Of a stretch of DNA of 64,000 nucleotides, positions 1 through 64,000 are shown piece by piece. Position 1 is the stretch's first letter. Every line of letters starts with the position of its first letter. Made by a program: the position numbers and the translations under genes. A model generated the notes under the pieces. The model searched no databases, was not told where the DNA came from, and saw only the letters and a list, made by a program, of their open reading frames with translations. This DNA comes from Vulcanimicrobiota bacterium (GTDB taxonomy: Bacteria; Vulcanimicrobiota; JAJTBE01). The stretch is taken from assembly GCA_021107945.1 (NCBI GenBank), contig JAIORV010000160.1:62001-126000 (forward strand). Reading direction: 5' to 3'.

Positions 1-611
1 AAGAATTCATCAATGTTCACAACCGAGGCGACTACAAACGGAGTGTTCTGAACCCTTGCCAGAACCATATATTTTCTTCTTGTCTTTCCCTCCTTGTCAA
101 TAAAGTCGTATGATCCTTTCACAAGCGGTTCCTTGCGTGACTTGCTGACAAGCAGCCACATTTCCGGATACTTTTCTTTCCACTCCTTTAAATTCTTGCC
201 CTCGACAAGCTTGTTGGGGTGAATAATGTTTATACCCTTGTCGTCATTCAGATCTGTATATCCCGCCACCTTACCATCATGAGTGTATATGTTCTGAATG
301 ACAATCTTTCTTAATTTTTCATTTTTTCTCATCATTTCATAATCGGGAATCGGCATGTCGGCGAGGATTACCGACAAATCGTCTGCAACGTCACTGGCCT
401 TGAGTTCAACTATATCCATTGCATATTTACTAAGAATCTTTCTAGAAAGTTTCTTGTTATCAAGCATTGTCTTTTCAATTGCCACTTTTGCCGCCTGAAA
501 ACTCCTCTCTGTGAGTTCATCCACAACAAAATATGTGAAAAACCATATGACAATAAAAAAAACAAGTATGAGAAAAATATAAGACAGCATAAGTTTATTT
601 CTTATTTTCAT
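1..611 (-). CDS. Cache-domain membrane sensor, C-terminal part outside the window
   Basis: Open reading frame read from ATG at 611 leftward off the window edge; about 203 residues are visible. The N-terminus MKIRNKLMLSYIFLILVF starts a single membrane helix (about residues 8-27). It is followed by an extracytoplasmic-looking region ending in RRKYMVLARVQNTPFVVASV, a pattern typical of double-Cache sensor domains. The start overlaps the end of the RsbW-like gene by 17 bp, so the two are co-transcribed with the STAS gene further upstream. From family knowledge, such a protein next to RsbV/RsbW homologues is often an RsbU-type PP2C phosphatase. That is inference, because the effector domain lies outside the window; a histidine kinase or chemoreceptor is also possible. 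Confidence 0.7.
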   Translation of the reverse strand, partial: MKIRNKLMLSYIFLILVFFIVIWFFTYFVVDELTERSFQAAKVAIEKTMLDNKKLSRKILSKYAMDIVELKASDVADDLSVILADMPIPDYEMMRKNEKLRKIVIQNIYTHDGKVAGYTDLNDDKGINIIHPNKLVEGKNLKEWKEKYPEMWLLVSKSRKEPLVKGSYDFIDKEGKTRRKYMVLARVQNTPFVVASVVNIDEF

Positions 612-1038
612 TATCACCGCTCCCTTGTTTGCGAAGAATGCGCTTTTTCATTATTACAATATTTTTATCTTCATCCCTTTTATAATCTATCTCATCCATC
701 AGACTTCTCGCGAAATGTATTCCAAGTCCACCCTCATCACGCTCATCAAGCGATGCTTCAACATCGGGATTCTCAACCTGGAGAATATTAAAGCACTCGC
801 CGCGATCTATTATATATACAATAAATTCGCCTTCATCCTCATATTCAACACCTACATCAATATCACCGACTTTCCCGGAATAGGCATATTTAATAATATT
901 CACCAGGATTTCCTCGCAGGCCAATTCAACCTCAAATATAATTTCCATATTAATTCCGAGGTCAATCATTTCATTCCTGATATAATCCAGGAAACCGGGG
1001 AGATATTCCATTCTTGCGGGATAGTTTAAATAATTCAT
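595..1038 (-). CDS. RsbW-like anti-sigma factor serine kinase (HATPase_c)
   Basis: 147 residues, the usual length for RsbW/SpoIIAB-type kinases. Visible GHKL motifs are the N-box ELACEEILVNIIKYAY, a G1 box DRGECFN (the consensus DxGxPFD is only partly kept) and the G2 box GGLGIHFARSLMDEI. Such kinases phosphorylate a STAS partner and sequester a sigma factor or another regulator. A STAS protein lies upstream at 1639-1932 on the same strand and a sensor gene overlaps the 3' end, so a partner-switching module is likely. The 600 bp that separate it from the STAS gene are filled with repeats. No sigma factor gene is present in the window, so the output of the switch is unknown. Confidence 0.85.
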   Translation of the reverse strand: MNYLNYPARMEYLPGFLDYIRNEMIDLGINMEIIFEVELACEEILVNIIKYAYSGKVGDIDVGVEYEDEGEFIVYIIDRGECFNILQVENPDVEASLDERDEGGLGIHFARSLMDEIDYKRDEDKNIVIMKKRILRKQGSGDNENKK

Positions 1039-1638
1039 GGTATAAACTCACCGCAAAGCTACGGAGACCGGAGGCAAGAAGTCGGAATTTTGTCTTCCCA
1101 CTTGAGGTGTCGAAAAACATCCAAACCCCGTCAATTTCTCGTTTCCCGTTTCTCATTTTCCACTTCCGTTTTTTGCAGATTTGCGGTAAAATCAATCCTC
1201 CTCAAGCACCCAAATTTTATATCGATTTATCGTGGTCAGGAAACCGTTTCCACATAGAAAGAAATGTGTAAAACTGTCATTCCTTCACTTCGTTCAGGAC
1301 AGGCTCTGAGCGAAATACGATCTTTTAATTTACAGAATTGGCTTTGGCAGGAACGGGTTTTACTTACCTCCGATGTAATATTCAGCGAAGGATCTTAAAA
1401 AACCAATCATCCTCTTTTTTTTATTGAGACTTGCTCCCTGTAGGCCATTGTGGTCGAGATTCTTCGCTATGTAAATCTTTGGAGATCAAGAAAATCCCGT
1501 CCTTGAGAAAGTCATTGGAGTAAAGTAATCCTTTCTTGTATCGCTCAGAATGACAATTGCGTAAGCCCTGTATAATAAAAGAAAAAAAGGGTCAATCAAA
1601 ACACAAATTGAACCCCATCCATCCCGGTGATAAAGTTT
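1039..1638. other. Repeat-filled spacer without a convincing gene
   Basis: 600 bp between the STAS and RsbW-like genes. It holds a 'caccgcaaag..acggag' repeat near 1050, a pyrimidine-rich stretch (1140-1180, 'tttctcgtttcccgtttctc') and a diverged copy of the MITE-like element at about 1270-1570. Short ORFs here translate repeat sequence and lack ribosome binding sites. Confidence 0.7.
1270..1570. mobile_element. Diverged copy of the 288-bp MITE-like element
   Basis: Shares long stretches with the intact copy at 5538-5825: 'aaaactgtcat', 'gcgaaatacgatctttt', 'acgggttttacttacctcc', 'gcgaaggatct', 'gagattcttcgctatgtaaat', 'agatcaagaaaatcccgtc' and 'cagaatgacaattgcgtaag', in the same order and orientation. 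The right terminal repeat reads tgcgtaagccctg (1558-1570), one mismatch from the intact copy. The left terminal repeat is decayed. It has no coding capacity. Confidence 0.75.
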
Positions 1639-1932
1639 TTATTCGATTTTCATGATCTTATCAAATCCGGCAATTTTAAACACCTTTTTCACAGTGGGTT
1701 TCACATGCTCAACGGAAAATCTATCGTCTCCCATTTCTCTTGCAACTTTGAGGCAGATTCGAAGAAAAGCTGAAGATACATAATCCACTTCTTTCAAGTC
1801 AAATACTACGGAAAGATCCTGCCCCTTTATCTTTTCAATCAATTCACTTCCAACCCGGGTAGATTCCTCCGTATCCATACGCCCTGAAAACAAGCATGTA
1901 ATCTTTCCCTCATCAGAACGGTACTCTATCAT
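1639..1932 (-). CDS. STAS-domain anti-anti-sigma factor (RsbV/SpoIIAA-like)
   Basis: 97 residues, a single STAS domain. The segment VVFDLKEVDYVSSAFLRICL carries the conserved serine pair (residues 53-54), where the phosphorylated residue of the family sits. In the family, dephospho-STAS binds the cognate RsbW kinase and releases the sigma factor; phosphorylation reverses this. The gene sits upstream of an RsbW-like kinase and a sensor on the same strand, which supports a complete switch. GGAGG precedes the ATG at a good distance. It lies 22 bp beyond the stop of the aldehyde dehydrogenase gene, in the same direction. Confidence 0.88.
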   Translation of the reverse strand: MIEYRSDEGKITCLFSGRMDTEESTRVGSELIEKIKGQDLSVVFDLKEVDYVSSAFLRICLKVAREMGDDRFSVEHVKPTVKKVFKIAGFDKIMKIE

Positions 1933-1954
1933 GGTAATCCTCCTTCAATATTTA

Positions 1955-3457
1955 TTAATAATTTTGATTATATTCTTTCTCGATAGTTACAGCATTTATT
2001 GACTCATCAAGGTATTTTTCTTTGTTAAAACGCATATATCTTTCATTTAACCTACGCAGTGTTATTCGCTGTATGTTCAAAAGGTTGGATACTGTAATAT
2101 TGTCTGTTGTGATATTTTTACCGGCCGCTCCACATCCCAGCATCATCGAAGGATGAAGTGTGTTGTAAATCCCACCGAGCGCGCCCTGAGTCGAGGGCAT
2201 ATTCACAAGAATACGTCCCGCATTCATAACAAGTGAGAACTCTTTTATCTTTTCCTCGTCATTGGAGAAAATACCGGCGGTATGCCCCACGCCTCCCGAA
2301 AAATTAACTTCAATACATGCGTTTATAGCTTGTTGAAAATCATCGGCTACATGGAATGTAAGAATCGGGGCGATAATCTCACCTGAGAGGGGATAATCAT
2401 CGCCTATTCCATCCTGTGGAGCAATCAACACGGCGGTATCCTCCGGCACTTCGAAACCCGCCATTCCGGCAATTTGGAAGGCAGGTTTTCCGATAATATC
2501 CATGCTTATTTTCCCTGTCTCTTTATCCAAGACTATCTTTTCCAGGAGTCCGACCTCTTCACCGGTCATGAAATATCCCTTTTTCTTCTTGAACTCCTCC
2601 ATTATCTCACCTGCGACAGCCTTTTCCACGACGACCGCCTGCTCCCCCGACCAGGATGTTCCATAATCGAATGTCCTGGATATCAATATCTGATTTATGG
2701 CAAAAGGTATGTCGGCGGTTCTCTCGATGAATACCGGCGCGTTTCCGGTACTCGCTCCCAGTGTTGGGTTTCCCGAGCTCTGCGCCGCCTGAATGACATC
2801 ACTCCCGGCCGCAACAAGAATAAGGGCGAACCTGCGGTTGGAAACCAGTGTCCTGAATAATTGAATCCGGGAGTAAGCTTCCTCGCTTAGTCTTTCCAGC
2901 GATATGCTTGCGCTCATCATCTCGGGGGTCAATTTTCTTGAGGAGTATTCAACCCACTGAATACAATCCTCGGGGGCGTCCTCAGCAAGTGCCGCTTCAT
3001 AACATATTCTTGCCGCTTCAATCGAGCATTTCGCCGCCTTTTCATGAGGTGTAATCACAATGGGATTCCGTGTTTTCAAGCAGATTAAAATATCAAAAAT
3101 TACGGTTGAAGTGGGATTCGTAAAAGGAGTAATCGCCAATACCGGCCCCATGGGTTGAGCAATCTCGATAATTCCGTTTTTCTCATCCCGGGAGATGATG
3201 CCGACGGTCTTTGTACTCTTAATATCCTCATAGGTCATCTGAGAGGCAATTACATTTTTAAGTACCTTGTCTTCCCATTTGCCCATACCTGTCTCTTCTT
3301 TCGCCATTTTTGCAAGCTTCACACGGTTATCCATGGCGGCTTTATAAACAGCCCTGGTTATCCTGTCGGTATGCTCCTGATCAAGTTGACTGAAAACTGC
3401 GGAGGCCCTTACCGATTTTTCCAATATCTCATTCAGACTCTCATAAGCTGATGTCAT
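1955..3457 (-). CDS. Acetylating aldehyde dehydrogenase homologue lacking the catalytic cysteine
   Basis: 500 residues from the ATG at 3457, which follows a GGAGG six bases upstream; an open frame extends to 3598 but has no ribosome binding site. It resembles the N-terminal half of AdhE and EutE-type CoA-acylating aldehyde dehydrogenases: PVLAITPFTNPTSTVIF (nucleotide-binding region), GNPTLGASTGNAPVFI and the C-terminal HPSMMLGCGAAGKN. In AdhE the nucleophilic Cys lies in FDNGVICASEQ. Here the same place reads FDYGTSWSGEQ, so Trp (residue 269 from this start) replaces Cys, flanked by serines. An insertion of about 20 residues (ISLERLSEEAYSRIQLFRTL) also lies just before the GSD motif. Ordinary acylating activity is therefore doubtful; it may be a divergent or regulatory family member. 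Confidence 0.8.
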   Translation of the reverse strand: MTSAYESLNEILEKSVRASAVFSQLDQEHTDRITRAVYKAAMDNRVKLAKMAKEETGMGKWEDKVLKNVIASQMTYEDIKSTKTVGIISRDEKNGIIEIAQPMGPVLAITPFTNPTSTVIFDILICLKTRNPIVITPHEKAAKCSIEAARICYEAALAEDAPEDCIQWVEYSSRKLTPEMMSASISLERLSEEAYSRIQLFRTLVSNRRFALILVAAGSDVIQAAQSSGNPTLGASTGNAPVFIERTADIPFAINQILISRTFDYGTSWSGEQAVVVEKAVAGEIMEEFKKKKGYFMTGEEVGLLEKIVLDKETGKISMDIIGKPAFQIAGMAGFEVPEDTAVLIAPQDGIGDDYPLSGEIIAPILTFHVADDFQQAINACIEVNFSGGVGHTAGIFSNDEEKIKEFSLVMNAGRILVNMPSTQGALGGIYNTLHPSMMLGCGAAGKNITTDNITVSNLLNIQRITLRRLNERYMRFNKEKYLDESINAVTIEKEYNQNY

Positions 3458-3626
3458 TTTTTTCCTCCGTATTTTTTTGCTATTTAACAACGGTTTATAT
3501 GTTTGTAAATTCCTGAAATCATAAAAATTCCCTGCAATATTTTTTCCGACTGAAGGATCGTCATTTAACATGAAGAATAATTGAATATATCTAACCAAAC
3601 TGAATCGTTGGAAGGTTTATATTGTT

Positions 3627-3803
3627 ATGAAATATGAAGACGACATATCGGGAGAATTTGAGGCAGATCCGGCATACGACCAAGCCCCGGGAAATCAACA
3701 GGATATTGGTGGCTCAATATCCGAGGGCGACAGGAATCTCCTTGACCGGGAATATACAAATTTTATCAGGAAGAAAGCAATCAGGATGATCGGCAATAAT
3801 TAG
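3627..3803 (+). CDS. Possible small acidic protein, 58 residues
   Basis: Open frame from ATG 3627 to TAG 3801-3803, beginning MKYEDDISGEFEADPAYDQ and ending KKAIRMIGNN. It lies in a spacer between two minus-strand genes, and its stop overlaps the stop of the MetV-MetF gene. GGAAGG (3611-3616) lies about ten bases upstream of the ATG. The composition looks like protein rather than repeat noise, with an acidic N-terminal half and a basic amphipathic end. I recognise no family. Confidence 0.4.
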   Translation: MKYEDDISGEFEADPAYDQAPGNQQDIGGSISEGDRNLLDREYTNFIRKKAIRMIGNN

Positions 3804-5443
3804 TCTTCCAAAACATCCGGAACCATGTCATACCGGCCGATGGGCATCAGGTGAACGCCGTCAACCAGTCCCCTGCATTCCTCCAGGATTTCCCTTGCTA
3901 TCTCCAGCGAGACCGATTTCTTGTCTTTTGTATTTTCCATCCTCTCGATCAACGAATCGGGTATGATGATTCCGGGGATGTTTTTCAGCATATAACGCGC
4001 CATCTTTTCGGACTTGAGAAATATAATCCCTGCAATTATCCTGGTCTTGATCCCGGCCTTTTCCACTTCATCCAGGAATCTCTTTAAAAGCTCTATGTCA
4101 TATATCCCTTGGGTTATGAAAAACGACGCGCCTGCCTCGACTTTCTTTTTCATCTTGATTATCTGCATAGCCAGCATATCGCTTCCGGGGTTCACAACTC
4201 CGCCAATGTGAAAACGGGGACTGCCCTCCAGGGGATTGCCGTTGTAATCCCTGCCTCTCGTCAACTCGGTAGCGAGCTTGATTAACTGAACCGAGTCCAA
4301 ATCATATACAGGTTTCGCCTCTTTGTGATCCCCCACCGATTGGTGATCCCCCGTCATGGCAAGCGTATTTCTTATGCCCATCACGTATGCGCCCAAAAGC
4401 TCGCTCTGCAGGGCAAGCCTGTTTCGCTCGCGGGTGGTCAGATGCAGGATTGGCTCCATTCCCTCCCTTGCAAAAAGAGCGCTCATCGACAGGGAGCCTA
4501 ACCTCATTATGGATCCCGGGTTCTCATTAATAGAAAACGCCGTTATATATTGCTTTAAACTCCTGGCATGATTCAGCGTATTCTCGACATCAATCCCCTT
4601 GGGTGGGATAATTTCACATGTAACAACAAACTTCCCCGATTCCAACTCCTCCTGCAATCTTGATACAGACTCATCAAGATTGATTTCCTCATCTTTTTTG
4701 ATCCTGTCTTTGGCCAGTTTATGGAATTTTTTCCTTATCTGTAATTTCTGTTGCTTGAAATGGTCAACTCTTGATGCCCTCTCGTCCTGGGTTTCTTTCC
4801 TTATATCCAGACTCCCGGGTTTTATGGAAATCTCAAAATCCATCATTGGTTGGTATTTTTCGAGAATATCCATCCTGCCTGCTTTTTTCGCCCTCTCGAA
4901 AATCAAATGCCAGGCACAATCACGATTGCCGTCAACCTCGCATTTCCCATCCTTGCTCCCGCCACAGGGCCCGTTAACCAGGCTTTTCGCACACCTTGTT
5001 ATGGGACATATCCCCATCGTCCGATCCAGGATGCAATTTCCACAAAGTGAGCATCTCTCGTCAAACCATCCGTACCTTATTGTATTTCCCAGAAATAGTG
5101 TATTCAGACCCGGCAGGATGGTTTTCGCGGGGAGAACTTCGCTGACCGATTGAACTCCCGCACCGCATGCAAGGACAATCATGGCATCGGCGGCAGTGAC
5201 TTCCTCCTTTGATATTCTCAACTCCCGCCGGACTTTTTGAACGTGACAGGGAGTATCAGGCACAAGCACGCCTGTTACCGATTTGCCCCGTTTCTCCAAT
5301 TTAAGCTTCATGTCCTCGACCTCGATCTCTCCACCCGTACTGCATAATGTGGCACAGTCAGCACATCCGAGGATGAAGATCCTGTCGTATCCTTCGAGGG
5401 ATTCGATTATTTTGCTAAATGGTTTTTTTTCGGTTATGATCAT
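3800..5443 (-). CDS. metF: Methylenetetrahydrofolate reductase fused to a MetV-type zinc/iron-sulfur domain
   Basis: 547 residues in two parts. Residues 1-190 form a MetV-like domain with cysteine motifs CADCATLC, CSLCGNC, GICPITRCAKSLVNGPCGG and CAW; residues 250-547 form a MetF TIM barrel (CEIIPPKG, TTRERNRLALQSELLGAYVMGI, TGDHQSVGDH, RFHIGGVVNPG, FITQGIYD). In Wood-Ljungdahl organisms MetV is a separate subunit that partners MetF in reducing 5,10-methylene-THF to 5-methyl-THF; here both lie on one chain. No other C1 genes are nearby, so it may serve methionine synthesis or C1 flow. The ATG at 5443 is the first in frame. Function is well supported; the electron donor (NADH, ferredoxin or both) cannot be told. 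Confidence 0.9.
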   Translation of the reverse strand: MIITEKKPFSKIIESLEGYDRIFILGCADCATLCSTGGEIEVEDMKLKLEKRGKSVTGVLVPDTPCHVQKVRRELRISKEEVTAADAMIVLACGAGVQSVSEVLPAKTILPGLNTLFLGNTIRYGWFDERCSLCGNCILDRTMGICPITRCAKSLVNGPCGGSKDGKCEVDGNRDCAWHLIFERAKKAGRMDILEKYQPMMDFEISIKPGSLDIRKETQDERASRVDHFKQQKLQIRKKFHKLAKDRIKKDEEINLDESVSRLQEELESGKFVVTCEIIPPKGIDVENTLNHARSLKQYITAFSINENPGSIMRLGSLSMSALFAREGMEPILHLTTRERNRLALQSELLGAYVMGIRNTLAMTGDHQSVGDHKEAKPVYDLDSVQLIKLATELTRGRDYNGNPLEGSPRFHIGGVVNPGSDMLAMQIIKMKKKVEAGASFFITQGIYDIELLKRFLDEVEKAGIKTRIIAGIIFLKSEKMARYMLKNIPGIIIPDSLIERMENTKDKKSVSLEIAREILEECRGLVDGVHLMPIGRYDMVPDVLED

Positions 5444-5969
5444 TGTTCTACAAATTTCTCCCGTTTTATTTCAACCCGAACGATGCTTTTTATATTTACC
5501 GCAAAGACCACAAAAAAACGCAAAGATTCTTTAATCAGGACTTACGCATTTCCAAGAAAGAAAAGCATAGAACTGTCATCCTGAGCGGAATACGATCTTT
5601 TCCTTTCCTGAATAAACCTTGGCAAGGACGGGTTTTACTTACCTCCAATGTCTTCCACAGCGAAGGATCTCTACCCACGACAAATGATCCTCCTGCAGGC
5701 AATTATTCAAGAGATTCTTCGCTATGTAAATCTCCGTAGATCAAGAAAATCCCGTCTTTGAGAAAATCATTGGAGTAAAGAAACTCATTCTTGATCCACT
5801 CAGAATGACAATTGCGTAAGTCCTGGTACATGTTGTAAATTATGGGAATGGTTTCCCAATCCCGTTTCATGCAATATCCAGACTGGTCAGGAGACCAGCC
5901 ACTACCCAAATAGCGGAGTGGTCTGAAGTGTCAAATTTACTTAAACCTCTGCGGTGAATAGTCACCAAC
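5444..5969. other. Repeat-filled spacer
   Basis: 526 bp without a convincing gene. In order: an 'accgcaaagaccacaaa' type repeat (5497-5526), the intact MITE-like element (5538-5825), a hairpin-forming piece 'agactggtcaggagaccagcc' (5880-5900) related to the TATTCAGACC element, and 'ggtctgaag' at about 5926. The ORFs visible here are translations of these repeats. Confidence 0.75.
5538..5825. mobile_element. MITE-like element, 288 bp, perfect 13-bp terminal inverted repeats
   Basis: Left end CAGGACTTACGCA (5538-5550) and right end TGCGTAAGTCCTG (5813-5825) are exact inverted copies. The interior has no ORF of significance and contains GTCATCCTGAGCGGAATACG, GCGAAGGATCT and AGATTCTTCGCTATG. Two diverged copies occur at 1270-1570 (same orientation) and 33417-33703 (opposite orientation). 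I do not see an obvious target-site duplication. No transposase with these ends is encoded in the window. Confidence 0.8.
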
Positions 5970-6920
5970 CTATTTAAACTTTCTTTTTTTCGAAACGATT
6001 ACCATTGAACCCTCGCCAGGCTTGCTGTATATCTCCACCTTGTCCATGAGTGCTTTCATCAGGAATACTCCCCTACCCCTTTCCGCGAAGGGATCGGGCG
6101 GCTCTTCGCCCATTCCGGTTGAGTCGAAACCGGGGCCATAATCGGAAATCTCGATACGCAACTCTTCCATGGTGAGATGATAATGAACGTCAATCCCCTT
6201 TTCCGATTTTCCGTGTTCAATTGCGTTATCACAAGCTTCTCCCACAGCGGTTTTTATATCCTGAACTTCTTCCTCGCTATAATGAACTCTCCTTGCAATC
6301 GCCTCCGCCTGCATACGAACAATCACAGCGAATTCATTTCGACATGGCACTTTCAAGTCGATGTTTGACGCGCTCTTTACAACCTCTTCCCACCCCTGGA
6401 GCGCATCTTCCTGCGATTTAATAACCATATTAAGGTTTTTTATATAAGAATCGGCAATCTGGATCATAATATAATTAACAAATGTATTTATTCTTTTTTC
6501 AAGTTGGAAAAATGACGACGCCCTTATTTTTTCATCGGACATCTTCGAAGAAAGGTAAATCCATATTTCATCCCTGAATATCTTTATCCCGCGGAGGAGA
6601 TCTCTGAGTTTAATCTCAAAGACTACACGCCTGGATGTTATCCCATCCTCAAACTTGATAAGGTCAACTGTAAGAAATCCGTTGTCCTTCCCCAGTGAGA
6701 ATTCTTTGTTCCTCAAAAAATCTATAATATACCCAAGTGTTATATCCATAGTTTTCCTGGATTCAGCTATGGGCATACCTCTCTTGCGATAAGGTTTGAT
6801 GATGTTATATATTTTCTTGGCCGACTTTTCAACAAGCTGATCCCTTCCTTCTTCAAGCCAGTCGGCTGCCTGCTTCAATAGCAGTTTGGCCACCTCCCAA
6901 ACATTTTTCAAAGTTTTCAT
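5970..6920 (-). CDS. RsbW-type serine kinase with an N-terminal RsbRD-like helical domain
   Basis: 316 residues. The C-terminal 130 form a GHKL kinase: N-box IKTAVGEACDNAIEHG, G1 DYGPGFD and G2 ERGRGVFLMKALMDKVEI. The first 170 residues are helical and charged (KSAKKIYNIIKPYRKRGMPI) and resemble the globin-like N-terminal domain of RsbR-family co-antagonists; this part is inference. The protein probably phosphorylates a STAS partner in a second partner-switching circuit, but no STAS gene adjoins it. The ATG at 6920 has no strong ribosome binding site. A repeat pair (6981-7064) lies immediately upstream. Confidence 0.8.
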   Translation of the reverse strand: MKTLKNVWEVAKLLLKQAADWLEEGRDQLVEKSAKKIYNIIKPYRKRGMPIAESRKTMDITLGYIIDFLRNKEFSLGKDNGFLTVDLIKFEDGITSRRVVFEIKLRDLLRGIKIFRDEIWIYLSSKMSDEKIRASSFFQLEKRINTFVNYIMIQIADSYIKNLNMVIKSQEDALQGWEEVVKSASNIDLKVPCRNEFAVIVRMQAEAIARRVHYSEEEVQDIKTAVGEACDNAIEHGKSEKGIDVHYHLTMEELRIEISDYGPGFDSTGMGEEPPDPFAERGRGVFLMKALMDKVEIYSKPGEGSMVIVSKKRKFK

Positions 6921-6980
6921 TTTGCCATGAACAACAAAAATCCTTTTAGCATTTTGAAGTGGGAAATGGAAGATGATTTT

Positions 6981-7064
6981 TTACACCACGAAGCCACGGA
7001 GTTCACGAAGAAAACAAATGACACAAACTCATATAGTTTGTGTCCTTCGTGCCTTTGTGGTAAA
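6981..7064. repeat. Inverted pair of 'accacgaag..cacggag' repeats around a perfect hairpin
   Basis: The left arm 'ttacaccacgaagccacgg' and right arm 'ccttcgtgcctttgtggtaa' are inverted versions of one dispersed repeat. Between them GACACAAACT (7020-7029) and AGTTTGTGTC (7035-7044) form a perfect 10-bp stem with loop CATAT. It lies in the spacer between the RsbRD-like kinase and the glucosidase-like gene. Confidence 0.8.
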
Positions 7065-7114
7065 TAGAAGTGGGAAGTGGGATCCGCCATTCGTTCTCTT
7101 TTCTTTGTTCTCAA

Positions 7115-7143
7115 TTTATCGGGACGGGGACGTCCCTCCTACA
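7115..7143 (+). repeat. Dispersed 29-bp repeat with core GGGACGTCCC, copy 1
   Basis: Begins TTTATCGGGACGGGG and ends CCTCCTACA. It is followed by a heptad-phased stretch (7144-7170) that runs into the stop codon of the gene at 7164-9659. Confidence 0.9.
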
Positions 7144-7163
7144 GATCTGACCTCTGACTTCCG

Positions 7164-9659
7164 TTATCCTACCGATTCCTTCACCTCGTCAAATTCCCTC
7201 ATCGTGGACAGTCCCACCGTGCTCCATAATTGAACCGGATTCGACTCGGACTCGCTTGCCGCCTCCGCTCCGTATGCTATGGGCTTCATCTTGCCGTTAT
7301 CAATTTTGTATGTCCAGAGCTCGGAGTTTACCAGATCCCCTGCATTTTGCTCCATTTTTCTGAGGTTTGATAGGGATTTGAACATATCCTTCGCCAGCTT
7401 CTCATGCCCGGGTCTTTCCTGGAACCTCTTTATCTGTTTCATCAATCCTTTTTCCATAAGCGCCATATGCCACGACCAGACAACGGTTCCATGATACCCG
7501 TTCCTGTCAAGTGTTTTTCTGAGTGATTTATTTGATGCAAAGACCGGGTTTGCAACGAAAATGCCCGACGATCCGGCAAGTCCGAGGGGGTATGGAAGGT
7601 CAATCGTTTTGAGAATTCCCCTTATTTCTTCCGGGGAGGGATTTCCGTTGAAAAGCCTGAATCCGGCGTCGGAATTCATAACCTCCACAGGTTTGCCGTC
7701 CTTATCAAGTGAGAGGGCGTAGAAGCTCAACCCGTCCTTCAGGTTGTCCGGTGTTTTATTTCCATATACAAAATCTCTCACTGTTACCTTGTCGTCAATT
7801 TTTGTATTCAAATGGAAGTCTTTCTCATCGGAATCAGGCAGGTAGTTCTCCATGTAATCTTTCAATTTACCCCTGACCTGATCCGGCGACATATCAACCT
7901 TGTAATGATCCCTGGCCCCATGCCATGCCTTGATATTTTTATCCATAACCTCCGGTGATTCCAGAGCTTTCCTGATAAATCCCAGGTTATGCTTTGAAGC
8001 GATTTCCTGAAGCTCACCCCTTGAATAAACGCCTGAATCAATAACATCCCTGACGGATGAAAGACTGTCGGCCACAAAATCCACATTTACACTGCAGGGA
8101 TATACTCCCCAGCCAAGCCCGGGATTGGAGTCACGCCAGTCGCCTACAGATTCGTCATGCGCTATCCTTATGAGATCCTTCGGGTCCCCTGTCTCCGTAT
8201 ATCTCTCCGCTTTTTTGAGGGCATAATCGAAGTTCTTTAAAAGGGCATCGACATTTTTCTCACCCTGCTGATTTGTCTTATTGAGGAAAGCCAGTTTCCT
8301 TGATTTTGCTATGGAGTCATCACTGATATAATTTCCCACCGTATGGGGTAGCATATAATCATCGTCAATCATCTTGTAATCATATATGGGATCCGACAGG
8401 TGCTTTTTCACCTCGGCGGCTTCGTTATTTTTCCCCTCTGCTCGAAGTTGATTATATTCCGACACTCTCTGCGCAATTGCCTGTGAGCCTATGTCTTCTT
8501 CGTGGGCGACAGCTCCTTCAGGTGAAAGGCCGTCCAGGACGCTTTGCATCGCGGATTCATACACCTTCGTGTCAACGCTGTCCCTGAGCATCATCAAGCT
8601 CATCATTGTGTCGCGACCGAAGTATGTGAGAAATCTCCAGGAGCCTGCAAGGAATTTTTCATGGTATGAGAGGAATGAGAGACCCTGAAGAGCTTCGCCA
8701 AACCGTTTTGCCTTTTGAGGATCGGTCTTTTTCAACTTCTCCCTGTAAATGGAAGCTTTATTGTTAAGGAGGTCATCCTCTGTATATGGAGTAAGGGGCT
8801 TGTAGTCAATCGATGAGGCGACCCCAAATTTTACCGGGCCTCCCTCTTTTGACTCAATTGTAAGCTTGCCGTTCTCGACTTTAGCCTCCATCTCGTCGGG
8901 GATCCTCAACTCGGTGTAAAATGTGTTTTTCCGGTCAAGTGTTTTCCTTGTTATAGTTATTACCTCGTTCTTCCCCCTTCTTTCAACCGATATGGAGGGA
9001 TTCAAGTATCCGTTTTCTGGAATGTCGGTAAGATCCAGAAATTTGCGCTTGTCGTTCCATCTGTTTTTGACAGCATCAGGAGCCTTGAGGTCCCTTATGA
9101 ACCTTATTGAATCGAGATGAACATCAGATATAACAACCCTGTTTTTATTGGCCTTTACTTTGAATGAGACTCCATTGTCATTCTTGCCGCGGGAGAATTC
9201 CCGGGGCTCGCCGATGTATGAAAATTTCATCCCTTTCGAGCTTTCATCGCCGGGATCAAGCCTCATTGCCATGCCTGAATTCCCCACGGGGAAACTCACA
9301 TATATCCTGCCATTTTGTCCGTCGGTGAGCATAACATGAGATGTAAAATCCTTCGAGGAAAAGAAATAGTTGCTTGAAAGGCCTTCCCTGATAAAGAAAT
9401 TATGTTTTTTTTGGTCAATTTTCCCGCTATCCTGTGCAAAATTAAGCATATTGGGTACTTTCTTTTCCACTATTTCACGGGGCGTTTCAGGTGTTACAGC
9501 TTTCATCTCTTCCAGTGGGGACTTCTTTTCAGGTGGTGAGAATTTACCGATTGTTACCTTGTCGGATATGACCGAGGATTGTTTTTCTTTTTTGACAACT
9601 GTTTTTTTAGGTGTTATTGAACCGACTTGTTGTGTGATTGAAACAGATCTTATATCCAT
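7164..9659 (-). CDS. Amylo-alpha-1,6-glucosidase-like protein (six-hairpin fold)
   Basis: 831 residues. Residues 1-65 are a Lys/Pro/Thr-rich low-complexity leader without a signal peptide. A beta-rich region follows (about 75-285), then a helical part with YFGRDTMM (346-353), EGAVAHEEDIG (381-391), GDWRDSN (506-512) and GTVVWSWHMAL further on. These match the (alpha/alpha)6 glucosidase domain of glycogen-debranching enzymes: the FGRDT motif, an acidic catalytic candidate in AHEED, and the WSW end motif. A role in glycogen or oligosaccharide trimming is likely, but the exact substrate is not visible. GGGGGG lies six bases before the ATG. Its TAA stop is embedded in the repeat heptad GGATAAC. 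Transcribed divergently from tpiA. Confidence 0.72.
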   Translation of the reverse strand: MDIRSVSITQQVGSITPKKTVVKKEKQSSVISDKVTIGKFSPPEKKSPLEEMKAVTPETPREIVEKKVPNMLNFAQDSGKIDQKKHNFFIREGLSSNYFFSSKDFTSHVMLTDGQNGRIYVSFPVGNSGMAMRLDPGDESSKGMKFSYIGEPREFSRGKNDNGVSFKVKANKNRVVISDVHLDSIRFIRDLKAPDAVKNRWNDKRKFLDLTDIPENGYLNPSISVERRGKNEVITITRKTLDRKNTFYTELRIPDEMEAKVENGKLTIESKEGGPVKFGVASSIDYKPLTPYTEDDLLNNKASIYREKLKKTDPQKAKRFGEALQGLSFLSYHEKFLAGSWRFLTYFGRDTMMSLMMLRDSVDTKVYESAMQSVLDGLSPEGAVAHEEDIGSQAIAQRVSEYNQLRAEGKNNEAAEVKKHLSDPIYDYKMIDDDYMLPHTVGNYISDDSIAKSRKLAFLNKTNQQGEKNVDALLKNFDYALKKAERYTETGDPKDLIRIAHDESVGDWRDSNPGLGWGVYPCSVNVDFVADSLSSVRDVIDSGVYSRGELQEIASKHNLGFIRKALESPEVMDKNIKAWHGARDHYKVDMSPDQVRGKLKDYMENYLPDSDEKDFHLNTKIDDKVTVRDFVYGNKTPDNLKDGLSFYALSLDKDGKPVEVMNSDAGFRLFNGNPSPEEIRGILKTIDLPYPLGLAGSSGIFVANPVFASNKSLRKTLDRNGYHGTVVWSWHMALMEKGLMKQIKRFQERPGHEKLAKDMFKSLSNLRKMEQNAGDLVNSELWTYKIDNGKMKPIAYGAEAASESESNPVQLWSTVGLSTMREFDEVKESVG

Positions 9660-9807
9660 TATAATCCCCCCATTTTATTTATTCGTATTAATTTTATCAC
9701 ATTAAAGATAGGATGTAAATAATTGTCTTTTTCATATAGAGGGAATCAGGTTATATGCTCGAAAGATGGTAAAAAATTCCACATAATATAATTAAGGAGG
9801 AAGACAA

Positions 9808-10566
9808 ATGAGAATTCCATTTCTTGCAGGAAACTGGAAAATGCACAATACCGTTTGCGAGGCATTGAACCTCGTTCAGGATCTGATAATAAGCACAAAT
9901 GATGTAAAGGATCGTGAGGTTGTAGTATGCCCCACATTCACAGCTTTGCAGGCCGTGAGTAAGTTGATCGAGGGTACTCACATCCGCCTGGGAGCGCAGA
10001 ATATGTATTGTGCAGAGAAAGGCGCGTTCACCGGTGAAATTTCCCCGCCGATGCTCAAGGAACTTTGCTGTCGATATGTTATCCTGGGTCATTCCGAGAG
10101 AAGAAACGTATTCGGTGAGGATGACGAGCTTATCAACAAGAAGATAAAGATGGCGCTTGATTGGGGACTGCATCCCATTCTATGTGTCGGAGAATCTCTC
10201 AAACAGCGTGAAGCCGGCGAAACAAAGGACTGGGTGAAAGGACAGGTTGAGAAAGACCTTCACCAGTTGACCCCGTCGGAAATTGAGAAAATGGTCATAG
10301 CATACGAGCCAATCTGGGCGATTGGAACCGGCAAGACCGACACCGCCCAGGGTGCGAATGACACAATAGGAATGGTTAGAAATCTGATTGCCGATAATTC
10401 ATCATATGAAGTGGCGCAGAAAGTGAGAATACTTTACGGCGGATCCGTGAAACCCGGTAATGTTGACGGATTTATGGCTCAAAAAGAGATTGACGGCGCG
10501 CTCGTAGGCGGCGCAGCCCTGAAAGCGGATTCGTTTGCAAGAATTGTAAAATACGAGGAGATTTAG
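9808..10566 (+). CDS. tpiA: Triosephosphate isomerase
   Basis: 252 residues, normal length. It interconverts dihydroxyacetone phosphate and glyceraldehyde 3-phosphate in the cytoplasm. The catalytic set is complete: NWKM with Lys11, His95 in ILGHSERR, Glu167 in AYEPIWAIGTG (the start of the mobile loop), and the phosphate-binding YGGSV and GALVGGAAL segments. A strong AAGGAGG (9794-9800) precedes the ATG. It stands alone, without gapA or pgk, and is followed by a rho-independent terminator at 10601-10638. Confidence 0.98.
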   Translation: MRIPFLAGNWKMHNTVCEALNLVQDLIISTNDVKDREVVVCPTFTALQAVSKLIEGTHIRLGAQNMYCAEKGAFTGEISPPMLKELCCRYVILGHSERRNVFGEDDELINKKIKMALDWGLHPILCVGESLKQREAGETKDWVKGQVEKDLHQLTPSEIEKMVIAYEPIWAIGTGKTDTAQGANDTIGMVRNLIADNSSYEVAQKVRILYGGSVKPGNVDGFMAQKEIDGALVGGAALKADSFARIVKYEEI

Positions 10567-10600
10567 ATATATCCCCTTGAGAATAATTGAGAAAGTGGAA

Positions 10601-10638
10601 GCGGTGGTTGGATCATTGAAATTTAGCCACCGTTTTTT
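10601..10638 (+). terminator. Rho-independent terminator of tpiA
   Basis: The stem CGGTGG (10602-10607) / CCACCG (10627-10632) is followed directly by six T. It lies 35 bp after the tpiA stop. Confidence 0.7.
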
Positions 10639-10733
10639 GCATTTTATGCCCAACATCCAACTTCCAACCTCATTCACGAGATTATCCTCCAGTTTCACAG
10701 GGTGTCCAACAACTTGAAAACTTGCATCAGCAT

Positions 10734-10907
10734 TGTCATTGCTGGGGGGCGAAGCCGACGAAGCAATCTCACTATTTGGAAGCGAGAAACGGGAGGCGAG
10801 AGGCGAGAAGTGAAAAATGAGGGCTTCCTCTTCCCATTTCCCATCTCCCTTTTCCCGGTTCCCGTAAAGGAGATTGCTTCGCCTCCTGCGGAGTTTCGCA
10901 ATGACAA
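10734..10907. repeat. Inverted repeat pair of the 'gtcattgc..gaagcaatctc' family
   Basis: The left arm (10734-10770: TGTCATTGC ... GAAGCAATCTC) and right arm (10870-10906: GAGATTGCTTC ... CGCAATGACA) are inverted copies. The 100 bp between them consist of a purine-rich half ('gcgagaggcgagaag') and a pyrimidine-rich half ('cccatttcccatctccc'). The whole could fold into a long cruciform. No gene lies within. Together with the terminator it fills most of the 475-bp spacer 10567-11041. Confidence 0.75.
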
Positions 10908-10974
10908 TATCCCTGGTAAAAAGTGCTAAACCATAGTATTAAACATTACCATGAATAACTTTTCCAATCTCATA

Positions 10975-11003
10975 TTGACAAGGAAATCAAATTATGCTAA
11001 TAT
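10975..11003 (+). promoter_or_regulatory. Sigma-70-type promoter of the tetR-cupin-hcp genes
   Basis: TTGACA (10975-10980), a 17-bp spacer, then TAATAT (10998-11003). The -10 box abuts the 24-bp palindrome that follows. Confidence 0.8.
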
Positions 11004-11027
11004 AAGTTAGTTAACGTTAACTAACTT
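11004..11027. promoter_or_regulatory. Perfect 24-bp palindromic operator
   Basis: AAGTTAGTTAAC (11004-11015) is followed without a gap by its exact inverted copy GTTAACTAACTT (11016-11027). It sits between the -10 box and the ribosome binding site of the TetR gene, the usual place for an autoregulatory TetR operator. Confidence 0.88.
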
Positions 11028-11041
11028 TAGGGAGATAAAAA

Positions 11042-11638
11042 TTGATAGTGGATAGGTACTCAAAAAGACAACAACAAATAATTGAAGCGGCGATAAATCT
11101 TATAGCAAGTGATGGAATCCAGAAGCTTTCAATAAGGAATCTCACAAGGAATATCGGGATAACTGAACCTGCTCTATACAGGCACTTCGATTCAAAACAG
11201 GATCTATTGATCGAAATTCTCAATTACTTCGAGGAAACAGGGAAGGTTATTAACGATGAAATATGCACCATTTATGAACGCCCCCTTGAATGTATCGAAA
11301 AATTCCTTTTATTGAAGCTTGAAAACCTTTCCAGGAATCCCGCTTTGGCCTCGGTAATTTTTTCAGAAGAAATTTTTCGATATGACGGGAGACTGTCCAA
11401 AAAGGTTCAAGACATAATGCGAAAAAATCGGGATTTTATTGAAAAATTGGTAATAACCGGACAGGAAACAGGAGAAGTTAGAAGCGACATACCAGGGGAT
11501 CAAATAAGCATGATAATCCTGGGGACAATAAGGCTGCTTGTAAAGAGATGGCGTTTGTCCGATTTCTCATTTAATCTGGAGGACGAGGGGAGGAGATTGA
11601 AAGATACCATTATCGGGCTCATCAGCGAGGGAAAATAA
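11042..11638 (+). CDS. TetR-family transcriptional regulator
   Basis: 198 residues, typical length. The N-terminal helix-turn-helix is clear: AAINLIASDGIQKLSIRNL, then IGITEPALYRHFDSKQDLL. The C-terminal ligand domain is not assignable by eye. The start is a TTG at 11042, seven bases after GGGAG; no better ATG exists in frame. The palindrome just upstream points to autorepression. The cupin and hcp genes follow on the same strand (gaps of 100 and 19 bp), so it probably also controls them. This would be an unusual regulator for hcp, which in well-studied anaerobes is under Crp/Fnr-type or NsrR-type control. Confidence 0.92.
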   Translation: MIVDRYSKRQQQIIEAAINLIASDGIQKLSIRNLTRNIGITEPALYRHFDSKQDLLIEILNYFEETGKVINDEICTIYERPLECIEKFLLLKLENLSRNPALASVIFSEEIFRYDGRLSKKVQDIMRKNRDFIEKLVITGQETGEVRSDIPGDQISMIILGTIRLLVKRWRLSDFSFNLEDEGRRLKDTIIGLISEGK

Positions 11639-11738
11639 TGATATATGTTCAAGACAGCCAGGGGCAATTGCCTGCGACTTAATACTATAAAACAAAGGTG
11701 TCCCGGTCTTCTTAAAAGCTATAAAAGGGAGTAATAAG

Positions 11739-12077
11739 ATGAAAATTATCTCATTAAAAGATGCACCAAGAACAAAGAATCCCCATAACGTTCAGGCATG
11801 CAAAGTATATGACACAGAAAATGCGATAGTGGTTCATATGACACTTGAACCCGGTGAAAAATTAAAAAGGCATAAAACACCTGTTGACGTTTTCTTTGTA
11901 ATACTTGAAGGGAAACCCTCCATTGAGGTTGGAGACGAGAAAATTCAGGTGGAAAAAGATCAACTTATCGAGAGTCCCGCCAATATTGTCCACTGTATAT
12001 ACAACGAAACCGACGAACCCGCAAGAATATTGGTTGTAAAAGTACCGAAACCTTCCAGTAAGACAAAAATAATTTGA
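11739..12077 (+). CDS. Small cupin-domain protein
   Basis: 112 residues, a single cupin barrel: motif 1 around KRHKTPVDVFFVILEGKPSI and motif 2 around ESPANIVHCIYNETDEPARI. His44, the glutamate in motif 1 and His in NIVHCIYN could bind a metal. AAGGGAG precedes the ATG. It lies between the TetR regulator and hydroxylamine reductase genes and is very likely co-transcribed with hcp. Its function is unknown; from context it may bind a small molecule or metal linked to nitrosative or redox stress. Confidence 0.8.
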   Translation: MKIISLKDAPRTKNPHNVQACKVYDTENAIVVHMTLEPGEKLKRHKTPVDVFFVILEGKPSIEVGDEKIQVEKDQLIESPANIVHCIYNETDEPARILVVKVPKPSSKTKII

Positions 12078-12096
12078 ATCTATGAGGAGGAAAAAT

Positions 12097-13767
12097 ATGA
12101 ATATGTTTTGCTTTCAATGTCAGGAAACACTGAAAAACACGGGATGTGTAATGGCCGGGATCTGCGGAAAGAGTGCGGATGTGGCGACTCTTCAGGATCT
12201 TTTGATCTATCTCTTAAAAGGAATATCAGTATATGGAGAAAAGGCGAGAAAACTGGGACACAACGATGAAGAAGTCGATATATTCGTTGCGAGGGGCCTT
12301 TTTACAACAATAACAAACGTCAACTTCGACACAGACAGGTTGGTAAAGCTTATTGAACAGGCATTCAAGGCCAGGGAGAAGATCGAGAATATCTTTTTGA
12401 ATGCATACAAGGAGAAACATGGCGAGGATTTTACAGGCAAATTACCTGAACCTGCGAGATGGAAATCCGGTGACGGAATCCGCAGTTATCTTGAAAAAGG
12501 CCGCAATGTGGGAGTATTGGCAGAAAAAAATGAGGACATAAGATCCCTAAAACAGCTTCTCACATACGGTCTGAAAGGAATTGCCGCATATGCGGATCAC
12601 GCCTACATACTGGGCAAAAAGGACGACAGCATATTTGCGTTTCTTCAGGAAGCTCTGGAGGCTACAACGAGGGAATTCATCACTGTCGATGAGCTTGTCA
12701 ATCTCGTTATAAAGGCGGGAGAAATGGGCGTAACAACAATGGCACTCCTTGATGAAGCCAATACATCACGATACGGAAATCCGGAGCCTACCGAGGTTTA
12801 TACCGGCACAAGGGCAAAGCCTGCAATTCTTATAAGCGGCCACGATCTTCTTGATATGGAGGAGATTCTCCAGCAGACCGCCGGCAAGGGAGTGGACATT
12901 TACACCCATGGCGAAATGCTCCCGGCAAATGCATACCCCGCCTTCAAGAAATACGATCACTTTGTGGGCAACTACGGAACCTCCTGGTTTAACCAGCAAA
13001 AGGAATTTGACAAATTCAACGGCGCGATAATAATGACGACAAACTGCATCCAGAAACCCAAAGAGAGTTACAAGAACAGGATCTTTACAACAGGACTCGT
13101 GGCATGGCCTGATGTGGCGCATATTTCTGACAGGGAATTTGGGAAGCCTAAAGATTTTTCACTGGTTATCGAAAAAGCACTGGAGCAGGGCGCACTGGAA
13201 GAAATTCCCGGCAAGAAAATCATGATAGGATTCGCCCGGAATTCCCTCATGGCTTCAGCAGACAAAATAATCTCAGCCGTGAAATCCGGCAAGATAAAAC
13301 GCTTCGTTGTTATGGCGGGATGTGACGGACGTTATAAGAATCGTGAATATTATACCGAGGTAGCCAAAAATCTCCCGGAGGGCACGGTTATCCTGACCGC
13401 AGGATGCGCAAAATACAGGTACAACATGCTGGATCTCGGCGATATCGACGGAATCCCCAGAGTGATAGACGCGGGGCAGTGCAATGACTCATATTCCCTT
13501 GCATACATCGCTCTTCAGCTTGTAAAAGCATTCGAAGCCGACAGCATTAACGATCTGCCGATATCATTCGACATTGCATGGTACGAGCAGAAGGCGGTAA
13601 CAGTCCTCCTGGCCTTGCTGTATCTCGGAGTAAAAGGCATAAGACTGGGACCAACCCTGCCGGCATTCCTGTCACCGAATGTGGCAAAAGTCCTGGTGGA
13701 GAAATTCGACATAAAACTCATCGGTACGGTGGAGGAAGATATTGATGCCATGATGTTGGGAAAATGA
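12097..13767 (+). CDS. hcp: Hydroxylamine reductase (hybrid-cluster protein)
   Basis: 556 residues from the ATG at 12097, six bases after GAGGAGG; an upstream in-frame ATG at 12082 overlaps that site and is less likely. The N-terminal Cys5, Cys8, Cys17 and Cys23 (CFQCQETLKNTGC, GIC) bind the cubane cluster. The ligand set of the hybrid cluster is visible: GHDLLDMEE, THGEMLPANAYP, TTNCIQKP, MAGCDGR, TAGCAKYRYN and AWYEQKAV. Family members reduce hydroxylamine or nitric oxide in the cytoplasm and protect anaerobes from nitrosative stress. It is the last gene of the tetR-cupin-hcp set. Confidence 0.96.
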   Translation: MNMFCFQCQETLKNTGCVMAGICGKSADVATLQDLLIYLLKGISVYGEKARKLGHNDEEVDIFVARGLFTTITNVNFDTDRLVKLIEQAFKAREKIENIFLNAYKEKHGEDFTGKLPEPARWKSGDGIRSYLEKGRNVGVLAEKNEDIRSLKQLLTYGLKGIAAYADHAYILGKKDDSIFAFLQEALEATTREFITVDELVNLVIKAGEMGVTTMALLDEANTSRYGNPEPTEVYTGTRAKPAILISGHDLLDMEEILQQTAGKGVDIYTHGEMLPANAYPAFKKYDHFVGNYGTSWFNQQKEFDKFNGAIIMTTNCIQKPKESYKNRIFTTGLVAWPDVAHISDREFGKPKDFSLVIEKALEQGALEEIPGKKIMIGFARNSLMASADKIISAVKSGKIKRFVVMAGCDGRYKNREYYTEVAKNLPEGTVILTAGCAKYRYNMLDLGDIDGIPRVIDAGQCNDSYSLAYIALQLVKAFEADSINDLPISFDIAWYEQKAVTVLLALLYLGVKGIRLGPTLPAFLSPNVAKVLVEKFDIKLIGTVEEDIDAMMLGK

Positions 13768-13790
13768 TAAATGATATGTGAAACTTGATT

Positions 13791-13828
13791 TTTTTCACCA
13801 CAGAGGACACAGAGATCACAGAGTTTTA
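13791..13828 (+). repeat. 'caccacagaggacacagag' dispersed repeat
   Basis: One copy of the '(a)ccac.gag.acac.gag' repeat family that recurs in spacers across the window. Other clear copies are near 5497, 6981, 18058, 23981, 25257, 26553, 26664, 26705, 38691, 41869 and 60482, and one is inside hypF. Confidence 0.75.
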
Positions 13829-13869
13829 AACGGACTTAATTATATTGAAATTCACTAATTCCCTGATGT

Positions 13870-13938
13870 TCGGGTGGAGGCTGGTCGGAAGACCAGCCTC
13901 CATTGCTGTAAAATCGGGTTGGGAGGGGTCTGAATAAA
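13870..13938. repeat. Hairpin element related to the TATTCAGACC repeat
   Basis: GGAGGCTGGTC (13876-13886) and GACCAGCCTCC (13891-13901) form a perfect 11-bp stem with a GGAA loop. The sequence ends in GGTCTGAATAAA (13926-13937), the same terminus as the element at 31703-31809. There is no T-run after the stem, so it is not a simple terminator. Confidence 0.75.
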
Positions 13939-14049
13939 TACTCTATGAAACTCACTTTCACAATCGCCCAAATGGATGTCGGGACATTATGGGCATTAAG
14001 ATTTCGTTTCGTGGTTTCTTATGACAGGCAAAGAATATGGTAATTTGTA

Positions 14050-14370
14050 TTATTTATTGAGCGATTTCAAAATAAACCTTCTGTCCTCAATGGGTATCAA
14101 TTCAAGTTTTGGGGGGCTTCTCTTTTCCCAGGGTGCAAGATTATTTTTTATCATCCATTCTCCAATTTCTTTCTTGCGTAGTTCAGGGCAATCTTTCCAG
14201 AAAGTCCCCTCCACAATATTGACATCAATCGAATTGCCATCACTAAATTCAATATTTACCGAAGACCATTCTTCCTTGAAATACCTCTCCCTGTCTTTTT
14301 CATTAATACTAATACCGTACCCGGAGCCTCTTTTTTCTCGTTTGCCGTTACTCCATCCTGATACCATCAT
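14050..14370 (-). CDS. Conserved hypothetical protein, partner of the CBS-HEPN gene
   Basis: 106 residues without signal or membrane segment. The pattern GSGYGISINEKDRERYF, then an aromatic/hydrophobic core ending in FWKDCPELRKKEIGEWM and NLAPWEKRSPPKLELI, resembles small uncharacterised proteins often seen in accessory regions; no function is known to me. GAGGAGG precedes the ATG at about ten bases. Its start overlaps the stop of the CBS-HEPN gene (ATGA), so the two are translationally coupled and probably act together. Confidence 0.65.
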   Translation of the reverse strand: MMVSGWSNGKREKRGSGYGISINEKDRERYFKEEWSSVNIEFSDGNSIDVNIVEGTFWKDCPELRKKEIGEWMIKNNLAPWEKRSPPKLELIPIEDRRFILKSLNK

Positions 14371-15158
14371 GCCTGAGATGCCTCCTCACAATTATTAATT
14401 GTGCTTTCAATCTTATCGGATACTTCTATAACTTCCGACCAGGATGAACCGGAGATAATATCATAGCCGTGTGCAATGTTATTTCTAAGCTTTTCTACTT
14501 TATCAAAAATTTTATTAGCTTTTTCCTTAGACTTAATGCCAATTAGGCTAAACAATTCATCCTTTTTCCTGATTATTGTGCATTTATCACATAATTGCAG
14601 GCAATCAAAGACATCTAATTCTTCATTTCTGACTCTTATATCCTCATAAAAAGATTTGGCTTTTTCAATCCTTTTTTCTGATAATAGACTTTCCAATTCT
14701 CCCTCGTCGCAAAATTTTCTAATCATACGAGTGAAATGCATCTCCAACAAGTTGATCAAGGCAAAAAGAAACATGCGCACAGGAGCTTTTCTTAAATCTC
14801 CTTTTGTCACAATATACTTTATTTCATTATTTTCAAGAATAAACAACCAACCTTTATCCTTAAGTATATCTAGGCATTTTAATATTGGAGTTGATTCCGC
14901 CACGATATCTATTGGCTTGATGGTCTCAACTTGTTGAGAACAAATCCCAGTTGTTAACTTTGATTGGATTACATACCCGATAATTACTCCGCTGGATCTT
15001 ACAGGCATTATGTCAAAGTTTTCGTCTTTCATTCGATCTCTAACTTCCGAACAATTATCATTTTCGTTGACAGATTTAACTTCTTCTGCAATATGTTTGA
15101 CTGATATTTGATTAAGAACATTTCTCAATTCATCCAAGTTTGTTCTTAGCTGTTTCAT
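14367..15158 (-). CDS. Tandem CBS domain protein with C-terminal HEPN-like domain
   Basis: 263 residues from the ATG at 15158, seven bases after AAAGGAG; the longer frame to 15191 has no ribosome binding site. Residues about 15-130 look like a CBS pair (ISVKHIAEEVKSVNEND, IMPVRSSGVIIGYV, TPILKCLDILKDKGWLFIL). The C-terminal 100 residues are helical and contain KLRNNIAHGYD, which fits the Rx4-6H signature of HEPN domains; many HEPN proteins are RNases of toxin-antitoxin or defence systems. CBS domains usually bind adenine nucleotides, so nucleotide-gated RNase activity is a reasonable guess. The DNA appears more AT-rich than its neighbours, which hints at transfer. It overlaps the downstream small gene. 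Confidence 0.62.
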   Translation of the reverse strand: MKQLRTNLDELRNVLNQISVKHIAEEVKSVNENDNCSEVRDRMKDENFDIMPVRSSGVIIGYVIQSKLTTGICSQQVETIKPIDIVAESTPILKCLDILKDKGWLFILENNEIKYIVTKGDLRKAPVRMFLFALINLLEMHFTRMIRKFCDEGELESLLSEKRIEKAKSFYEDIRVRNEELDVFDCLQLCDKCTIIRKKDELFSLIGIKSKEKANKIFDKVEKLRNNIAHGYDIISGSSWSEVIEVSDKIESTINNCEEASQA

Positions 15159-15206
15159 AATGATACTCCTTTCATTTAATTCAATCATCATTCAATCGGG
15201 GAAAGG

Positions 15207-17927
15207 TTATTCTCTTGCCCCGTGCATGCGGAGGAGTTTTACCATGTCTGTATGACCTATCTGCTTCGCATAGCGCAATGGAGTCCTGCCTTTATCATCC
15301 TTCACATTAATATTGGCGCCATTGGACATGAGAAGTTCTACTACTTCACTGTTGCATCCCGCTGCCGCACATAGCAACGGCGTACTGCCATTATTATCCT
15401 TTGCATTAACATCGACACCTTTGGATATGAGAAATTCTGCTACTCCGATGTTAATAGTTGCTACCCAATGCAACGGCGTACGGCCTTCATCATCCTTTGT
15501 ATTAACATCGGCACCTTTAGATGTGAGAAGCTCTGCTAAATCCGTATGGCCACTCACACATGCCTCGAGCAATGGTGTCCATCCACTATTACTCTTTGCA
15601 TTAACATCGGCACCATTGGACATGAGAAACTTTGCTACATCGGGGTAGCCTTTCTGTGCTGCCAAGTGCAACGACGTCAAGCCATATTCATTCTTTGCAT
15701 TAGCATCGGCACCCATTGATATGAGAAGTTCAGCTACTTCGTTATGGCTTTCCTGTACCGCGATGTGCAATGGCGTTTCTCCTTCATAACCCACCACATT
15801 AACATTAGCACCTTTGGATATGAGAAGTTCCACCACTTCAATGTTGCCATACTGTGTCGCTATGTGCAATAGCATCCCACAATCCTCATCCATTGAATTA
15901 ATATCGACATCTTTTAGTATGAAAAGTTCCACAACATCTGGATGTTCATTAGAATATGCTAAATCCATCGGTGTAAAACCCTCATAATCCTGTGCATTAA
16001 CATCAGCACCTTTGGATGTTAGAAGTTCCGCTAATTTGATGTCGCCATTATCTGCAGCGCTATGCAATGGCGTCCAAATCGAATTATCCCCTGCATTAAC
16101 ATCAGCACCCTTTGATATTAAAAATTCTACTACCTCTATATGTCCATTGATAACAGCGCTGTGTAATGGCGTACGACTCGAAATATCCTTCGCATTAACA
16201 TCAGCACCTCTTGATACGATAATTTTTACTATCTCTATTTGCCCCATGAAAGCCGCCAATTGCAATGGCATCCAGCCCATATCATTCTTAGCATTAATAT
16301 CAGCACCCATGGAGATTAGGAGCCTAACTTTATTTATATCCCCATTGCATACCGCTTTATGAAGAGGGACTTCTCCATTTATGCCTTTTGAGCTGTTTTC
16401 GACGAGGAGTCTTACCATGTCTGTATGACCGTAAAAAGTCATCAAGATTAATGGCGTTTCGCCGTAATCATCAATCGCATTAACATCAGCACCCTTTGAC
16501 ATTAGAAGTTCCACTACCTCTGTATGTCCATTAATGACAGCGCTGTGTAATGGCGTACTACTCGAAAGATCCTCCGCATTAACATCAGCACCTTTGGACA
16601 CTAAAAGTTCCACTACCTCTGTATGTCCGTCGGTAGCAGCAAAGTGTAATGGCCTCTTCGAAAGAGCCTTCGCATTAACATCAACACCTTTGGATATGAG
16701 AAGTTTTGCTACTTCGATGTCGCCATACTGTGCCGCGATGTGCAATGGCATCTCGCGAATATTATTCTTCGCATTAACATCAGCACCTTTGGATATGAGA
16801 AGCTTTGCTATATCTATTTGCCCCATGAAAGCCGCGATGTGCAATGGCGTCTCGCCCTTATCATTCTTAATATTAATATCAGCTCCCATTGATATTAGTT
16901 TTTTAGCTTCATCTATTTCCCCGCCTTTTATAGCTTTATGAAGAGGAGTCTCCCCATCTTCGTCCCGTTTATTTACATCAATTAGTTGAACTGGGCTAAC
17001 GGATTTAGAATTTAACATCTCCAGGATTTTATCCGCTGATTCAGGCCTGTTGTCTCTGTTGAAATCGAGCATTGACGTAATTGTATCGTTTAAATAATCA
17101 GGGACTGTTGAATTCAGGTCTTTTATCGGCTCGAATTTGAATGGCTCACGGGAGGGATCCTGAGGGTCTATTCCCGTTAAAAAGTAGTGCATCATTGCCC
17201 CCAAGGAATACAGGTCGCTTCGGGGGTCTGTAAATCCCTTGTATTGCTCCGGTGAGGAGTAACCGGGAGTGCCGATTAGGGTTCCCTTCGTTTGAGGCCT
17301 AAACAACCGTGCGATTCCAAAGTCTATCAGGAATACGGTTTTATTCTGAATCATGACGTTGGAAGGTTTCATATCACGGTATATCACAGGCGGCTTCTGT
17401 GAGTGGAGATAGGAGAGAATACTGAGAATTTGCCGGAAATAATTGAGAGATTCGTCAACAGCCAATGGTCTGCCCATTCGTTCATTCATCATAATTTCCA
17501 TGTCTTTACCTTCGATAAATGTCATAACAAGGAAATGAGCAGGTTTGCCGGAATCGGGATCATTTTCAATAAAGAAATCGCTTACATTGGGAAGTCCGCC
17601 GTGATGGAGCTTTGACAGGATACGCGCTTCCTCAAGGAATCTTTTTTTAGCATATTTCTCCTCTTCATTATTTCCAACGACCAGGAAGAGTTTTTTCACT
17701 GCAACAGATATACCAAGGCGAATGTCGTGTGCTTTATAAACACATCCCATATTCCCGGATTTTACGACGGTCTTTATTTCATAACGATTATCCAGTAATA
17801 CAAACTTCTGAGTTCCTTTTTTGGGGAGTTGTCTGATCTGCTCTCCACATTCAAAGCAAAAGTATGCAGGATCAGGATTCTCCGCACCGCATTCGGGACA
17901 ATATATCAGCAAATTTAACCCCCCCAT
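15207..17927 (-). CDS. Zinc-ribbon serine/threonine kinase with 18 ankyrin repeats
   Basis: 906 residues. Zinc ribbon CPECG..CFECGEQ (residues 10-29). Kinase domain at about 48-310 with Lys78 (VAVKK), YRDMKPSN (Asp185; Tyr replaces His of HRD), DFG at 202-204 and GTPGYSSPEQYKG. From about 335 to the end I count 18 ankyrin repeats of about 33 residues built on TPLHxAxxxGHxEVxELLISKGADVNAKD. There is no membrane segment, so it is cytoplasmic. Eukaryote-like kinases of this form signal by phosphorylating proteins bound through the repeats; targets are unknown. No ribosome binding site precedes the ATG at 17927. A TTG at 17912 preceded by GGGGGG would give MLIYCPECG, the more usual family N-terminus. 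The antisense ORFs over the repeats are shadows. Confidence 0.92.
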   Translation of the reverse strand: MGGLNLLIYCPECGAENPDPAYFCFECGEQIRQLPKKGTQKFVLLDNRYEIKTVVKSGNMGCVYKAHDIRLGISVAVKKLFLVVGNNEEEKYAKKRFLEEARILSKLHHGGLPNVSDFFIENDPDSGKPAHFLVMTFIEGKDMEIMMNERMGRPLAVDESLNYFRQILSILSYLHSQKPPVIYRDMKPSNVMIQNKTVFLIDFGIARLFRPQTKGTLIGTPGYSSPEQYKGFTDPRSDLYSLGAMMHYFLTGIDPQDPSREPFKFEPIKDLNSTVPDYLNDTITSMLDFNRDNRPESADKILEMLNSKSVSPVQLIDVNKRDEDGETPLHKAIKGGEIDEAKKLISMGADINIKNDKGETPLHIAAFMGQIDIAKLLISKGADVNAKNNIREMPLHIAAQYGDIEVAKLLISKGVDVNAKALSKRPLHFAATDGHTEVVELLVSKGADVNAEDLSSSTPLHSAVINGHTEVVELLMSKGADVNAIDDYGETPLILMTFYGHTDMVRLLVENSSKGINGEVPLHKAVCNGDINKVRLLISMGADINAKNDMGWMPLQLAAFMGQIEIVKIIVSRGADVNAKDISSRTPLHSAVINGHIEVVEFLISKGADVNAGDNSIWTPLHSAADNGDIKLAELLTSKGADVNAQDYEGFTPMDLAYSNEHPDVVELFILKDVDINSMDEDCGMLLHIATQYGNIEVVELLISKGANVNVVGYEGETPLHIAVQESHNEVAELLISMGADANAKNEYGLTSLHLAAQKGYPDVAKFLMSNGADVNAKSNSGWTPLLEACVSGHTDLAELLTSKGADVNTKDDEGRTPLHWVATINIGVAEFLISKGVDVNAKDNNGSTPLLCAAAGCNSEVVELLMSNGANINVKDDKGRTPLRYAKQIGHTDMVKLLRMHGARE
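15210..16950 (-). repeat. Tandem 99-bp repeats encoding the ankyrin units
   Basis: About 18 units of 99 bp, read on the minus strand, with strong identity between neighbours around the segments for LISKGADVNAK and TPLHSA. The high nucleotide identity of several units suggests recent duplication or gene conversion. Confidence 0.85.
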
Positions 17928-18245
17928 ATTCGGAAAAATTAATGAAATATTGAAGTGTAATTCTTTATAATAGATGTTACATCCTTTATAAAATGTTTAT
18001 GTGTTGGAGGCGTGAGGTGAGAAGCGGGAGACGGGATCTATCATTTGACATCTGACCTCTACCACGAAGAACACGGAGTATTTAAAGGATCTTCTTCGTG
18101 AACTCCGTGGCTTCGCGGTGAAAAATAAATGGGATCAGGGCTCCGTTTTATCGGGACGGGGACGTCCCTCCTACAGATCAGGACTGTGTTATTCTTTCTC
18201 TGAATTTCTTTGTGGTCTTTGTGGGCTTTGCGATGAAATATCAAT
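17928..18245. other. Repeat-filled spacer
   Basis: 318 bp without a gene. It contains the inverted pair 'accacgaagaacacggag' / 'cttcgtgaactccgtggctt' (18060-18120), the 29-bp GGGACGTCCC repeat (18147-18175) and 'tctttgtggtctttgtgggc' (18206-18228). Confidence 0.75.
18147..18175 (+). repeat. Dispersed 29-bp repeat with core GGGACGTCCC, copy 2
   Basis: Same sequence and orientation as copy 1, followed by 'gatcaggac'. Confidence 0.9.
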
Positions 18246-20435
18246 TTATTGGCCAATTTTATTATAATAGACCACCCAGCCTACTGCTTTTGACTTTAAT
18301 TTGCCCTGTTTTTCTCTTTTTATATATTCATTCAGGTAGGAGACTGCCTTTTTGTAATTGCCCTGTTTTCCTTCGATTCTGCCGAGGTAATATAATGGAG
18401 TGGTTATGTTGGGGTTTTGCTTTATTATGTTGCTGTAAGATTTTTCTGCCTTTTTAAGATCTCCCTTTTTATAATAATTGAAGGAGAGATTGAGTCTTGC
18501 CGCCATGTTGTCCGGGTCAAGCTCAATTGCCCGCAGAAAGCATTGTTCCGATTTCGCAGAATCCCCTACCCTGATTTCATAATTCAATCCCGCATTGAAA
18601 TATGCCCATGAAAGGAAGTTTTTATCCGATTTTTCAGGTGATTCAATAAGCTCATTCGAATATGGAACAAGCACATTGGATTGCCTGGCAAAATCAAAAT
18701 AATACACGTATGGCTTCCTGTCTGAATAACTCTTTATCAACTCCGAGTTTTTCTCCGGCTCAAGGAAAATCACCCTGAGATTATCGGCTTTAAGATCAGG
18801 ATAATTCATCGTATCGACAAACCCTGAATGAAAAAGAAACACAAGCGATTTCTGATCCGGCGGAATTACATTTTTCTCCATCCTGTCCATTATGTAATAT
18901 TGACTTAAAAAATTTGTCGTATTTTTATATACCTGTGGATATATAAAAAACAACATTATAATAATCGAAGCGGGAATAAATAATTTATATGAGAATCCCT
19001 TGAATTTGATCCTGTTTTTAATAAATTCCCCGAGTAAAATCAACCCCCGTGCAAACGGTACGCTTAAAAGAATGTATCCCACATACAGGTAACGGGAGCC
19101 ATGCTCGCCTCCACCAATCGTGTAATAGCCTATGAAGAAAAGAAGGTAACAGGGGAAAATCCACCATATCAATCCCGTTTTTCTCTTTTTTTCAAATAAC
19201 GCGAGAATCGATAGCTCAAGGAAGAAGGGCACGGTCCAGTAGGTCATCCTGAGAACCGAATATATCACATTCCACAATCCCCTGATTGGCGTGTGCCCCT
19301 CCATCTTGAATCCCCATTTTTCATCGGGATTATAGACACTGAACGATAGTTTCGTGAAGCTTCCGTTTTGAATGTAATTCCCGATTCCAAGGAAAAGACC
19401 GCCCAGGAGAAGCCCAAATCCGAGGGATACAATGGTCGATAATACATTTTTCCTGTCTTTTGATTTTATCAGGCTAAAAAGAAGGTACAAAAACGTGGGA
19501 ATACATACAAGGGCGGCATCCACCGGACGGATATTCACAAGCATTGCGGCGGATATTGCTGTGAGGATATGCCATTTCATCGAATTTTTGGCGACATCCC
19601 TGAACACGGAATAGACAAGCAAAACGGCAAATAATCCCGCCGAGGTATGATTCATCATAGTCGCCCCACATAGTATAAATGCAGGCATGAGTAAGACAGC
19701 AAACAGCGAAATAAAAGCGGTCTTCTCGTCATACAGAAACCGGGCGAGGAGGAATATCATGAGCATTGTTACCATGGCAATAATCGGATTCACTACAAGG
19801 GGTATTTTAAGAAGCATTCCCGGAATAAGCAGCAAAGGCCAGCCCAAGGTATATTTACTGTACCATTTACCGTTGTTGATAATATGCGCCGTCTGATAGA
19901 ATTCCCGCATGGGAGGAGATTCTGCATGGAGCTTCCCTGACAGCATAAGCTTGCTCTGTAATACGTATGAAAATTCGTCAAAGGGCAGGTTCCCTGATCT
20001 CGTGGAGTATGCGATTATAACCATCGCTAAAAATGCCGTCACACATAGCGAATAAAGGACTGCCTTTCGATATTTATCCGGTAGAATCATCCAACCGGGA
20101 ATATCAATCGATTTTTTTGACAAAAAACATATGGCAAGGATAATGAGAATCCCGATTCCCAGGATAAGATAAACACCGACAACATAGAATTTAATGAAAT
20201 GGGGAATAAGGAAACGGGTCAGGAATTGCTGGAATGCATTTGTCGGCTCGGCTATTTCATCAAAAAGCCAATTCGCTCCATAATTGCTCGTGAGTATGTC
20301 CGCAAATATCCCGGCGTTTCTGACAAGCCATCTTCCGCTGAGAACACATGATGTTGCCAGAAGAATATATATAAAAAAAATAAACGGTATGCTTGATTTT
20401 TCTTTTTGTGGGGGTTTTGTTTTTGTATCGTTCAT
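18246..20435 (-). CDS. Polytopic membrane glycosyltransferase (ArnT/PMT-like, GT-C fold) with C-terminal TPRs
   Basis: 729 residues. About 11-13 membrane helices lie between residues 18 and 500, followed by a soluble region. The segment SGNLPFDEFSYVLQSKLMLSG in the first large outer loop carries an Asp-Glu pair as in GT-C enzymes that use lipid-linked sugar donors. The C-terminal 130 residues hold about three TPR units (AYFNAGLNYEIRVGDSAKSE, ARLNLSFNYYKKGDLKKAE, PLYYLGRIEGKQGNYKKA). Such proteins glycosylate exported proteins or envelope glycolipids; the acceptor is unknown. AGGAAG lies close before the ATG. It stands alone between repeat spacers. Confidence 0.8.
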   Translation of the reverse strand: MNDTKTKPPQKEKSSIPFIFFIYILLATSCVLSGRWLVRNAGIFADILTSNYGANWLFDEIAEPTNAFQQFLTRFLIPHFIKFYVVGVYLILGIGILIILAICFLSKKSIDIPGWMILPDKYRKAVLYSLCVTAFLAMVIIAYSTRSGNLPFDEFSYVLQSKLMLSGKLHAESPPMREFYQTAHIINNGKWYSKYTLGWPLLLIPGMLLKIPLVVNPIIAMVTMLMIFLLARFLYDEKTAFISLFAVLLMPAFILCGATMMNHTSAGLFAVLLVYSVFRDVAKNSMKWHILTAISAAMLVNIRPVDAALVCIPTFLYLLFSLIKSKDRKNVLSTIVSLGFGLLLGGLFLGIGNYIQNGSFTKLSFSVYNPDEKWGFKMEGHTPIRGLWNVIYSVLRMTYWTVPFFLELSILALFEKKRKTGLIWWIFPCYLLFFIGYYTIGGGEHGSRYLYVGYILLSVPFARGLILLGEFIKNRIKFKGFSYKLFIPASIIIMLFFIYPQVYKNTTNFLSQYYIMDRMEKNVIPPDQKSLVFLFHSGFVDTMNYPDLKADNLRVIFLEPEKNSELIKSYSDRKPYVYYFDFARQSNVLVPYSNELIESPEKSDKNFLSWAYFNAGLNYEIRVGDSAKSEQCFLRAIELDPDNMAARLNLSFNYYKKGDLKKAEKSYSNIIKQNPNITTPLYYLGRIEGKQGNYKKAVSYLNEYIKREKQGKLKSKAVGWVVYYNKIGQ

Positions 20436-20614
20436 ATTACTTCCTGAAAATATACTTCCCCACTTAAATATCCATTCCCTCTATGATTAACTTCCATCCA
20501 CCCTGTGTAATCCGTGATCCTCATAAAATAGAAAAAAGGGTAATATTCAAAATTAAACGAAAGACGATGATTCAAGAGAATAATTAAAATAAGTATCACA
20601 AAGAGGTCAAATCA

Positions 20615-22474
20615 ATGTTCAAGAAAATACGCATAACAATATTTCTAATATTAATCATTGCATTATTGCCAACAGGTATTTCCATAGCTCAGGAATTCCA
20701 GGAGGGACCTGTGAAGGTTAAACTCACAGACAAGGACGATAAAGTTTGCGCCGAGTTTTGGATAAGGGGAAGACTCATCGGAAGACTGCCACAATTATCA
20801 GATTTTGACAGGTTCGATGCAACCATTCTGAACTGGAAAAAGAGACTCAACAAAATATTTACCGAAAAGACAGACATAAAGAGCATAAGAGCAAGGGCTT
20901 CCGATGGAAAAGGTATTGTCTATCAGGGCAACACCCAGATTCTCATTTTCGATTCCGAGATGGCGAAAAAGGCAGGCACAACGCCCATCAAGATGGCGAA
21001 AAAATGGGCGGGGAATATCAGGTTCGCCCTGACAAAAGCTCCGTCTTTCACCATAAAAAAACGAAATGTCATCATCCCCCTCAATGAAACCGCAACGCTT
21101 CATTTCGATGGAAATTTTACCGGAAATATAGAATTTTATGATTATGATCCCGATATTGTCACCGTTTCATCAGACAAGAAAAAGAAAATCATTCAAATTA
21201 CCGGACACAACCTGGGTAAGGGAATGATAAAAGCAAGAGCCGAGGACATTGAACAGGTAATATATTTCAATGTAATGGAGAGAGCCGGTTATTCTCCTAA
21301 ATGGGTCAATGTCGAGGTTTCAGGAAATCCGGCGAGCATCTCACTCATTAAAAAGGCACTGAATTCAGTCATATATTACAAGAGCGCCGCCAAAACGGGG
21401 GCATATACAGTTATAGGCAAGCCCCTCAAAGACGGTAAATTCAAGAGCCTGAAACCGGGGCAATCATTGAAGTTGATTATTCCCGTGAAAGTTGCCGGGG
21501 AAAACTACATCAAATCCGTCAACAAAGCGCATGTTACCGTCGAAAACGTAGCTTACAAATGGCAAACTCCAAAACTGCTTCTCGTCTCGAATAAACCCGA
21601 GGTTATCAGGAAAGACGGCGATCTCTTCAAATCAAAGATAAAGGTGGGGTCACCGGCACGGTATTTCTATCACCATGTAAATGCAAGACACGCCGCCTGG
21701 CGAAGGTTATACATCTCCATCGAGAACACAAGCTCCATTCCGGCGAAAATATTCATTTTTCCCGTGGGCGCAGGTCCGTCCTCCGACGAGTTATTCGTGG
21801 GACATATGGCGGTACTTGCCTTTTTCCATGGCAGGAGGAGACATGTGGGTTGGTTTATCACATTAAAACCCGGCACAAGATTTCTCCTCGAAAAAAGGCT
21901 TGTCAAGAACAGTCAGACGGTATCGGGAGTGGGTTACATTAATGTCGTTGAGGGAGCGGAAGTGTCGTTTAACGTATATGCCACCACGATTCCGGGCAAG
22001 TTGCCCCCGGAGAATGTTGAGCTTCACCCTGAGAAACCCGGGGTAAGAACGGCAAAAGGAGTTTTTCCTGCGGGAATAAAAATAGATCCCACCCACAAAA
22101 TCGGCGGAAAATATACATTCATATACCTCGGTAATGAGCCTTTCCAGAAGGATCTGAATAACGGCAATCCTAATTACGGCAATTATGGGGCGATATATGA
22201 TATTGATATCACAGTTGAAAACAATTTCGACAACGAGCGCAACGCATGGATATATTTTGTCCCCGGCGGAGGCATATCCAGAGGAATATTTGAAATCGAC
22301 GGTCAACTTTACGAAACCCCCCTTGCATCCCCAGCCCAGAAAGTTTTATTAAAAAAAATGACAGTAGCTCCGGGATCGAAAGAAAAAGTCAGGCTTGTCA
22401 CAATGCCCCAGGGCGGAGCTTATTATCCCGTGAAGATAATAGTGGAATCGGAGTATGTGAAAAAGAAGAAATAG
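20615..22474 (+). CDS. Secreted or periplasmic protein with an Ig-like segment, unknown function
   Basis: 619 residues with a signal peptide (MFKKIRITIFLILIIALLP ... SIAQE, cleavage after about 26). Residues 30-145 include SDGKGIVYQGNTQIL and GTTPIKMAKKWAGNIRFAL, a pattern I associate with periplasmic N-terminal modules of mechanosensitive-channel-like proteins. Residues 150-225 look like a BIG/Ig-type domain (NETATLHFDGNFTGNIEFYD, VSSDKKKKIIQITGHN). The rest is beta-rich and ends in a Lys-rich tail. No catalytic motif is recognised. It is transcribed divergently from the glycosyltransferase gene. Directly after the stop comes a heptad array (cggatatcggatgtcgg) and a 29-bp repeat. Confidence 0.75.
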   Translation: MFKKIRITIFLILIIALLPTGISIAQEFQEGPVKVKLTDKDDKVCAEFWIRGRLIGRLPQLSDFDRFDATILNWKKRLNKIFTEKTDIKSIRARASDGKGIVYQGNTQILIFDSEMAKKAGTTPIKMAKKWAGNIRFALTKAPSFTIKKRNVIIPLNETATLHFDGNFTGNIEFYDYDPDIVTVSSDKKKKIIQITGHNLGKGMIKARAEDIEQVIYFNVMERAGYSPKWVNVEVSGNPASISLIKKALNSVIYYKSAAKTGAYTVIGKPLKDGKFKSLKPGQSLKLIIPVKVAGENYIKSVNKAHVTVENVAYKWQTPKLLLVSNKPEVIRKDGDLFKSKIKVGSPARYFYHHVNARHAAWRRLYISIENTSSIPAKIFIFPVGAGPSSDELFVGHMAVLAFFHGRRRHVGWFITLKPGTRFLLEKRLVKNSQTVSGVGYINVVEGAEVSFNVYATTIPGKLPPENVELHPEKPGVRTAKGVFPAGIKIDPTHKIGGKYTFIYLGNEPFQKDLNNGNPNYGNYGAIYDIDITVENNFDNERNAWIYFVPGGGISRGIFEIDGQLYETPLASPAQKVLLKKMTVAPGSKEKVRLVTMPQGGAYYPVKIIVESEYVKKKK

Positions 22475-22802
22475 TGAAGTCCGGATATCGGATGTCGGGA
22501 CTTTATCGGGACGAGGACGTCCCTCCTACACATTCTCCGAATCTTCGCGTTCTGAGCCTGCTCTGAATTTATTTCAGGGTGATTCCGTGGTGAATAAATT
22601 TTTGTTCTTTTTGCCGTACATTCGGGAATTTGCGATGATGAAGGATGTTTTTTTTATTTTTTCACGAATTTCAACAAAAAAGCCTGATTATTGGCATAAA
22701 ATCGAGGTTTTTCGAAAAAAAAAGAAGGAATGACCTTATAAAACATAGAAGTGAAAAAAATACTCAAAATACTATCACTAAAGGAAAGGGAGGATTGTGG
22801 AT
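22475..22802. other. Spacer upstream of the HU gene
   Basis: 328 bp. It begins with a heptad array and the 29-bp repeat (22502-22530), followed by an AT-rich stretch (22600-22780) that probably carries the HU promoter; I cannot assign -35/-10 boxes with confidence. ORFs through it are not convincing. Confidence 0.6.
22502..22530 (+). repeat. Dispersed 29-bp repeat with core GGGACGTCCC-like, copy 3
   Basis: TTTATCGGGACGAGG ... CCTCCTACA, same orientation as the other copies, 27 bp after the stop of the secreted-protein gene. Confidence 0.9.
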
Positions 22803-23102
22803 ATGGCAGTTAAAACCAAAAAGAAAGTTCTTGGAAAACGCGATCTGGTTGAAGAAATTGCAAAGAAAGCAGACATCTCAAAGAAAGATGCGAACTTGGC
22901 TCTCAATGTGATTCTCGAGTCAATAGGAGAACAGCTTGCAAAAGGCAACACTGTGAGATTGATTCCTTTCGGCAGCTTCGAGGTAAGACACAGAAAAAGC
23001 AGAATGGGAAGAAATCCCAGAACAGGCGACGAAATCAAGATTTCTGCACGTAATGTCCCGGCTTTCAAACCAGGGAAAGCCCTGAGAGAAGCAGTAAAAT
23101 AG
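22803..23102 (+). CDS. hup: HU-family histone-like DNA-binding protein
   Basis: 99 residues from the ATG at 22803, nine bases after GGGAGG; an alternative GTG at 22797 is too close to that site. It shows the HU/IHF fold in full: KRDLVEEIAKKADISKKDA, the dimer core, IPFGSFEVRHRKSRMGRNPR with the arm motif GRNPRTGDEI, and VPAFKPGKALREAV. It binds and bends DNA as a dimer in the nucleoid. The first eight residues (AVKTKKKV) are a short basic extension. A strong terminator follows at 23149. Single-gene unit. Confidence 0.96.
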   Translation: MAVKTKKKVLGKRDLVEEIAKKADISKKDANLALNVILESIGEQLAKGNTVRLIPFGSFEVRHRKSRMGRNPRTGDEIKISARNVPAFKPGKALREAVK

Positions 23103-23148
23103 GCTGTTATTCTCAACAGGAAGCTAACAAGCAAAATATTTACCAATG

Positions 23149-23190
23149 GCGGCGGATGTGAAATACTACCCGCCGCTTATTTTATTATTA
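23149..23190 (+). terminator. Rho-independent terminator of the HU gene
   Basis: The stem GCGGCGG (23149-23155) / CCGCCGC (23170-23176) with a 14-nt loop is followed by TTATTTTATTATT. Confidence 0.75.
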
Positions 23191-23366
23191 AAATTCCAGG
23201 ACGCCAATACTTATCTCCTCGTTTTTTTCATCCCGGACCGAAGAAGAGTCGGAAAGACGAAAAAGGGGATTTTGTTATGTGTTGATAGAAGTATTAACAA
23301 GATAATTCTTCCATTTATCATGACAAGAATCATTCTGCAATAACAAGTATCCGGGGAGGGAATATT

Positions 23367-23837
23367 ATGGATCACAAAATAAACCTCACTGTAAACGGGC
23401 ATCCTGTAGAGAAATGGATTAAAAGCAGTACCACTCTTCTTGATTTTCTAAGGAATAAACTGGATTTAACCGGTATTAAGGAAGGCTGTGGTGTCGGCGA
23501 ATGCGGCGCATGCACAGTGATAATGAACGGCAAGACAGTCAGATCATGCCTTGTCCTGGCGGTGGAAGCCGATGGAGCTGAGATTACAACTATTGAAGGC
23601 ATTGCAAAAGACGGCGAATTGAGCAATATTCAGAAAGCTTTTGTCGAAAAGGGTGCGGTGCAATGCGGATTCTGCATCCCCGGGTTTGTCACGGCGGGTG
23701 AAAACCTGCTCCAACGAAAAGAAAACCCCACCAGGGAAGAAATAATAGAAGCATTCAGCGGTCATCTATGCCGCTGCACTGGATATGTGCAGATAATGGA
23801 GGCAATGGAATCGGTGACGGAAGACAATAAGGGGTAA
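23367..23837 (+). CDS. 2Fe-2S subunit of a molybdenum hydroxylase (xanthine dehydrogenase/CO dehydrogenase small-subunit type), orphan
   Basis: 156 residues, normal for the small subunit (CoxS/XdhC/NdhS type). The first cluster is GCGVGECGACTVIMNGKTVR with a later Cys; the second is QCGFC ... HLCRCTGY. In known enzymes this subunit passes electrons from the molybdopterin subunit to a flavin subunit. Neither of those genes is adjacent: the next gene is an unrelated membrane protein on the opposite strand. GGGGAGGG lies seven bases before the ATG. It may work with a complex encoded elsewhere. Family assignment is firm; the substrate is unknown. Confidence 0.92.
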   Translation: MDHKINLTVNGHPVEKWIKSSTTLLDFLRNKLDLTGIKEGCGVGECGACTVIMNGKTVRSCLVLAVEADGAEITTIEGIAKDGELSNIQKAFVEKGAVQCGFCIPGFVTAGENLLQRKENPTREEIIEAFSGHLCRCTGYVQIMEAMESVTEDNKG

Positions 23838-24029
23838 ATTATTCACCGCAAAGGACGCTGTGAAATCAAGGTTTAGAAATCCTCCGTAAAAAGGGGCTGA
23901 ATAGTTACTGGAATTTTAATAAAACCGCAAACCTGCAAAGAACCCCGGCTTTCACCAGGGCAGGCGCAAAAAAAATATTTTGACCTTTGTGGTCTCTGTG
24001 GTCTTTGCGGTTATAAATATTTTCAATAA

Positions 24030-24437
24030 CTATACAAAGCTTAAACGCATCGAAATCTGCACAATGGGAAGGAATATCCCGATCATCATAATCCCGCTGA
24101 ACATTACAAAAGTAAATTGAGCGATGATTGAAAGAATAAAGCTGATAATCGATCCTCCCTTTGCCCTCGCAACAAAAAGAACACAGGCAATAATTCCCGT
24201 GATAATTGCGATGTAGCCTTTAAGTATCAGAACGGAGGGCGTGGGAAGTTGAATGCCCAGTCTGGAGAAAGTCTTTAACAAATGAGAAAGGCCGGGCATG
24301 GCGATCAATAGCGCCAGCGTAAGAAGACAGAATTGAACAGCGGTGGCAAGTGTGAACTTCCGTGTCCATTCAACGGGTATTCCGATTTTTTCATTATTAT
24401 CTTTCTTGTCTTTTGTATCAATTTTTTCTTCGTTCAT
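24030..24437 (-). CDS. Small multi-pass membrane protein, third of three
   Basis: 135 residues from the ATG at 24437, which overlaps the stop of the upstream gene (ATGA); the frame extends upstream to 24482 but that start has no ribosome binding site. A charged N-terminus (MNEEKIDTKDKKDNNEK) is followed by three or four hydrophobic helices. The segment FSRLGIQLPTPSVLIL before the second helix resembles loops of small inner-membrane proteins similar to GspF membrane regions. Function unknown. It forms a unit with the two membrane protein genes upstream. Confidence 0.65.
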   Translation of the reverse strand: MNEEKIDTKDKKDNNEKIGIPVEWTRKFTLATAVQFCLLTLALLIAMPGLSHLLKTFSRLGIQLPTPSVLILKGYIAIITGIIACVLFVARAKGGSIISFILSIIAQFTFVMFSGIMMIGIFLPIVQISMRLSFV

Positions 24438-24814
24438 GATGCCCCCAACCTGAGTAAATTTGGAAGTTGAATCGCGATCCATGTCAACATCAGCGAGAAC
24501 CAGGTTACAAATTGCAAAGTAATAAAGCTAACGACACCCCAAACGATATATGCGTTAAATTTTTTCCTGAATATATAAATAAGGCAAATGCAGGGGATAA
24601 GCGAAAGAATAAAAACAAAGATAGGAATCAACCTGACATGTAATAACATTGCATTATTTCCCGTAATCTTGGCGATTTCTGTGAATGTAGGCGATATATA
24701 TGTTTTCAGGAATTTTGAGTGTGAAAGAATGGAAATTATGATGAACGCATTTCCGGCAATCAACAAACCTGCAATTATTCCGGGTTTTATTCCCTTTAAC
24801 TTACCCACCTTCAA
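24434..24814 (-). CDS. Small multi-pass membrane protein, second of three
   Basis: 126 residues, about four hydrophobic segments (GIIAGLLIAGNAFIIISIL, LIPIFVFILSLIPCICLIYI, YIVWGVVSFITLQFVTWFSL). There are no recognised motifs. It overlaps the upstream gene by 14 bp and the downstream gene by 4 bp, so the three are almost certainly expressed together and may form one complex. Confidence 0.65.
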   Translation of the reverse strand: MKVGKLKGIKPGIIAGLLIAGNAFIIISILSHSKFLKTYISPTFTEIAKITGNNAMLLHVRLIPIFVFILSLIPCICLIYIFRKKFNAYIVWGVVSFITLQFVTWFSLMLTWIAIQLPNLLRLGAS

Positions 24815-25199
24815 GCCCCCCTTTCAAGACGCAGATCCATAGGAAAATCGCCAGCGCCATCGGAACGAGCCCGAGCCCGATGCACCAGAGCCACATTACA
24901 AAATCCCTGGCGCTCTTACCGTCCTTTTTGCGGAAATTTATGTACAATCCAAGACTGACAAATGCAAGCGCAAAGAATGTTGAGACAATCCAGGTGGATG
25001 TAACCTTGAAACATGTGATCAATCCTGTCGGAATTCCCTTTGCCTGAGCTTTTTGAATTATCTCATTGGAATAAAGAATGGCATTGGGAAGAAAACAGCT
25101 TGATATGGCTGTCAAAATTGTGATAATAACAAGTACAAATATGATATCAGTCCATATATTTTTCCATTCCGGGAGTTTTTCAGGTTCCAATATAATCAT
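24801..25199 (-). CDS. Small multi-pass membrane protein, first of three
   Basis: 132 residues from the ATG at 25199. The frame runs on to 25292, but the extra residues (CFSPQRTQRPQRG) are a translation of the 'cacagaggacacagag' repeat. GGAG abuts the ATG; a TTG nine bases later is an alternative start with better spacing. Three hydrophobic stretches (IIFVLVIITILTAISSCFLP, WIVSTFFALAFVSLGLYI, MWLWCIGLGLVPMALAIFLW) follow a short cytoplasmic N-terminus. No family recognised. Confidence 0.6.
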   Translation of the reverse strand: MIILEPEKLPEWKNIWTDIIFVLVIITILTAISSCFLPNAILYSNEIIQKAQAKGIPTGLITCFKVTSTWIVSTFFALAFVSLGLYINFRKKDGKSARDFVMWLWCIGLGLVPMALAIFLWICVLKGGLEGG

Positions 25200-25314
25200 C
25201 TCCGGTCGGTCATATCCTTTATAGTCTGATATGTGTAATCCATTCTCCGGACCCCTCTGTGGTCTCTGTGTCCTCTGTGGTGAAAAACACATACATCTTA
25301 TCTTGTGCTATCCG

Positions 25315-25343
25315 TTTATCGGGACGGGGACGTCCCTCCTACA
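25315..25343 (+). repeat. Dispersed 29-bp repeat with core GGGACGTCCC, copy 4
   Basis: Followed by 'attctgacctctgttatccg', a heptad array that contains the stop codon of hypD. Confidence 0.9.
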
Positions 25344-25356
25344 ATTCTGACCTCTG

Positions 25357-26451
25357 TTATCCGTTTATTGGTCTATACCTGTAATACGCGGCGCAGGTTC
25401 CCTCGGAAGATACCATGCAGGCTCCGACTGGGTTTTCAGGATTACATATTGTGCCGAAGCCGGGGCAATCCAGGGGGGATTTCACTCCGGTGAGGATCTG
25501 TCCGCAAATACATCCTTCCGCATAATGTGGCGGTGGAATTTCAACATTAAATTTCTTTGAGGCGTCAAAATCGGAAAATTCCTCTTTGAAATCAAGTCCG
25601 CTATCCGGGATGACGCCTATTCCGCGCCATCGGGAATCGGCAGGTTTGAAGACCTGCTCCATTATTTTCATCGCCTTCACATTTCCCTCGGGTCTGACTA
25701 CGCGGGAATATTCGTTCTCAACTTCCGCTCTACCTTCCGACACCTGTTTTACAAGAAGCCTGATTCCCTCGAGAATGTCCAACGCCTCGAATCCGGTAAT
25801 CACGCAGGCGACGCCATATTTTGAAGCTACAGGCTCATAAATTTTTGTGCCGGTTATGACACTGAGATGACCGGGTGCAATAAGCCCATGCAGGTTTATC
25901 TCGGGAGATTCCGCCAGTGTTTTAAGGGCGTTGGGAAGTGTTTTGAATCCTGCAAGAACGGAGAAATTGTCGATGTTTTCTTCTCTTGCCTGCAAAACCG
26001 TTGCCGCAATTGTTGGAGATGTTGTTTCGAACCCTACCCCAAGGAAAACTATATTTTTATCTGGATTTTTCCTTGCAATTTCAAGGGCGTCAGCGGAGGA
26101 ATATGTAACTTTAATATCCGCTCCCCTGCCCTTCTCCTCCTGGAGTGACGAATAAGATCCCGGAACCCTGAACATATCGCCGAATGTTGTGATAATGACC
26201 CCTGGGACCTGTGACAGTGCAAGTGCGTGATCCATATATTCGTTTGAAGTAACGCAAACGGGACATCCGGGACCCGAGAGCAGGTTAACCTTTTCAGGCA
26301 ACATCGATCTGATTCCAAAACGTGCAACTTGATGGGTATGCGTGCCACAAACCTCCATAAGGTTAATTTTCTTATCCAGCGGAATTTGCCTTATCGCCGC
26401 TGCAATTTTTTCCGCAATATTCGATTGTGAAAACTCGTCTTTGTATTTCAT
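25357..26451 (-). CDS. hypD: Hydrogenase maturation protein HypD
   Basis: 364 residues, normal length. Motifs: CGTHTHQ (Cys35), GPGCPVC (Cys63, Cys66), FGDMFRVPG, FLGVGFETT, and the C-terminal iron-sulfur cysteines in YAEGCICGQIL, DCPGFGTICNP and GACMVSSEGTCAAYY. HypD with HypC is the scaffold on which the Fe(CN)2CO unit of NiFe hydrogenases is assembled. It belongs with hypFCAB upstream, separated from hypB by 290 bp of repeats. The stop codon is inside the repeat heptad GGATAAC. HypE, which supplies the cyanide ligand with HypF, is not in the window. Confidence 0.96.
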   Translation of the reverse strand: MKYKDEFSQSNIAEKIAAAIRQIPLDKKINLMEVCGTHTHQVARFGIRSMLPEKVNLLSGPGCPVCVTSNEYMDHALALSQVPGVIITTFGDMFRVPGSYSSLQEEKGRGADIKVTYSSADALEIARKNPDKNIVFLGVGFETTSPTIAATVLQAREENIDNFSVLAGFKTLPNALKTLAESPEINLHGLIAPGHLSVITGTKIYEPVASKYGVACVITGFEALDILEGIRLLVKQVSEGRAEVENEYSRVVRPEGNVKAMKIMEQVFKPADSRWRGIGVIPDSGLDFKEEFSDFDASKKFNVEIPPPHYAEGCICGQILTGVKSPLDCPGFGTICNPENPVGACMVSSEGTCAAYYRYRPING

Positions 26452-26741
26452 TGTTTGCTCCGTTATTTAAGATAAGGTAAATATATCATTCCTTAAATGA
26501 CAATAATGACAAACGGCCTCCTTATTTGTCATTTTCCATTCTCCGAATCCCTTTGTGGTCTTTGTGGTCTTTGCGGTTTAAATAATACATCCGGCATCCG
26601 TTATCCATCATCCGTTTATCGGGACGAGGACGTCCCTCCTACAGGCCTGGCCTGCATTCCCCACATCCCTTCGTGTTCTCCGTGGCTTCGTGGTGAAAAT
26701 AAAAACCCTCTGTGTCCTCTGTGGTGAAAATAATAAATCCG
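26452..26741. repeat. Cluster of dispersed repeats between hypB and hypD
   Basis: 290 bp holding 'ctttgtggtctttgcggttt' (26560-26580), a heptad run 'catccgttatccatcatccg' (about 26594-26613), the 29-bp repeat copy 5 (26615-26643), 'cttcgtgttctccgtggctt' (26671-26690), 'ctctgtgtcctctgtggtg' (26708-26726) and another heptad at the hypB stop. No gene. Confidence 0.8.
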
Positions 26742-27395
26742 TTATCCGACTTTTTCCTTAATCCACTCAATCCACTGTTCAAATCCCTCGCCTGTTCTGG
26801 CGGATAATTTCATAACCCTGATCTTGGGATTTACTTTCCTGATGTTTTCTTCAAGGGTATCCGTATCAAATTCCAGAGCTTCTTCAAGGTCAATCTTATT
26901 TATCAGGGCAAGCTCACATTTATGGAACATTACGGGATACTTCAGGGGCTTTTCGACACCCTCGGCAAGCGACTGAACTACGACATCCGCATTTGAGCCA
27001 ACTTTGAACCCCGCCGGACATATCAGGTTTCCCACATTTTCTATAACCACGAAATCAAGCTCATCCAGGGGAAGTTTTTCTATGACATCCGCTATCATCT
27101 TTGCCGACAGGTGGCATGCTCCACCGAATTTGTCGGTCGTGATTTGAACCGTGGGAATGCCGAATTTCTCGATCCTCTCGGCGTCGATATGAGTGGCGAC
27201 ATCCCCCTCGATGACTCCAACCCTTATTTTATCCATAATCGCCGGGATTGTTCTCTCCAGAATCGTGGTCTTGCCTGATCCCGGGGATGACATCATATTA
27301 ATGCAATATATTTTTTTCTCTGCCAATAATTTAGTGGTCTCCAGGGCTATCTGATCGTTTTTCGACAGAATATTTTCGGTTACTTTTATTTCCAT
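26742..27395 (-). CDS. hypB: Hydrogenase/urease nickel-incorporation GTPase HypB
   Basis: 217 residues, the short form without a His-rich N-terminus. P-loop SSPGSGKTT (36-44), EGDVATHIDAERI, the metal-binding GGACHLSAKMI, ENVGNLICPA and NKIDL of the SIMIBI-class GTPase are all visible. It uses GTP to deliver nickel to the hydrogenase large subunit together with HypA. Its start overlaps the end of hypA by 10 bp. The C-terminus KEKVG and TAA stop coincide with a repeat heptad (GTCGGATAACGGAT). Confidence 0.96.
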   Translation of the reverse strand: MEIKVTENILSKNDQIALETTKLLAEKKIYCINMMSSPGSGKTTILERTIPAIMDKIRVGVIEGDVATHIDAERIEKFGIPTVQITTDKFGGACHLSAKMIADVIEKLPLDELDFVVIENVGNLICPAGFKVGSNADVVVQSLAEGVEKPLKYPVMFHKCELALINKIDLEEALEFDTDTLEENIRKVNPKIRVMKLSARTGEGFEQWIEWIKEKVG

Positions 27396-27775
27396 GCCAT
27401 TGCCTCCTCCGTTATCGGGTCCGCTGTTTCATCTATTTCAAATGTATCGACATTCATTTCCTTACCGGACAATATTTTAAGATTGAAGCTGTCGCATTTC
27501 CTGCAGAAAAAGAAAGGTTCATCAAGTATCATATCCTCTTTGCAGTCCTCGCAGTGAATCTTCAGGGGGATTTCCACTATCTCCAGCTCAGCTCCTTCAA
27601 AAATCGTGTCCTTTCCCGCCATCTCAAAGCAAAACTCAAGCGCTGCCGGCACTACCGTTGACATCTTGCCTATATTAACAGCAACTTTCTTCACCGGGTA
27701 ATATTTCCCGTACATTTTTTTCAACTTTTCCCGGACAATCCGGAATATATTCATCGCTATGGACATTTCATGCAT
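27386..27775 (-). CDS. hypA: Hydrogenase nickel-insertion protein HypA
   Basis: 129 residues. The N-terminal MHE (nickel ligand His2) and the zinc site with two CxxC pairs (CEDC, CRKC) are present. It passes nickel with HypB to the hydrogenase large subunit. It lies between hypC (2-bp gap) and hypB (overlap). Confidence 0.94.
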   Translation of the reverse strand: MHEMSIAMNIFRIVREKLKKMYGKYYPVKKVAVNIGKMSTVVPAALEFCFEMAGKDTIFEGAELEIVEIPLKIHCEDCKEDMILDEPFFFCRKCDSFNLKILSGKEMNVDTFEIDETADPITEEAMAWK

Positions 27776-27777
27776 AT

Positions 27778-27999
27778 TTACATCCCTACTCTCGCCAATT
27801 CTTCGAATAACTCAAGTCTTTTCCCGGCCTCGTCTTCATCAAGCACTTCCAGTGCATAGCCGGCATGTATGATAAGATAATCTCCTATTTTAACATCGTC
27901 AACAAGTGCAAGGCCGATTTCGCTCATCACGCCGCCTATATCAACTTTTCCTTTCAGGCCGTCCATTTTAATCAATTTTGCGGGTATCGCAAGACACAT
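27778..27999 (-). CDS. hypC: Hydrogenase assembly chaperone HypC
   Basis: 73 residues from the ATG at 27999. MCLAIPAKL places the functional Cys at position 2, as the family requires, and AAGAGGTG lies six bases upstream; the GTG at 28008 is less likely. HypC binds HypD and the hydrogenase precursor. HAGYALEVLDEDEA is the usual C-terminal region. The start follows the hypF stop by 5 bp. Confidence 0.95.
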   Translation of the reverse strand: MCLAIPAKLIKMDGLKGKVDIGGVMSEIGLALVDDVKIGDYLIIHAGYALEVLDEDEAGKRLELFEELARVGM

Positions 28000-28004
28000 A
28001 CAAA

Positions 28005-30404
28005 TCACCTCTTCTCGAACATTTTCGCCGCGATTACAGCTTGACCCAACGATATACCACCGTCGTTCGTGGGAACTCTTTTATGTATATATGTATCAAA
28101 TCCTTCATCTTCAAGCAAATAAAGTGATTTTTTTAACAGAATCATATTCTGGAACACTCCCCCGGACAGGGCAACCCTTTTTATCCCGGTTTCTTTTGAT
28201 ATTATTTCCGCTCCGAGCAAAATTACTCTTGCCATTGTGTTATGAAAACGCCCGGCAATTTTTAATTGAGAAACATTGTTTTTCAGATCATCAATAATGC
28301 CTGAGAATATCGGCGCAGGATCAATAACAAAATTTTTATTAACCTTCGCGTCCTTCGTGTTTTCGTGGTAAAAATCAACTTCATATTCCCCGGTTTCATC
28401 TTCGTCCGCCATCATCTCCATTTCAATGGCCGCCTGTCCCTCAAAATTGCAGACACTCCTTATTCCGATGAGGGCGGAAACCGCGTCGAACAGTCTCCCT
28501 GCGCTGGAAATTTCAGGACATCCAATTCCCTTGTCAATCATTTTTCTTATAAATTCCACTTTTAATTTATCAACTTTGGATAAAAAATGCAAATTCAGAT
28601 CAAAAATATCGTCCCCGTAAATATCATAAAGATATGCAAAAGCGGATCTCCAGGGTTCTTTTATTGCTTTCTCCGCGCCTGCAAGCTTCATGTATTTTAA
28701 CCGGATCCGACGGGTAAATGATTCCCTGTTTGCAATCATAAACTCGCATCCCCATAATTTTCCGTCAGATCCGTATCCCACACCGTCAAGGGCGACGCCT
28801 ATCACATCGCCGTCGATTTCGTTGTCTGCCATACAGGATACGATGTGGGCATGGTGATGTTGAACCTGAACCTTTATCTCTATGGGCGAATCGAGGGCGT
28901 ATTGCGTGGAAAGATAACGGGGGTGGGCGTCGCAAGCAATCACTTGGGGGGTAATATCAAAAAGCTTCCTGTAATGCTTTATTCCCTCTTCAAATGATTG
29001 CATTGTCTCAATGTTTTCCAGGTCGCCTATATGATGACTTACAAACGCATGATTTCCCCTGTAAAGGCAGAATGTGTTCTTCAACTCCGCTCCCACGGCA
29101 AGAACCGGGACAGAGGAAGTATGTTTCAGTATCACCGGGAACGGCACATATCCCCTGGATCTTCTCAGCGGATACTCATTCCCCTTGAAAACTCTCATCA
29201 CGGTGTCGTCACATCTCGTATGAATGGGGCGGTTATGTATAAGGAAATAATCGGCAATATGGGAGAGTCTGCCTTTTGCCTCCTCGTCAATGTACGATAT
29301 AGGCTCCTCGCTTACGTTTCCCGATGTCATTACTAACAGAGATTTGAACTCGTTCATTATCAGGTGATGAAGCGGTGTATATGGTAACATTACGCCAAGG
29401 TAATCATTATTCGGAGCTATGGATTTCGCCATGTCATTTTCCGGCAGATTCTTTAAAACAACAATCGGACTTCGATAAAATTTCAGTGTTTTTTCTTCTT
29501 CCATGCTGAACTTACATATTTTTCGAACGGAATTTATATCCGGAGCCATTATCGCAAATGGCTTATCCTCCCTGTACTTTCTCTTTCTAAGAGTTGAAAC
29601 AGCCGTTTCGTTTTTTGCATCCACTGCAAGGTGATATCCCCCAAGCCCCTTTATGGCGATGATTCCGCCCTTTTTTAGAATATCCACAGCACTTGATATT
29701 ACTTTGTCGGAATCTTCCGTTACTACATTCCCCCGGTTATCAAGCAGAGTTATATGAGGTCCGCAAACCGGGCAAGCCACCGGTTGAGCATGGAACCGCC
29801 TGTCGGAAGGATCTTCATATTGTCCCCGGCAGTAATCACACATGGGGAATCCGGCCATTGATGTGTTTTTCCTGTCGTACGGAACATCGGTGATAATCGT
29901 GAGCCTTGGTCCGCAGTTGGTGCAATTGATGAAGGGGTATTTATACCGGGGATCGGCGGGATCATTCATTTCCCTGATACAATCCTCGCATGTGGCGATA
30001 TCGGGTGATATCAGCACAGTCTTTGCTCCGACATCCCTGCTTTTTCTTATGACAAAATCAGTGTATCCCTGGAGTTCATCACTCATTTCTTCAGAAATAT
30101 TCTGTATATCGGAGAGCCCCGGCGGATTGGCGGAAAGGTGATCCCGGAATCTGCAAAGTGTATCTTTCTCTGCCTCAACCTCAATTGTAACACCCCTGCT
30201 GTCGTTTAGAACATACCCGGCAAGCCCGAATGATTTCGCCATATTATAAACGTGGGGTCTGAATCCGACACCCTGAACGATTCCTTCTATGAAGAGCTTT
30301 AGATGCCCGGTATTGTTGCTTTGTATGTTTTGCGCCTTTTGCATGGTCATAGGTTTTAAGCTGTTATGGATAAATCCTGCTAATTTAACCCCATAGCAAA
30401 ACAT
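28005..30404 (-). CDS. hypF: Carbamoyltransferase HypF
   Basis: 799 residues as an open frame. Acylphosphatase domain (EGIVQGVGFRPHVYN, about 40-54), two zinc motifs (CEDC/CTNCG and CDYC/CPVCG), a YrdC-like domain and a C-terminal Kae1-like domain with VQHHHAHIVS. It makes the carbamoyl group that HypE turns into cyanide. The true start may be Met19 or Met21 (30350/30344): the ATG at 30404 has no ribosome binding site and nearly touches a terminator. Around residue 680 the segment YHENTKDAKVN is encoded by a copy of the 'accacgaaaacacgaagg' repeat that is otherwise confined to spacers. Confidence 0.95.
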   Translation of the reverse strand: MFCYGVKLAGFIHNSLKPMTMQKAQNIQSNNTGHLKLFIEGIVQGVGFRPHVYNMAKSFGLAGYVLNDSRGVTIEVEAEKDTLCRFRDHLSANPPGLSDIQNISEEMSDELQGYTDFVIRKSRDVGAKTVLISPDIATCEDCIREMNDPADPRYKYPFINCTNCGPRLTIITDVPYDRKNTSMAGFPMCDYCRGQYEDPSDRRFHAQPVACPVCGPHITLLDNRGNVVTEDSDKVISSAVDILKKGGIIAIKGLGGYHLAVDAKNETAVSTLRKRKYREDKPFAIMAPDINSVRKICKFSMEEEKTLKFYRSPIVVLKNLPENDMAKSIAPNNDYLGVMLPYTPLHHLIMNEFKSLLVMTSGNVSEEPISYIDEEAKGRLSHIADYFLIHNRPIHTRCDDTVMRVFKGNEYPLRRSRGYVPFPVILKHTSSVPVLAVGAELKNTFCLYRGNHAFVSHHIGDLENIETMQSFEEGIKHYRKLFDITPQVIACDAHPRYLSTQYALDSPIEIKVQVQHHHAHIVSCMADNEIDGDVIGVALDGVGYGSDGKLWGCEFMIANRESFTRRIRLKYMKLAGAEKAIKEPWRSAFAYLYDIYGDDIFDLNLHFLSKVDKLKVEFIRKMIDKGIGCPEISSAGRLFDAVSALIGIRSVCNFEGQAAIEMEMMADEDETGEYEVDFYHENTKDAKVNKNFVIDPAPIFSGIIDDLKNNVSQLKIAGRFHNTMARVILLGAEIISKETGIKRVALSGGVFQNMILLKKSLYLLEDEGFDTYIHKRVPTNDGGISLGQAVIAAKMFEKR
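28336..28374 (-). repeat. Dispersed repeat embedded in frame in hypF
   Basis: On the minus strand this reads TTTTTACCACGAAAACACG followed by AAGGACGCGAAGG, the same unit as intergenic copies such as 18058-18080. It encodes YHENTKDAKVN within HypF and leaves the reading frame open. Confidence 0.75.
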
Positions 30405-30407
30405 AAA

Positions 30408-30445
30408 TAAAAAACCCGGATAACATCAGAAATCCGGGTTTTTTT
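30408..30445 (-). terminator. Rho-independent terminator between the lipoprotein gene and hypF
   Basis: AAAACCCGGAT (30411-30421) and ATCCGGGTTTT (30432-30442) form an 11-bp stem flanked by A and T runs, so it can work in both directions. On the minus strand it ends the lipoprotein gene at 30482-31516. Confidence 0.8.
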
Positions 30446-30481
30446 ATAGTCAAATCGGTTAACAGGCTTTATTCGTGCCTA

Positions 30482-31516
30482 TTACTTTTCCGTTTTTTCT
30501 ACCGCTTCTTTTGGTACTTCTTTTACCTCTTCTTTTACCGCTTCCTTTGGCACTTCTTTTACGGCTTCTTTTGGCACTTCCTTAATCGCTTCTTTTTCTA
30601 CCTTATTATCAGTCTCTTTTACCGCTTCTTTTGGCACTTCTTTTACTGCTTCTTTTGGTGCTGCCTTTGATGCATCTTTTGGCGCATCTTTTAGCGCTTC
30701 TATTGCCGCTTTTTTTATTTTCTCATCTGAGCTGTCTTTTAAAGCTGACAATTCCTTAGCAACATTGGGATCTTTCATCCCGCTGCTTTTCAGGATTGCT
30801 ATGGCGGCGACTTTCATCTCTGTGGTTTCTTTGTCGTCCTTTACTATGGCGAGTCCTATTTTATTGAGAGCTTCCTCGTTCTTTTCAATAAAGGCTCCTG
30901 AAGCTGGGCTTCCGATATTCTGCAGGATTTCCAGGCGCAGTTTTTTGTCTTTTGTTTTTCCGAAAGTTTCCAGTACCTTTGGTGTAATAATCTCGGGCTC
31001 ATAATAATAAGTCAGAAAACCCCAGCAACCCTTACGATATTCCGGATCATCACTGGTTGTAACAACTTCTATAGCTTTCTCTCTGTACATTGCATGATCA
31101 GCCCAATCCTCTCCCTTGTAATCAGAGATAACATATAATAAAAGCTCGTTGGCAGCTTTTTTCCTTACTGGAGGTCCGTTCTGGGCAAGTATGAACAGGG
31201 ATTCTATAAATACCTTGTCTTTTTTCTTGGCGTGTTCCTGTGCTTTGGCCTTGAGGGCTACAAACTCTTTTTCGAAGCGAAAGTCATCTTCGTGTTTGAA
31301 TTTGTCCAGCGCCTCGAAAAGGGCTTCTGTTTCCTTGTCGAATTTCGAGGGAAGAACTTTGATACCGGGACCTTCATCGGGCTTCTCGCCCGGTTTGACA
31401 GGGGCGCCTTTTATCGCAGGGTCAGTAGGCTGCACCGGCGTTTTTTGCTGTGTGCATCCCAAGGTCATAAACAAGCCTATGACCAGAGCCGCGATGATAA
31501 GTGTTCGCATTTTCAT
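30482..31516 (-). CDS. Lipoprotein with HEAT-like repeats and a Lys/Glu/Pro repeat tail
   Basis: 344 residues. Lipobox LFMTLGC places the lipidated Cys at 21. Residues 60-265 are helical with alternating blocks reminiscent of HEAT repeats (VRKKAANELLLYVIS, KLRLEILQNIGSPASGAFIE, EMKVAAIAILKSSG). Residues 275-344 consist of repeats of KEVPKEAV, an extended charged tail that could span peptidoglycan or bind the wall. AAAGGAG lies 12 bases before the ATG. Function unknown; probably an envelope scaffold protein. It has its own terminator. Confidence 0.75.
   Translation of the reverse strand: MKMRTLIIAALVIGLFMTLGCTQQKTPVQPTDPAIKGAPVKPGEKPDEGPGIKVLPSKFDKETEALFEALDKFKHEDDFRFEKEFVALKAKAQEHAKKKDKVFIESLFILAQNGPPVRKKAANELLLYVISDYKGEDWADHAMYREKAIEVVTTSDDPEYRKGCWGFLTYYYEPEIITPKVLETFGKTKDKKLRLEILQNIGSPASGAFIEKNEEALNKIGLAIVKDDKETTEMKVAAIAILKSSGMKDPNVAKELSALKDSSDEKIKKAAIEALKDAPKDASKAAPKEAVKEVPKEAVKETDNKVEKEAIKEVPKEAVKEVPKEAVKEEVKEVPKEAVEKTEK
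30487..30665 (-). repeat. 24-bp repeats coding for KEVPKEAV units
   Basis: Six to seven imperfect 24-bp units ('ttttggcacttcttttacgg' on the plus strand) encode the C-terminal tail of the lipoprotein. Copy number is likely to vary between strains. Confidence 0.8.
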
Positions 31517-31843
31517 CTTGTAAATATCTCCTTTATAATAAAATCTTGACGGATGGTTAAGTTATATATTCAAGAGAAATCTCCTTCTTTATGTAGGCAT
31601 AGACAATCTAATTCTCTCACAAAGGATTGAGTGAAGATGCCCTTATAGTGAAAGGAATTTTACATACAAAAAAGAAATCAATGAGGCATAAATGAATAGT
31701 ATTTATTCAGACCACCCCAGGATTTGGGCGGAGGCTGGTCTCCCGGCCAGTCTGGAAATGGTACGAAATGGAGGCTGGAAGTCTCTCTTGCAGTGAGAGG
31801 TCTGAATAAAAAAAACGAGTATGATTTGAAAGGGGATCGTGCT
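31517..31843. other. Spacer with a short inverted-repeat element
   Basis: 327 bp between divergent genes. The first part (31517-31690) is AT-rich and probably holds promoters for the lipoprotein gene; the second part is the 107-bp element described next. Confidence 0.6.
31703..31809. mobile_element. 107-bp element with 11-bp terminal inverted repeats
   Basis: TTATTCAGACC (31703-31713) and GGTCTGAATAA (31799-31809) are exact inverted copies. The interior includes GGAGGCTGGTCTCCCGGCCAG and 'ggaggctggaagtctctc'. Related pieces lie at 5880-5935, 13870-13938, 34793-34923 and 36004-36092. It has no coding capacity; a non-autonomous element is likely. Confidence 0.7.
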
Positions 31844-33418
31844 ATGAAAAATATGAAACTCAACAGACTTTTGCTTTTTGGTGCAATAATAATATTCTGC
31901 CTTGCTATTTCACCGGTTTTTGCGGTGGAAAAATTCGACGATAAAGATTTCAGTAACTTCGTAAAGAAAGAGATGAAAATATGGAATGTTCCCGGTTCAG
32001 CTATTATTATCATTAAAGACGACAAGGTCATTTTTTCGGAAGGATTCGGTTACAGGGATGCGGAGAAGAAACTTAAAGTAACGCCGAAAACCATTTTTGC
32101 CATAGGTTCGTCAACCAAAGCCTTCACCACGCTTGTCGCGGGTATGCTGGTGGATGAGAAAAAAGTTGAATGGGATCGTCCAATCCGGGATTATTATCCG
32201 GGTCTGAAAATGTATGACAAATATGTCGCCGAGCACCTGACTCTCCGTGACGCCCTATGCCATCGTTCCGGATTGCCCAGACATGATATTGTATGGTGGG
32301 TGAATTCAGGACTTAGTCGAAAAGAAATAATGGATAGACTGCAATACCTCAAGCCATCTTATGGTTTCAGGGAGATAATGCAATATAATAACCATATGTA
32401 TGTGCTTTCAGGGTATGTGGTTGAAAAGATCACAGGGAAATCATGGGAGGAATCTGTAAGGGAGAGAATCTTCAAACCCCTGGGAATGAATGACAGTTGT
32501 TTTGAAATTGCAGATGTGATGAAATCCAACAATTATGCACTGCCATACCATCTGCAACCCAAGAAGCCAGAACAGATGCCTGAGAAACCTGCCGATGTTC
32601 CCATAAAACAGATTCCTTTCTGTAAAGACCTCGTATCAATAGGACCCGCCGGCTCAATCAATTCCAATATAGAAGATATGGGGAAATGGGTTAAATTACA
32701 TCTTAACAGGGGAAAGGTTTCAGACAAACAGATTATCAGGGAGGATACACTTCTTGATATGCATACTCCACAAATGGCAATGCCGGTAAAGGGTGAATTT
32801 GAGCCTGTTATATTCAAGGAAATGCCGGTGCTGAATTACGGGTTGGGCTGGGTTATTCAACCATATCGGGGTAACTATCTTGTGCATCACGGTGGGAATG
32901 TTGACGGCTTCTCAGCCCTGGTCAGCTTCATACCGGAGAAGAAAATTGGAATTGTAGTATTGACAAATATGACCAGAACTACTTTGCCATATATAATTAC
33001 TTTTTCCGCTTACGACAGGTTAATTGGTCTGGACCGGATCGATTGGAATAAAAAATTTATGGACAAAAAAGCTGAATTACTTGGAAAAAGCAAGGAATCG
33101 ATGGAAAAAGAACATAAAAAGAATACCAGTCCGTCGCACCCCATCACAGATTACATGGGTAAATACACAAACAAAGCTTACGGTGACATAATCATTACCC
33201 TGAAAGATAAAAATCTGAATATAACTTTCAGAAATAAAACCGGACACCTGAAGCATTATCAATATGATACCTTCAAGCCTGAAATGCAATTCCCCGTATA
33301 TTACTTCAATGCCGGGGTGACATTCGGGATGAATAAAAAAGGTAACATAGACAAGCTATCAATTCCCCTTGAGCCTGCTGTGGATGATATTGTATTTGAG
33401 AGAGTTTCTGATGGATGA
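31844..33418 (+). CDS. Secreted serine hydrolase, beta-lactamase class C / S12 peptidase family
   Basis: 524 residues from the ATG at 31844 (AAAGGGGAT upstream); the frame extends to 31724 but that part is the repeat element. Signal peptide about 1-27 (LLLFGAIIIFCLAISPVFA). Catalytic motifs: Ser89-x-x-Lys92 in AIGSSTKAF, the Tyr-x-Asn motif in MQYNNHMYVLSG and the HHGG motif in YLVHHGGNVDGF. The last 110 residues form a DUF3471-like domain (DYMGKYTNKAYGDIIITL). Such enzymes act on D-amino acid peptides or esters in the envelope; true beta-lactamase activity should not be assumed. The stop overlaps the end of a MITE-like copy. Confidence 0.88.
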   Translation: MKNMKLNRLLLFGAIIIFCLAISPVFAVEKFDDKDFSNFVKKEMKIWNVPGSAIIIIKDDKVIFSEGFGYRDAEKKLKVTPKTIFAIGSSTKAFTTLVAGMLVDEKKVEWDRPIRDYYPGLKMYDKYVAEHLTLRDALCHRSGLPRHDIVWWVNSGLSRKEIMDRLQYLKPSYGFREIMQYNNHMYVLSGYVVEKITGKSWEESVRERIFKPLGMNDSCFEIADVMKSNNYALPYHLQPKKPEQMPEKPADVPIKQIPFCKDLVSIGPAGSINSNIEDMGKWVKLHLNRGKVSDKQIIREDTLLDMHTPQMAMPVKGEFEPVIFKEMPVLNYGLGWVIQPYRGNYLVHHGGNVDGFSALVSFIPEKKIGIVVLTNMTRTTLPYIITFSAYDRLIGLDRIDWNKKFMDKKAELLGKSKESMEKEHKKNTSPSHPITDYMGKYTNKAYGDIIITLKDKNLNITFRNKTGHLKHYQYDTFKPEMQFPVYYFNAGVTFGMNKKGNIDKLSIPLEPAVDDIVFERVSDG

Positions 33419-33703
33419 CTTACGCAAAATGAGGAGTTAGCCCTGTCATACTGAAACAAGTTCAGCATAGGTTTCTGAGCGGTTCAAGAATGAGCTTCTT
33501 TAATCCGACGACTTTCTTGCTTAATGTTCGCAGATTGACAAGTGAAGAATCTCCTGGATGTTGTCCTGAGAGAGCGCTATTCATGGATGGAGATCCTTCG
33601 CTGATTAATACATCGGAGGTATGCAAGCTCCGCTCCTGAGAAAGGTAGCCTATTAAAGTAAATTGGATCGTTTTCCGCTCAGGATGACAAAATGCGTAAT
33701 TCC
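33417..33703. mobile_element. MITE-like element, third copy, inverted
   Basis: Left end GACTTACGCA (33417-33426) and right end TGCGTAATTCC (33693-33703). The inside has 'tttctgagcggttcaagaatgagc', 'gtgaagaatctcct', 'gagatccttcgctg', 'acatcggaggta' and 'ccgctcaggatgaca' in the reverse order of the copy at 5538-5825. It begins at the stop codon of the serine hydrolase gene and fills most of the 313-bp spacer. Confidence 0.75.
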
Positions 33704-33731
33704 CGTGAATAATTTTTCAGTTGACCGGAAA

Positions 33732-34766
33732 TCAACGCAAAAAAGGATGGTGTAACATACAAGAACCAAAAAACAACATATAAAAGGACATTATAATATA
33801 AAATACATTACAGCCAAAAAACAACATAATAAAAAGCAGGTCGGTTTTATTTGATTTCTTCAAGTCAAGTGTCAATTCTCTTCTGTACTCGATCGACCGA
33901 AATTTTAGAAACGATAATAATTTCTCTCCTGAATCGATTGCTTCAAAAGTATCCATATAGATATCGGGAAATAACCCGCTTTTATACAGGACATCCGGGA
34001 GACTTGTGTCTTCACCCGAGCTTTCCAACTTCCAGGCAAATTTCTTTTTAATTGGTTTTAATTCCGGTATTCGGGATATTTCTTTCATGCATTCAATAAG
34101 TGTAAATCCCCTCTTGAGCATTATCTCCAGAAGATCCACAACAGCCAGCATATTTGCCTTGAATCGATAATTTCTCCATAAAGGGAATTGGAAGAATAGA
34201 CCTGCTACCGTTATTTTCCTTGAAAAAACAAGGGAATTTATAACCACGAAAAACAGGATGTAGAAAATAAGGAAGTACTTATTTTCAAAAAGATGTGTAA
34301 TCGAGATAAGAAAACAGGTTATTTTTGGCAAGGTTATATCATAGCTTTCAACAATTTTAGCTAATGTCGGTGTAAACAAAATAAATATAATAGCATAGAA
34401 TCCCCCGATGATATCGAGTGAAATAACTTTCGAGCAAAGAAATTCGTGGAAGGATGAAATCAGGGATTCTCTCTTCTGTAAATATCCCGCCACATCATAA
34501 AGAGTGGAGGAAAGATCGTTGTTTTCCTCTCCTGCGCCGATTATTTTTACAAGGTAATCTTCATATACCCCCGGGGTTGATTTCAATGCATCTGAAAAAG
34601 AATTCCCGGCTCTCATACTCTTAAGGATATTATAAAATGCAGTTCTCAAACCTGGATTTTCTATATCCCTGTACGTGTTTGCTATAATTTCGGGGACAGG
34701 AATACCCTTATCGACAAAATGTGCCAATTTCTTCGTGTAATCTATAATCCCAGCTTCTCTTTTCAA
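33732..34766 (-). CDS. GspF/PilC-like inner-membrane platform protein, paralogue 4
   Basis: 344 residues. Two T2SSF-type halves: N-terminal helices (FVDKGIPVPEIIANTYRDI, SFSDALKSTPGVYEDYLVKIIGAGEEN), then membrane segments around 115-135 and 165-182, a second cytoplasmic half (LLEIMLKRGFTLIECMKEIS) and a last membrane segment near 315-335. The GAGEEN/AIDSGE signatures match GspF (IAAGExSG consensus). It is the most diverged of four paralogues in this cluster and the last in the transcription order. Confidence 0.85.
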   Translation of the reverse strand: MKREAGIIDYTKKLAHFVDKGIPVPEIIANTYRDIENPGLRTAFYNILKSMRAGNSFSDALKSTPGVYEDYLVKIIGAGEENNDLSSTLYDVAGYLQKRESLISSFHEFLCSKVISLDIIGGFYAIIFILFTPTLAKIVESYDITLPKITCFLISITHLFENKYFLIFYILFFVVINSLVFSRKITVAGLFFQFPLWRNYRFKANMLAVVDLLEIMLKRGFTLIECMKEISRIPELKPIKKKFAWKLESSGEDTSLPDVLYKSGLFPDIYMDTFEAIDSGEKLLSFLKFRSIEYRRELTLDLKKSNKTDLLFIMLFFGCNVFYIIMSFYMLFFGSCMLHHPFLR

Positions 34767-34792
34767 TTACACATCACCCGGTTTTCATGATA

Positions 34793-34923
34793 CTATTCAG
34801 ACCTCTCCTTGGGGAAGGACTATTCAATATCGATTTCATGCCGTGTCCCGGCGGGTCGGGAGACGAATAGGGGGGTTGCCTGATTTCATGACGTTTCCCA
34901 GACAGGGGGGCTGACCTGAATAA
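34793..34923. repeat. Element related to the TATTCAGACC repeat
   Basis: Starts TATTCAGACCTCTCC and ends GACCTGAATA, filling the 165-bp spacer between two GspF-like genes. It is a diverged relative of 31703-31809. Confidence 0.6.
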
Positions 34924-34931
34924 TTCCATTT

Positions 34932-35954
34932 TTATTGCAGTTTTCCAATACACTGGTAAAGCGGGAGGAAGACCGATATCACAACAATTGCGACGGCTCC
35001 GAAGAGTATTATCGAGAGTATTGCGGCCAATGCTTTCCCGGATTTATATGACAGGCTTCCCAGATCATCCCGGTACATCGAAGCTAACGTTGAGAGGAAT
35101 TCCTCCAATGCACTTACATTGTTGATTTTCTCGAACATCCAGCTTGCAAGATCGGGGAACATGCCCGATTCCTTTGCGGCAATGGAAAATCTCTTGCCCC
35201 GGACTAAGCTTGCCGACATCATTTTTAATGAAGATTTCACAGGCTCGAAATCAGGATCCTTCGAGAGAATATCGATTGATTCATGCAAAGGAATCCCGTT
35301 CTTCATCATCAGGGTAGTCACTTCAGCAGTTTTTGATGCATAGAATTTCTTCATGAGACTTCCCGACAACGGGAGATGGTATAGGATTTTCTTTGCAATA
35401 TTGCCTCCACTCAAAACGATAATGTCAAATATGGCGAGCATTCCGAAAAATATTAGCAGAAACCCCGGGTTTCTGAATGTATTCGCAAGGAAGATCATTA
35501 TCTGTGTCGGTAATGGAAAGGTCAGATAAGGGTCAATGAACATTCTGGTTACAACAGGCATAAAGAAAATGAAGACATACGCGGTCAGGAGGCACAGGAC
35601 ATTGACCGGAATGGCGGGATACCTGACGGCGGCGCTTACATCCCGTTTCAACACCTCATCCTCATCTATATAATTCGCAACTTCCTCAAGGGTCTCGGCA
35701 AGTCTCTCATTTATCTCGCCAGCCTTGATTATCCTTATTATATATGCGGGGTAAATTTTCTTGCTGGATTCAAGGGCTTTCCAGAAAGGCAAACTTTCCT
35801 CCAATTGAAGGGCGACATTATTAAAAGCTTTTTTCAGATAAGAGTCTTTTAAATCTCCCATTGTATTTCTTATCGCTTTTTTCAGGGGTGTCCCTTTCAT
35901 GGTGAAATATGCCAGTTTCCCTGTGAACCCGGCAAGTTGCAAATTCCTGTTCAT
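34932..35954 (-). CDS. GspF/PilC-like inner-membrane platform protein, paralogue 3
   Basis: 340 residues with the two-halved GspF layout: FTGKLAYFTMKGTPLKKAI and YIIRIIKAGEINERLAETLE, membrane segments near 115-135 and 160-180, the second half TAEVTTLMMKNGIPLHESID, and a C-terminal membrane helix (LAAILSIILFGAVAIVVISV). It would sit in the inner membrane and couple the cytoplasmic ATPase to pilin assembly. It is separated from the ATPase gene by a short repeat-filled spacer. Confidence 0.88.
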   Translation of the reverse strand: MNRNLQLAGFTGKLAYFTMKGTPLKKAIRNTMGDLKDSYLKKAFNNVALQLEESLPFWKALESSKKIYPAYIIRIIKAGEINERLAETLEEVANYIDEDEVLKRDVSAAVRYPAIPVNVLCLLTAYVFIFFMPVVTRMFIDPYLTFPLPTQIMIFLANTFRNPGFLLIFFGMLAIFDIIVLSGGNIAKKILYHLPLSGSLMKKFYASKTAEVTTLMMKNGIPLHESIDILSKDPDFEPVKSSLKMMSASLVRGKRFSIAAKESGMFPDLASWMFEKINNVSALEEFLSTLASMYRDDLGSLSYKSGKALAAILSIILFGAVAIVVISVFLPLYQCIGKLQ

Positions 35955-36003
35955 AATAAGCTCACCTTCATTTTATGATTAATAATTAGCAAGTATTCAG
36001 TCC

Positions 36004-36092
36004 TATTGTAGGAGTGGCATCTTGCCACGAATCGAGGCTACAGATAAAAGGCGTCTTGCCCTGAATCGAGGCTGGAAGCCTCTCCTACAGTA
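36004..36092. repeat. Hairpin repeat 'tgtaggag..ctcctaca' family
   Basis: TGTAGGAGTGGCATCTTGCC at the left and GGCTGGAAGCCTCTCCTACA at the right can pair through their ends; 'aatcgaggct' occurs twice inside. It lies in the 141-bp spacer between the ATPase gene and GspF paralogue 3. Confidence 0.7.
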
Positions 36093-36095
36093 AAT

Positions 36096-37622
36096 TCAAT
36101 AACTATACTGTGGGCAGACTCTTACAATCTCATCAAAATCGGTTATCCCGCTTCTGACCTTTTCAAGGGCATCCTCCCAGAGAAAATTCATCCCTTTCTC
36201 CCTGCAATAATCAAACAGATCCCCGTAAGGTTTTCCTTCCATAATCATTCCGCGGATATTCTCATCAACATTAAGTAATTCAAACACGCCGGTTCTTCCC
36301 GAATACCGGGTTCCCGAGCAGGCGGGACAACCCAGGGAAGTATAATATTTATCAATGCTCTTTCCATATTGCGAGAGGCTCTTCAACAACTCCGGAGGCG
36401 GGCTTGACTCAACACGACATTCGGGGCAGAGCTTCCTGACAAGCCTCTGGTATAGGACGGCTGTGACTGATGACGATGCCATTCCGGGCTTTATCCCCAT
36501 CTCGATTATCCGGGGAAATACGCCCAGTGAATCCCTGGCGTGAAGCGTCGTGAATATCAGGTGTCCCGTGAGGGCGGTTCTGATTGCTGTCTGCGCTGTT
36601 TCGGGGTCCCTTATCTCGCCCACCATCATAATATCCGGGTCAAGTCGAAGGAGCGATTTCAAACCGGCGGCGAATGTAAGCCCCATTATGGGGTTGATCT
36701 GTGTCTGCTGGAATTCCTCGATGGAATATTCGACAGGATCCTCTATCGTTGCGATGTTCACTGTGCCCTCGTAATTGTTGTATATGTGAATGAGTGATGC
36801 AAATATTGTTGTTGTTTTGCCGGATCCGGCGGGGCCGGTCAGTATGACGCATCCCTGTGGCTCACTGATCAACTCCCTGTATGATTTCAACACATTTTCC
36901 GAGATGCCCAGGTCTTCGAGAAAAAGAGGGTTTTTATCGGTATTCAGGATCCTTAGCACCACTTTTTCCCCGAATAGAGTGGGAATTGTGGCGCATCTGA
37001 TATCCATGTCATGATTATCTTCATCAAAATGAAAGCTCCCGTCCTGGGGAGTTGATTTTTTGTATGACGGAAGTTTCGCACGGTTCTTTATGGCGGTCAT
37101 GAGCCTTGCGTAGAAATCGGAATTCATCCTTGCCACTTCCCGGAGAAGCCCGTCAATTCTGTATTGGATAACGGCGTATTCCTTCCGGGGCGTTATGTGA
37201 ATATCGCTTGAATCCAACTGGACTCCCTGGTTTATGAGATATGAAATGACGGGTCTTGCGTCGAAGTCTTTCGAAAGGCTGTCCAGCACCCTGGAAGCTT
37301 CTTTTCGTGCCTGTTCCAGCGTTACCACCTGCTGTTTAATTGCGGCCTTTATTTCCACCAGTGATCCCAGGTGTTTTTTCAGCTCCTCCACGGCGGTTTG
37401 ATCCAACCCCCCGAACAGCACGGATTTTTCGTTTTCCCTGTCAATTTTAAGTGAATATGAGAGCATATTCTTCTGTGCGCTTATTTTTCTTATTTGGGCA
37501 ATATTAATTTTTACCCGGTTTTCGCCGGAAATATTTCTCCTTGTGAACACAAGGTTTTCCCCGTCGGACTCGATCCTCGCGCTTTTAAGAAAGCTCCTGT
37601 TTTCGTAAATCAAGCTTTTCAT
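36096..37622 (-). CDS. GspE/PilB-type secretion ATPase with an unusual N-terminal domain
   Basis: 508 residues. Walker A GPAGSGKT (263-270), the Asp box and Walker B in DPDIMMVGEIRDPETAQTA, the His box TALTGHLIFTTLHARD and the zinc motif LCPECR..CPACSGTRYSGRTG are all present, as in assembly ATPases (GspE/PilB), not retraction ATPases. The usual GspE N-terminal domain is replaced by about 95 residues that read like a small beta-rich, PH-like domain (SLKIDRENEKSVLFGGLDQTAVEELKKHLG); this is inference. It is the only such ATPase here, flanked by two GspF genes on each side. The start lies 2 bp after the GspF paralogue 2 stop. Confidence 0.93.
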   Translation of the reverse strand: MKSLIYENRSFLKSARIESDGENLVFTRRNISGENRVKINIAQIRKISAQKNMLSYSLKIDRENEKSVLFGGLDQTAVEELKKHLGSLVEIKAAIKQQVVTLEQARKEASRVLDSLSKDFDARPVISYLINQGVQLDSSDIHITPRKEYAVIQYRIDGLLREVARMNSDFYARLMTAIKNRAKLPSYKKSTPQDGSFHFDEDNHDMDIRCATIPTLFGEKVVLRILNTDKNPLFLEDLGISENVLKSYRELISEPQGCVILTGPAGSGKTTTIFASLIHIYNNYEGTVNIATIEDPVEYSIEEFQQTQINPIMGLTFAAGLKSLLRLDPDIMMVGEIRDPETAQTAIRTALTGHLIFTTLHARDSLGVFPRIIEMGIKPGMASSSVTAVLYQRLVRKLCPECRVESSPPPELLKSLSQYGKSIDKYYTSLGCPACSGTRYSGRTGVFELLNVDENIRGMIMEGKPYGDLFDYCREKGMNFLWEDALEKVRSGITDFDEIVRVCPQYSY

Positions 37623-37623
37623 G

Positions 37624-38658
37624 TTAGTTAATCGCTCCGGTTAAATTATAGAAGGGCAGGAAGATACATACCACCATGAATCCCACGACACATCCCACCA
37701 CAGCAATGAATACAGGCTCTATGAACCTGAGAGTGCGTTTATAAATTCCTTCGAGATCGTCCTCGATAAACTCGGCGGCTTCGATGAGCGCGTCTGGTAG
37801 GTTCTCATTTTTTTCGCCGTTTTGCACCATAAAGATGAATGTGTTGCTGAAAAAATCGGTCTTTTTCATCGCCGAGGAGAGTTTTTCACCCTGCCTGACA
37901 TATTCCGAGATATTTCCCAGGATGCCTCTTATCGCCGATGATTCTGCGGTTTTGGAAGCAATACCCAACGCCTCCTGCGCCGTCAATCCCTGTTTCATCA
38001 TGAATCCCATTGTCCTGGAGATCCTTGATGTGTATGATTTTATGAACACATCTCTGACGAAGGGAAGCTTCATCAAAAATGAATCAAGCATGGACACCCT
38101 TGTGAATATGAGGAGATCTATAGCAAGGACGACAACTGCAAGTATTACAATAAACACCGGGCTGAAAATAAACTTTGCCGAGGCTATGAAGAAAAGCGTT
38201 GCCGGCGAGACTCGTTGTCCCAATTCCATAATGAAATCCGAATATTGCGTAAACAACGCATTGGAGCAGAAGTAATAGACGGCCAAAACGAATAGAAATG
38301 AGAAATTGAGAATAAGCCCGGGGTAGAATGCCGCAGTCTGGATATTCTTTCTTGCGACTTCAACCGCTTCGAGATATGAAGCCACTTTTTCAAGCACCCC
38401 GGTAAGTGTCTCCGACTCCTCCGCCGCCTCAATCATCTTGACATAATCGGCGGGGAACTGACAGGGATGAGAAGCCATCGCCCCGGACAGGGAATCCCCG
38501 GCCTCCATTCGCTCTTCGACATCCTCAACGGCCTCCCTGAATCGGCGATCCGATATATTGCCCTTTATCTTCTCAAGGGTCTCGGTCAGCGGAGCCCCCA
38601 TTTTTGTGAGATAATACAGGTGCTTTGTGAATGAAATTAATTCTCTTGCCCGATCCAT
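37624..38658 (-). CDS. GspF/PilC-like inner-membrane platform protein, paralogue 2
   Basis: 344 residues and the most canonical of the four: FTKHLYYLTKMGAPLTETLE, SLSGAMASHPCQFPADYVKM, MIEAAEESETLTGVLEKVA, membrane segments near 115-135 and 165-190, second half SRISRTMGFMMKQGLTAQEA and MVQNGEKNENLPDALIEAAE, and the last membrane helix VFIAVVGCVVGFMVVCIFLP. It is directly followed by the ATPase gene (gap 1 bp). Confidence 0.93.
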   Translation of the reverse strand: MDRARELISFTKHLYYLTKMGAPLTETLEKIKGNISDRRFREAVEDVEERMEAGDSLSGAMASHPCQFPADYVKMIEAAEESETLTGVLEKVASYLEAVEVARKNIQTAAFYPGLILNFSFLFVLAVYYFCSNALFTQYSDFIMELGQRVSPATLFFIASAKFIFSPVFIVILAVVVLAIDLLIFTRVSMLDSFLMKLPFVRDVFIKSYTSRISRTMGFMMKQGLTAQEALGIASKTAESSAIRGILGNISEYVRQGEKLSSAMKKTDFFSNTFIFMVQNGEKNENLPDALIEAAEFIEDDLEGIYKRTLRFIEPVFIAVVGCVVGFMVVCIFLPFYNLTGAIN

Positions 38659-38659
38659 G

Positions 38660-38883
38660 TAATTACACCTCGATTTTTAGTTTTATTATTCAACGCAGAG
38701 AGCGCGGAGGACGCAGAGGGCACAAAATCAGTCGTCGGTATTCAGTGGTCATTTATTTATCGGGATGAGGACATCCCTCCTACACCTCTGACATCCATTA
38801 TCCGACATCCGTTTATCGGGACGGGGACGTCCCTCCTACAGATCTGACATCTGACCTCCGACATCCGGCCTCCGTTCTCCATA
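38660..38883. repeat. Repeat block between two GspF-like genes
   Basis: Contains 'cgcagagagcgcggaggac' (38696-38714), two copies of the 29-bp repeat (38756-38784, a diverged one with GGACATCCC, and 38812-38840), and heptad arrays ('ctgacatccattatccgac' and 'gacctccgacatccggcctc') that end three bases from the stop of GspF paralogue 1. Confidence 0.85.
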
Positions 38884-40017
38884 TCAATAAACAATAATAT
38901 CATGCATCTGAACAGTGAGCTTTATCATTGTACTGAAAACTCCGACGGTGAACATACCCACGAATATTCCCAACACGGCGGTTACTCCCACCTCGGTTAT
39001 CCTGAAAAGCCTGGCGGTGGATCTTTCATATTCCTGTGCATAAATATCGCTCATCTGCGCCAATACTTCCGGGAGGTTCTCGGTTTTCTCTCCCAGGCTC
39101 GCCATAAAGATAAAAGTATCGTCAAAAACGCCGGTTCTTTTCAACGCCGATGCAAGCGTCGGCTCGACCACGTTTGCGGCGTCTTTTATGGCCTCGGAAT
39201 AGACGAAGTTGGAGGTGGCGTTTGATGCCAGAATCAATGCCCTGTCAATCGGCATGTTGTCTTTCAATATACTGCTCATTACCTTGCAGAATATTGCGTA
39301 TTCGAAATTTCTTGCTTGTTTTCCAAGAAACGGTATCATTGTCGTGAAGCGATCAATATGATTTCTTATTACCTTGTTCTTCTTCAGAATTACATAGCCT
39401 ACATATGTAATCAGCCCGGCGACAAGTATTATTGGGATAGCATTTCCAACAAATTTGATGAAATGAAAGCCGACAACGGGCGGGCTGACATCCATGCCCC
39501 CAAGCAAGCCCAGGAATGTCGGGGCGACATACTGTGATATAAACCCCACAACCACGGCAATAATGAGAATCAGTATCAATGAGTATCCGCTCATCTGGAA
39601 GGATGAGAGTCTGTAGTCCTTGTTTATCTTGAGGTATGAATTAAGGGTGACAAGGTAATTGTACAGGTTTCCCTCAGACTCGCCGATCCTGACCATATCC
39701 ACATAGTAATTGGGGAATGCCTTTCTCTCACTGTCCAGGGCGTCTCCCAGGGAGCTTCCTCTTTGAATCTTGGTAGTTAGCCTCTCTATGGCTTTGTTGA
39801 TAATTGAAAATCTGTATGATAAAGGTCTGAAGCTCTCCCATCTTATTTGCTGAAGGGCTTGATCCAGTGGGAGCTGGAGTTTGACAAGCTCTGCAAGTTT
39901 GCTGTTAAAAAGATACAGGTCGTCATAATGTCCCCGTCCTCTGAACAGGTCATAGACCTTTCTCCAGAAGATAATGGCGAGGACAAACAGGACTAATATT
40001 ACTGGTATCTGGAACAT
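38884..40017 (-). CDS. GspF/PilC-like inner-membrane platform protein, paralogue 1
   Basis: 377 residues. It differs from the other three by an extra N-terminal membrane helix (MFQIPVILVLFVLAIIFWRK). Then come the usual halves: FNSKLAELVKLQLPLDQALQ, MVRIGESEGNLYNYLVTLNS, membrane segments near 150-175 and 190-215, CKVMSSILKDNMPIDRALIL, MASLGEKTENLPEVLAQMSD and a final helix (VTAVLGIFVGMFTVGVF). It follows the prepilin-like genes by 11 bp and leads the platform-protein genes. Confidence 0.92.
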   Translation of the reverse strand: MFQIPVILVLFVLAIIFWRKVYDLFRGRGHYDDLYLFNSKLAELVKLQLPLDQALQQIRWESFRPLSYRFSIINKAIERLTTKIQRGSSLGDALDSERKAFPNYYVDMVRIGESEGNLYNYLVTLNSYLKINKDYRLSSFQMSGYSLILILIIAVVVGFISQYVAPTFLGLLGGMDVSPPVVGFHFIKFVGNAIPIILVAGLITYVGYVILKKNKVIRNHIDRFTTMIPFLGKQARNFEYAIFCKVMSSILKDNMPIDRALILASNATSNFVYSEAIKDAANVVEPTLASALKRTGVFDDTFIFMASLGEKTENLPEVLAQMSDIYAQEYERSTARLFRITEVGVTAVLGIFVGMFTVGVFSTMIKLTVQMHDIIVY

Positions 40018-40028
40018 GACTTCTTACC

Positions 40029-40451
40029 TCACTTCAGAATGGCGGGTTTTTTGACGGTGATTCCCTCGTAATTTCCCTTGCTGACAAGCTTCACAAACCT
40101 GTTGTCCCTGTAAAAGTATTGCAAGGTGAAGCTTCCGTTATTCAGGAGATCCGGGGAGGTATATGAATACCTTGTGTAGTAGCTGCCCTCTAAGACGATT
40201 TCTTTTTTCAGGCTTAATTTCGGGAAAATTGCCACAGGATTCTTATTTCCATGCTTTTCCCTCATCATTTTACCAAAAGTGACTCCCACATCTGCCATGC
40301 TTTCCGCCGTTTGCCTGCGTTTGAGCCTAATGACTCTCTGGCGTGTAATTTCTATCAGACCGAAGAGTGTAAACTCCATCGCCAGCAGGAACAATGCGAA
40401 AAACAATGTGAAAATCAACAATCCCTTTGTTTTCGAAGCTCTAACCTTCAT
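40029..40451 (-). CDS. Prepilin-like minor component (PilX/GspK-type, atypical)
   Basis: 140 residues. N-terminal SKTKGLLIFTLFFALFLLAM is a single hydrophobic helix after a basic stretch ending in Gly, like a class III prepilin peptide, but the Glu at +5 is missing. A soluble domain of about 95 residues follows. The start overlaps the preceding prepilin stop (ATGA). From its place it is probably a minor pseudopilin. Confidence 0.65.
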   Translation of the reverse strand: MKVRASKTKGLLIFTLFFALFLLAMEFTLFGLIEITRQRVIRLKRRQTAESMADVGVTFGKMMREKHGNKNPVAIFPKLSLKKEIVLEGSYYTRYSYTSPDLLNNGSFTLQYFYRDNRFVKLVSKGNYEGITVKKPAILK

Positions 40452-40933
40452 ATATTGTCACCCTCTTCCGTTGACATTTCTATGTCTTTTATGACCTTGA
40501 AGCATTCGAGCTTCCTCTTATTGATATTCCTGAAGTTATAAATAACATTCATTGTTATAAGCCCGTGCCGGCAAGTCCATACGGCATCTTTAACAGGAAA
40601 CCCGGTAAGCTTCCTTGTCCTGCCTTGCGACTCCCTGCAAATTGCCCCGTCTTTCAATGCATATACAATCTTCTTGCCGTTTTTTGTGATCGTTACACCG
40701 TGATTTCCCGGATTTACCGACGCTTTTCCACCTCGTCGGATATCTCCCTGTATCATCGCCCTTATGTTTGCCACATCAACTTTCATCTCTGCCTGTCGGG
40801 ATGTCTTGATAAACTGCTTGTATGTGGATGCTCCGAATGCCACCACTCCTCCTAAAAATGTGGCGATGATAACAATCACAATCATTAGCTCGATCATTGT
40901 GAATCCACGGTTTTTGTAATTTTTACAACTCAT
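40448..40933 (-). CDS. Type IV prepilin-like protein (minor pseudopilin)
   Basis: 161 residues. The class III signal NRGFTMIELMIVIVIIATFL has cleavage after Gly, Phe at +1 and Glu at +5. The rest has a soluble domain with a pilin-like alpha1-C helix (STYKQFIKTSRQAEMKVDVA). It overlaps the genes on both sides by 4 bp (ATGA), so the three prepilin genes are translationally coupled. Confidence 0.9.
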   Translation of the reverse strand: MSCKNYKNRGFTMIELMIVIVIIATFLGGVVAFGASTYKQFIKTSRQAEMKVDVANIRAMIQGDIRRGGKASVNPGNHGVTITKNGKKIVYALKDGAICRESQGRTRKLTGFPVKDAVWTCRHGLITMNVIYNFRNINKRKLECFKVIKDIEMSTEEGDNI

Positions 40934-41727
40934 TTTTTCACCTTCAGAATTCCAATTTCGATATTGTGTTTCAAGCCATAATTCTCTACAATTTTAACGA
41001 ATTTCATGCCCGTGAGATTTGTTGCGGGCTGCAGTTTCTCGTCAATAAATTCGCTGCTACACACGCTTTTTATAGCTCCGCCGATATATGTAACTCTTAT
41101 AACTTTGCCGGCATATTTTTTATCGAAACAAATTACATTTGAGTCCTCTTTATATGAATAGTCTTTTGACGAAATCGGTGTGAATTTATTGCCTTTTACC
41201 AGTTCAACATTTTCAAGCTTTACGATGGGAGAGTTGAACAACCTGATTTCATACGGCGATTTTTCAGGAACCGTCGCCGCCTCGCCCCGGTCGGGAAGAA
41301 TATACTTATAATTAACAAGAATTTCTTTCCCTTGCAAGTTATTACCAAGAATGACAAGAGTGTTGTTGCCTTCATCCAGGTTGAAGTTTTCAACTGGAAG
41401 ATTCTGTGAAAAGTGCCTGCCTGCGCCGTTTTTATCCCGTGTTGAAATTTTGATGGTATCTTTAATGATATTGTTGTTTGACAGCCTGATTTTGCCGTTT
41501 TTTGGCAGGATGTGAATTTCCGGGGGAATTGAATTGAAGGATTTTGTAGATATGATTTTTTTCTGTGCCTTCATCTGCCTTACTGCATCGCTGTAATGAG
41601 TTTCTCTCGCCATCCAGTTGTAATTCTTGATCAACTTCGCTCCCGTGGTAACTACGATTGCAATTATTGCAATACAAATCATCACCTCGATAAGCGTGAA
41701 TCCCCTTTCCGGGTTATTCGTTTTCAT
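40930..41727 (-). CDS. Type IV prepilin-like protein, first gene of the pilus cluster
   Basis: 265 residues, long for a pseudopilin. Class III signal ERGFTLIEVMICIAIIAIVV (Glu at +5). The soluble part of about 220 residues is beta-rich. GGGAGG lies upstream of the ATG. The spacer before it (41728-41951) is very AT-rich and likely holds the promoter of the whole cluster down to 33732. Confidence 0.9.
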   Translation of the reverse strand: MKTNNPERGFTLIEVMICIAIIAIVVTTGAKLIKNYNWMARETHYSDAVRQMKAQKKIISTKSFNSIPPEIHILPKNGKIRLSNNNIIKDTIKISTRDKNGAGRHFSQNLPVENFNLDEGNNTLVILGNNLQGKEILVNYKYILPDRGEAATVPEKSPYEIRLFNSPIVKLENVELVKGNKFTPISSKDYSYKEDSNVICFDKKYAGKVIRVTYIGGAIKSVCSSEFIDEKLQPATNLTGMKFVKIVENYGLKHNIEIGILKVKK

Positions 41728-41951
41728 TTCATGCCTCCCGGTATATTGGATTTATAATTATTATGTTATTAATATAGTTCTTATTCTGTTAATATAATAA
41801 ACAACCCTGTGTAGAATTTGTTCATAAAATCTTGGAAAAAGACTATAAATGGCGGAGTTTTTTTTGCCGCAAAGAAGCAAAGACCACAAAGGAGAAAAAA
41901 TAACGGATTACGAAGATTGGAGTATAAATGGCATAGAAAGGACCGAGCAAC

Positions 41952-42803
41952 ATGCAGGCAAAAAAATCAGGTGAATTTATAATAAGGCAAATGAAGAGAA
42001 AAGACCTGGATATCGCAGTTGAATGGGCGGCGAGAGAGGGTTGGAATCCGGGATTACATGACTCTGATTCATTCTACTATACGGATCCCGCTGGCTTTTT
42101 TATAGGTGAAATTGACGGTGAGCCGGTGGGGACAATTTCTGCTGTTGCTTATAACGACGAGTTTGGATTTATAGGCTTTTTCATGGTAAAACCTGAATAT
42201 CGGGGGAAAAGATACGGTATTTACCTTGCAAAAGCTGCTCTTGATTATCTTGGCGACAGGAATATCGGACTCGACGGCGTTGTCGCCAAAGTGAAAAATT
42301 ATAAACACTATGGTCTGAAGGTTGCATATCATAACATCCGGTATGAGGGAATCGGTTGTGGAGATCCCATCGATAGAGTAATTAGTCTTGATAAAATCAG
42401 ATTTGAAGACCTTGTTTCATATGATACGAGAATGTTTTCCGCTCCCCGTCCTCAATTCCTGAAAAGATGGATAAAACAGCCTGATGGGAAGGCGGTTGGA
42501 GTCATGAGCGATGGGGAAATCCTTGGATATGGCGTTATAAGAAAGTGTAGGATTGGTTATAAAATCGGCCCCATATTTGCTGATAATCCAGAAGTGGCGG
42601 AAATGATATTCAATTCACTTTCAAGCGGATTTCCGGGACAGCCTGTATTTCTGGATACTCCCGGGGCAAACCCGGAGGCAGTTGAGCTTGCAAACAGGCA
42701 CAAGATGAAGAAGGTTTTTGAAACCGTTCGCATGTATAGTAAAGACACAAATATTCTACCGGTTAAAAATATATTCGGCGTAACAAGCTTTGAGCTGGGA
42801 TGA
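41952..42803 (+). CDS. GNAT acetyltransferase with a second C-terminal domain (YitH-like)
   Basis: 283 residues. The N-terminal GNAT domain includes FIGEIDGEPVGTISAVAY and the acetyl-CoA loop VKPEYRGKRYGIYL. The C-terminal half (KRWIKQPDGKAVGVMSDGEI, GYGVIRKCRIGYKIGPIFA, VFLDTPGANPEAVELANRH) matches the second domain of YitH/Acetyltransf_18-type proteins. The substrate is unknown. AAAGGA precedes the ATG. It is a lone plus-strand gene within the minus-strand pilus region. Confidence 0.88.
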   Translation: MQAKKSGEFIIRQMKRKDLDIAVEWAAREGWNPGLHDSDSFYYTDPAGFFIGEIDGEPVGTISAVAYNDEFGFIGFFMVKPEYRGKRYGIYLAKAALDYLGDRNIGLDGVVAKVKNYKHYGLKVAYHNIRYEGIGCGDPIDRVISLDKIRFEDLVSYDTRMFSAPRPQFLKRWIKQPDGKAVGVMSDGEILGYGVIRKCRIGYKIGPIFADNPEVAEMIFNSLSSGFPGQPVFLDTPGANPEAVELANRHKMKKVFETVRMYSKDTNILPVKNIFGVTSFELG

Positions 42804-42977
42804 AGTTTTTGTTTTAATATAAGCGCAAATAAAGGCCTCCATAAAAATAATTCCCCCAAATAAGCCGACATTGTAAAGTGAGCTCTCCGGAATCCTTTTG
42901 CCATAGAAATTTAGCTCAATGCCGGTTTGGCTGGCAGAAATTATTAAATACTTCCCGCTGATACTTTTTTTAAACTA

Positions 42978-43388
42978 TTATCTTCTGAGTTTTAATCCCA
43001 TTGTCGAGCTATACTGGGGGTAGTTGGTACCAACATTCAACAGTGTATGATTATCACCCCGGCAAAAGAATGTATATGCATCCGGGTTCATTCTGCATGA
43101 AAAACTGGATGTATAGACAGTACTACTTGCCGCCGATATGCAGGATGGTATAAGAATGATATAATCGGGTGTGAGCTTAGTCATTCCTCCCGTGGGATAG
43201 TGCCCCTCGTTGTCCGTGGAATACATCTCCATAGCTGTGCCGATGTTTTTACAGTTGGAAATGCACTGAGTGTATTGCGCTTGTGCCCTTGCGCGCATGT
43301 AATTGGGAACCATAATGGATGCAAGTATCGAAATTATTGAAATAACAATCATCAACTCAATAAGGGTAAATCCCTTTAATCTCTTCAC
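42978..43388 (-). CDS. Type IV major-pilin-like protein
   Basis: 136 residues. The leader MKRLKG is short, then FTLIELMIVISIISILASIM with Glu at +5. The mature protein has the pilin helix (PNYMRARAQAQYTQCISNCK), then YSTDNEGHYPTGG, and cysteines in CISAASS, SFSCR and FFCRGD that could form disulfides. It starts with GTG at 43388, eight bases after GGGAGG. It is separate from the pilus operon but in the same orientation; the clean pilin form suggests it is a major subunit. Confidence 0.92.
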   Translation of the reverse strand: MKRLKGFTLIELMIVISIISILASIMVPNYMRARAQAQYTQCISNCKNIGTAMEMYSTDNEGHYPTGGMTKLTPDYIILIPSCISAASSTVYTSSFSCRMNPDAYTFFCRGDNHTLLNVGTNYPQYSSTMGLKLRR

Positions 43389-43509
43389 TCATTCTTCCTC
43401 CCTGTATTTATTCAATATTTTAGTTCTTCAAAGACCACCTCATTCCTTGCATAAAAAATAAAGTTGGCAATAATTATTTGAATCCTATAATGATGATGCC
43501 TTTTAGGAA

Positions 43510-44418
43510 CTAACGTATACATTTTAACACATATTTCTTATATAGAGCAAATTTCAATTTCATCCTTTTGCCAGGAATTAATTTTTCCTTCGAGCTATAA
43601 CGGGGATATCCCGGGGGTAGTATGTACCAGGCATTTTTTCTGAAGCCTTCGCCTGCATAGTATAATGTGTATTCCTGCCTGTCTTCGGAAGGCACATATT
43701 TCAGATCACGAGCAAAAGCACCTCTCCCATACCTGGGCACACCTTTTAACATTTCACCAAATTCAAATTCCGTGGGTACATCTCTCTCAAGGTTTGAATC
43801 CCGGTATTTTCCAATCTTCTTGACCATGGTTATCATATTGTCCATTAGTCTATGATGAAAAGAATAATATTCTGAATAACTCCTCGAAGAAATTGTTACA
43901 ATGGAGACTGAAATGAATATTATTGCAAGAATTATTGCACAAATGAACCGTTTTAAGTTGATTCTCTCCCTTCGCCCCTCCTTTTTCATCATAATAATCT
44001 CGCAAATAACCTGTCCAAGGTTAACGGCAAAAATTAATTCGAGTAATTGATTCCATCCGAAGTTATGAAATAGATTTTCAAAACGAATGAACACCAGGAA
44101 AATAAAAATCCCCCAATTGAATTGAGTTTCTTTTTCTCTCATCCTGGCAACAATTGACAGGAAAACCCATCCGACAAATAAAATTATCGGCCAATCGTTT
44201 GGCGCCCGAAGATTATTCCACGAGAATAAAACGAAAAATGCAAGGTTAATCCAGTTGAATTTTGGATTTATCAGATAGACAGATAGGATGGCAAGAGGAA
44301 TTGATATAAGATAAACATTTGCAACCTCAGGCTTCGGACACACATTCGCCCATACAGGTGATTGAAACAGTGAAAACATAAACATGGATGTCATAATAAT
44401 AATTGTATTTTTCCTCAT
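43510..44418 (-). CDS. Polytopic membrane protein of unknown function
   Basis: 302 residues from the ATG at 44418 (AGGG eight bases upstream). The first 25 residues look like a signal or first helix (TIIIMTSMFMFSLFQSPVWA); about six further helices run to residue 180. A soluble C-terminal part of about 120 residues follows (VPTEFEFGEMLKGVPRYGRG). No motif recognised. It lies just after the single-pass protein at 44454-45053, gap 35 bp, same strand. Confidence 0.65.
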   Translation of the reverse strand: MRKNTIIIMTSMFMFSLFQSPVWANVCPKPEVANVYLISIPLAILSVYLINPKFNWINLAFFVLFSWNNLRAPNDWPIILFVGWVFLSIVARMREKETQFNWGIFIFLVFIRFENLFHNFGWNQLLELIFAVNLGQVICEIIMMKKEGRRERINLKRFICAIILAIIFISVSIVTISSRSYSEYYSFHHRLMDNMITMVKKIGKYRDSNLERDVPTEFEFGEMLKGVPRYGRGAFARDLKYVPSEDRQEYTLYYAGEGFRKNAWYILPPGYPRYSSKEKLIPGKRMKLKFALYKKYVLKCIR

Positions 44419-44453
44419 ATACATCACCCTGAATAATTATTTTATGCCTGGAA

Positions 44454-45053
44454 TTACTTACTCCATGAAAAATCCCATTCTTTTTGCGGCAAGAATGATT
44501 TTTTGGTGAATTTATAAATATTTCGCTTTCCCCGGCAAGCAAGGTCAAGGGGATAAGTTGAGGAGAGAATTCGTTTGTTCTCAGGAGTGCTCAGGTAATA
44601 GTAAGCTTCATGCATGGGCTTTTTCCAGGTTTTTGTGGTTGTAAGTATATATCTTCCCCTTGAATCTCTTACATTTTGTTTGTAGTAAAGTGTTACGCTT
44701 TTATTCTCCAGAGGCTCAAATATCAGGTAGAAATTAATTTGATTCTTCCCATCCTCATACGAAATGGGGATCTTGTTATTCTCGCAAAGAGTAATATCAA
44801 CGGGCGGCAAGTGATTTTTATCGGATGGAAATGGAGCGAATGCTTTCAATGTCACATTATCATCCGACAAATTCCGGTAAAAATATTCAGCTTTAACATT
44901 AAACTCATTTTCCCCGACATCAACCCGGATTATCTCTTTATGAAACCATATTTTCTCTATCTTCTCATTAAATTGAAACTGACCGATTAGATATGTCATC
45001 GGTATGGAGACAAGGAATAATATGTATGGGATATATTTTGCCGATTTTTTCAT
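44454..45053 (-). CDS. Single-pass membrane-anchored extracytoplasmic protein, unknown
   Basis: 199 residues from the ATG at 45053 (AAGGGCG upstream); an upstream in-frame ATG at 45080 is less likely. One N-terminal helix (YIPYILFLVSIPMTYLIG) and a beta-rich domain (NEFNVKAEYFYRNLSDDNVT, INFYLIFEPLENKSVTLYYK). This resembles domains that describe membrane-protein ectodomains with repeated strand pairs; no family is certain. It is probably co-transcribed with the membrane protein gene that follows. Confidence 0.65.
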   Translation of the reverse strand: MKKSAKYIPYILFLVSIPMTYLIGQFQFNEKIEKIWFHKEIIRVDVGENEFNVKAEYFYRNLSDDNVTLKAFAPFPSDKNHLPPVDITLCENNKIPISYEDGKNQINFYLIFEPLENKSVTLYYKQNVRDSRGRYILTTTKTWKKPMHEAYYYLSTPENKRILSSTYPLDLACRGKRNIYKFTKKSFLPQKEWDFSWSK

Positions 45054-45155
45054 TTGTAATCGCCCTTTGATATGAAACACCTTCCATTTACATAGGGTGC
45101 ATTTTGTTTGATAATATTCTCCAAAAACACTGAATTGAGAATATATTTTGTCAAT

Positions 45156-45266
45156 AAAAAAAAAAGAGCTTGCGGCGGTCGGGAGCTATTCAAGGCGGAA
45201 CCGGGCGAAGGTCTGGTGGGTTGGTATGAGGAAGGCACATTTACCTTCGCCCGAGATAACCGCCTT
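45156..45266 (-). terminator. Long hairpin and T-run after the kinase gene
   Basis: AAGGCGG (45192-45198) with CCGCCTT (45260-45266) and GGGCGAAGGT (45203-45212) with ACCTTCGCCC (45243-45252) form a two-step stem right after the kinase stop. Further on, the minus strand has a GC-rich stretch and ten T (45156-45165). It is a likely terminator of the kinase gene, though the stem and the T-run are about 26 bp apart. Confidence 0.55.
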
Positions 45267-45269
45267 GAT

Positions 45270-46613
45270 TTATCGTTTTATGCGACGGCTTCGATTTTTC
45301 TCTATTTTCCATTGTTTTCTCTTCTTTTCTTCCTCCATCAACTTGTAACGGGACAAAAGACTTTCTTTCATCGCTACAAAAACTCTGTCATCGCCCTGCA
45401 TCCTGTTGCAAATTGCATTGATTTCATTAATTGTCCTGTCCAACTCATAGGGGTCTTCAAGTTGAAAGAAAATTGCACTTTTGAGAGTATGCGCTTTTTC
45501 AAATTTCGGATTTTCAACAATGGAGCAGTTCGTGTAATAAAGAGCCATCGCATATTTACCCAGCGAGAAATGTTCTTTCGCCAGTTTATAGTAATAATGC
45601 TCATTGTGAGCCAATTCATTTATTTTTTCCGGCATTACACTTATGAACTTAAATGTGTTATTTGTGATTGTGAAAATAAAGACATATACGAGGAGAATCA
45701 ATAAGATTCGTGATGCTCTGAATGTTTTTTTCCACTTTTTCTCGATCTTTTTCTCTTCATAGATATTCTGAACCTTACTTGCGAAAAAGATGAGTCTGAT
45801 TGAATGAATCGACTGGAACCTTTTTTTTGGGTCAAATTCCAGGCATTTCAACAGGAAGCTTGAAAGCAGCGGGTCGGATATTTTTGAACGGATATTCTCG
45901 GGAACGGCAAACCCGATGGGATTATTCTCCGGATTTTCGCCTGTCATAATATAGTAGAGCAATGCGCCGAATGAATATATATCCGAGGCGGGAGTCGTCT
46001 GAGAGATTCCGTATTGCTCCGGGGAGGCATAACCCGGTGTACCCAGGGCTATCGTATCACCCTTCTTGCCTTCCTTGTGAAATCTTGCAGTGCCGAAATC
46101 GAAGAAAAAAACTTTTCCGCTTGTATCAATCAGTACATTGGCGGGCTTCAGGTCACGATAGACAATCCCTTTCTCATGTAAATACTCCAGGACATCCATT
46201 ATCTGCCAGCTTAGATTTTCTATGGCGGGATTGGTCAGGCCAATTTTGATAAGCTCGTCCATTGTCACACCGTCACGGTATTCACGAACAAGATACAAAA
46301 CATTTTCTATCTCAAAATAATCATAAACCATCGGGATACTGGAAAAATCAAGACTATATAAAAGCCTGAATTCCCGTTCCATCTGGAACCTGTCCTCTGA
46401 AAACCTGCCGTCAAGTTCCTGCACCCTTTTCGTCTGCTTCACAACAACCTTTTCACCGGGAGCCGCGGTGGCGTGAGCGAGGTAATTGTATGCCAATCCA
46501 CCTTCCCCAAGGAATTCATCAATGACATATTTTTCTCTCAATATAAACCCGGAAGGCAACTTCTCGGAAGGCTCGGCATGGTTAGAGTTATTCTCCATGG
46601 GTTCAGTATTCAT
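45270..46613 (-). CDS. Membrane-anchored serine/threonine protein kinase
   Basis: 447 residues. Kinase domain about 25-290: glycine loop GEGGLAYNY, Lys59 (VVVKQ), VYRDLKPANV (Asp154, YRD variant), DFG 172-174, GTPGYASPEQYG. One membrane helix near 309-325 (ILLILLVYVFIFTIT), then a C-terminal domain outside the kinase with TPR-like helices (YYKLAKEHFSLGKYAMALYY) and a very basic end. It is likely a sensor-type kinase of the inner membrane. Its upstream region carries a striking array of TGTTAA-like motifs. Substrate unknown. Confidence 0.9.
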   Translation of the reverse strand: MNTEPMENNSNHAEPSEKLPSGFILREKYVIDEFLGEGGLAYNYLAHATAAPGEKVVVKQTKRVQELDGRFSEDRFQMEREFRLLYSLDFSSIPMVYDYFEIENVLYLVREYRDGVTMDELIKIGLTNPAIENLSWQIMDVLEYLHEKGIVYRDLKPANVLIDTSGKVFFFDFGTARFHKEGKKGDTIALGTPGYASPEQYGISQTTPASDIYSFGALLYYIMTGENPENNPIGFAVPENIRSKISDPLLSSFLLKCLEFDPKKRFQSIHSIRLIFFASKVQNIYEEKKIEKKWKKTFRASRILLILLVYVFIFTITNNTFKFISVMPEKINELAHNEHYYYKLAKEHFSLGKYAMALYYTNCSIVENPKFEKAHTLKSAIFFQLEDPYELDRTINEINAICNRMQGDDRVFVAMKESLLSRYKLMEEEKKRKQWKIEKNRSRRIKR

Positions 46614-47145
46614 GCAAGATTACACTCCTGTTTTAAGCATACAAGACGGAATTTTCTGAACCGGGATTTATCTGAACAAATAGCGGGGTGGCTTGAACAG
46701 TTGCGGATATTTGTTAATCTTTATATATATGTCATGGAATCATGATGTGAATTCGAAGTGGAAATCGTTACCCACTGCAGTAAGCACCCTCTCTTTGCGG
46801 GGTGGGCAAGGCGAAGGGCCTCCTATGTACCTTTTTATGCTATTCATTGTTTTGTTGAGATCCTTCGCCATGCCCGGGAGTGTCGGTTGGGGTTTCTTTT
46901 CTTTCGCTAATTATATTATACACCCCGCATGTTAACATTTGTTAAACATTTTGTAACAAGCTTGTAACGAATGTTGCCGGAATGTTAAATAATTGTTAAT
47001 TATTTATTAAAACTCATGCTAATGTTAACAATATGTTAATTTGTTACAAAATTGTTACAATAATGTTAAAATTTAATTAACATTATTGTTGGCTGCAGGG
47101 GATTCCTTGATTTGATGCCATTTAAAGTTGATCGAGAGGTGGGAC
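46614..47145. other. Long non-coding spacer upstream of the kinase gene
   Basis: 532 bp. 46614-46925 shows no recognised gene. It has a GC-rich patch 'ctttgcggggtgggcaagg' near 46794, and 'ttatattatacacccc' at 46911-46926. The right part is the TGTTAA-rich array described separately. Confidence 0.6.
46929..47090. promoter_or_regulatory. Array of about eleven (A/T)TGTTAA(C)-like motifs
   Basis: Within 160 AT-rich bases there are at least eleven copies of WTGTWAM: atgttaac, ttgttaaa, ttgtaaca, ttgtaacg, atgttaaa, ttgttaat, atgttaac, atgttaat, ttgttaca twice and atgttaaa; attaacatta adds the inverted form. Most copies point the same way at 8-12-bp steps. I see no DnaA boxes (TTATCCACA). It looks like a multi-site binding region for an unknown protein. 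Confidence 0.55.
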
Positions 47146-47562
47146 TCAATACCATGAAATAGTATGAATTTTCCATTCACCGTTTTCTTTAACCATGCTG
47201 ACCTTACCCTTATATTTTCTCATCTGCTTGGTATAAGGTTCTATGGCGTTTGCTTCCAGGTAAAGATACGCTTCATTTCTTTTTATTTCTTTCTTAACAA
47301 TAGCGTAATCAGTGTGTGCTTTTTCAAACATCTTGTTTATTTCTTTCATCCTCAACGCCAGGGTCATGGCTTCCAACTTCAAATTGTTGTAATAATTTAT
47401 ATAAAGCGATATTCTGTCATAATTCTTTGCTCTTACTGCCTGAATGTATTTTTGATATATAACTTCGGGAGAGTCTCCGGCAAAAACCGGGCTGTGGGAC
47501 AGCAAGAGAAACATAAACAGAAATGAAAAGAAAAGTAGAATAGTGGTGTTTCTTATTTTCAC
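47146..47562 (-). CDS. Small exported protein, NTF2/DUF4878-like
   Basis: 138 residues from a GTG at 47562, eight bases after GGAGG; the ATG at 47577 overlaps that site. Signal peptide TTILLFFSFLFMFLLLSHSP ... FAGD. The mature part begins PEVIYQKYIQAVRAKNYDRI and ends KVSMVKENGEWKIHTISWY, the pattern of small cone-shaped NTF2-like exported proteins (ends in W-K-I). Function unknown. A G-rich heptamer array lies 23 bp upstream of the start codon. Confidence 0.72.
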   Translation of the reverse strand: MKIRNTTILLFFSFLFMFLLLSHSPVFAGDSPEVIYQKYIQAVRAKNYDRISLYINYYNNLKLEAMTLALRMKEINKMFEKAHTDYAIVKKEIKRNEAYLYLEANAIEPYTKQMRKYKGKVSMVKENGEWKIHTISWY

Positions 47563-47585
47563 AGCAATGACCTCCAAATGGGAAG

Positions 47586-47613
47586 GGGGAATGGGGAATG
47601 GGGAATGGGGAAT
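47586..47613 (+). repeat. Tandem GGGGAAT x4, potential G-quadruplex
   Basis: Four exact 7-bp units (47586-47592, 47593-47599, 47600-47606, 47607-47613). They give four G4 tracts separated by AAT on the plus strand, an ideal intramolecular G-quadruplex pattern. It lies in the 65-bp gap between two minus-strand genes. Confidence 0.88.
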
Positions 47614-47627
47614 GGCCTCCGTCGTCC

Positions 47628-48383
47628 TTATCCCTTTTTATATCTTACTGCTCTTTTTTCATACTCTTCAAGCGATTTTTGAATACCAGGAGCATCCTTG
47701 TATTTATCGGAAATCCTCTTATAAATCTTTATCGCGCCGTCGGGATCTTTTTTCACCAGGCACATTTGATACTCGATATATGAGATAGCCCTGTGGGTCA
47801 TCCGACTTTCAGGGTATCTGCCGATAAACGCAATCATTTCTTTAACCGTTCGCTTTTTATCCATAGCTTCCGCCCGGTTGTAGTCAGAATTGAGATAATA
47901 CTTTTTGGAAAAATACGATGGATCCATAAGCTGTGTTTCGGTGATGAGAAAATCCTGGTAGGCTTTCCTGTCAGTGGGATGCACTTTTTCAATGAAAGAA
48001 TTCCCACCCAATGTTCCGATATTTTCGGTAAAAAGAGGAATTCCCAGGTTCTCACTTTTTATTTTCGCCAGCTCTTCCAGGATTCCATAGTCCCTGGAGT
48101 AGATATCTTCCGAGATGAGTATATCACTCTCGTTTTTATCCACCAGCACATAATGACCTTCTTTTACCAATTTTTTCAGGTTTCTCTCGAAAACACGTCT
48201 TCCTTCGGGCGATTTTGTTTTCTCCGGTACTTTTCGCACATCCCGCTGTGTTTCATCAACCGGGGGACGATTCGAACATCCCACAGAAGAAAAAAACATG
48301 ACAAAAAACAGCAAAACCACTAAAAGGATCTCACATTTTCGATTTGAATTTAAATTATTGGAACATTGAACATTTAGATACAT
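47628..48383 (-). CDS. Lipoprotein with TPR-like C-terminus
   Basis: 251 residues from the ATG at 48383 (GGAG eight bases upstream); the longer frame to 48422 is less likely. The N-terminal hydrophobic stretch ends in the lipobox FFSSVGC. The body contains SDILISEDIYSRDYGILEEL and SYFSKKYYLNSDYNRAEAMD, and the last 70 residues are helical with a TPR flavour (TVKEMIAFIGRYPESRMTHR, AIKIYKRISDKYKDAPGIQ). No family recognised. Probably co-transcribed with the exported protein gene downstream. Confidence 0.7.
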   Translation of the reverse strand: MYLNVQCSNNLNSNRKCEILLVVLLFFVMFFSSVGCSNRPPVDETQRDVRKVPEKTKSPEGRRVFERNLKKLVKEGHYVLVDKNESDILISEDIYSRDYGILEELAKIKSENLGIPLFTENIGTLGGNSFIEKVHPTDRKAYQDFLITETQLMDPSYFSKKYYLNSDYNRAEAMDKKRTVKEMIAFIGRYPESRMTHRAISYIEYQMCLVKKDPDGAIKIYKRISDKYKDAPGIQKSLEEYEKRAVRYKKG

Positions 48384-48517
48384 AATTAATCTCCGGGTTA
48401 ACTTAGCTTTTATTTTTACCAAGCTTCTATTTATTAGATATTATATTTCATTCAAGTGAAAAAAAACCTGCTACACTATGAAATTGATAATTACATATTT
48501 TTTTTAAAAAGTCAATC

Positions 48518-48546
48518 TTGAAATATTATTTTTTCTCTGGTATAAT
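48518..48546 (+). promoter_or_regulatory. Sigma-70-type extended -10 promoter of the DnaB-like/SGNH locus
   Basis: TTGAAA (48518-48523), a 17-bp spacer, then TATAAT (48541-48546) preceded by TGG, an extended -10. It is 66 bp upstream of the micropeptide ATG and faces right. Confidence 0.8.
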
Positions 48547-48611
48547 TTGGTAAGAAATATAAATGGGTAGATGTTAATTGGGGACCCTGTTTTAATGAAA
48601 TGGAGGTACAG

Positions 48612-48758
48612 ATGGATAAAGTAAAATCCTTTATACAGAAAATGATGGCAAATGCGCTATTTTGGATTTTCAGCATTTTCGCCTCACTGGTTGGATTTAT
48701 CGCAATTTTCGAGAGATTCACCCAATTTTCTGTTGACAAAATATACACTTTGTTTTAA
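48612..48758 (+). CDS. 48-residue membrane micropeptide at the head of the locus
   Basis: ATG 48612 to TAA 48756-48758: MDKVKSFIQKMMANALFWIF, then a hydrophobic run SIFASLVGFIAIF, ending FSVDKIYTLF. One membrane helix with a short amphipathic N-terminal helix. A good GGAGG lies seven bases upstream and a near-consensus promoter 66 bp upstream. It ends 11 bp before the next gene, which lacks its own clear ribosome binding site and may depend on translational coupling. Too short for usual gene finders; no family known. Confidence 0.7.
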   Translation: MDKVKSFIQKMMANALFWIFSIFASLVGFIAIFERFTQFSVDKIYTLF

Positions 48759-48769
48759 AATTCCTTATT

Positions 48770-50050
48770 ATGATGAAATTAAAATACAGATTTTTTACCT
48801 CCATGACATATAAAACAAGTTTTATTTTTTTTATAGCTGTTATTTTTTTTGTTACAGGGGTTTTGGTAGTTCCATTAACAGTAGAAGGGCAGGAAGTTAT
48901 TTCAAAGCCTCCACCCGGAGCTAAAATACCCGAGGGCATACCTTCACCTGTTCCCCCTCAATCGGGGGGCAAAATACCCGAGGGCATACCTTCACCCGTT
49001 CCCCCTCAACCCGGCGATGAGACGGAGACATTTCCCGCAGACGACTCATTCACCCCCATTCCACCGGGTTCCTCACATGTTCCATCGAGATCGGGAGTCG
49101 GCTCAGGTCCCGGGCCGGGAGTGGAGACATCCACAACAAGAAGCGTCAATTCCGGGTTGTCGGTGTCGATCATAGCATCACTTCTACAACTTGTATATAT
49201 TATTATACTGCTTGCAATGGGAGGATTGCTAGGTTTCTATTATTACAAGAGTTTTCTATTGAACCTGCGAATTCATCGTCTTGAACTTCTTATCGAGAAG
49301 AGCGGAATCTCTCCCACATCTAAAGAAGAGCCTCTCCCGTTTTCCTGGGATCAGGCCTTAAAAAGCATTGAGGGCGGATGGACGATGTTTACCGATACAA
49401 ACCGCATTTATGAGCCCGGAGTTGTCGGAATTATTTCCGCGGACGAGAAACTGGCGTTCAAATGTGCGGTCAACCTCATTTACCGGATAATCAGCCTGCA
49501 AAATCTCGCAGTGATATATCTTTCCAAAGAACATGGAGAGGAAGACCTTGGCAAGGCTCTTTTGTCCCTGGAGAGCGGTGTTTCAATAGACAAAATGTCT
49601 CCCGGGGAGCGTGAGGAGTTGGTGGGCAGGTATTCCCTGGAGATGACCAAATACGAAGCCGGGTTGTTCGTTTTCCAGGATTTCAAGATAGATATTGACG
49701 AGCTTTACGAAAATATCCTGAAATTATCGGAAAGCATTGATATTGGGATGATAATTGTTGACGGCCGGGATGTAATATCGGCGGATAATTTTAACGATCT
49801 TATTGGGAGACTCCGGATAATCAGTATAAAAAGCTATATCCCAGTTGTATATATCGACGCATTCAAGGATATGAAACCGGAGAATATTGACGAGGATACA
49901 TTAGCAAGAATTACCGCCTTAATTGAAGTGGAACCCGGCAAGGCTAAGAAGACAATCTCTTTTACGGTTCATAAATTCAAGGGTGATCCCCCGCCTGAAA
50001 GTTTGGATATAAATCCGGATTCGGGAGAGATAACAACCCCGGAATCATAA
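48770..50050 (+). CDS. Membrane-anchored DnaB/RecA-like protein without P-loop, copy 1
   Basis: 426 residues: N-terminal helix (about 16-36), a Pro-rich outer linker with the 13-residue unit KIPEGIPSPVPPQ twice (52-64, 68-80), a second helix (133-157) and a cytoplasmic domain (about 190-426). That domain follows the order of the DnaB helicase C-terminal fold: a start strand GVVGIISADEKLAFK where the P-loop should be but lacks GKT, then LAVIYLSKEHGEEDL, REELVGRYSLEMTKYEAGLF, the Walker-B-like strand IGMIIVDGRD, and SYIPVVYIDAFKD. It is therefore probably unable to hydrolyse ATP. The fold is inference from motif order. It heads the first of two successive pairs with SGNH genes. Confidence 0.65.
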   Translation: MMKLKYRFFTSMTYKTSFIFFIAVIFFVTGVLVVPLTVEGQEVISKPPPGAKIPEGIPSPVPPQSGGKIPEGIPSPVPPQPGDETETFPADDSFTPIPPGSSHVPSRSGVGSGPGPGVETSTTRSVNSGLSVSIIASLLQLVYIIILLAMGGLLGFYYYKSFLLNLRIHRLELLIEKSGISPTSKEEPLPFSWDQALKSIEGGWTMFTDTNRIYEPGVVGIISADEKLAFKCAVNLIYRIISLQNLAVIYLSKEHGEEDLGKALLSLESGVSIDKMSPGEREELVGRYSLEMTKYEAGLFVFQDFKIDIDELYENILKLSESIDIGMIIVDGRDVISADNFNDLIGRLRIISIKSYIPVVYIDAFKDMKPENIDEDTLARITALIEVEPGKAKKTISFTVHKFKGDPPPESLDINPDSGEITTPES

Positions 50051-50076
50051 AATTTTAAGATATCATAGGTGAAAAA

Positions 50077-51189
50077 ATGCCGGAGAATAAAGGAAATAAA
50101 GAATCAAGAATAATTGATAAGAAAGCCCTCAAGGAAGAAGAGCAAAAAAGCTTCTTTAAGAGGCATCCCATTCTGACCGCATTCCTCAAAGCGCTGGCTT
50201 TTCTCGTGGTCCTGTTTGTCATTGGAGAGGTCATGGTAAGGCATATGGAAGTGAAAAGCAGAGCAGTCCCCAAACACGAAGGGGGAATTGAATTCAGACC
50301 TGACCCGGAAATTTTCTGGAAACTTCGCACACATCTTAAAATGTTAATAAAGATGCCCAAAGGTGGGGAGTTCCTTGTCGAAACAAACAGCAAGGGAATA
50401 AGAAATCCCGAGATTCCGCTAAAAAAGCCTTCAAACGGTTATAGAATCGAATGTTATGGGGACTCCATCACATATGGACATGGCGTTGACTCGGAAGATA
50501 CATACGAAATGCAAACTCAGAAAATATTGCGTGAGAAATACGGCGACAAGAAAAATATTGATGTAATAAACTTCGGATGCCCCGGCTATACCGCCCATCA
50601 GGGATGGAGGCTCTTCAAAAGGATCGGTGTCAAATATGAGCCTGATCTTTGTATTATTGGGTTTAACTATGCCGATCCATCTGCCGAGGAAATGAAGGAC
50701 AGCGAGAGAGTGCCAGGTAATCCTTATATCCTCACGATGATGAAATTCTTTTATCAAAGTGATTTTTACCTGCTATTGCGTCAACAGAAAATTACAATCG
50801 ACAGACAGGGCAAAATGCCGGATTATTACCTGAAAGCTGTCCGTGTCTCCGAGGAGGAATACAGAAAATATATGGAGGGCTGGGCTGCCCAGATGAAAAA
50901 GCGAAATGGGCATGTCATATACCTGAGTCTTGCCATGTCATCACCGGATCCATTTGAATATTATGCCAATTACAGGAAAATATGCAAGGATGTTGCAAAA
51001 AAAACAGGCAATTATTATATTGATATGAATACCGTTTTCCAACAAAGCGGTGAAGACTTGAACTCGCTTTTCCTTCTCAGCGTGGCGGAAAATGAGAATA
51101 TTGACAGGATTCACCCCAACGAAGCGGGGTTCGAGCTTATGGCAAAAGCGATTGCAGAGTTGATAGAGAAGGAAAACCTAATCAAGTGA
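50077..51189 (+). CDS. Membrane-anchored SGNH/GDSL hydrolase, triad intact
   Basis: 370 residues. A cytoplasmic basic N-terminus and one helix (about 32-50) place the enzyme outside the membrane. Block I YGDSITYGHG (Ser130), an oxyanion Gly in NFGCPGYTAHQG, the block III-like GFNYADPS (Asn197) and block V DRIHPNEAG (Asp343, His346) form a complete Ser-His-Asp triad. Such anchored SGNH enzymes often remove or transfer acyl groups on envelope glycans (AlgX or DltD-like roles). AGGTG precedes the ATG. It follows the DnaB-like copy 1 gene by 26 bp. Confidence 0.85.
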   Translation: MPENKGNKESRIIDKKALKEEEQKSFFKRHPILTAFLKALAFLVVLFVIGEVMVRHMEVKSRAVPKHEGGIEFRPDPEIFWKLRTHLKMLIKMPKGGEFLVETNSKGIRNPEIPLKKPSNGYRIECYGDSITYGHGVDSEDTYEMQTQKILREKYGDKKNIDVINFGCPGYTAHQGWRLFKRIGVKYEPDLCIIGFNYADPSAEEMKDSERVPGNPYILTMMKFFYQSDFYLLLRQQKITIDRQGKMPDYYLKAVRVSEEEYRKYMEGWAAQMKKRNGHVIYLSLAMSSPDPFEYYANYRKICKDVAKKTGNYYIDMNTVFQQSGEDLNSLFLLSVAENENIDRIHPNEAGFELMAKAIAELIEKENLIK

Positions 51190-51339
51190 TTATGAAAGCA
51201 GGAATATGAGGGAATAAGGAATTACGCCTCTAAGGAAATGAGGAAATAAGGATAACGGATAACGGATAACGGAGGACAGAAGCCAGAGGCCGGAGACCGG
51301 AGGACAGATCCCGTTTCCCATTTCCCGAAAAGTGGCTTC
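51190..51339. repeat. Heptad array downstream of the SGNH gene
   Basis: Includes 'ggataacggataacggataa' (51250-51269) followed by 'cggaggacag', 'aggccggagaccggaggac' and a 'cccgtttcccatttcccg' tract. It sits in the coding-strand orientation of the upstream gene, like the arrays at other gene ends. Confidence 0.75.
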
Positions 51340-51396
51340 GTGGTAAATATCGAAAATGGAATTTCAAATTCACTATTCCCCCATGAGGATGTTTAC

Positions 51397-52647
51397 ATGA
51401 TTGGTAAAAACACTATGAAAAATATCATTAACAAAACAAGATCAGAGGGTTGCCCTCTCCTTGTCGGTATTTTGATTATTATTCTTTTCACATTTATATT
51501 TACATCTTTCTATTGCAGTCAGGCTTTTGCTCAAGGTAAGCCGCCGGCATCCCCTTCAAAAATCGAAACCCATTTCACTGCGCCCACTGGCGCTCCTCCC
51601 GTACAATCAACACCCGACAAAAAAACGGGGAATTTCGAGAGACCCCAGCAAGCTCCCCGCCGGGATTCACAATTGATGAATTCCAATACTACATACCCTC
51701 AATCGGAAGCGAGGCGGGTTCTCATTATCCTTGGTATTCTTGCAGTTATCGGTTTCTATTGGCTTTTCCTTCGTGGAAAAATGAAAAAAATCATTCCCGC
51801 TTTTGGCACGTTATCCGGCAAGATCAAATCAATTGCCGAAAGCTCTCCCGACGAAAAAGCAGTTGCATCAGTCAGGGCCACAGTAGCTATAAAGAATCAG
51901 GATATAATAAGGGATATGGTAATCGAGCTTGAACAAAAAGAAAAAGAAGAGTTAGAGCGATTTCGAAGCTTTTCATTAAAGAGGGGACTTCCACCGCTAC
52001 CAAGAACCGAAGTTCTGGGCATCGAACAGGGGGGGAGCGGTCTTCACATTATCCTGATTGATTCCTATCGAGCCGCATACCCGGTTGTAATGAACCTGCT
52101 CTCATCCTGCTCCCGGATTGACATGCCTCTCTTGTTTTTCTCTTCAAGGATATCGGGAGAGGATATTGCAAGAGGAGTTATGGCTATCGAGATGGGAAAG
52201 CCCTGGGATGACATGGGTGAGCAGGAAAAATACAGGATAACTCGTCAGGTTGAGGGTTTCATGGAAAAATACAGCGGAATTCAAACTGGGAAAAGCTGCA
52301 TGATTGATGAAAAATCTCTCCGCGATTTGATAACGAATCTGAAAACTCATGGTAAACCAACCGCTGTCATCATAGATGATTTTTCATACCTGATAGTTGG
52401 AAATATCAATAATGTTGTCAATGAGCTTAAACTTCTCTCGCATAAAGAGGGAGTTCCTGTTTTTATCATTGACTCAAAGCAAAACAAATCAAATTGGACT
52501 GAAGAATTATCCAGAGGTGTAAAATCATTTATCGAACTTGATGAATCAGAAAATGAGGGCATAACGGTCAACGATTTGCTCCATGATAAAAATGCAATCA
52601 GGAAATTAAATATCGAACCGAACACAGGGAAGCTTATAACATCATAG
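51397..52647 (+). CDS. Membrane-anchored DnaB/RecA-like protein without P-loop, copy 2
   Basis: 416 residues from the ATG at 51397 (GAGGAT upstream); an open frame extends to 51340. Same architecture as copy 1: a first hydrophobic segment (about 20-40, ending QAFAQG), a Pro-rich outer linker (PPASPSK, APTGAPPVQ, RPQQAPRRD), a second helix (107-125), a charged coiled segment (MVIELEQKEKEELERF) and a cytoplasmic domain. The domain has IEQGGSGLHIILIDSYRAA in place of the P-loop, MPLLFFSSRISGEDIARGVM, TAVIIDDFSYLIVGN and GVPVFIIDSKQNKS. No GKT or GKS motif is present in the P-loop position. Sequence identity to copy 1 is low, so the duplication is old. Confidence 0.62.
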   Translation: MIGKNTMKNIINKTRSEGCPLLVGILIIILFTFIFTSFYCSQAFAQGKPPASPSKIETHFTAPTGAPPVQSTPDKKTGNFERPQQAPRRDSQLMNSNTTYPQSEARRVLIILGILAVIGFYWLFLRGKMKKIIPAFGTLSGKIKSIAESSPDEKAVASVRATVAIKNQDIIRDMVIELEQKEKEELERFRSFSLKRGLPPLPRTEVLGIEQGGSGLHIILIDSYRAAYPVVMNLLSSCSRIDMPLLFFSSRISGEDIARGVMAIEMGKPWDDMGEQEKYRITRQVEGFMEKYSGIQTGKSCMIDEKSLRDLITNLKTHGKPTAVIIDDFSYLIVGNINNVVNELKLLSHKEGVPVFIIDSKQNKSNWTEELSRGVKSFIELDESENEGITVNDLLHDKNAIRKLNIEPNTGKLITS

Positions 52648-52677
52648 TATATCTACTGCAACGGGAGTAACATAACC

Positions 52678-53931
52678 ATGAGAACCTCGGACATATACAA
52701 AGCCAAATCCGGCAAAAAGCTCCTGTTTATCCAGGTGATTTTTAATATTGTCATTGTAGTATTAATACTTATAGTCTTTGAATTTATACTCCAGGGATTC
52801 GGCAAATCAGATAAAAAATCAACATTTGAGCCTCACCCCACGCTCTACTGGAAGCTTTCACCCAATCTTATGAACCACAAATATGAAGTAGATAACACTT
52901 CCTGCAGGGTTGACACTAACTCTGACGGTTTCAGGAATGAAAAGGTGGATGTTAAGAGAAACGAGAGAAGCTTTCGGATCGTTTGCATCGGCGATGAGAG
53001 CACTTTTGGCTCCGGCGTATTACAATCAGAGACATTTCCAAAGATACTCCAGAATAATATAAGAAAGAGATATCATTTTTTTATAACAGAAGTTATAAAT
53101 GCCGGTGTCCAGGGATATTCATCATACCAGGGAGTAAGGATGTTAAAGGAATATTGCATAAAATACAAACCCGATATTGTAGTTGTTTATTTTATGCATA
53201 ATGATTTTGCAATGGGCACAAAAGAGGATAAAGCAAGGATTTCAGATAATTCATTGGCGGTCAAAATAAAGAAAATCCTTTATAAATCCCACATATTTAT
53301 GACAATAAGGAATTACATACTCGATAAGTTATACAAGCATACAGCCAGAGGAACGGAACCCAAGGGAGTTCATCGCGTTTCAACAGAAGATTTCAAAAAA
53401 AACCTGGATGAGATGAGTCGCATTGCAACAGAAAACGGTGCAAAACTTATTTTTGTCAACCCGCAGGATGAAGAAGATATAAAGGATAAAAAAACATATC
53501 TGAAATACCGGAATATAATAAGGTCTGTCGCAAATAAAAACGGATATATTATCAATCTCATGACTTCTTTCGAGAAAAATAATATATTTTTTCTTCCCAG
53601 TTCAAATCTCCCCGGCATGATTGGGCATAAGGCCATAGCAGACATGTTATTTGCCAAGATCAAATATAAGTCTCTGATGCCTCAGAAGGCCGAGGGATCG
53701 AAGGCAAAGGTGAAGCTTCCCCCAAGAATAGATTTGCAACCGGGGAAACAACTCCCTGTTACCGGAGAAAAACACAGTGATGGGAAACCACGTCCAAAAG
53801 GCAAGCCCCCGGAGGGTAAGAAACCATTTGGCGAGGGAGGATCGCCTCCAGCGAATGAACAAATATTACCACCGCAAAGACCCAACGATGTTCCCGGAAA
53901 ACCTCAGGGGCAGGAAGATTTCTATTTTTAA
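52678..53931 (+). CDS. SGNH-fold protein with a degenerate catalytic triad
   Basis: 417 residues: an N-terminal helix (about 14-38), an SGNH domain and a Pro/Lys/Gly-rich C-terminal tail (about 340-417). Block I reads IGDESTFGSGV, so Glu107 stands where the nucleophilic Ser should be (compare YGDSITYGHGV in the sister gene); a Ser follows one position later. In block V, SSNLPGMIGHKA has Leu311 where His and Ser308 where Asp would be. Block III keeps FMHNDF. It is very likely a pseudoenzyme, or uses another residue. It pairs with DnaB-like copy 2, as the intact SGNH gene pairs with copy 1. Confidence 0.78.
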   Translation: MRTSDIYKAKSGKKLLFIQVIFNIVIVVLILIVFEFILQGFGKSDKKSTFEPHPTLYWKLSPNLMNHKYEVDNTSCRVDTNSDGFRNEKVDVKRNERSFRIVCIGDESTFGSGVLQSETFPKILQNNIRKRYHFFITEVINAGVQGYSSYQGVRMLKEYCIKYKPDIVVVYFMHNDFAMGTKEDKARISDNSLAVKIKKILYKSHIFMTIRNYILDKLYKHTARGTEPKGVHRVSTEDFKKNLDEMSRIATENGAKLIFVNPQDEEDIKDKKTYLKYRNIIRSVANKNGYIINLMTSFEKNNIFFLPSSNLPGMIGHKAIADMLFAKIKYKSLMPQKAEGSKAKVKLPPRIDLQPGKQLPVTGEKHSDGKPRPKGKPPEGKKPFGEGGSPPANEQILPPQRPNDVPGKPQGQEDFYF

Positions 53932-54056
53932 TAGAATATGTTTACTTTTTCAATGCAAGGGTAATTTGCATAAATAAAAGATAGCATATGCAGGGAAAAT
54001 CGTGTATGGGAAAAGAATAGTATCATCCGAAGAAGTGAATTCAACGGAGGAATGAA

Positions 54057-55097
54057 ATGAAGCGTACGAACGAAAAAGCATCGGGACATTTAAGCGTTAT
54101 TGTAATAATCTTTCTTATCATAGCAATCGGCGCGGGCTTATTATTTATATCAGGTTGTACCGGTGAGGAGCTTAAGAAATTCAACCTGGGATACAAGGTC
54201 TATATCCCGAACCTTTCCGGCAAATCCATTACAGTGATACCTGAAAAAGAGAGTGATGAGCCATTTTTTATTGATATGTCCGTAAATCCTGTTTTTATTA
54301 AGCACCTTCCCGGCAGTGATTATATTTATATTCTGCTCGACGGGACGAATGACATAGCGATTCTGGATACGAAAGAGGACGTAATAACAGATAAATTCCG
54401 CTTTGAAGTGGGCGTAACATCCTCCACAAACAATCGAATAAAATTTAATTCGGACGGCACAAGAGGCTATGTGACCACAAGTTATCAGGCTTCCGGGGTT
54501 GCAGTTCTGGATACTTCTGATAATTCATTTGTTGACGGGATAAATGTCAACTCGACAACTGTTGACAGGATGTTTTTCTCAAGCAGTGAGAACAGGCTGT
54601 TTGCAACAGACCCTGATAAAAAGAAAATATACTCCCTGGACACGAATTCAAATGAACTTGTGGAAGAGATAGATGTGCCGGAGAGCTATTCCATAGCATA
54701 CTTTGATAAAAACAACTCGCAGTTTTTCATGGCGGAGACAGGACCAAAAGCGACGGTAAAATTATTTGATATGACCGATAATACATTTGTGAAGAGAGCG
54801 GAGAATGTTGTGGATGATGTAAAAAGACTCATGCCTTCCTCCGACGGGACAAAGCTTTATGTTCTCGGGTCTTCTGAGATGGCGATAATAACGCTGTCTG
54901 ATTTTACCGTTGATGAGGTAATATCCCTTGATTACCGTGATCCTGTTGACTTCAGATTCCTGCCCGACAAATCATTTATCCTGATTCCGTCAGGTGCGGC
55001 AAACCTCACCATGATAATGAATCCCGGGGATTATTCAACAGAGGAGACCATCGAGACGGAAAGCGATCCGGGTGAAATGGTTATTATATCTGATTAA
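54057..55097 (+). CDS. Beta-propeller lipoprotein (YVTN/YNCE-like)
   Basis: 346 residues. Lipobox LLFISGC (Cys34). The mature part is a repeated strand pattern typical of YVTN-type propellers: YKVYIPNLSGKSITVI, YIYILLDGTNDIAILDT, RGYVTTSYQASGVAVLDT, NRLFATDPDKKKIYSLDT, TKLYVLGSSEMAIITL. Such proteins bind partners at the cell surface. GGAGG lies seven bases before the ATG. It ends the plus-strand locus and its stop abuts that of ablB. Role unknown; the context suggests a surface component of the SGNH/DnaB-like locus. Confidence 0.82.
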   Translation: MKRTNEKASGHLSVIVIIFLIIAIGAGLLFISGCTGEELKKFNLGYKVYIPNLSGKSITVIPEKESDEPFFIDMSVNPVFIKHLPGSDYIYILLDGTNDIAILDTKEDVITDKFRFEVGVTSSTNNRIKFNSDGTRGYVTTSYQASGVAVLDTSDNSFVDGINVNSTTVDRMFFSSSENRLFATDPDKKKIYSLDTNSNELVEEIDVPESYSIAYFDKNNSQFFMAETGPKATVKLFDMTDNTFVKRAENVVDDVKRLMPSSDGTKLYVLGSSEMAIITLSDFTVDEVISLDYRDPVDFRFLPDKSFILIPSGAANLTMIMNPGDYSTEETIETESDPGEMVIISD

Positions 55098-55973
55098 TCA
55101 TTTACACCATATTGACATGTTTTCGAATTCACCGCATATATTGCAGTTGTTCTTTGCTTTCCCGGTAAATTCATATCCCGCTTTTTTGAACACCACGTTC
55201 ATCCCAACTGATTTACTTCTTGCAAGTGTATAAAGGCACTTTATATCTTTTTTTTCTATAGCCTTTTCCAGGTTTGTTAATAACACACTTGCCAATCCCT
55301 TGCCTCTTTCGGAAGTCAGAGTTGCAAAGTCAGTCATTTCCGCGTTTTTGTTGTTGAAGTCGATCTCCGCGGAAGAAGCGGCAACTAGTTTTCCGTTTTC
55401 ATTGAAAATCAGTCCGTATATTATATGTGATTTTGCCGTTTCCATAAGGTATTCAGGGTTATATATGGGAAACGGATAAGACTCAAAGACTTCTCTGTAA
55501 AGCTCCGCAAGTTTCTTGAATTGATTTTCCGTCTCTGCTATTAAAAATACATATCCTTTTGGAAGTTCCGGCTCATGTGAAGATTCTTCGACTCCCTTCA
55601 ATATTCTCTCAACCTGCAGTTCTTTTTCAACAACTGATGGTTGTGTCGATCTTCTGACAACATCTACAAACCTTGACATGACCACGGCGTCTTTGCCATT
55701 ATAATACCCCTTGATTACGCCTTCATTTTCATACCCCATACTCCCAAAGACAGAAGAGTCACTTTCCCGGACTTTGGCAAATATTTTTTTGGCGAAGTCA
55801 TTTTTATAAGCCAATTCATCCAGCTTTTTAACTACTTTATCGATTCGGGGTCCGTTATATTTGATTAATCTCACCCTCATATTAAACGGTGAGATAAAAG
55901 CTGAAAGTGAATACCCTTCTTCACTTATTTCAACTTTTTTTCCCATATTTTCAATTGCACTTGTTTGCATCAT
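55098..55973 (-). CDS. ablB: Putative beta-lysine N-acetyltransferase
   Basis: 291 residues. The C-terminal GNAT domain shows YREVFESYPFPIYNPEYL, SSAEIDFNNKNAEMTDFATL, RGKGLASVLLTNLEKA and CLYTLARSKSVGMNVVFKKA, the pattern of AblB proteins. AblB acetylates beta-lysine made by the lysine 2,3-aminomutase encoded just upstream (35-bp gap), giving the osmolyte N-epsilon-acetyl-beta-lysine. Several cysteines near the end (CNICGEF, IWC) are as in relatives. Confidence 0.93.
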   Translation of the reverse strand: MMQTSAIENMGKKVEISEEGYSLSAFISPFNMRVRLIKYNGPRIDKVVKKLDELAYKNDFAKKIFAKVRESDSSVFGSMGYENEGVIKGYYNGKDAVVMSRFVDVVRRSTQPSVVEKELQVERILKGVEESSHEPELPKGYVFLIAETENQFKKLAELYREVFESYPFPIYNPEYLMETAKSHIIYGLIFNENGKLVAASSAEIDFNNKNAEMTDFATLTSERGKGLASVLLTNLEKAIEKKDIKCLYTLARSKSVGMNVVFKKAGYEFTGKAKNNCNICGEFENMSIWCK

Positions 55974-56008
55974 TATATATACAATTCTCCCGTTATGTCA
56001 GTTCTTTC

Positions 56009-57433
56009 CTATAGGATTATTATCACATGATCTTTCCAGCAAAGACAGTCGTCGCTATCAGTAGATAAAGCTTCCAAAAGGAAATTATCTTTCTCGCCCT
56101 CTTCAGAAGAGCTATGCGAATCCGAATCCGAATCCATTTTTTTCTGATCGCCATACTTAATTGATCTGATATTCCCCTCGGGAACCAGGCTTATATCATC
56201 AACCGTCTCATCAAGTAATTTCTCAACTCCCAGCGATGGCAGCCTTGTTTCTTCTCCCGGCTTATTATCTTTTCCACACAAGTTGCAATTTTTGGGACAT
56301 ACTTTCGCATTTTCAAAATAATCCTTGGGTTCATTATATACCGTAATAATACCTTCATAATTTCTCAGCACTGTTTTGCCCGCCCCGAATGAAACCAAAT
56401 AATTTGGTTGAATGGGAATCTTTCCACCACCGCCGGGGGCGTCCACAACAAACCTCGGCACTGCAATTCCTGAAGTATGCCCTATCAGTCCTTCCATAAT
56501 CTCCATTCCCCTGGATATAGGCGTTCTGAAATGCTCGATACCTCTTGAAAGATCACATTGATATATGTAATATGGTCTCACCCTGTTCCTGACAAGTTCA
56601 TGTAAGAGTTTTTTCATTACATTGGGACAATCATTGATGCCCCTGAGAAGAACAGATTGATTCCCCAAAGGAATTCCTGCATCCGCCAAAATTCTCAGAG
56701 CCTTTTTAGATTCCGGGGTTAATTCTTTTGGATGGTTAAAATGAGTGTTGATCCAGATTGGATGATATTTTTTCAACATCTCCACGAGTTTGTAATCTAT
56801 CCTGAAAGGCAATACAACAGGCACGCGCGTGCCTATCCTGACCACCTCAACATGCGGTATTGATCTGATATTTCTGATGATCTTTTCCAGAACTTCAGTT
56901 TCAAGCAATAACGGATCGCCGCCTGAGATCAAAACATCCCTGATATTCTTATTTTGCCTTATATATTCTATGCCCCGGTTGATTCGATTTAAGTTGAAAC
57001 TCTCGCCTTTGTCTCCCACTTTACGCTTTCTTGTACAATGCCTGCAATACATTGAACATTCACTTGTTACAAGCAGAAGTACCCTGTCCGGGTATCGGTG
57101 AGTCAGTCCCGGCACGGGAGAATTGCCGTCTTCGTGAAGCGGATCCGCTATATCGTAATCTGACATTTGCAACTCCCGCGGGTCAGGAATTGCCTGCTTG
57201 CGGATGGGACAGTTCTCATCCGCAAAACCCATAAGTGAAGCGTAGTATGGCGTTATGGACATCGGAAATACATCGGTAGCGGAACGGATTTTGTCAATAT
57301 CCGCATTCCCTATCTGTAAGACATCTTTTAACTGTTCCACATTTCGAATGCAGTTTCTCAATTGCCATTTCCAGTCATTCCATTGTTCAGAGGTTTTATC
57401 AAACTTGATTCTACTTTTTGTCAGTCCATTCAA
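56009..57433 (-). CDS. kamA: L-lysine 2,3-aminomutase
   Basis: 474 residues. Radical-SAM motif CSMYCRHC (Cys126, Cys130, Cys133); the PLP-binding segment is in the C-terminal third (PRFVVDAPGGGGKIPIQPNY); zinc cysteines CPKNCNLCGKDN. It turns L-lysine into L-beta-lysine, here for the compatible solute route with ablB. The start is TTG at 57433, six bases after GGGAGGGG; the nearby ATG is out of frame. The last 45 residues (DSDSDSHSSSEEGEKDNF ... DDCLCW) are an acidic Ser-rich tail with a CLC motif, longer than I expect for the family. Confidence 0.95.
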   Translation of the reverse strand: MNGLTKSRIKFDKTSEQWNDWKWQLRNCIRNVEQLKDVLQIGNADIDKIRSATDVFPMSITPYYASLMGFADENCPIRKQAIPDPRELQMSDYDIADPLHEDGNSPVPGLTHRYPDRVLLLVTSECSMYCRHCTRKRKVGDKGESFNLNRINRGIEYIRQNKNIRDVLISGGDPLLLETEVLEKIIRNIRSIPHVEVVRIGTRVPVVLPFRIDYKLVEMLKKYHPIWINTHFNHPKELTPESKKALRILADAGIPLGNQSVLLRGINDCPNVMKKLLHELVRNRVRPYYIYQCDLSRGIEHFRTPISRGMEIMEGLIGHTSGIAVPRFVVDAPGGGGKIPIQPNYLVSFGAGKTVLRNYEGIITVYNEPKDYFENAKVCPKNCNLCGKDNKPGEETRLPSLGVEKLLDETVDDISLVPEGNIRSIKYGDQKKMDSDSDSHSSSEEGEKDNFLLEALSTDSDDCLCWKDHVIIIL

Positions 57434-57895
57434 GTGATTCCCCTCCCTTTCTATAATTTAAAGTAAATAATAATAAAAATACCTTATATGATTACCAAAG
57501 ATGTAAAGACTTAATTAACATTTAATAAAGGCTGCCAACACATTAGAGAAAGCAGAAAATAAGAAAATAAGAAAATAAGAAAATTGGAGGTTTTTTCAGT
57601 GAGTTACAATCACTATAGTGTAGCAACTACAATATTTATATCATGTTTCTTTATTTTTGTCAAGCTAAACAGCCGTTTTACAAGCCAAGGACAATCTATA
57701 TATGACGAAATAATATATCCTATCCCAATACAATAACGGTTGAATGAATATTTGGAAAGCCTGAAAAAGTTTTATTGACTAATTCCCCCGGATTTTTGTA
57801 ATAATCTACTCGGGGTGTTGCTCTGTGAGGATTTATGTGAATATAATTACCGAAAGATAATAGATGAAAAACGCGTCCGTATGTTTACATTATTG
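57434..57895. other. AT-rich spacer between kamA and the FAD oxidoreductase gene
   Basis: 462 bp. It holds GAAAATAA three and a half times (57554-57583), the palindrome TGTAGCAACTACA near 57617 and a rightward promoter-like pair TTGACT (57775-57780) / TAATAAT with 17-18 bp between. No convincing gene. The plus-strand ORF starting at 57815 runs antisense into the next gene. Confidence 0.55.
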
Positions 57896-59305
57896 TTACA
57901 CTTTTGCCATTACACAGGATGGATCGCCAACCGCCGCTCCCAGATGGAAGGGATCCTCCAGCCTCTTGTGAGCGGTCTCCGGTGTGTGCCCCAGAACTTT
58001 TTCCACCACACCGAATGCATTCTCTATTGAATGATCCATATTGTTATACCAGAAAAGCCCTGTTCTGCCTGCGAGGAATAGGTTGTGGAATTTTCTCAGC
58101 TTACTCCGTACAACGGATAATTTGTCCAGGTAATCGATATCATAAATGGGATATGTGTCCGGTATTCTTTCTATATGTATATTTTTCACAACATCCCTGG
58201 AAGAAATTGATCCCGCCCTGACCAACCCTTCAATAACCTCGTCGTTTAATTTCTCGGGATGTTGCCATGTTTCTGAATCCTCCATGCATGTTACTTCAAC
58301 ACAGAGCGAACCGTTGTTTTTCGGTATCATATTCCTGTCAAATTGCGCCGGGTTTGTAGCCCTGGAGAATATCACATCCTTACTACCAAAGTAACACCAC
58401 TGGTAATTCTGTAACGGTGGTTCCTTTATCTCCAGGTTATATATAATCAGGGATAGGTATTTCAAACCTGTGGGTTCAAGGTTCATATGCTCAAATAATG
58501 TTGTTATGGGGGCTGTCCATATAACCATATCGGGCATATAAATCTCATCACCGATCTGGACTGAAGTTATGTTCTGCCCGTCATGCTCAATCTTTCCGGG
58601 ACTTTTTCCCGTAATAACCTTACCACCCATCCCTATAATCCTGTCACGCATTCTTGAGCAAAAAACATCTATTCCACCGGGAGGATAGAGAAAATTGAGT
58701 TGTTTTGGTTTTGGCATCATCATCAGATAGAAAAGCTGGGATATAGATCCTGTCTTGATCTTTTTATCTATTGTCGCCCTTTCCACACCGATTTTTGCCC
58801 AGTGAAAATGTACTTCTTCGGGTGAGAGTCCCAGGAATTTCTCTGTATATCCCTTGAAGAATGTCTCGTATAAAGTATTGCCATACTTCCCCAGAATATA
58901 ATTCTTGAAAGAGGGTTCTGTTAATTTTTGATATTTTGATTTTGTGAAAAGATCCATAAAGGCCGGCACTGATATTCTCAGGGGAAGTTGGAATACCGAT
59001 TTTAGTCTGAGCGGCCAGGTGTGATATCTGTCACAATAATGGACAGCGGAAAAACGGACAATCTCCAGAAGGTCGTCTTTCATTACTGAATGTAAAAAAT
59101 CAAGGACATCTTCCTTGGAGCTATAGAAACGATGTGGGCCAATGTCATACCGATATTTTCCGTATTTAAAAGTCCTTGCGAGTCCGCCGACCTTTTCCTC
59201 TTTCTCCACCAACACAACGCCCATGCCCTCTTCCGCCAATTTGCACGCGCATGTGAGTCCGGCGATTCCCGCTCCCACTACCAGTACACTTCTTTTGTTG
59301 TTCAC
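57896..59305 (-). CDS. FAD/NAD(P)-binding oxidoreductase (UDP-galactopyranose mutase/protoporphyrinogen oxidase-like)
   Basis: 469 residues from a GTG at 59305 (AGAGGA six bases upstream) so that VLVVGAGIAGLTCACKLAEE lies at the N-terminus; the frame goes on to 59446 but without a ribosome binding site. Glu of VEKEEKVGGLARTF binds the ribose. The middle region (LSPEEVHFHWAKIG, MPKPKQLNFLYPPGGIDVF) and LYCRHDI-like end (FLAGRTGLFWYNNMDHSIEN) match amine oxidase/GLF-type proteins often found in envelope-sugar clusters. The substrate is not known. It lies head to head with the FGE-like lipoprotein gene. Confidence 0.82.
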   Translation of the reverse strand: MNNKRSVLVVGAGIAGLTCACKLAEEGMGVVLVEKEEKVGGLARTFKYGKYRYDIGPHRFYSSKEDVLDFLHSVMKDDLLEIVRFSAVHYCDRYHTWPLRLKSVFQLPLRISVPAFMDLFTKSKYQKLTEPSFKNYILGKYGNTLYETFFKGYTEKFLGLSPEEVHFHWAKIGVERATIDKKIKTGSISQLFYLMMMPKPKQLNFLYPPGGIDVFCSRMRDRIIGMGGKVITGKSPGKIEHDGQNITSVQIGDEIYMPDMVIWTAPITTLFEHMNLEPTGLKYLSLIIYNLEIKEPPLQNYQWCYFGSKDVIFSRATNPAQFDRNMIPKNNGSLCVEVTCMEDSETWQHPEKLNDEVIEGLVRAGSISSRDVVKNIHIERIPDTYPIYDIDYLDKLSVVRSKLRKFHNLFLAGRTGLFWYNNMDHSIENAFGVVEKVLGHTPETAHKRLEDPFHLGAAVGDPSCVMAKV

Positions 59306-59452
59306 ATAAATTCCTCTAATCTTTCCCCCGATTTCTTGTATTATAACCCTCTTTACGACTAATTTCAAGAAGGAATCAAGGTTAGATGAAAGTAGATTCA
59401 AATGATAATTTGTGATAAAATTGGGATATGTATAGGAGGGATGCAATTAACT

Positions 59453-60433
59453 ATGAAAAGCTTATCCGCAATAAAGAAAAAGCTTCCCGGCAATTTCACA
59501 TCAATCTTTAGTCTGTTCTTTATTATTGTTGCTATGATTTTCTTTTGTGTCGGGTGTAACAGGGGGGATAAACAGAAGCCCACACCCAATGAGATTAAGC
59601 CTGAGGCGACAATGTCAGCTATAATAGAATCTTCGCCCAAAAAGACAAATATTCCGGATTCAACCTTAAAAAAAGACCTTGTTAACTCTATCGACGGGGC
59701 CGAGTTGGTTTTGATCCCCGGGGGTGAATTTTCAATGGGCGCGACGGACACAGATAAAGAAGCCGATGAGGATGAAAAACCCAATAGAAAAGTAGATGTA
59801 AAATCCTTCTATATATATAAATTCGAGGTTACGAACAGGCAATATGCAGATTTCATCGGAAAAACAGGACACAAGCCCGAGGGGGAGTGGAAGCTCTTGC
59901 ATAATAAATTTACGGACGATCATCCCGTTGTCGAAGTATCCTGGGAAGACGCCGTCGCGTATTGTAAGTGGGCCGGAGGAAGACTCCCCGCGGAGGCGGA
60001 ATGGGAAAAAGCGGCAAGAGGCACTGACGGTAGAATATATCCCTGGGGTAATAGATGGGATCCCGATAAATGCAATATGAAACTGATGAAAACAAAACGC
60101 ACGAATGTCGCCAGGATCGAGGAACATGACGATATTTGGTACGGAACTCTACCGGTAGGCTCATTCAAAACCGGCGTCTCACCGTATGGCGTTTTTGATA
60201 TGGCGGGAAATGTGGAGGAATGGTGCTCCGATTATTTCCAGGAAGACTATTACAAGGATTCCCCCTCAAGGAACCCGAGAGGTCCCCGGGACGGTGAAGC
60301 AAGGGTATTGAGAGGCGGAGGGTTCTTCGCAAAGAAAGAAGATGTCCGTTGTACATCAAGAGAAGATGACGACCCCGCCAAATGGTGTAATCTATACGGG
60401 TTTCGAGTGGTTATCGATGAGATAGGGGAATAA
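59453..60433 (+). CDS. Formylglycine-generating-enzyme-like (SUMF) lipoprotein
   Basis: 326 residues from the ATG at 59453 (M18 of the longest frame); a GGAGGG lies about 14 bases before it, and the ATG at 59441 is the alternative. A hydrophobic segment ends in the lipobox FFCVGC. The FGE-sulfatase domain is clear: VLIPGGEFSMGATDTD, FEVTNRQYADFIG, HPVVEVSWEDAVAYCKWAGG, RLPAEAEWEKAARG, YPWGNRWDP, GVFDMAGNVEEWCSDYF, RVLRGGGFF and GFRVV. The cysteine pair of true FGE enzymes (GSYMCHRSYC region) is not kept, so it is probably a binding or structural relative. The stop runs into a heptad-like array (GGAGGACAGAGGACGG). Confidence 0.85.
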   Translation: MKSLSAIKKKLPGNFTSIFSLFFIIVAMIFFCVGCNRGDKQKPTPNEIKPEATMSAIIESSPKKTNIPDSTLKKDLVNSIDGAELVLIPGGEFSMGATDTDKEADEDEKPNRKVDVKSFYIYKFEVTNRQYADFIGKTGHKPEGEWKLLHNKFTDDHPVVEVSWEDAVAYCKWAGGRLPAEAEWEKAARGTDGRIYPWGNRWDPDKCNMKLMKTKRTNVARIEEHDDIWYGTLPVGSFKTGVSPYGVFDMAGNVEEWCSDYFQEDYYKDSPSRNPRGPRDGEARVLRGGGFFAKKEDVRCTSREDDDPAKWCNLYGFRVVIDEIGE

Positions 60434-60678
60434 GGAGGACAGAGGACGGATAGTGGTTATCGTTTACCGTAAGGTTTAATTTTACCACGGAGGCACGGAG
60501 AACACGAAGAGAAACAGGAAATGAGAAATTGGAGGTTGGAATTCCATTTTCCATTTTCCGTTATCCGTTTCCGTTTATCGGGACGGGGACGTCCCTCCTA
60601 CAATTTCGACATCTGACCTCCGTCATCCGTCATCCGTTCTCCGTTCTCCGTTCTCCATTATCCATTTTCCCTCATCCG
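60434..60678. repeat. Repeat block between two gene ends
   Basis: Contains 'accacggaggcacggagaac' (60484-60503), the 29-bp repeat copy 8 (60574-60602), and thirteen heptads (60607-60697) such as cgtcatc, cgttctc, cgttatc and cgacctc. The last ones overlap the 3' end of leuD. Confidence 0.85.
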
Positions 60679-60697
60679 TTATCCGACCTCCGTCATC
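60607..60697 (-). repeat. Thirteen-unit degenerate heptad array overlapping the leuD stop
   Basis: 7-bp phase is kept over 91 bp: cgacatc, tgacctc, cgtcatc x2, cgttctc x3, cattatc, cattttc, cctcatc, cgttatc, cgacctc, cgtcatc. Read on the minus strand the consensus is GA(T/G)RACG, and one GGATAAC provides the TAA stop of leuD. Confidence 0.85.
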
Positions 60698-61179
60698 CGT
60701 TTCTTCTTCACATACGGAATAAGGCCGCCGGCGTTCATTATTTCCTGAACCGACGGGGGAAGCGGAGGGAATTTGAATACTTTGCCCTGCGCGTTTATTA
60801 TCTCACCCTTATCCAGGTCAATTGTTATCTCATCGCCGTGCTCAATATGTTCGGGGGCTTCGCTGTTCTCAAGAAGTGGGACTCCCTCATTAATTGCATT
60901 GCGATAATATATCCTTGCAAAACTCGGAGCAATTATCGCAGATATGCCGGCTTCTTTCAGAGCAATGACCGCCTGTTCCCTTGAAGATCCACAGCCGAAG
61001 TTCTTTCCTGCGACAATAATATCGCCTTGTTTCACGTTCTTCGAGAAATCCGGGTCCAGATCTTCCAGTGCATACTGCGCCATCTCGTTACTATCGGTAA
61101 CCGTATATGTGTATTTTCCGGGGAATATCACATCGGTATTTATGTCATCGCCATATTTCCATACTTTTCCTTTAATCAT
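60679..61179 (-). CDS. leuD: 3-isopropylmalate dehydratase small subunit (LeuD/HacB family)
   Basis: 166 residues, the short bacterial/archaeal type. DDINTDVIFPGKYTYT (substrate-specificity loop), GKNFGCGSSREQAVIALKEA and IYYRNAINEGVPLL are visible. It pairs with the large subunit just upstream (adjacent genes) to isomerise 2- to 3-isopropylmalate, or a related dehydration such as homoaconitase; the specificity loop does not settle this. No leuA or leuB is nearby. Its last residues RMTEVG and the stop are encoded in a heptad repeat array. Confidence 0.88.
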   Translation of the reverse strand: MIKGKVWKYGDDINTDVIFPGKYTYTVTDSNEMAQYALEDLDPDFSKNVKQGDIIVAGKNFGCGSSREQAVIALKEAGISAIIAPSFARIYYRNAINEGVPLLENSEAPEHIEHGDEITIDLDKGEIINAQGKVFKFPPLPPSVQEIMNAGGLIPYVKKKRMTEVG

Positions 61180-62433
61180 TCAAATCACCTCCCGGGGATC
61201 TGCTATTTCGCCCTTGATTGCCGATGCGGCCACAGTTTCGGGGGACGCAAGATAAACAAACGCCTCTTTGCATCCCATCCTGCCCTTGAAATTCCTGTTT
61301 GCAGTAGTTATGCAGACTTCACCTGGGGCAAGAGTCCCCTCGTGGGCTCCAAGACATGGCCCGCAACCGGGATTCATTAACACAGCGCCGGCTTCCGCCA
61401 GAATCTGCAGAGTTCCATTTTTCATAGCCTCCAGCATTATCTCCTGTGAAGCCGGGAAGACAAGCATTCTTGTGTCGGGATGGATTTTCTTACCCTTTAG
61501 TATTTTCGCCGCCGCCTCAAGGTCATTCAGGCGGCCGTTTGTGCATGTCCCTAACAAAGCCTGGTTTATCTTTATTCCCTTTACTTCTTCAATGTGCGAC
61601 ACATTATCAACCGTATGGGGCTTCGCTACCCGTGGAGAAAGATTGGTTACATCAAATTTGAGGATTCTTTCATATTCCGCATCTTCATCGGGATAAATCT
61701 CCTCATATCCCTCATCGGTTTTACCCTTCAGAAATTCTCTCGTCTTATCATCAGGCGCAAAATATCCGTTTTTCGCTCCCATTTCCGCAGACATATTGGA
61801 AAGAATTATCCTGTCGGAAACGGACATATCCGATATTGTCTCCCCGGTAAATTCTACTGATTTGTAAAGCGCTCCATCCGACCCTATCGTACCTATTATA
61901 TGGAGAATAAGATCCTTTGCGCTTACACCTGCAGGGAATTTCCCCGTAACAACAATCTTATAGGATTGCGGCACTTTCAGCCATAATTCTCCCGTGGCAT
62001 ATAACGCCGCCATTTCCGTCCTGCCGATTCCCGCTGAGAATGCGCCCACCGCTCCATAAGATGTCGTGTGGGAGTCGGATCCCAAAATTAGGTTTCCGGG
62101 AAGTGCAAATCCCTTCTCGATAAAGACCTGATGGCATATTCCATTATGAATATCGAAAAAGTTCCTGATTCCCTGCTCCTTCACAAACTCGCGAATAACT
62201 TTGTGGTTAGTGGCGTATTTTTCCGACGCCGCTGGGACGCAATGATCCAGGATAATCACGATCCTGTCGGGATATGCCACATTTTTAATACCGATTGATT
62301 TAAATTTCTTCGATATTGCGGCAGAATTGTCGTGCGACATTAGTCTGTCAGGTTCAACCATCACAATTTCCCCTGGCACAACTTCCTTGCCCGCTTTCTT
62401 GCCCAGTATTTTTTCAACAAATGTTTTGCCCAT
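61180..62433 (-). CDS. leuC: 3-isopropylmalate dehydratase large subunit (LeuC/HacA family)
   Basis: 417 residues from the ATG at 62433 (AAAGGAG six bases upstream); a frame to 62493 exists. The aconitase-type motifs are complete: VAYPDRIVIILDHCVPAAS, LILGSDSHTTSYGAVGAFSA, LLGTCTNGRLNDLEAAAKIL, LMNPGCGPCLGAHEGTLAPG and TTANRNFKGRMG. The three cluster cysteines sit in CTNG and GCGPC. Adjacent to the small subunit, stop to start without a gap. It is the short type used in archaea and many anaerobes, which may be isopropylmalate isomerase or homoaconitase. Confidence 0.92.
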   Translation of the reverse strand: MGKTFVEKILGKKAGKEVVPGEIVMVEPDRLMSHDNSAAISKKFKSIGIKNVAYPDRIVIILDHCVPAASEKYATNHKVIREFVKEQGIRNFFDIHNGICHQVFIEKGFALPGNLILGSDSHTTSYGAVGAFSAGIGRTEMAALYATGELWLKVPQSYKIVVTGKFPAGVSAKDLILHIIGTIGSDGALYKSVEFTGETISDMSVSDRIILSNMSAEMGAKNGYFAPDDKTREFLKGKTDEGYEEIYPDEDAEYERILKFDVTNLSPRVAKPHTVDNVSHIEEVKGIKINQALLGTCTNGRLNDLEAAAKILKGKKIHPDTRMLVFPASQEIMLEAMKNGTLQILAEAGAVLMNPGCGPCLGAHEGTLAPGEVCITTANRNFKGRMGCKEAFVYLASPETVAASAIKGEIADPREVI

Positions 62434-62544
62434 AATATCTCCTTTCCTCCGTTTCTTTTTGATTAAAAAATCTTGAGGATATTTATCAAACAATTACCAA
62501 TCATAGACCATTAAATTTCCCCCGCTATTTTCCTTTTTCTATAA

Positions 62545-62586
62545 TAAAAAATCCCGGTAATCAGATTTGAAAACCGGGATTTTGAA
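62545..62586 (-). terminator. Rho-independent terminator after the GNAT gene
   Basis: AAAATCCCGGT (62548-62558) and ACCGGGATTTT (62573-62583) form an 11-bp stem; on the minus strand it is followed by T-rich sequence (ATTTTTTATTATAG). It separates the GNAT/AlkD unit from leuCD. Confidence 0.8.
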
Positions 62587-62590
62587 AATA

Positions 62591-63133
62591 TTAAAGATCA
62601 ATCCCAAATAGAATACCGCGGCCGCTTTCGGTAGCTATTCCGGGGTAAATAAAATCTCTTGTTATCTCGACAAAGCCAAATGGTTTATGAAGATCAATCG
62701 AAGCTTGATTTCCCACAATAGTGAAATAATAAGCCTTTGAAGCCCGCTCTGAGAGCCATTTCAATCTTCTCAAAGTCAAAGCCTTTGCTATTCCCTTTCT
62801 CCTGAAGGCCTTGCGGACTATAACTCCCATCAGGTACCAACCCTCGGGCGCAATGTTTACGGGTGGATCCGGGGGCGGGGTAAAATAACGCGCCCTTCCG
62901 AAGCCGACTATATTATTTCCAATCTCCGCCACAAACAATAACAGCTTGTCCTCGTCATTTTTGGAAAGTTCTTTCTTGAATTTCGCCAGGTGAGATTCAA
63001 GCTCTCCTCCTTCTCTTTCAAGCCTTATTTCGGATAGCTGTTTTGCGTCTTTCATGTCGGCTTTTCTGATAACGAGGTCTTTTATCGATGCCATGTTCTG
63101 CACCTTTTTGCCAATCGATTCATTGCATTCCAT
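62591..63133 (-). CDS. GNAT-family N-acetyltransferase
   Basis: About 180 residues. Acetyl-CoA loop LMGVIVRKAFRRKGIAKALT, before it LFVAEIGNNIVGFGRARYF, and the end strand GNQASIDLHKPFGFVEITRD. The substrate cannot be predicted. Start chosen at ATG 63133, eight bases after AAGGG; the ATG at 63094 (MASIKDLVIRKADMKD, with AAGGTG upstream) gives the more usual family N-terminus and is a real alternative. It starts 11 bp after the AlkD stop, so the two genes form one unit. Confidence 0.85.
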   Translation of the reverse strand: MECNESIGKKVQNMASIKDLVIRKADMKDAKQLSEIRLEREGGELESHLAKFKKELSKNDEDKLLLFVAEIGNNIVGFGRARYFTPPPDPPVNIAPEGWYLMGVIVRKAFRRKGIAKALTLRRLKWLSERASKAYYFTIVGNQASIDLHKPFGFVEITRDFIYPGIATESGRGILFGIDL

Positions 63134-63144
63134 CTTCACTGCCC

Positions 63145-63846
63145 TTATTTCTCCATCGCTTCTTTTCGCCTATTGGGCGGCATTTTCTCAATGGCATATC
63201 TGAGGGAAGTTCTCGGCATTCTTTCCCTGTTTTTCAGAACATACTCAAAGACCTCGTCTTCCCATTTGTCAGCCGCCGCTTTCAACATCCATCCATATCC
63301 TTTCTGAACAAGGTCTTCCCTGTCCTCAAGCAGTATATCGGCAATCTCAAAAGCTTTCTCCAGATACTTACCCCTTCTCATGGGATAGATAAGGGAAACG
63401 GCGGCGGCTCTTCGCTCCCATTGATTTTCCGATTTCGCCCAGACATTTAGCCGGGGTAGAAATTGTGGGAATTGAAGAAGAAAATACCCAACCGTATGCG
63501 TACAGAGATCGTCGCAAGTGCCCCAGTTTGTGATGTAGTTTTTTACCCATCTCTCAAATGTATCGAAATCTTCAGGGGTGAATTTCTTTTTTTGTCGGAA
63601 AGCCCAGTCCTGAGCAACAGTTACAAACTCATTACATTTTGTCTTCATCAATTCCTCGCAGGACTTGAGTATTTCATCCTTTGACTTTCCCTTCATTTTT
63701 TCATAAAATTCCGATGAAATCTTGCGAACTACAGGGACCCTCACTCCAAGATTTTTCATTTCTCCCTTGAAATAATTCCTGGAGTCAGCTTGATATTTTT
63801 TATCAATTTGCCTGTAAAATTCCGCCCCTAATTCATCGATCAACAT
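63145..63846 (-). CDS. alkD: DNA alkylation repair enzyme, AlkD/HEAT-like glycosylase
   Basis: 233 residues made of HEAT-like helical repeats: MKNLGVRVPVVRKISSEFYE, KNYITNWGTCDDLCTHTVGY, NQWERRAAAVSLIYPMRRGK, REDLVQKGYGWMLKAAADKW and RTSLRYAIEKMP. The aromatic and acidic residues of the family's active cleft (Trp and Asp in NWGTCDD, Trp in GYGWMLK) are present. AlkD-type enzymes remove N3/N7-alkylated bases. It is the first gene of a unit with the GNAT gene. Confidence 0.9.
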   Translation of the reverse strand: MLIDELGAEFYRQIDKKYQADSRNYFKGEMKNLGVRVPVVRKISSEFYEKMKGKSKDEILKSCEELMKTKCNEFVTVAQDWAFRQKKKFTPEDFDTFERWVKNYITNWGTCDDLCTHTVGYFLLQFPQFLPRLNVWAKSENQWERRAAAVSLIYPMRRGKYLEKAFEIADILLEDREDLVQKGYGWMLKAAADKWEDEVFEYVLKNRERMPRTSLRYAIEKMPPNRRKEAMEK

Positions 63847-63883
63847 ATATCACCCCTGAAAATTTCTTTATTAATAAGGATTA

Positions 63884-64000
63884 CTATTTTTTAAAAGGTT
63901 CGAAATTCATGAAATCGGCATGGTGAACAAGTATTGCTCCGGGCATCCTTTTGCTCAGGTTTCCTTCCTTTGCGTGCATTGCAATCATATGGAGAACCTC
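63884..64000 (-). CDS. C-terminal end of a gene that starts beyond the window
   Basis: Open frame entering from the right edge and stopping with TAG at 63884-63886. The 38 visible residues read EVLHMIAMHAKEGNLSKR, then MPGAILVHHADFMNFEPFKK. The helix with HxxxxHA and a following HHAD would fit the end of an HD-type hydrolase, but too little is visible to say. It is 37 bp upstream of the alkD start. Confidence 0.55.
   Translation of the reverse strand, partial: EVLHMIAMHAKEGNLSKRMPGAILVHHADFMNFEPFKK

Follow-up and report, generated by a model that had tools for sequence, protein, structure and literature searches.

What might a small transmembrane peptide, two membrane-anchored relatives of a replicative helicase and two SGNH proteins be doing side by side in one bacterial genome? 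The question is raised by six genes at positions 48612–55097 (+ strand) of the window, i.e., the whole 64,000-nucleotide stretch of DNA that was analysed (bases 62001–126000 of contig 1), in a 5.56 Mb, 98.6% complete genome that is the sole member of its family among the Eremiobacterota genomes searched. As related genomes retain the gene set, it probably encodes previously unrecognised machinery for the chemical decoration of surface sugars. The anatomy behind this reading, namely the folds, the lost and kept active-site residues, the neighbourhoods and the co-occurrence of the genes, is solid.

Anatomy of the locus

All six genes that a sequence-only reading had placed here were found as open reading frames on the + strand. 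They encode, in order, a 48-aa membrane peptide with a single helix (48612..48758, with GGAGG just 5' of the ATG; ten further Eremiobacterota genomes have homologues), the pseudo-DnaB protein A1 (48770..50050), the N-terminally anchored SGNH/GDSL protein SGNH1 (50077..51189), the second pseudo-DnaB protein A2 (51397..52647; a GTG at 51340, giving a longer ORF, is also a possible start), the anchored pseudo-SGNH protein SGNH2 with a Pro-rich C-terminal tail (52678..53931), and a lipoprotein with the lipobox ISGC at Cys34 and a YncE-like beta-propeller (54057..55097; NCBIfam YncE 2.5e-8, far below the family cut-off). One strong promoter had been proposed for all six, and a promoter-like site, TTGAAA-17-TATAAT with an extended TG, does lie at 48518..48546 on the + strand (11/12 matches, consensus match only); however, intergenic gaps of 150–207 nt ahead of A2 and 125 nt ahead of the propeller gene leave a single transcript unproven. 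The only terminator-like site on the + strand, also a consensus match only, lies inside A2, and the window contains no tRNA or Rfam match. The propeller had been counted with the set; it is not supported as a conserved part, since no counterpart was noticed in the A1 loci of relatives, and its link to the system is unproven. Intergenic stretches of the GGATAACGGATAACGGAGGACAG type look alike at 51240–51330 and ~60530–60650 of the window, a possible dispersed repeat. Elsewhere in the window, on the − strand, a type IV pilus/T2SS-like cluster (33732–43388; translations read by eye) has one GspE-type ATPase, several prepilin-like genes and four GspF/PilC-like genes (33732, 34932, 37624 and 38884), four platform paralogues per ATPase being unusual, and a 906-aa protein (15207–17927, by eye) fuses a zinc ribbon and a Ser/Thr kinase to a long ankyrin-type repeat array.

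A1 consists of a probable signal peptide (residues 1–40), a Pro-rich outer stretch, a TM helix (~132–155) and a cytoplasmic domain (~193–422) resembling the C-terminal domain of DnaB, and A2 has the same layout. Pfam DnaB_C matches A1 with an E-value of 1.5e-4 (21.7 bits, under the gathering score of 27), and a profile built from ten A1 homologues, when searched against PDB sequences, has nothing but replicative helicases among its top ten matches (best 1.8e-5). The AlphaFold model of A1 has a pLDDT of ~80–91 over most of the domain and matches DnaB in Foldseek at 6.5e-13. The A2 model is weaker (~72 in the domain), with best Foldseek matches that are again all DnaB (3.9e-10), and it is not fully independent of A1, since the A2 alignment includes A1 homologues. 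The A1 profile aligns with A2 at an hhalign E-value of 1.2e-14; the two proteins are ~20% identical. The DnaB/RecA-like cytoplasmic fold suggested by the earlier reading is borne out for both proteins by profile search and by AlphaFold with Foldseek; structure prediction gave an unrelated fold for neither.

The Walker A P-loop GxxxxGK[ST] is missing in 19/19 A-type proteins; neither cytoplasmic domain has GKT or GKS at the P-loop position, just as had been noticed from the letters, and the sole GKS in A2 (residue 298) lies away from it. A1 and A2 are therefore, by sequence, pseudo-ATPases. The Asp at the Walker B position (Asp331) is invariant across ten A1 homologues. In view of the missing P-loop and the membrane anchor, A1 was rejected as a true helicase. 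In genomes of family f10, the outer segment of A1 is reduced to about ten residues; an outer part this short in some homologues, together with the DnaB fold, led us to reject a polysaccharide co-polymerase or BY-kinase. The two-helix membrane anchor that had been proposed stands as far as the TM helix and Pro-rich outer stretch go, but the N-terminal helix of A1 and A2 is probably a signal peptide: read by eye, the first hydrophobic stretch of most A-type homologues closes with an AxA-like site followed by Q or E (e.g., AFA/QG and VWA/QG). We read mature A1 as a putative single-pass N-out/C-in membrane protein.

SGNH1 (Pfam Lipase_GDSL_2, 3.8e-16) has, by motif alignment, Ser130 (GDS), Asp343 and His346 (DxxH) all intact. 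Its block III reads NYAD where several paralogues read NND or HND, and the oxyanion-hole Asn of this block appears to be replaced. SGNH2 (Pfam, 6.1e-9) carries Glu107 for Ser (GDE for GDS), and its block V DxxH is gone, with PSSNLPG at 307–313; with the catalytic residues gone, the acyl-group chemistry once proposed for this second SGNH protein falls away. Thirteen other SGNH paralogues examined in the genome are unlike SGNH2 in their catalytic motifs, one of them having GES. In a phylogenetic tree, SGNH1 groups with the A1-linked SGNH proteins of family f13 (support 100/98), two SGNH proteins of genome G017 are sister to the SGNH1 clade (88/85), and SGNH2 is placed elsewhere. Ser, Asp and His are kept in the A1-linked SGNH of four relatives; that of G042 has GDE for GDS, so catalysis may be dispensable in G042. 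The P0003 search of the genome contig collection gave no match. The window's genome (G000; L012–L041) encodes 15 LA_2490/LA_2486-like SGNH proteins, two of them in the window and two tandem pairs on contigs C75 and C22.

Neighbourhoods in related genomes

A1 occurs in 11/149 Eremiobacterota genomes, the window's own included. A neighbourhood survey found A1 beside an orthologue of SGNH1 in five other genomes from two genera, confirming that the pairing is conserved. Five f13 genomes share the order A1-SGNH-A2'-pseudoMBL-GT-C, in which A2' is a divergent A-type protein (A1 versus A2', hhalign 3e-9). This arrangement does not support the duplicated pair as a conserved unit, as relatives have A2' after SGNH without a second SGNH. 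The tandem repetition seen in the window is upheld by the shared architecture of A1 and A2 but not by their low identity, nor by SGNH1 and SGNH2, which are not sister genes; a recent duplication is rejected, given the 20% identity of A1 and A2 and the position of SGNH2 outside the SGNH1 clade.

Other loci combine the parts differently. Genomes of f10 have A1-pseudoMBL(-radical SAM-GT2) and G024 has A1-pseudoMBL-GT-C, in both cases with no SGNH adjoining A1, and G004 has peptide-A1-A1b-pseudoMBL-flippase-like-PMT. The pseudoMBL gene is present in every A1 neighbourhood except that of the window. Profile matches give its 352-aa product the fold of a metallo-beta-lactamase (7dck, 1.6e-8; NCBIfam ComEC, 2e-4), with the HxHxDH motif replaced and the metal ligands lost. 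In the window's genome, contig C29 holds a third pseudo-DnaB gene (hhalign 2.7e-7), followed by the only carbamoyltransferase gene of the genome and then by a pseudoMBL gene and two GT-C genes; ahead of the carbamoyltransferase gene is a small one whose product, read by eye, looks like the end of SxtJ and has no Pfam match. From the gene order in relatives, we take the system to occupy two loci in this genome, the window operon and C29, possibly working jointly. Radical SAM genes occur near the cluster in f13, f10, G004 (one with a PqqD domain) and on C29. Homologues of the GT-C proteins in Myxococcota have no A1 beside them; a single weak A1 match, in G149, is possibly that genome's own DnaB. 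An ankyrin protein adjoins the GT-C genes on C29 (L063, 15752–16618).

The microprotein and the DUF5989 peptides

The 48-aa microprotein is the most informative element of the set; it is conserved, which the sequence-only reading had not noted. It ends in the hexapeptide KIYTLF (48738–48755), with Tyr45 as a candidate acyl-shuttle residue, and its charge distribution suggests an N-in/C-out topology. The sequence has N-A-x-F-W-I in the helix and V-D-K-[IV]-Y-x-[LI]-F-COOH at the end, with 15 invariant positions among three homologues. All nine distinct members compared end in Y-x-[LI]-F, against a background of 0/588 called genes ending in Y-x-x-F; small substitutions occur in the G004 member. 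By profile, the family is present in 11/149 Eremiobacterota genomes, 10 of them with A1; conversely, 10/11 A1 genomes carry it, the exception being G048, where the contig stops at A1. This co-occurrence has a hypergeometric probability of 1e-13 by genome and 5e-8 by genus (statistics that ignore phylogeny). Four genomes (the window's own, G004, G012 and G046), which represent three families, have the gene directly 5' of A1, and in G017 it lies directly before the two SGNH genes of the SGNH1 sister clade. In f13, the microprotein genes lie away from A1, partly beside an Orn/Lys/Arg decarboxylase-like gene, a placement unexplained by a relay between the peptide and SGNH1. Copies adjoining such a decarboxylase-like gene (L087–L092 in G024, G030, G034, G036 and G042) have no SGNH or pseudo-DnaB gene nearby, and several also have a SpoIIIAA-like ATPase gene (named by eye).

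DltX and PatA have been shown to share the acyl-shuttle motif FXYXXF (PMC12148441). The first Phe of this motif is missing in all members of the microprotein family, with Lys43 at this position in the window peptide. The motif is complete in DUF5989 peptides (PF19451), 10/10 of which end in FXYXXF when aligned, and most strong DUF5989 matches lie within 1.5 kb of a carbamoyltransferase match (L115–L135). We hypothesise that DUF5989 peptides are, in general and independently of the window, acyl-shuttle-type microproteins of carbamoyltransferase cassettes; our literature search, which covered few subscription papers, found nothing that links DltX with SxtK or mentions DUF5989. The window microprotein was rejected as a DUF5989 member, as it has no Pfam match. 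Its hhalign score against the DUF5989 profile is 18.0 (block-shuffled mean 10.5, sd 2.5, maximum 18.2), a marginal likeness with which the families may be homologous or merely alike. One locus of G017 encodes the microprotein, three SGNH proteins, SxtJ (2.3e-12), a carbamoyltransferase and a true DUF5989 (1.5e-14). DUF5989 and the carbamoyltransferase lie within 4 kb of the microprotein gene and the two SGNH genes behind it, SxtJ is close by, and the cassette showed no pseudo-DnaB. DUF5989 was not found in the window's own genome, nor was MBOAT (PF03062), for which positive controls were detected, and an MBOAT partner encoded there was rejected on this ground; MBOAT is present in 6/11 other genomes.

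A possible transfer route, its rivals and known systems

Our leading reading, which we hold tentatively and at somewhat under an even chance, is an envelope-glycan modification complex in which a group passes from the microprotein Tyr to the SGNH1 Ser on a pseudo-DnaB scaffold. The topology and the complex are inferred from the anatomy, and so are the Tyr-to-Ser transfer, the group it would move and its substrate. SGNH1, outside the membrane, would be an O-acyl, possibly O-carbamoyl, transferase acting via Ser130, and the microprotein would, like DltX, carry the acyl or carbamoyl group to it on the extracytoplasmic C-terminal Tyr45. At the cytoplasmic face, A1 and A2 would form a hydrolysis-dead, DnaB-type oligomeric platform holding the microprotein, the SGNH proteins and membrane enzymes, and a regulatory ligand may bind to them. 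The model for such a role is BcsE in cellulose modification, with its dead RecA-like domain and its TM peptide partner BcsF. SGNH2 would be a subunit without catalytic activity that perhaps binds glycan. The proteins for donor supply and glycan assembly, i.e., the carbamoyltransferase, pseudo-metallo-beta-lactamase, GT-C and radical SAM proteins, would be encoded on C29 beside the third pseudo-DnaB. Carbamoyl as the transferred group is suggested by gene neighbourhood only. Several points weigh against the relay. We know of no route by which a cytosolic carbamoyltransferase could serve an extracytoplasmic Tyr; MBOAT, the kind of enzyme that is known to load a Tyr of this sort, was not found in the genome; and the first Phe of FXYXXF is missing from the peptide, whose DUF5989 profile likeness is marginal. 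The doubtful block III Asn of SGNH1, the GDE of the A1-linked SGNH in G042, the f13 microprotein genes away from A1 and the cytoplasmic position of the BcsF tail count against it as well.

Nearly as likely is a pure scaffold or sensor complex resembling BcsE-BcsF, in which A1, A2 and the microprotein recruit and regulate the GT-C glycosyltransferases, the peptide plays no covalent part, and the SGNH and MBL proteins are pseudo-enzymes that bind glycan. Dead enzymes do recur in the system (pseudo-DnaB, pseudo-SGNH2, the G042 SGNH with GDE, pseudo-MBL), the A1 loci of f10 and G024 keep the pseudo-MBL without an SGNH, and BcsE provides a precedent; the retention of Ser, Asp and His in SGNH1 and the SGNH of four relatives argues the other way, as does the microprotein, whose most conserved part is the C-terminus with its shuttle-type Tyr rather than the cytoplasmic tail.

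SGNH/GDSL proteins are often hydrolases, and SGNH1 might accordingly be an ordinary surface glycan esterase (deacylase or deacetylase) that shares an operon by chance with a pseudo-DnaB engaged in another process. Thirteen further SGNH paralogues in the genome have no adjoining pseudo-DnaB, and chance could account for the linkage seen in the window by itself, but the A1-SGNH linkage in five genomes of two genera, with SGNH proteins orthologous to SGNH1, makes this explanation unlikely. We consider it more improbable still that PqqD/SPASM radical SAM enzymes modify a peptide while GT-C and SGNH proteins glycosylate and acylate a surface protein instead of a polysaccharide. The recurrence of radical SAM genes near the cluster (f13, f10, G004 with its PqqD domain, C29) and the PMT-type GT-C enzymes in G004 fit such protein modification; however, the radical SAM subfamilies differ between genomes, none is encoded in the window operon, and no precursor peptide was recognised.

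Returning to the Tyr-to-Ser relay, a wider version of it is more doubtful: a trans-envelope machine, so far seen only in Eremiobacterota in a survey of that phylum and a few other genomes, would perform MBOAT-independent acyl or carbamoyl transfer via a Tyr-ended microprotein to an SGNH protein on an ATP-dead DnaB platform, and DUF5989/SxtK-type peptides would by extension be DltX-like shuttles. The trans-envelope complex of the earlier reading remains plausible, having an experimentally known analogue in BcsE-BcsF-BcsG, but without its acyl chemistry for SGNH2, its propeller and its duplicated pair. The literature search, again covering few subscription papers, found no description of a membrane-anchored pseudo-DnaB with an SGNH protein; the A1 family and the gene combination appear undescribed, and their parts and logic resemble the Bcs and Dlt systems. 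A DnaB-type fold seems to have been recruited as a dead, membrane-anchored part of an apparent envelope system, in parallel to BcsE and apparently independently. The comparison also points to testable chemistry for DUF5989, annotated and uncharacterised, whose end is the exact DltX/PatA shuttle motif and whose genes lie beside carbamoyltransferase and SGNH genes.

A1 and A2 share with DnaB the fold over its C-terminal domain and the Asp at the Walker B position; unlike DnaB, they have no P-loop and no DnaB N-terminal domain, are membrane-anchored and lie outside a replication context. The sxtI-J-K-L cassettes combine a carbamoyltransferase, SxtJ (PF19588), DUF5989 (PF19451) and GDSL, and the G017 cassette of this type holds the microprotein and the SGNH1 sister clade; the window differs in that its genome has no DUF5989 and its peptide is below Pfam detection, and the G017 cassette differs in turn, with no pseudo-DnaB seen. 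Like Dlt (DltX-DltB-DltD) and the PatA/PatB MBOAT-SGNH acyltransferases, the window has an anchored SGNH protein with Ser, Asp and His, encoded near a small TM microprotein whose C-terminus, like that of DltX, carries a Tyr motif, but no MBOAT was found in the genome, KIYTLF stands instead of FXYXXF, and a pseudo-DnaB is not part of Dlt or Pat as described. BcsE-BcsF-BcsG, of the E. coli-type cellulose secretion system, comprises a catalytically incompetent, Walker A-less RecA-like NTPase domain (compared with DnaB/KaiC), a short single-TM peptide from the same operon and a membrane-anchored transferase modifying an exported polysaccharide (PMC7439463, PMC11470070), and the window set too has a P-loop-less DnaB-like domain, a short TM peptide and an anchored transferase-like protein. 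In contrast to BcsE, A1 has its own TM helix and no degenerate REC-GGDEF/c-di-GMP module (RxxD), and neither Pfam nor the PDB profile search gave a BcsE family match for P0002 or P0004. The transferase-like partner is an SGNH protein and not a pEtN transferase as in BcsG, no cellulose synthase was noticed beside the set, and BcsF interacts through a cytoplasmic tail, on the other side of the membrane from the end of a DltX-type peptide. For a dead RecA-like domain paired with a TM peptide, the strongest precedent is BcsE-BcsF in modified-cellulose secretion; for the end of the peptide it is DltX.
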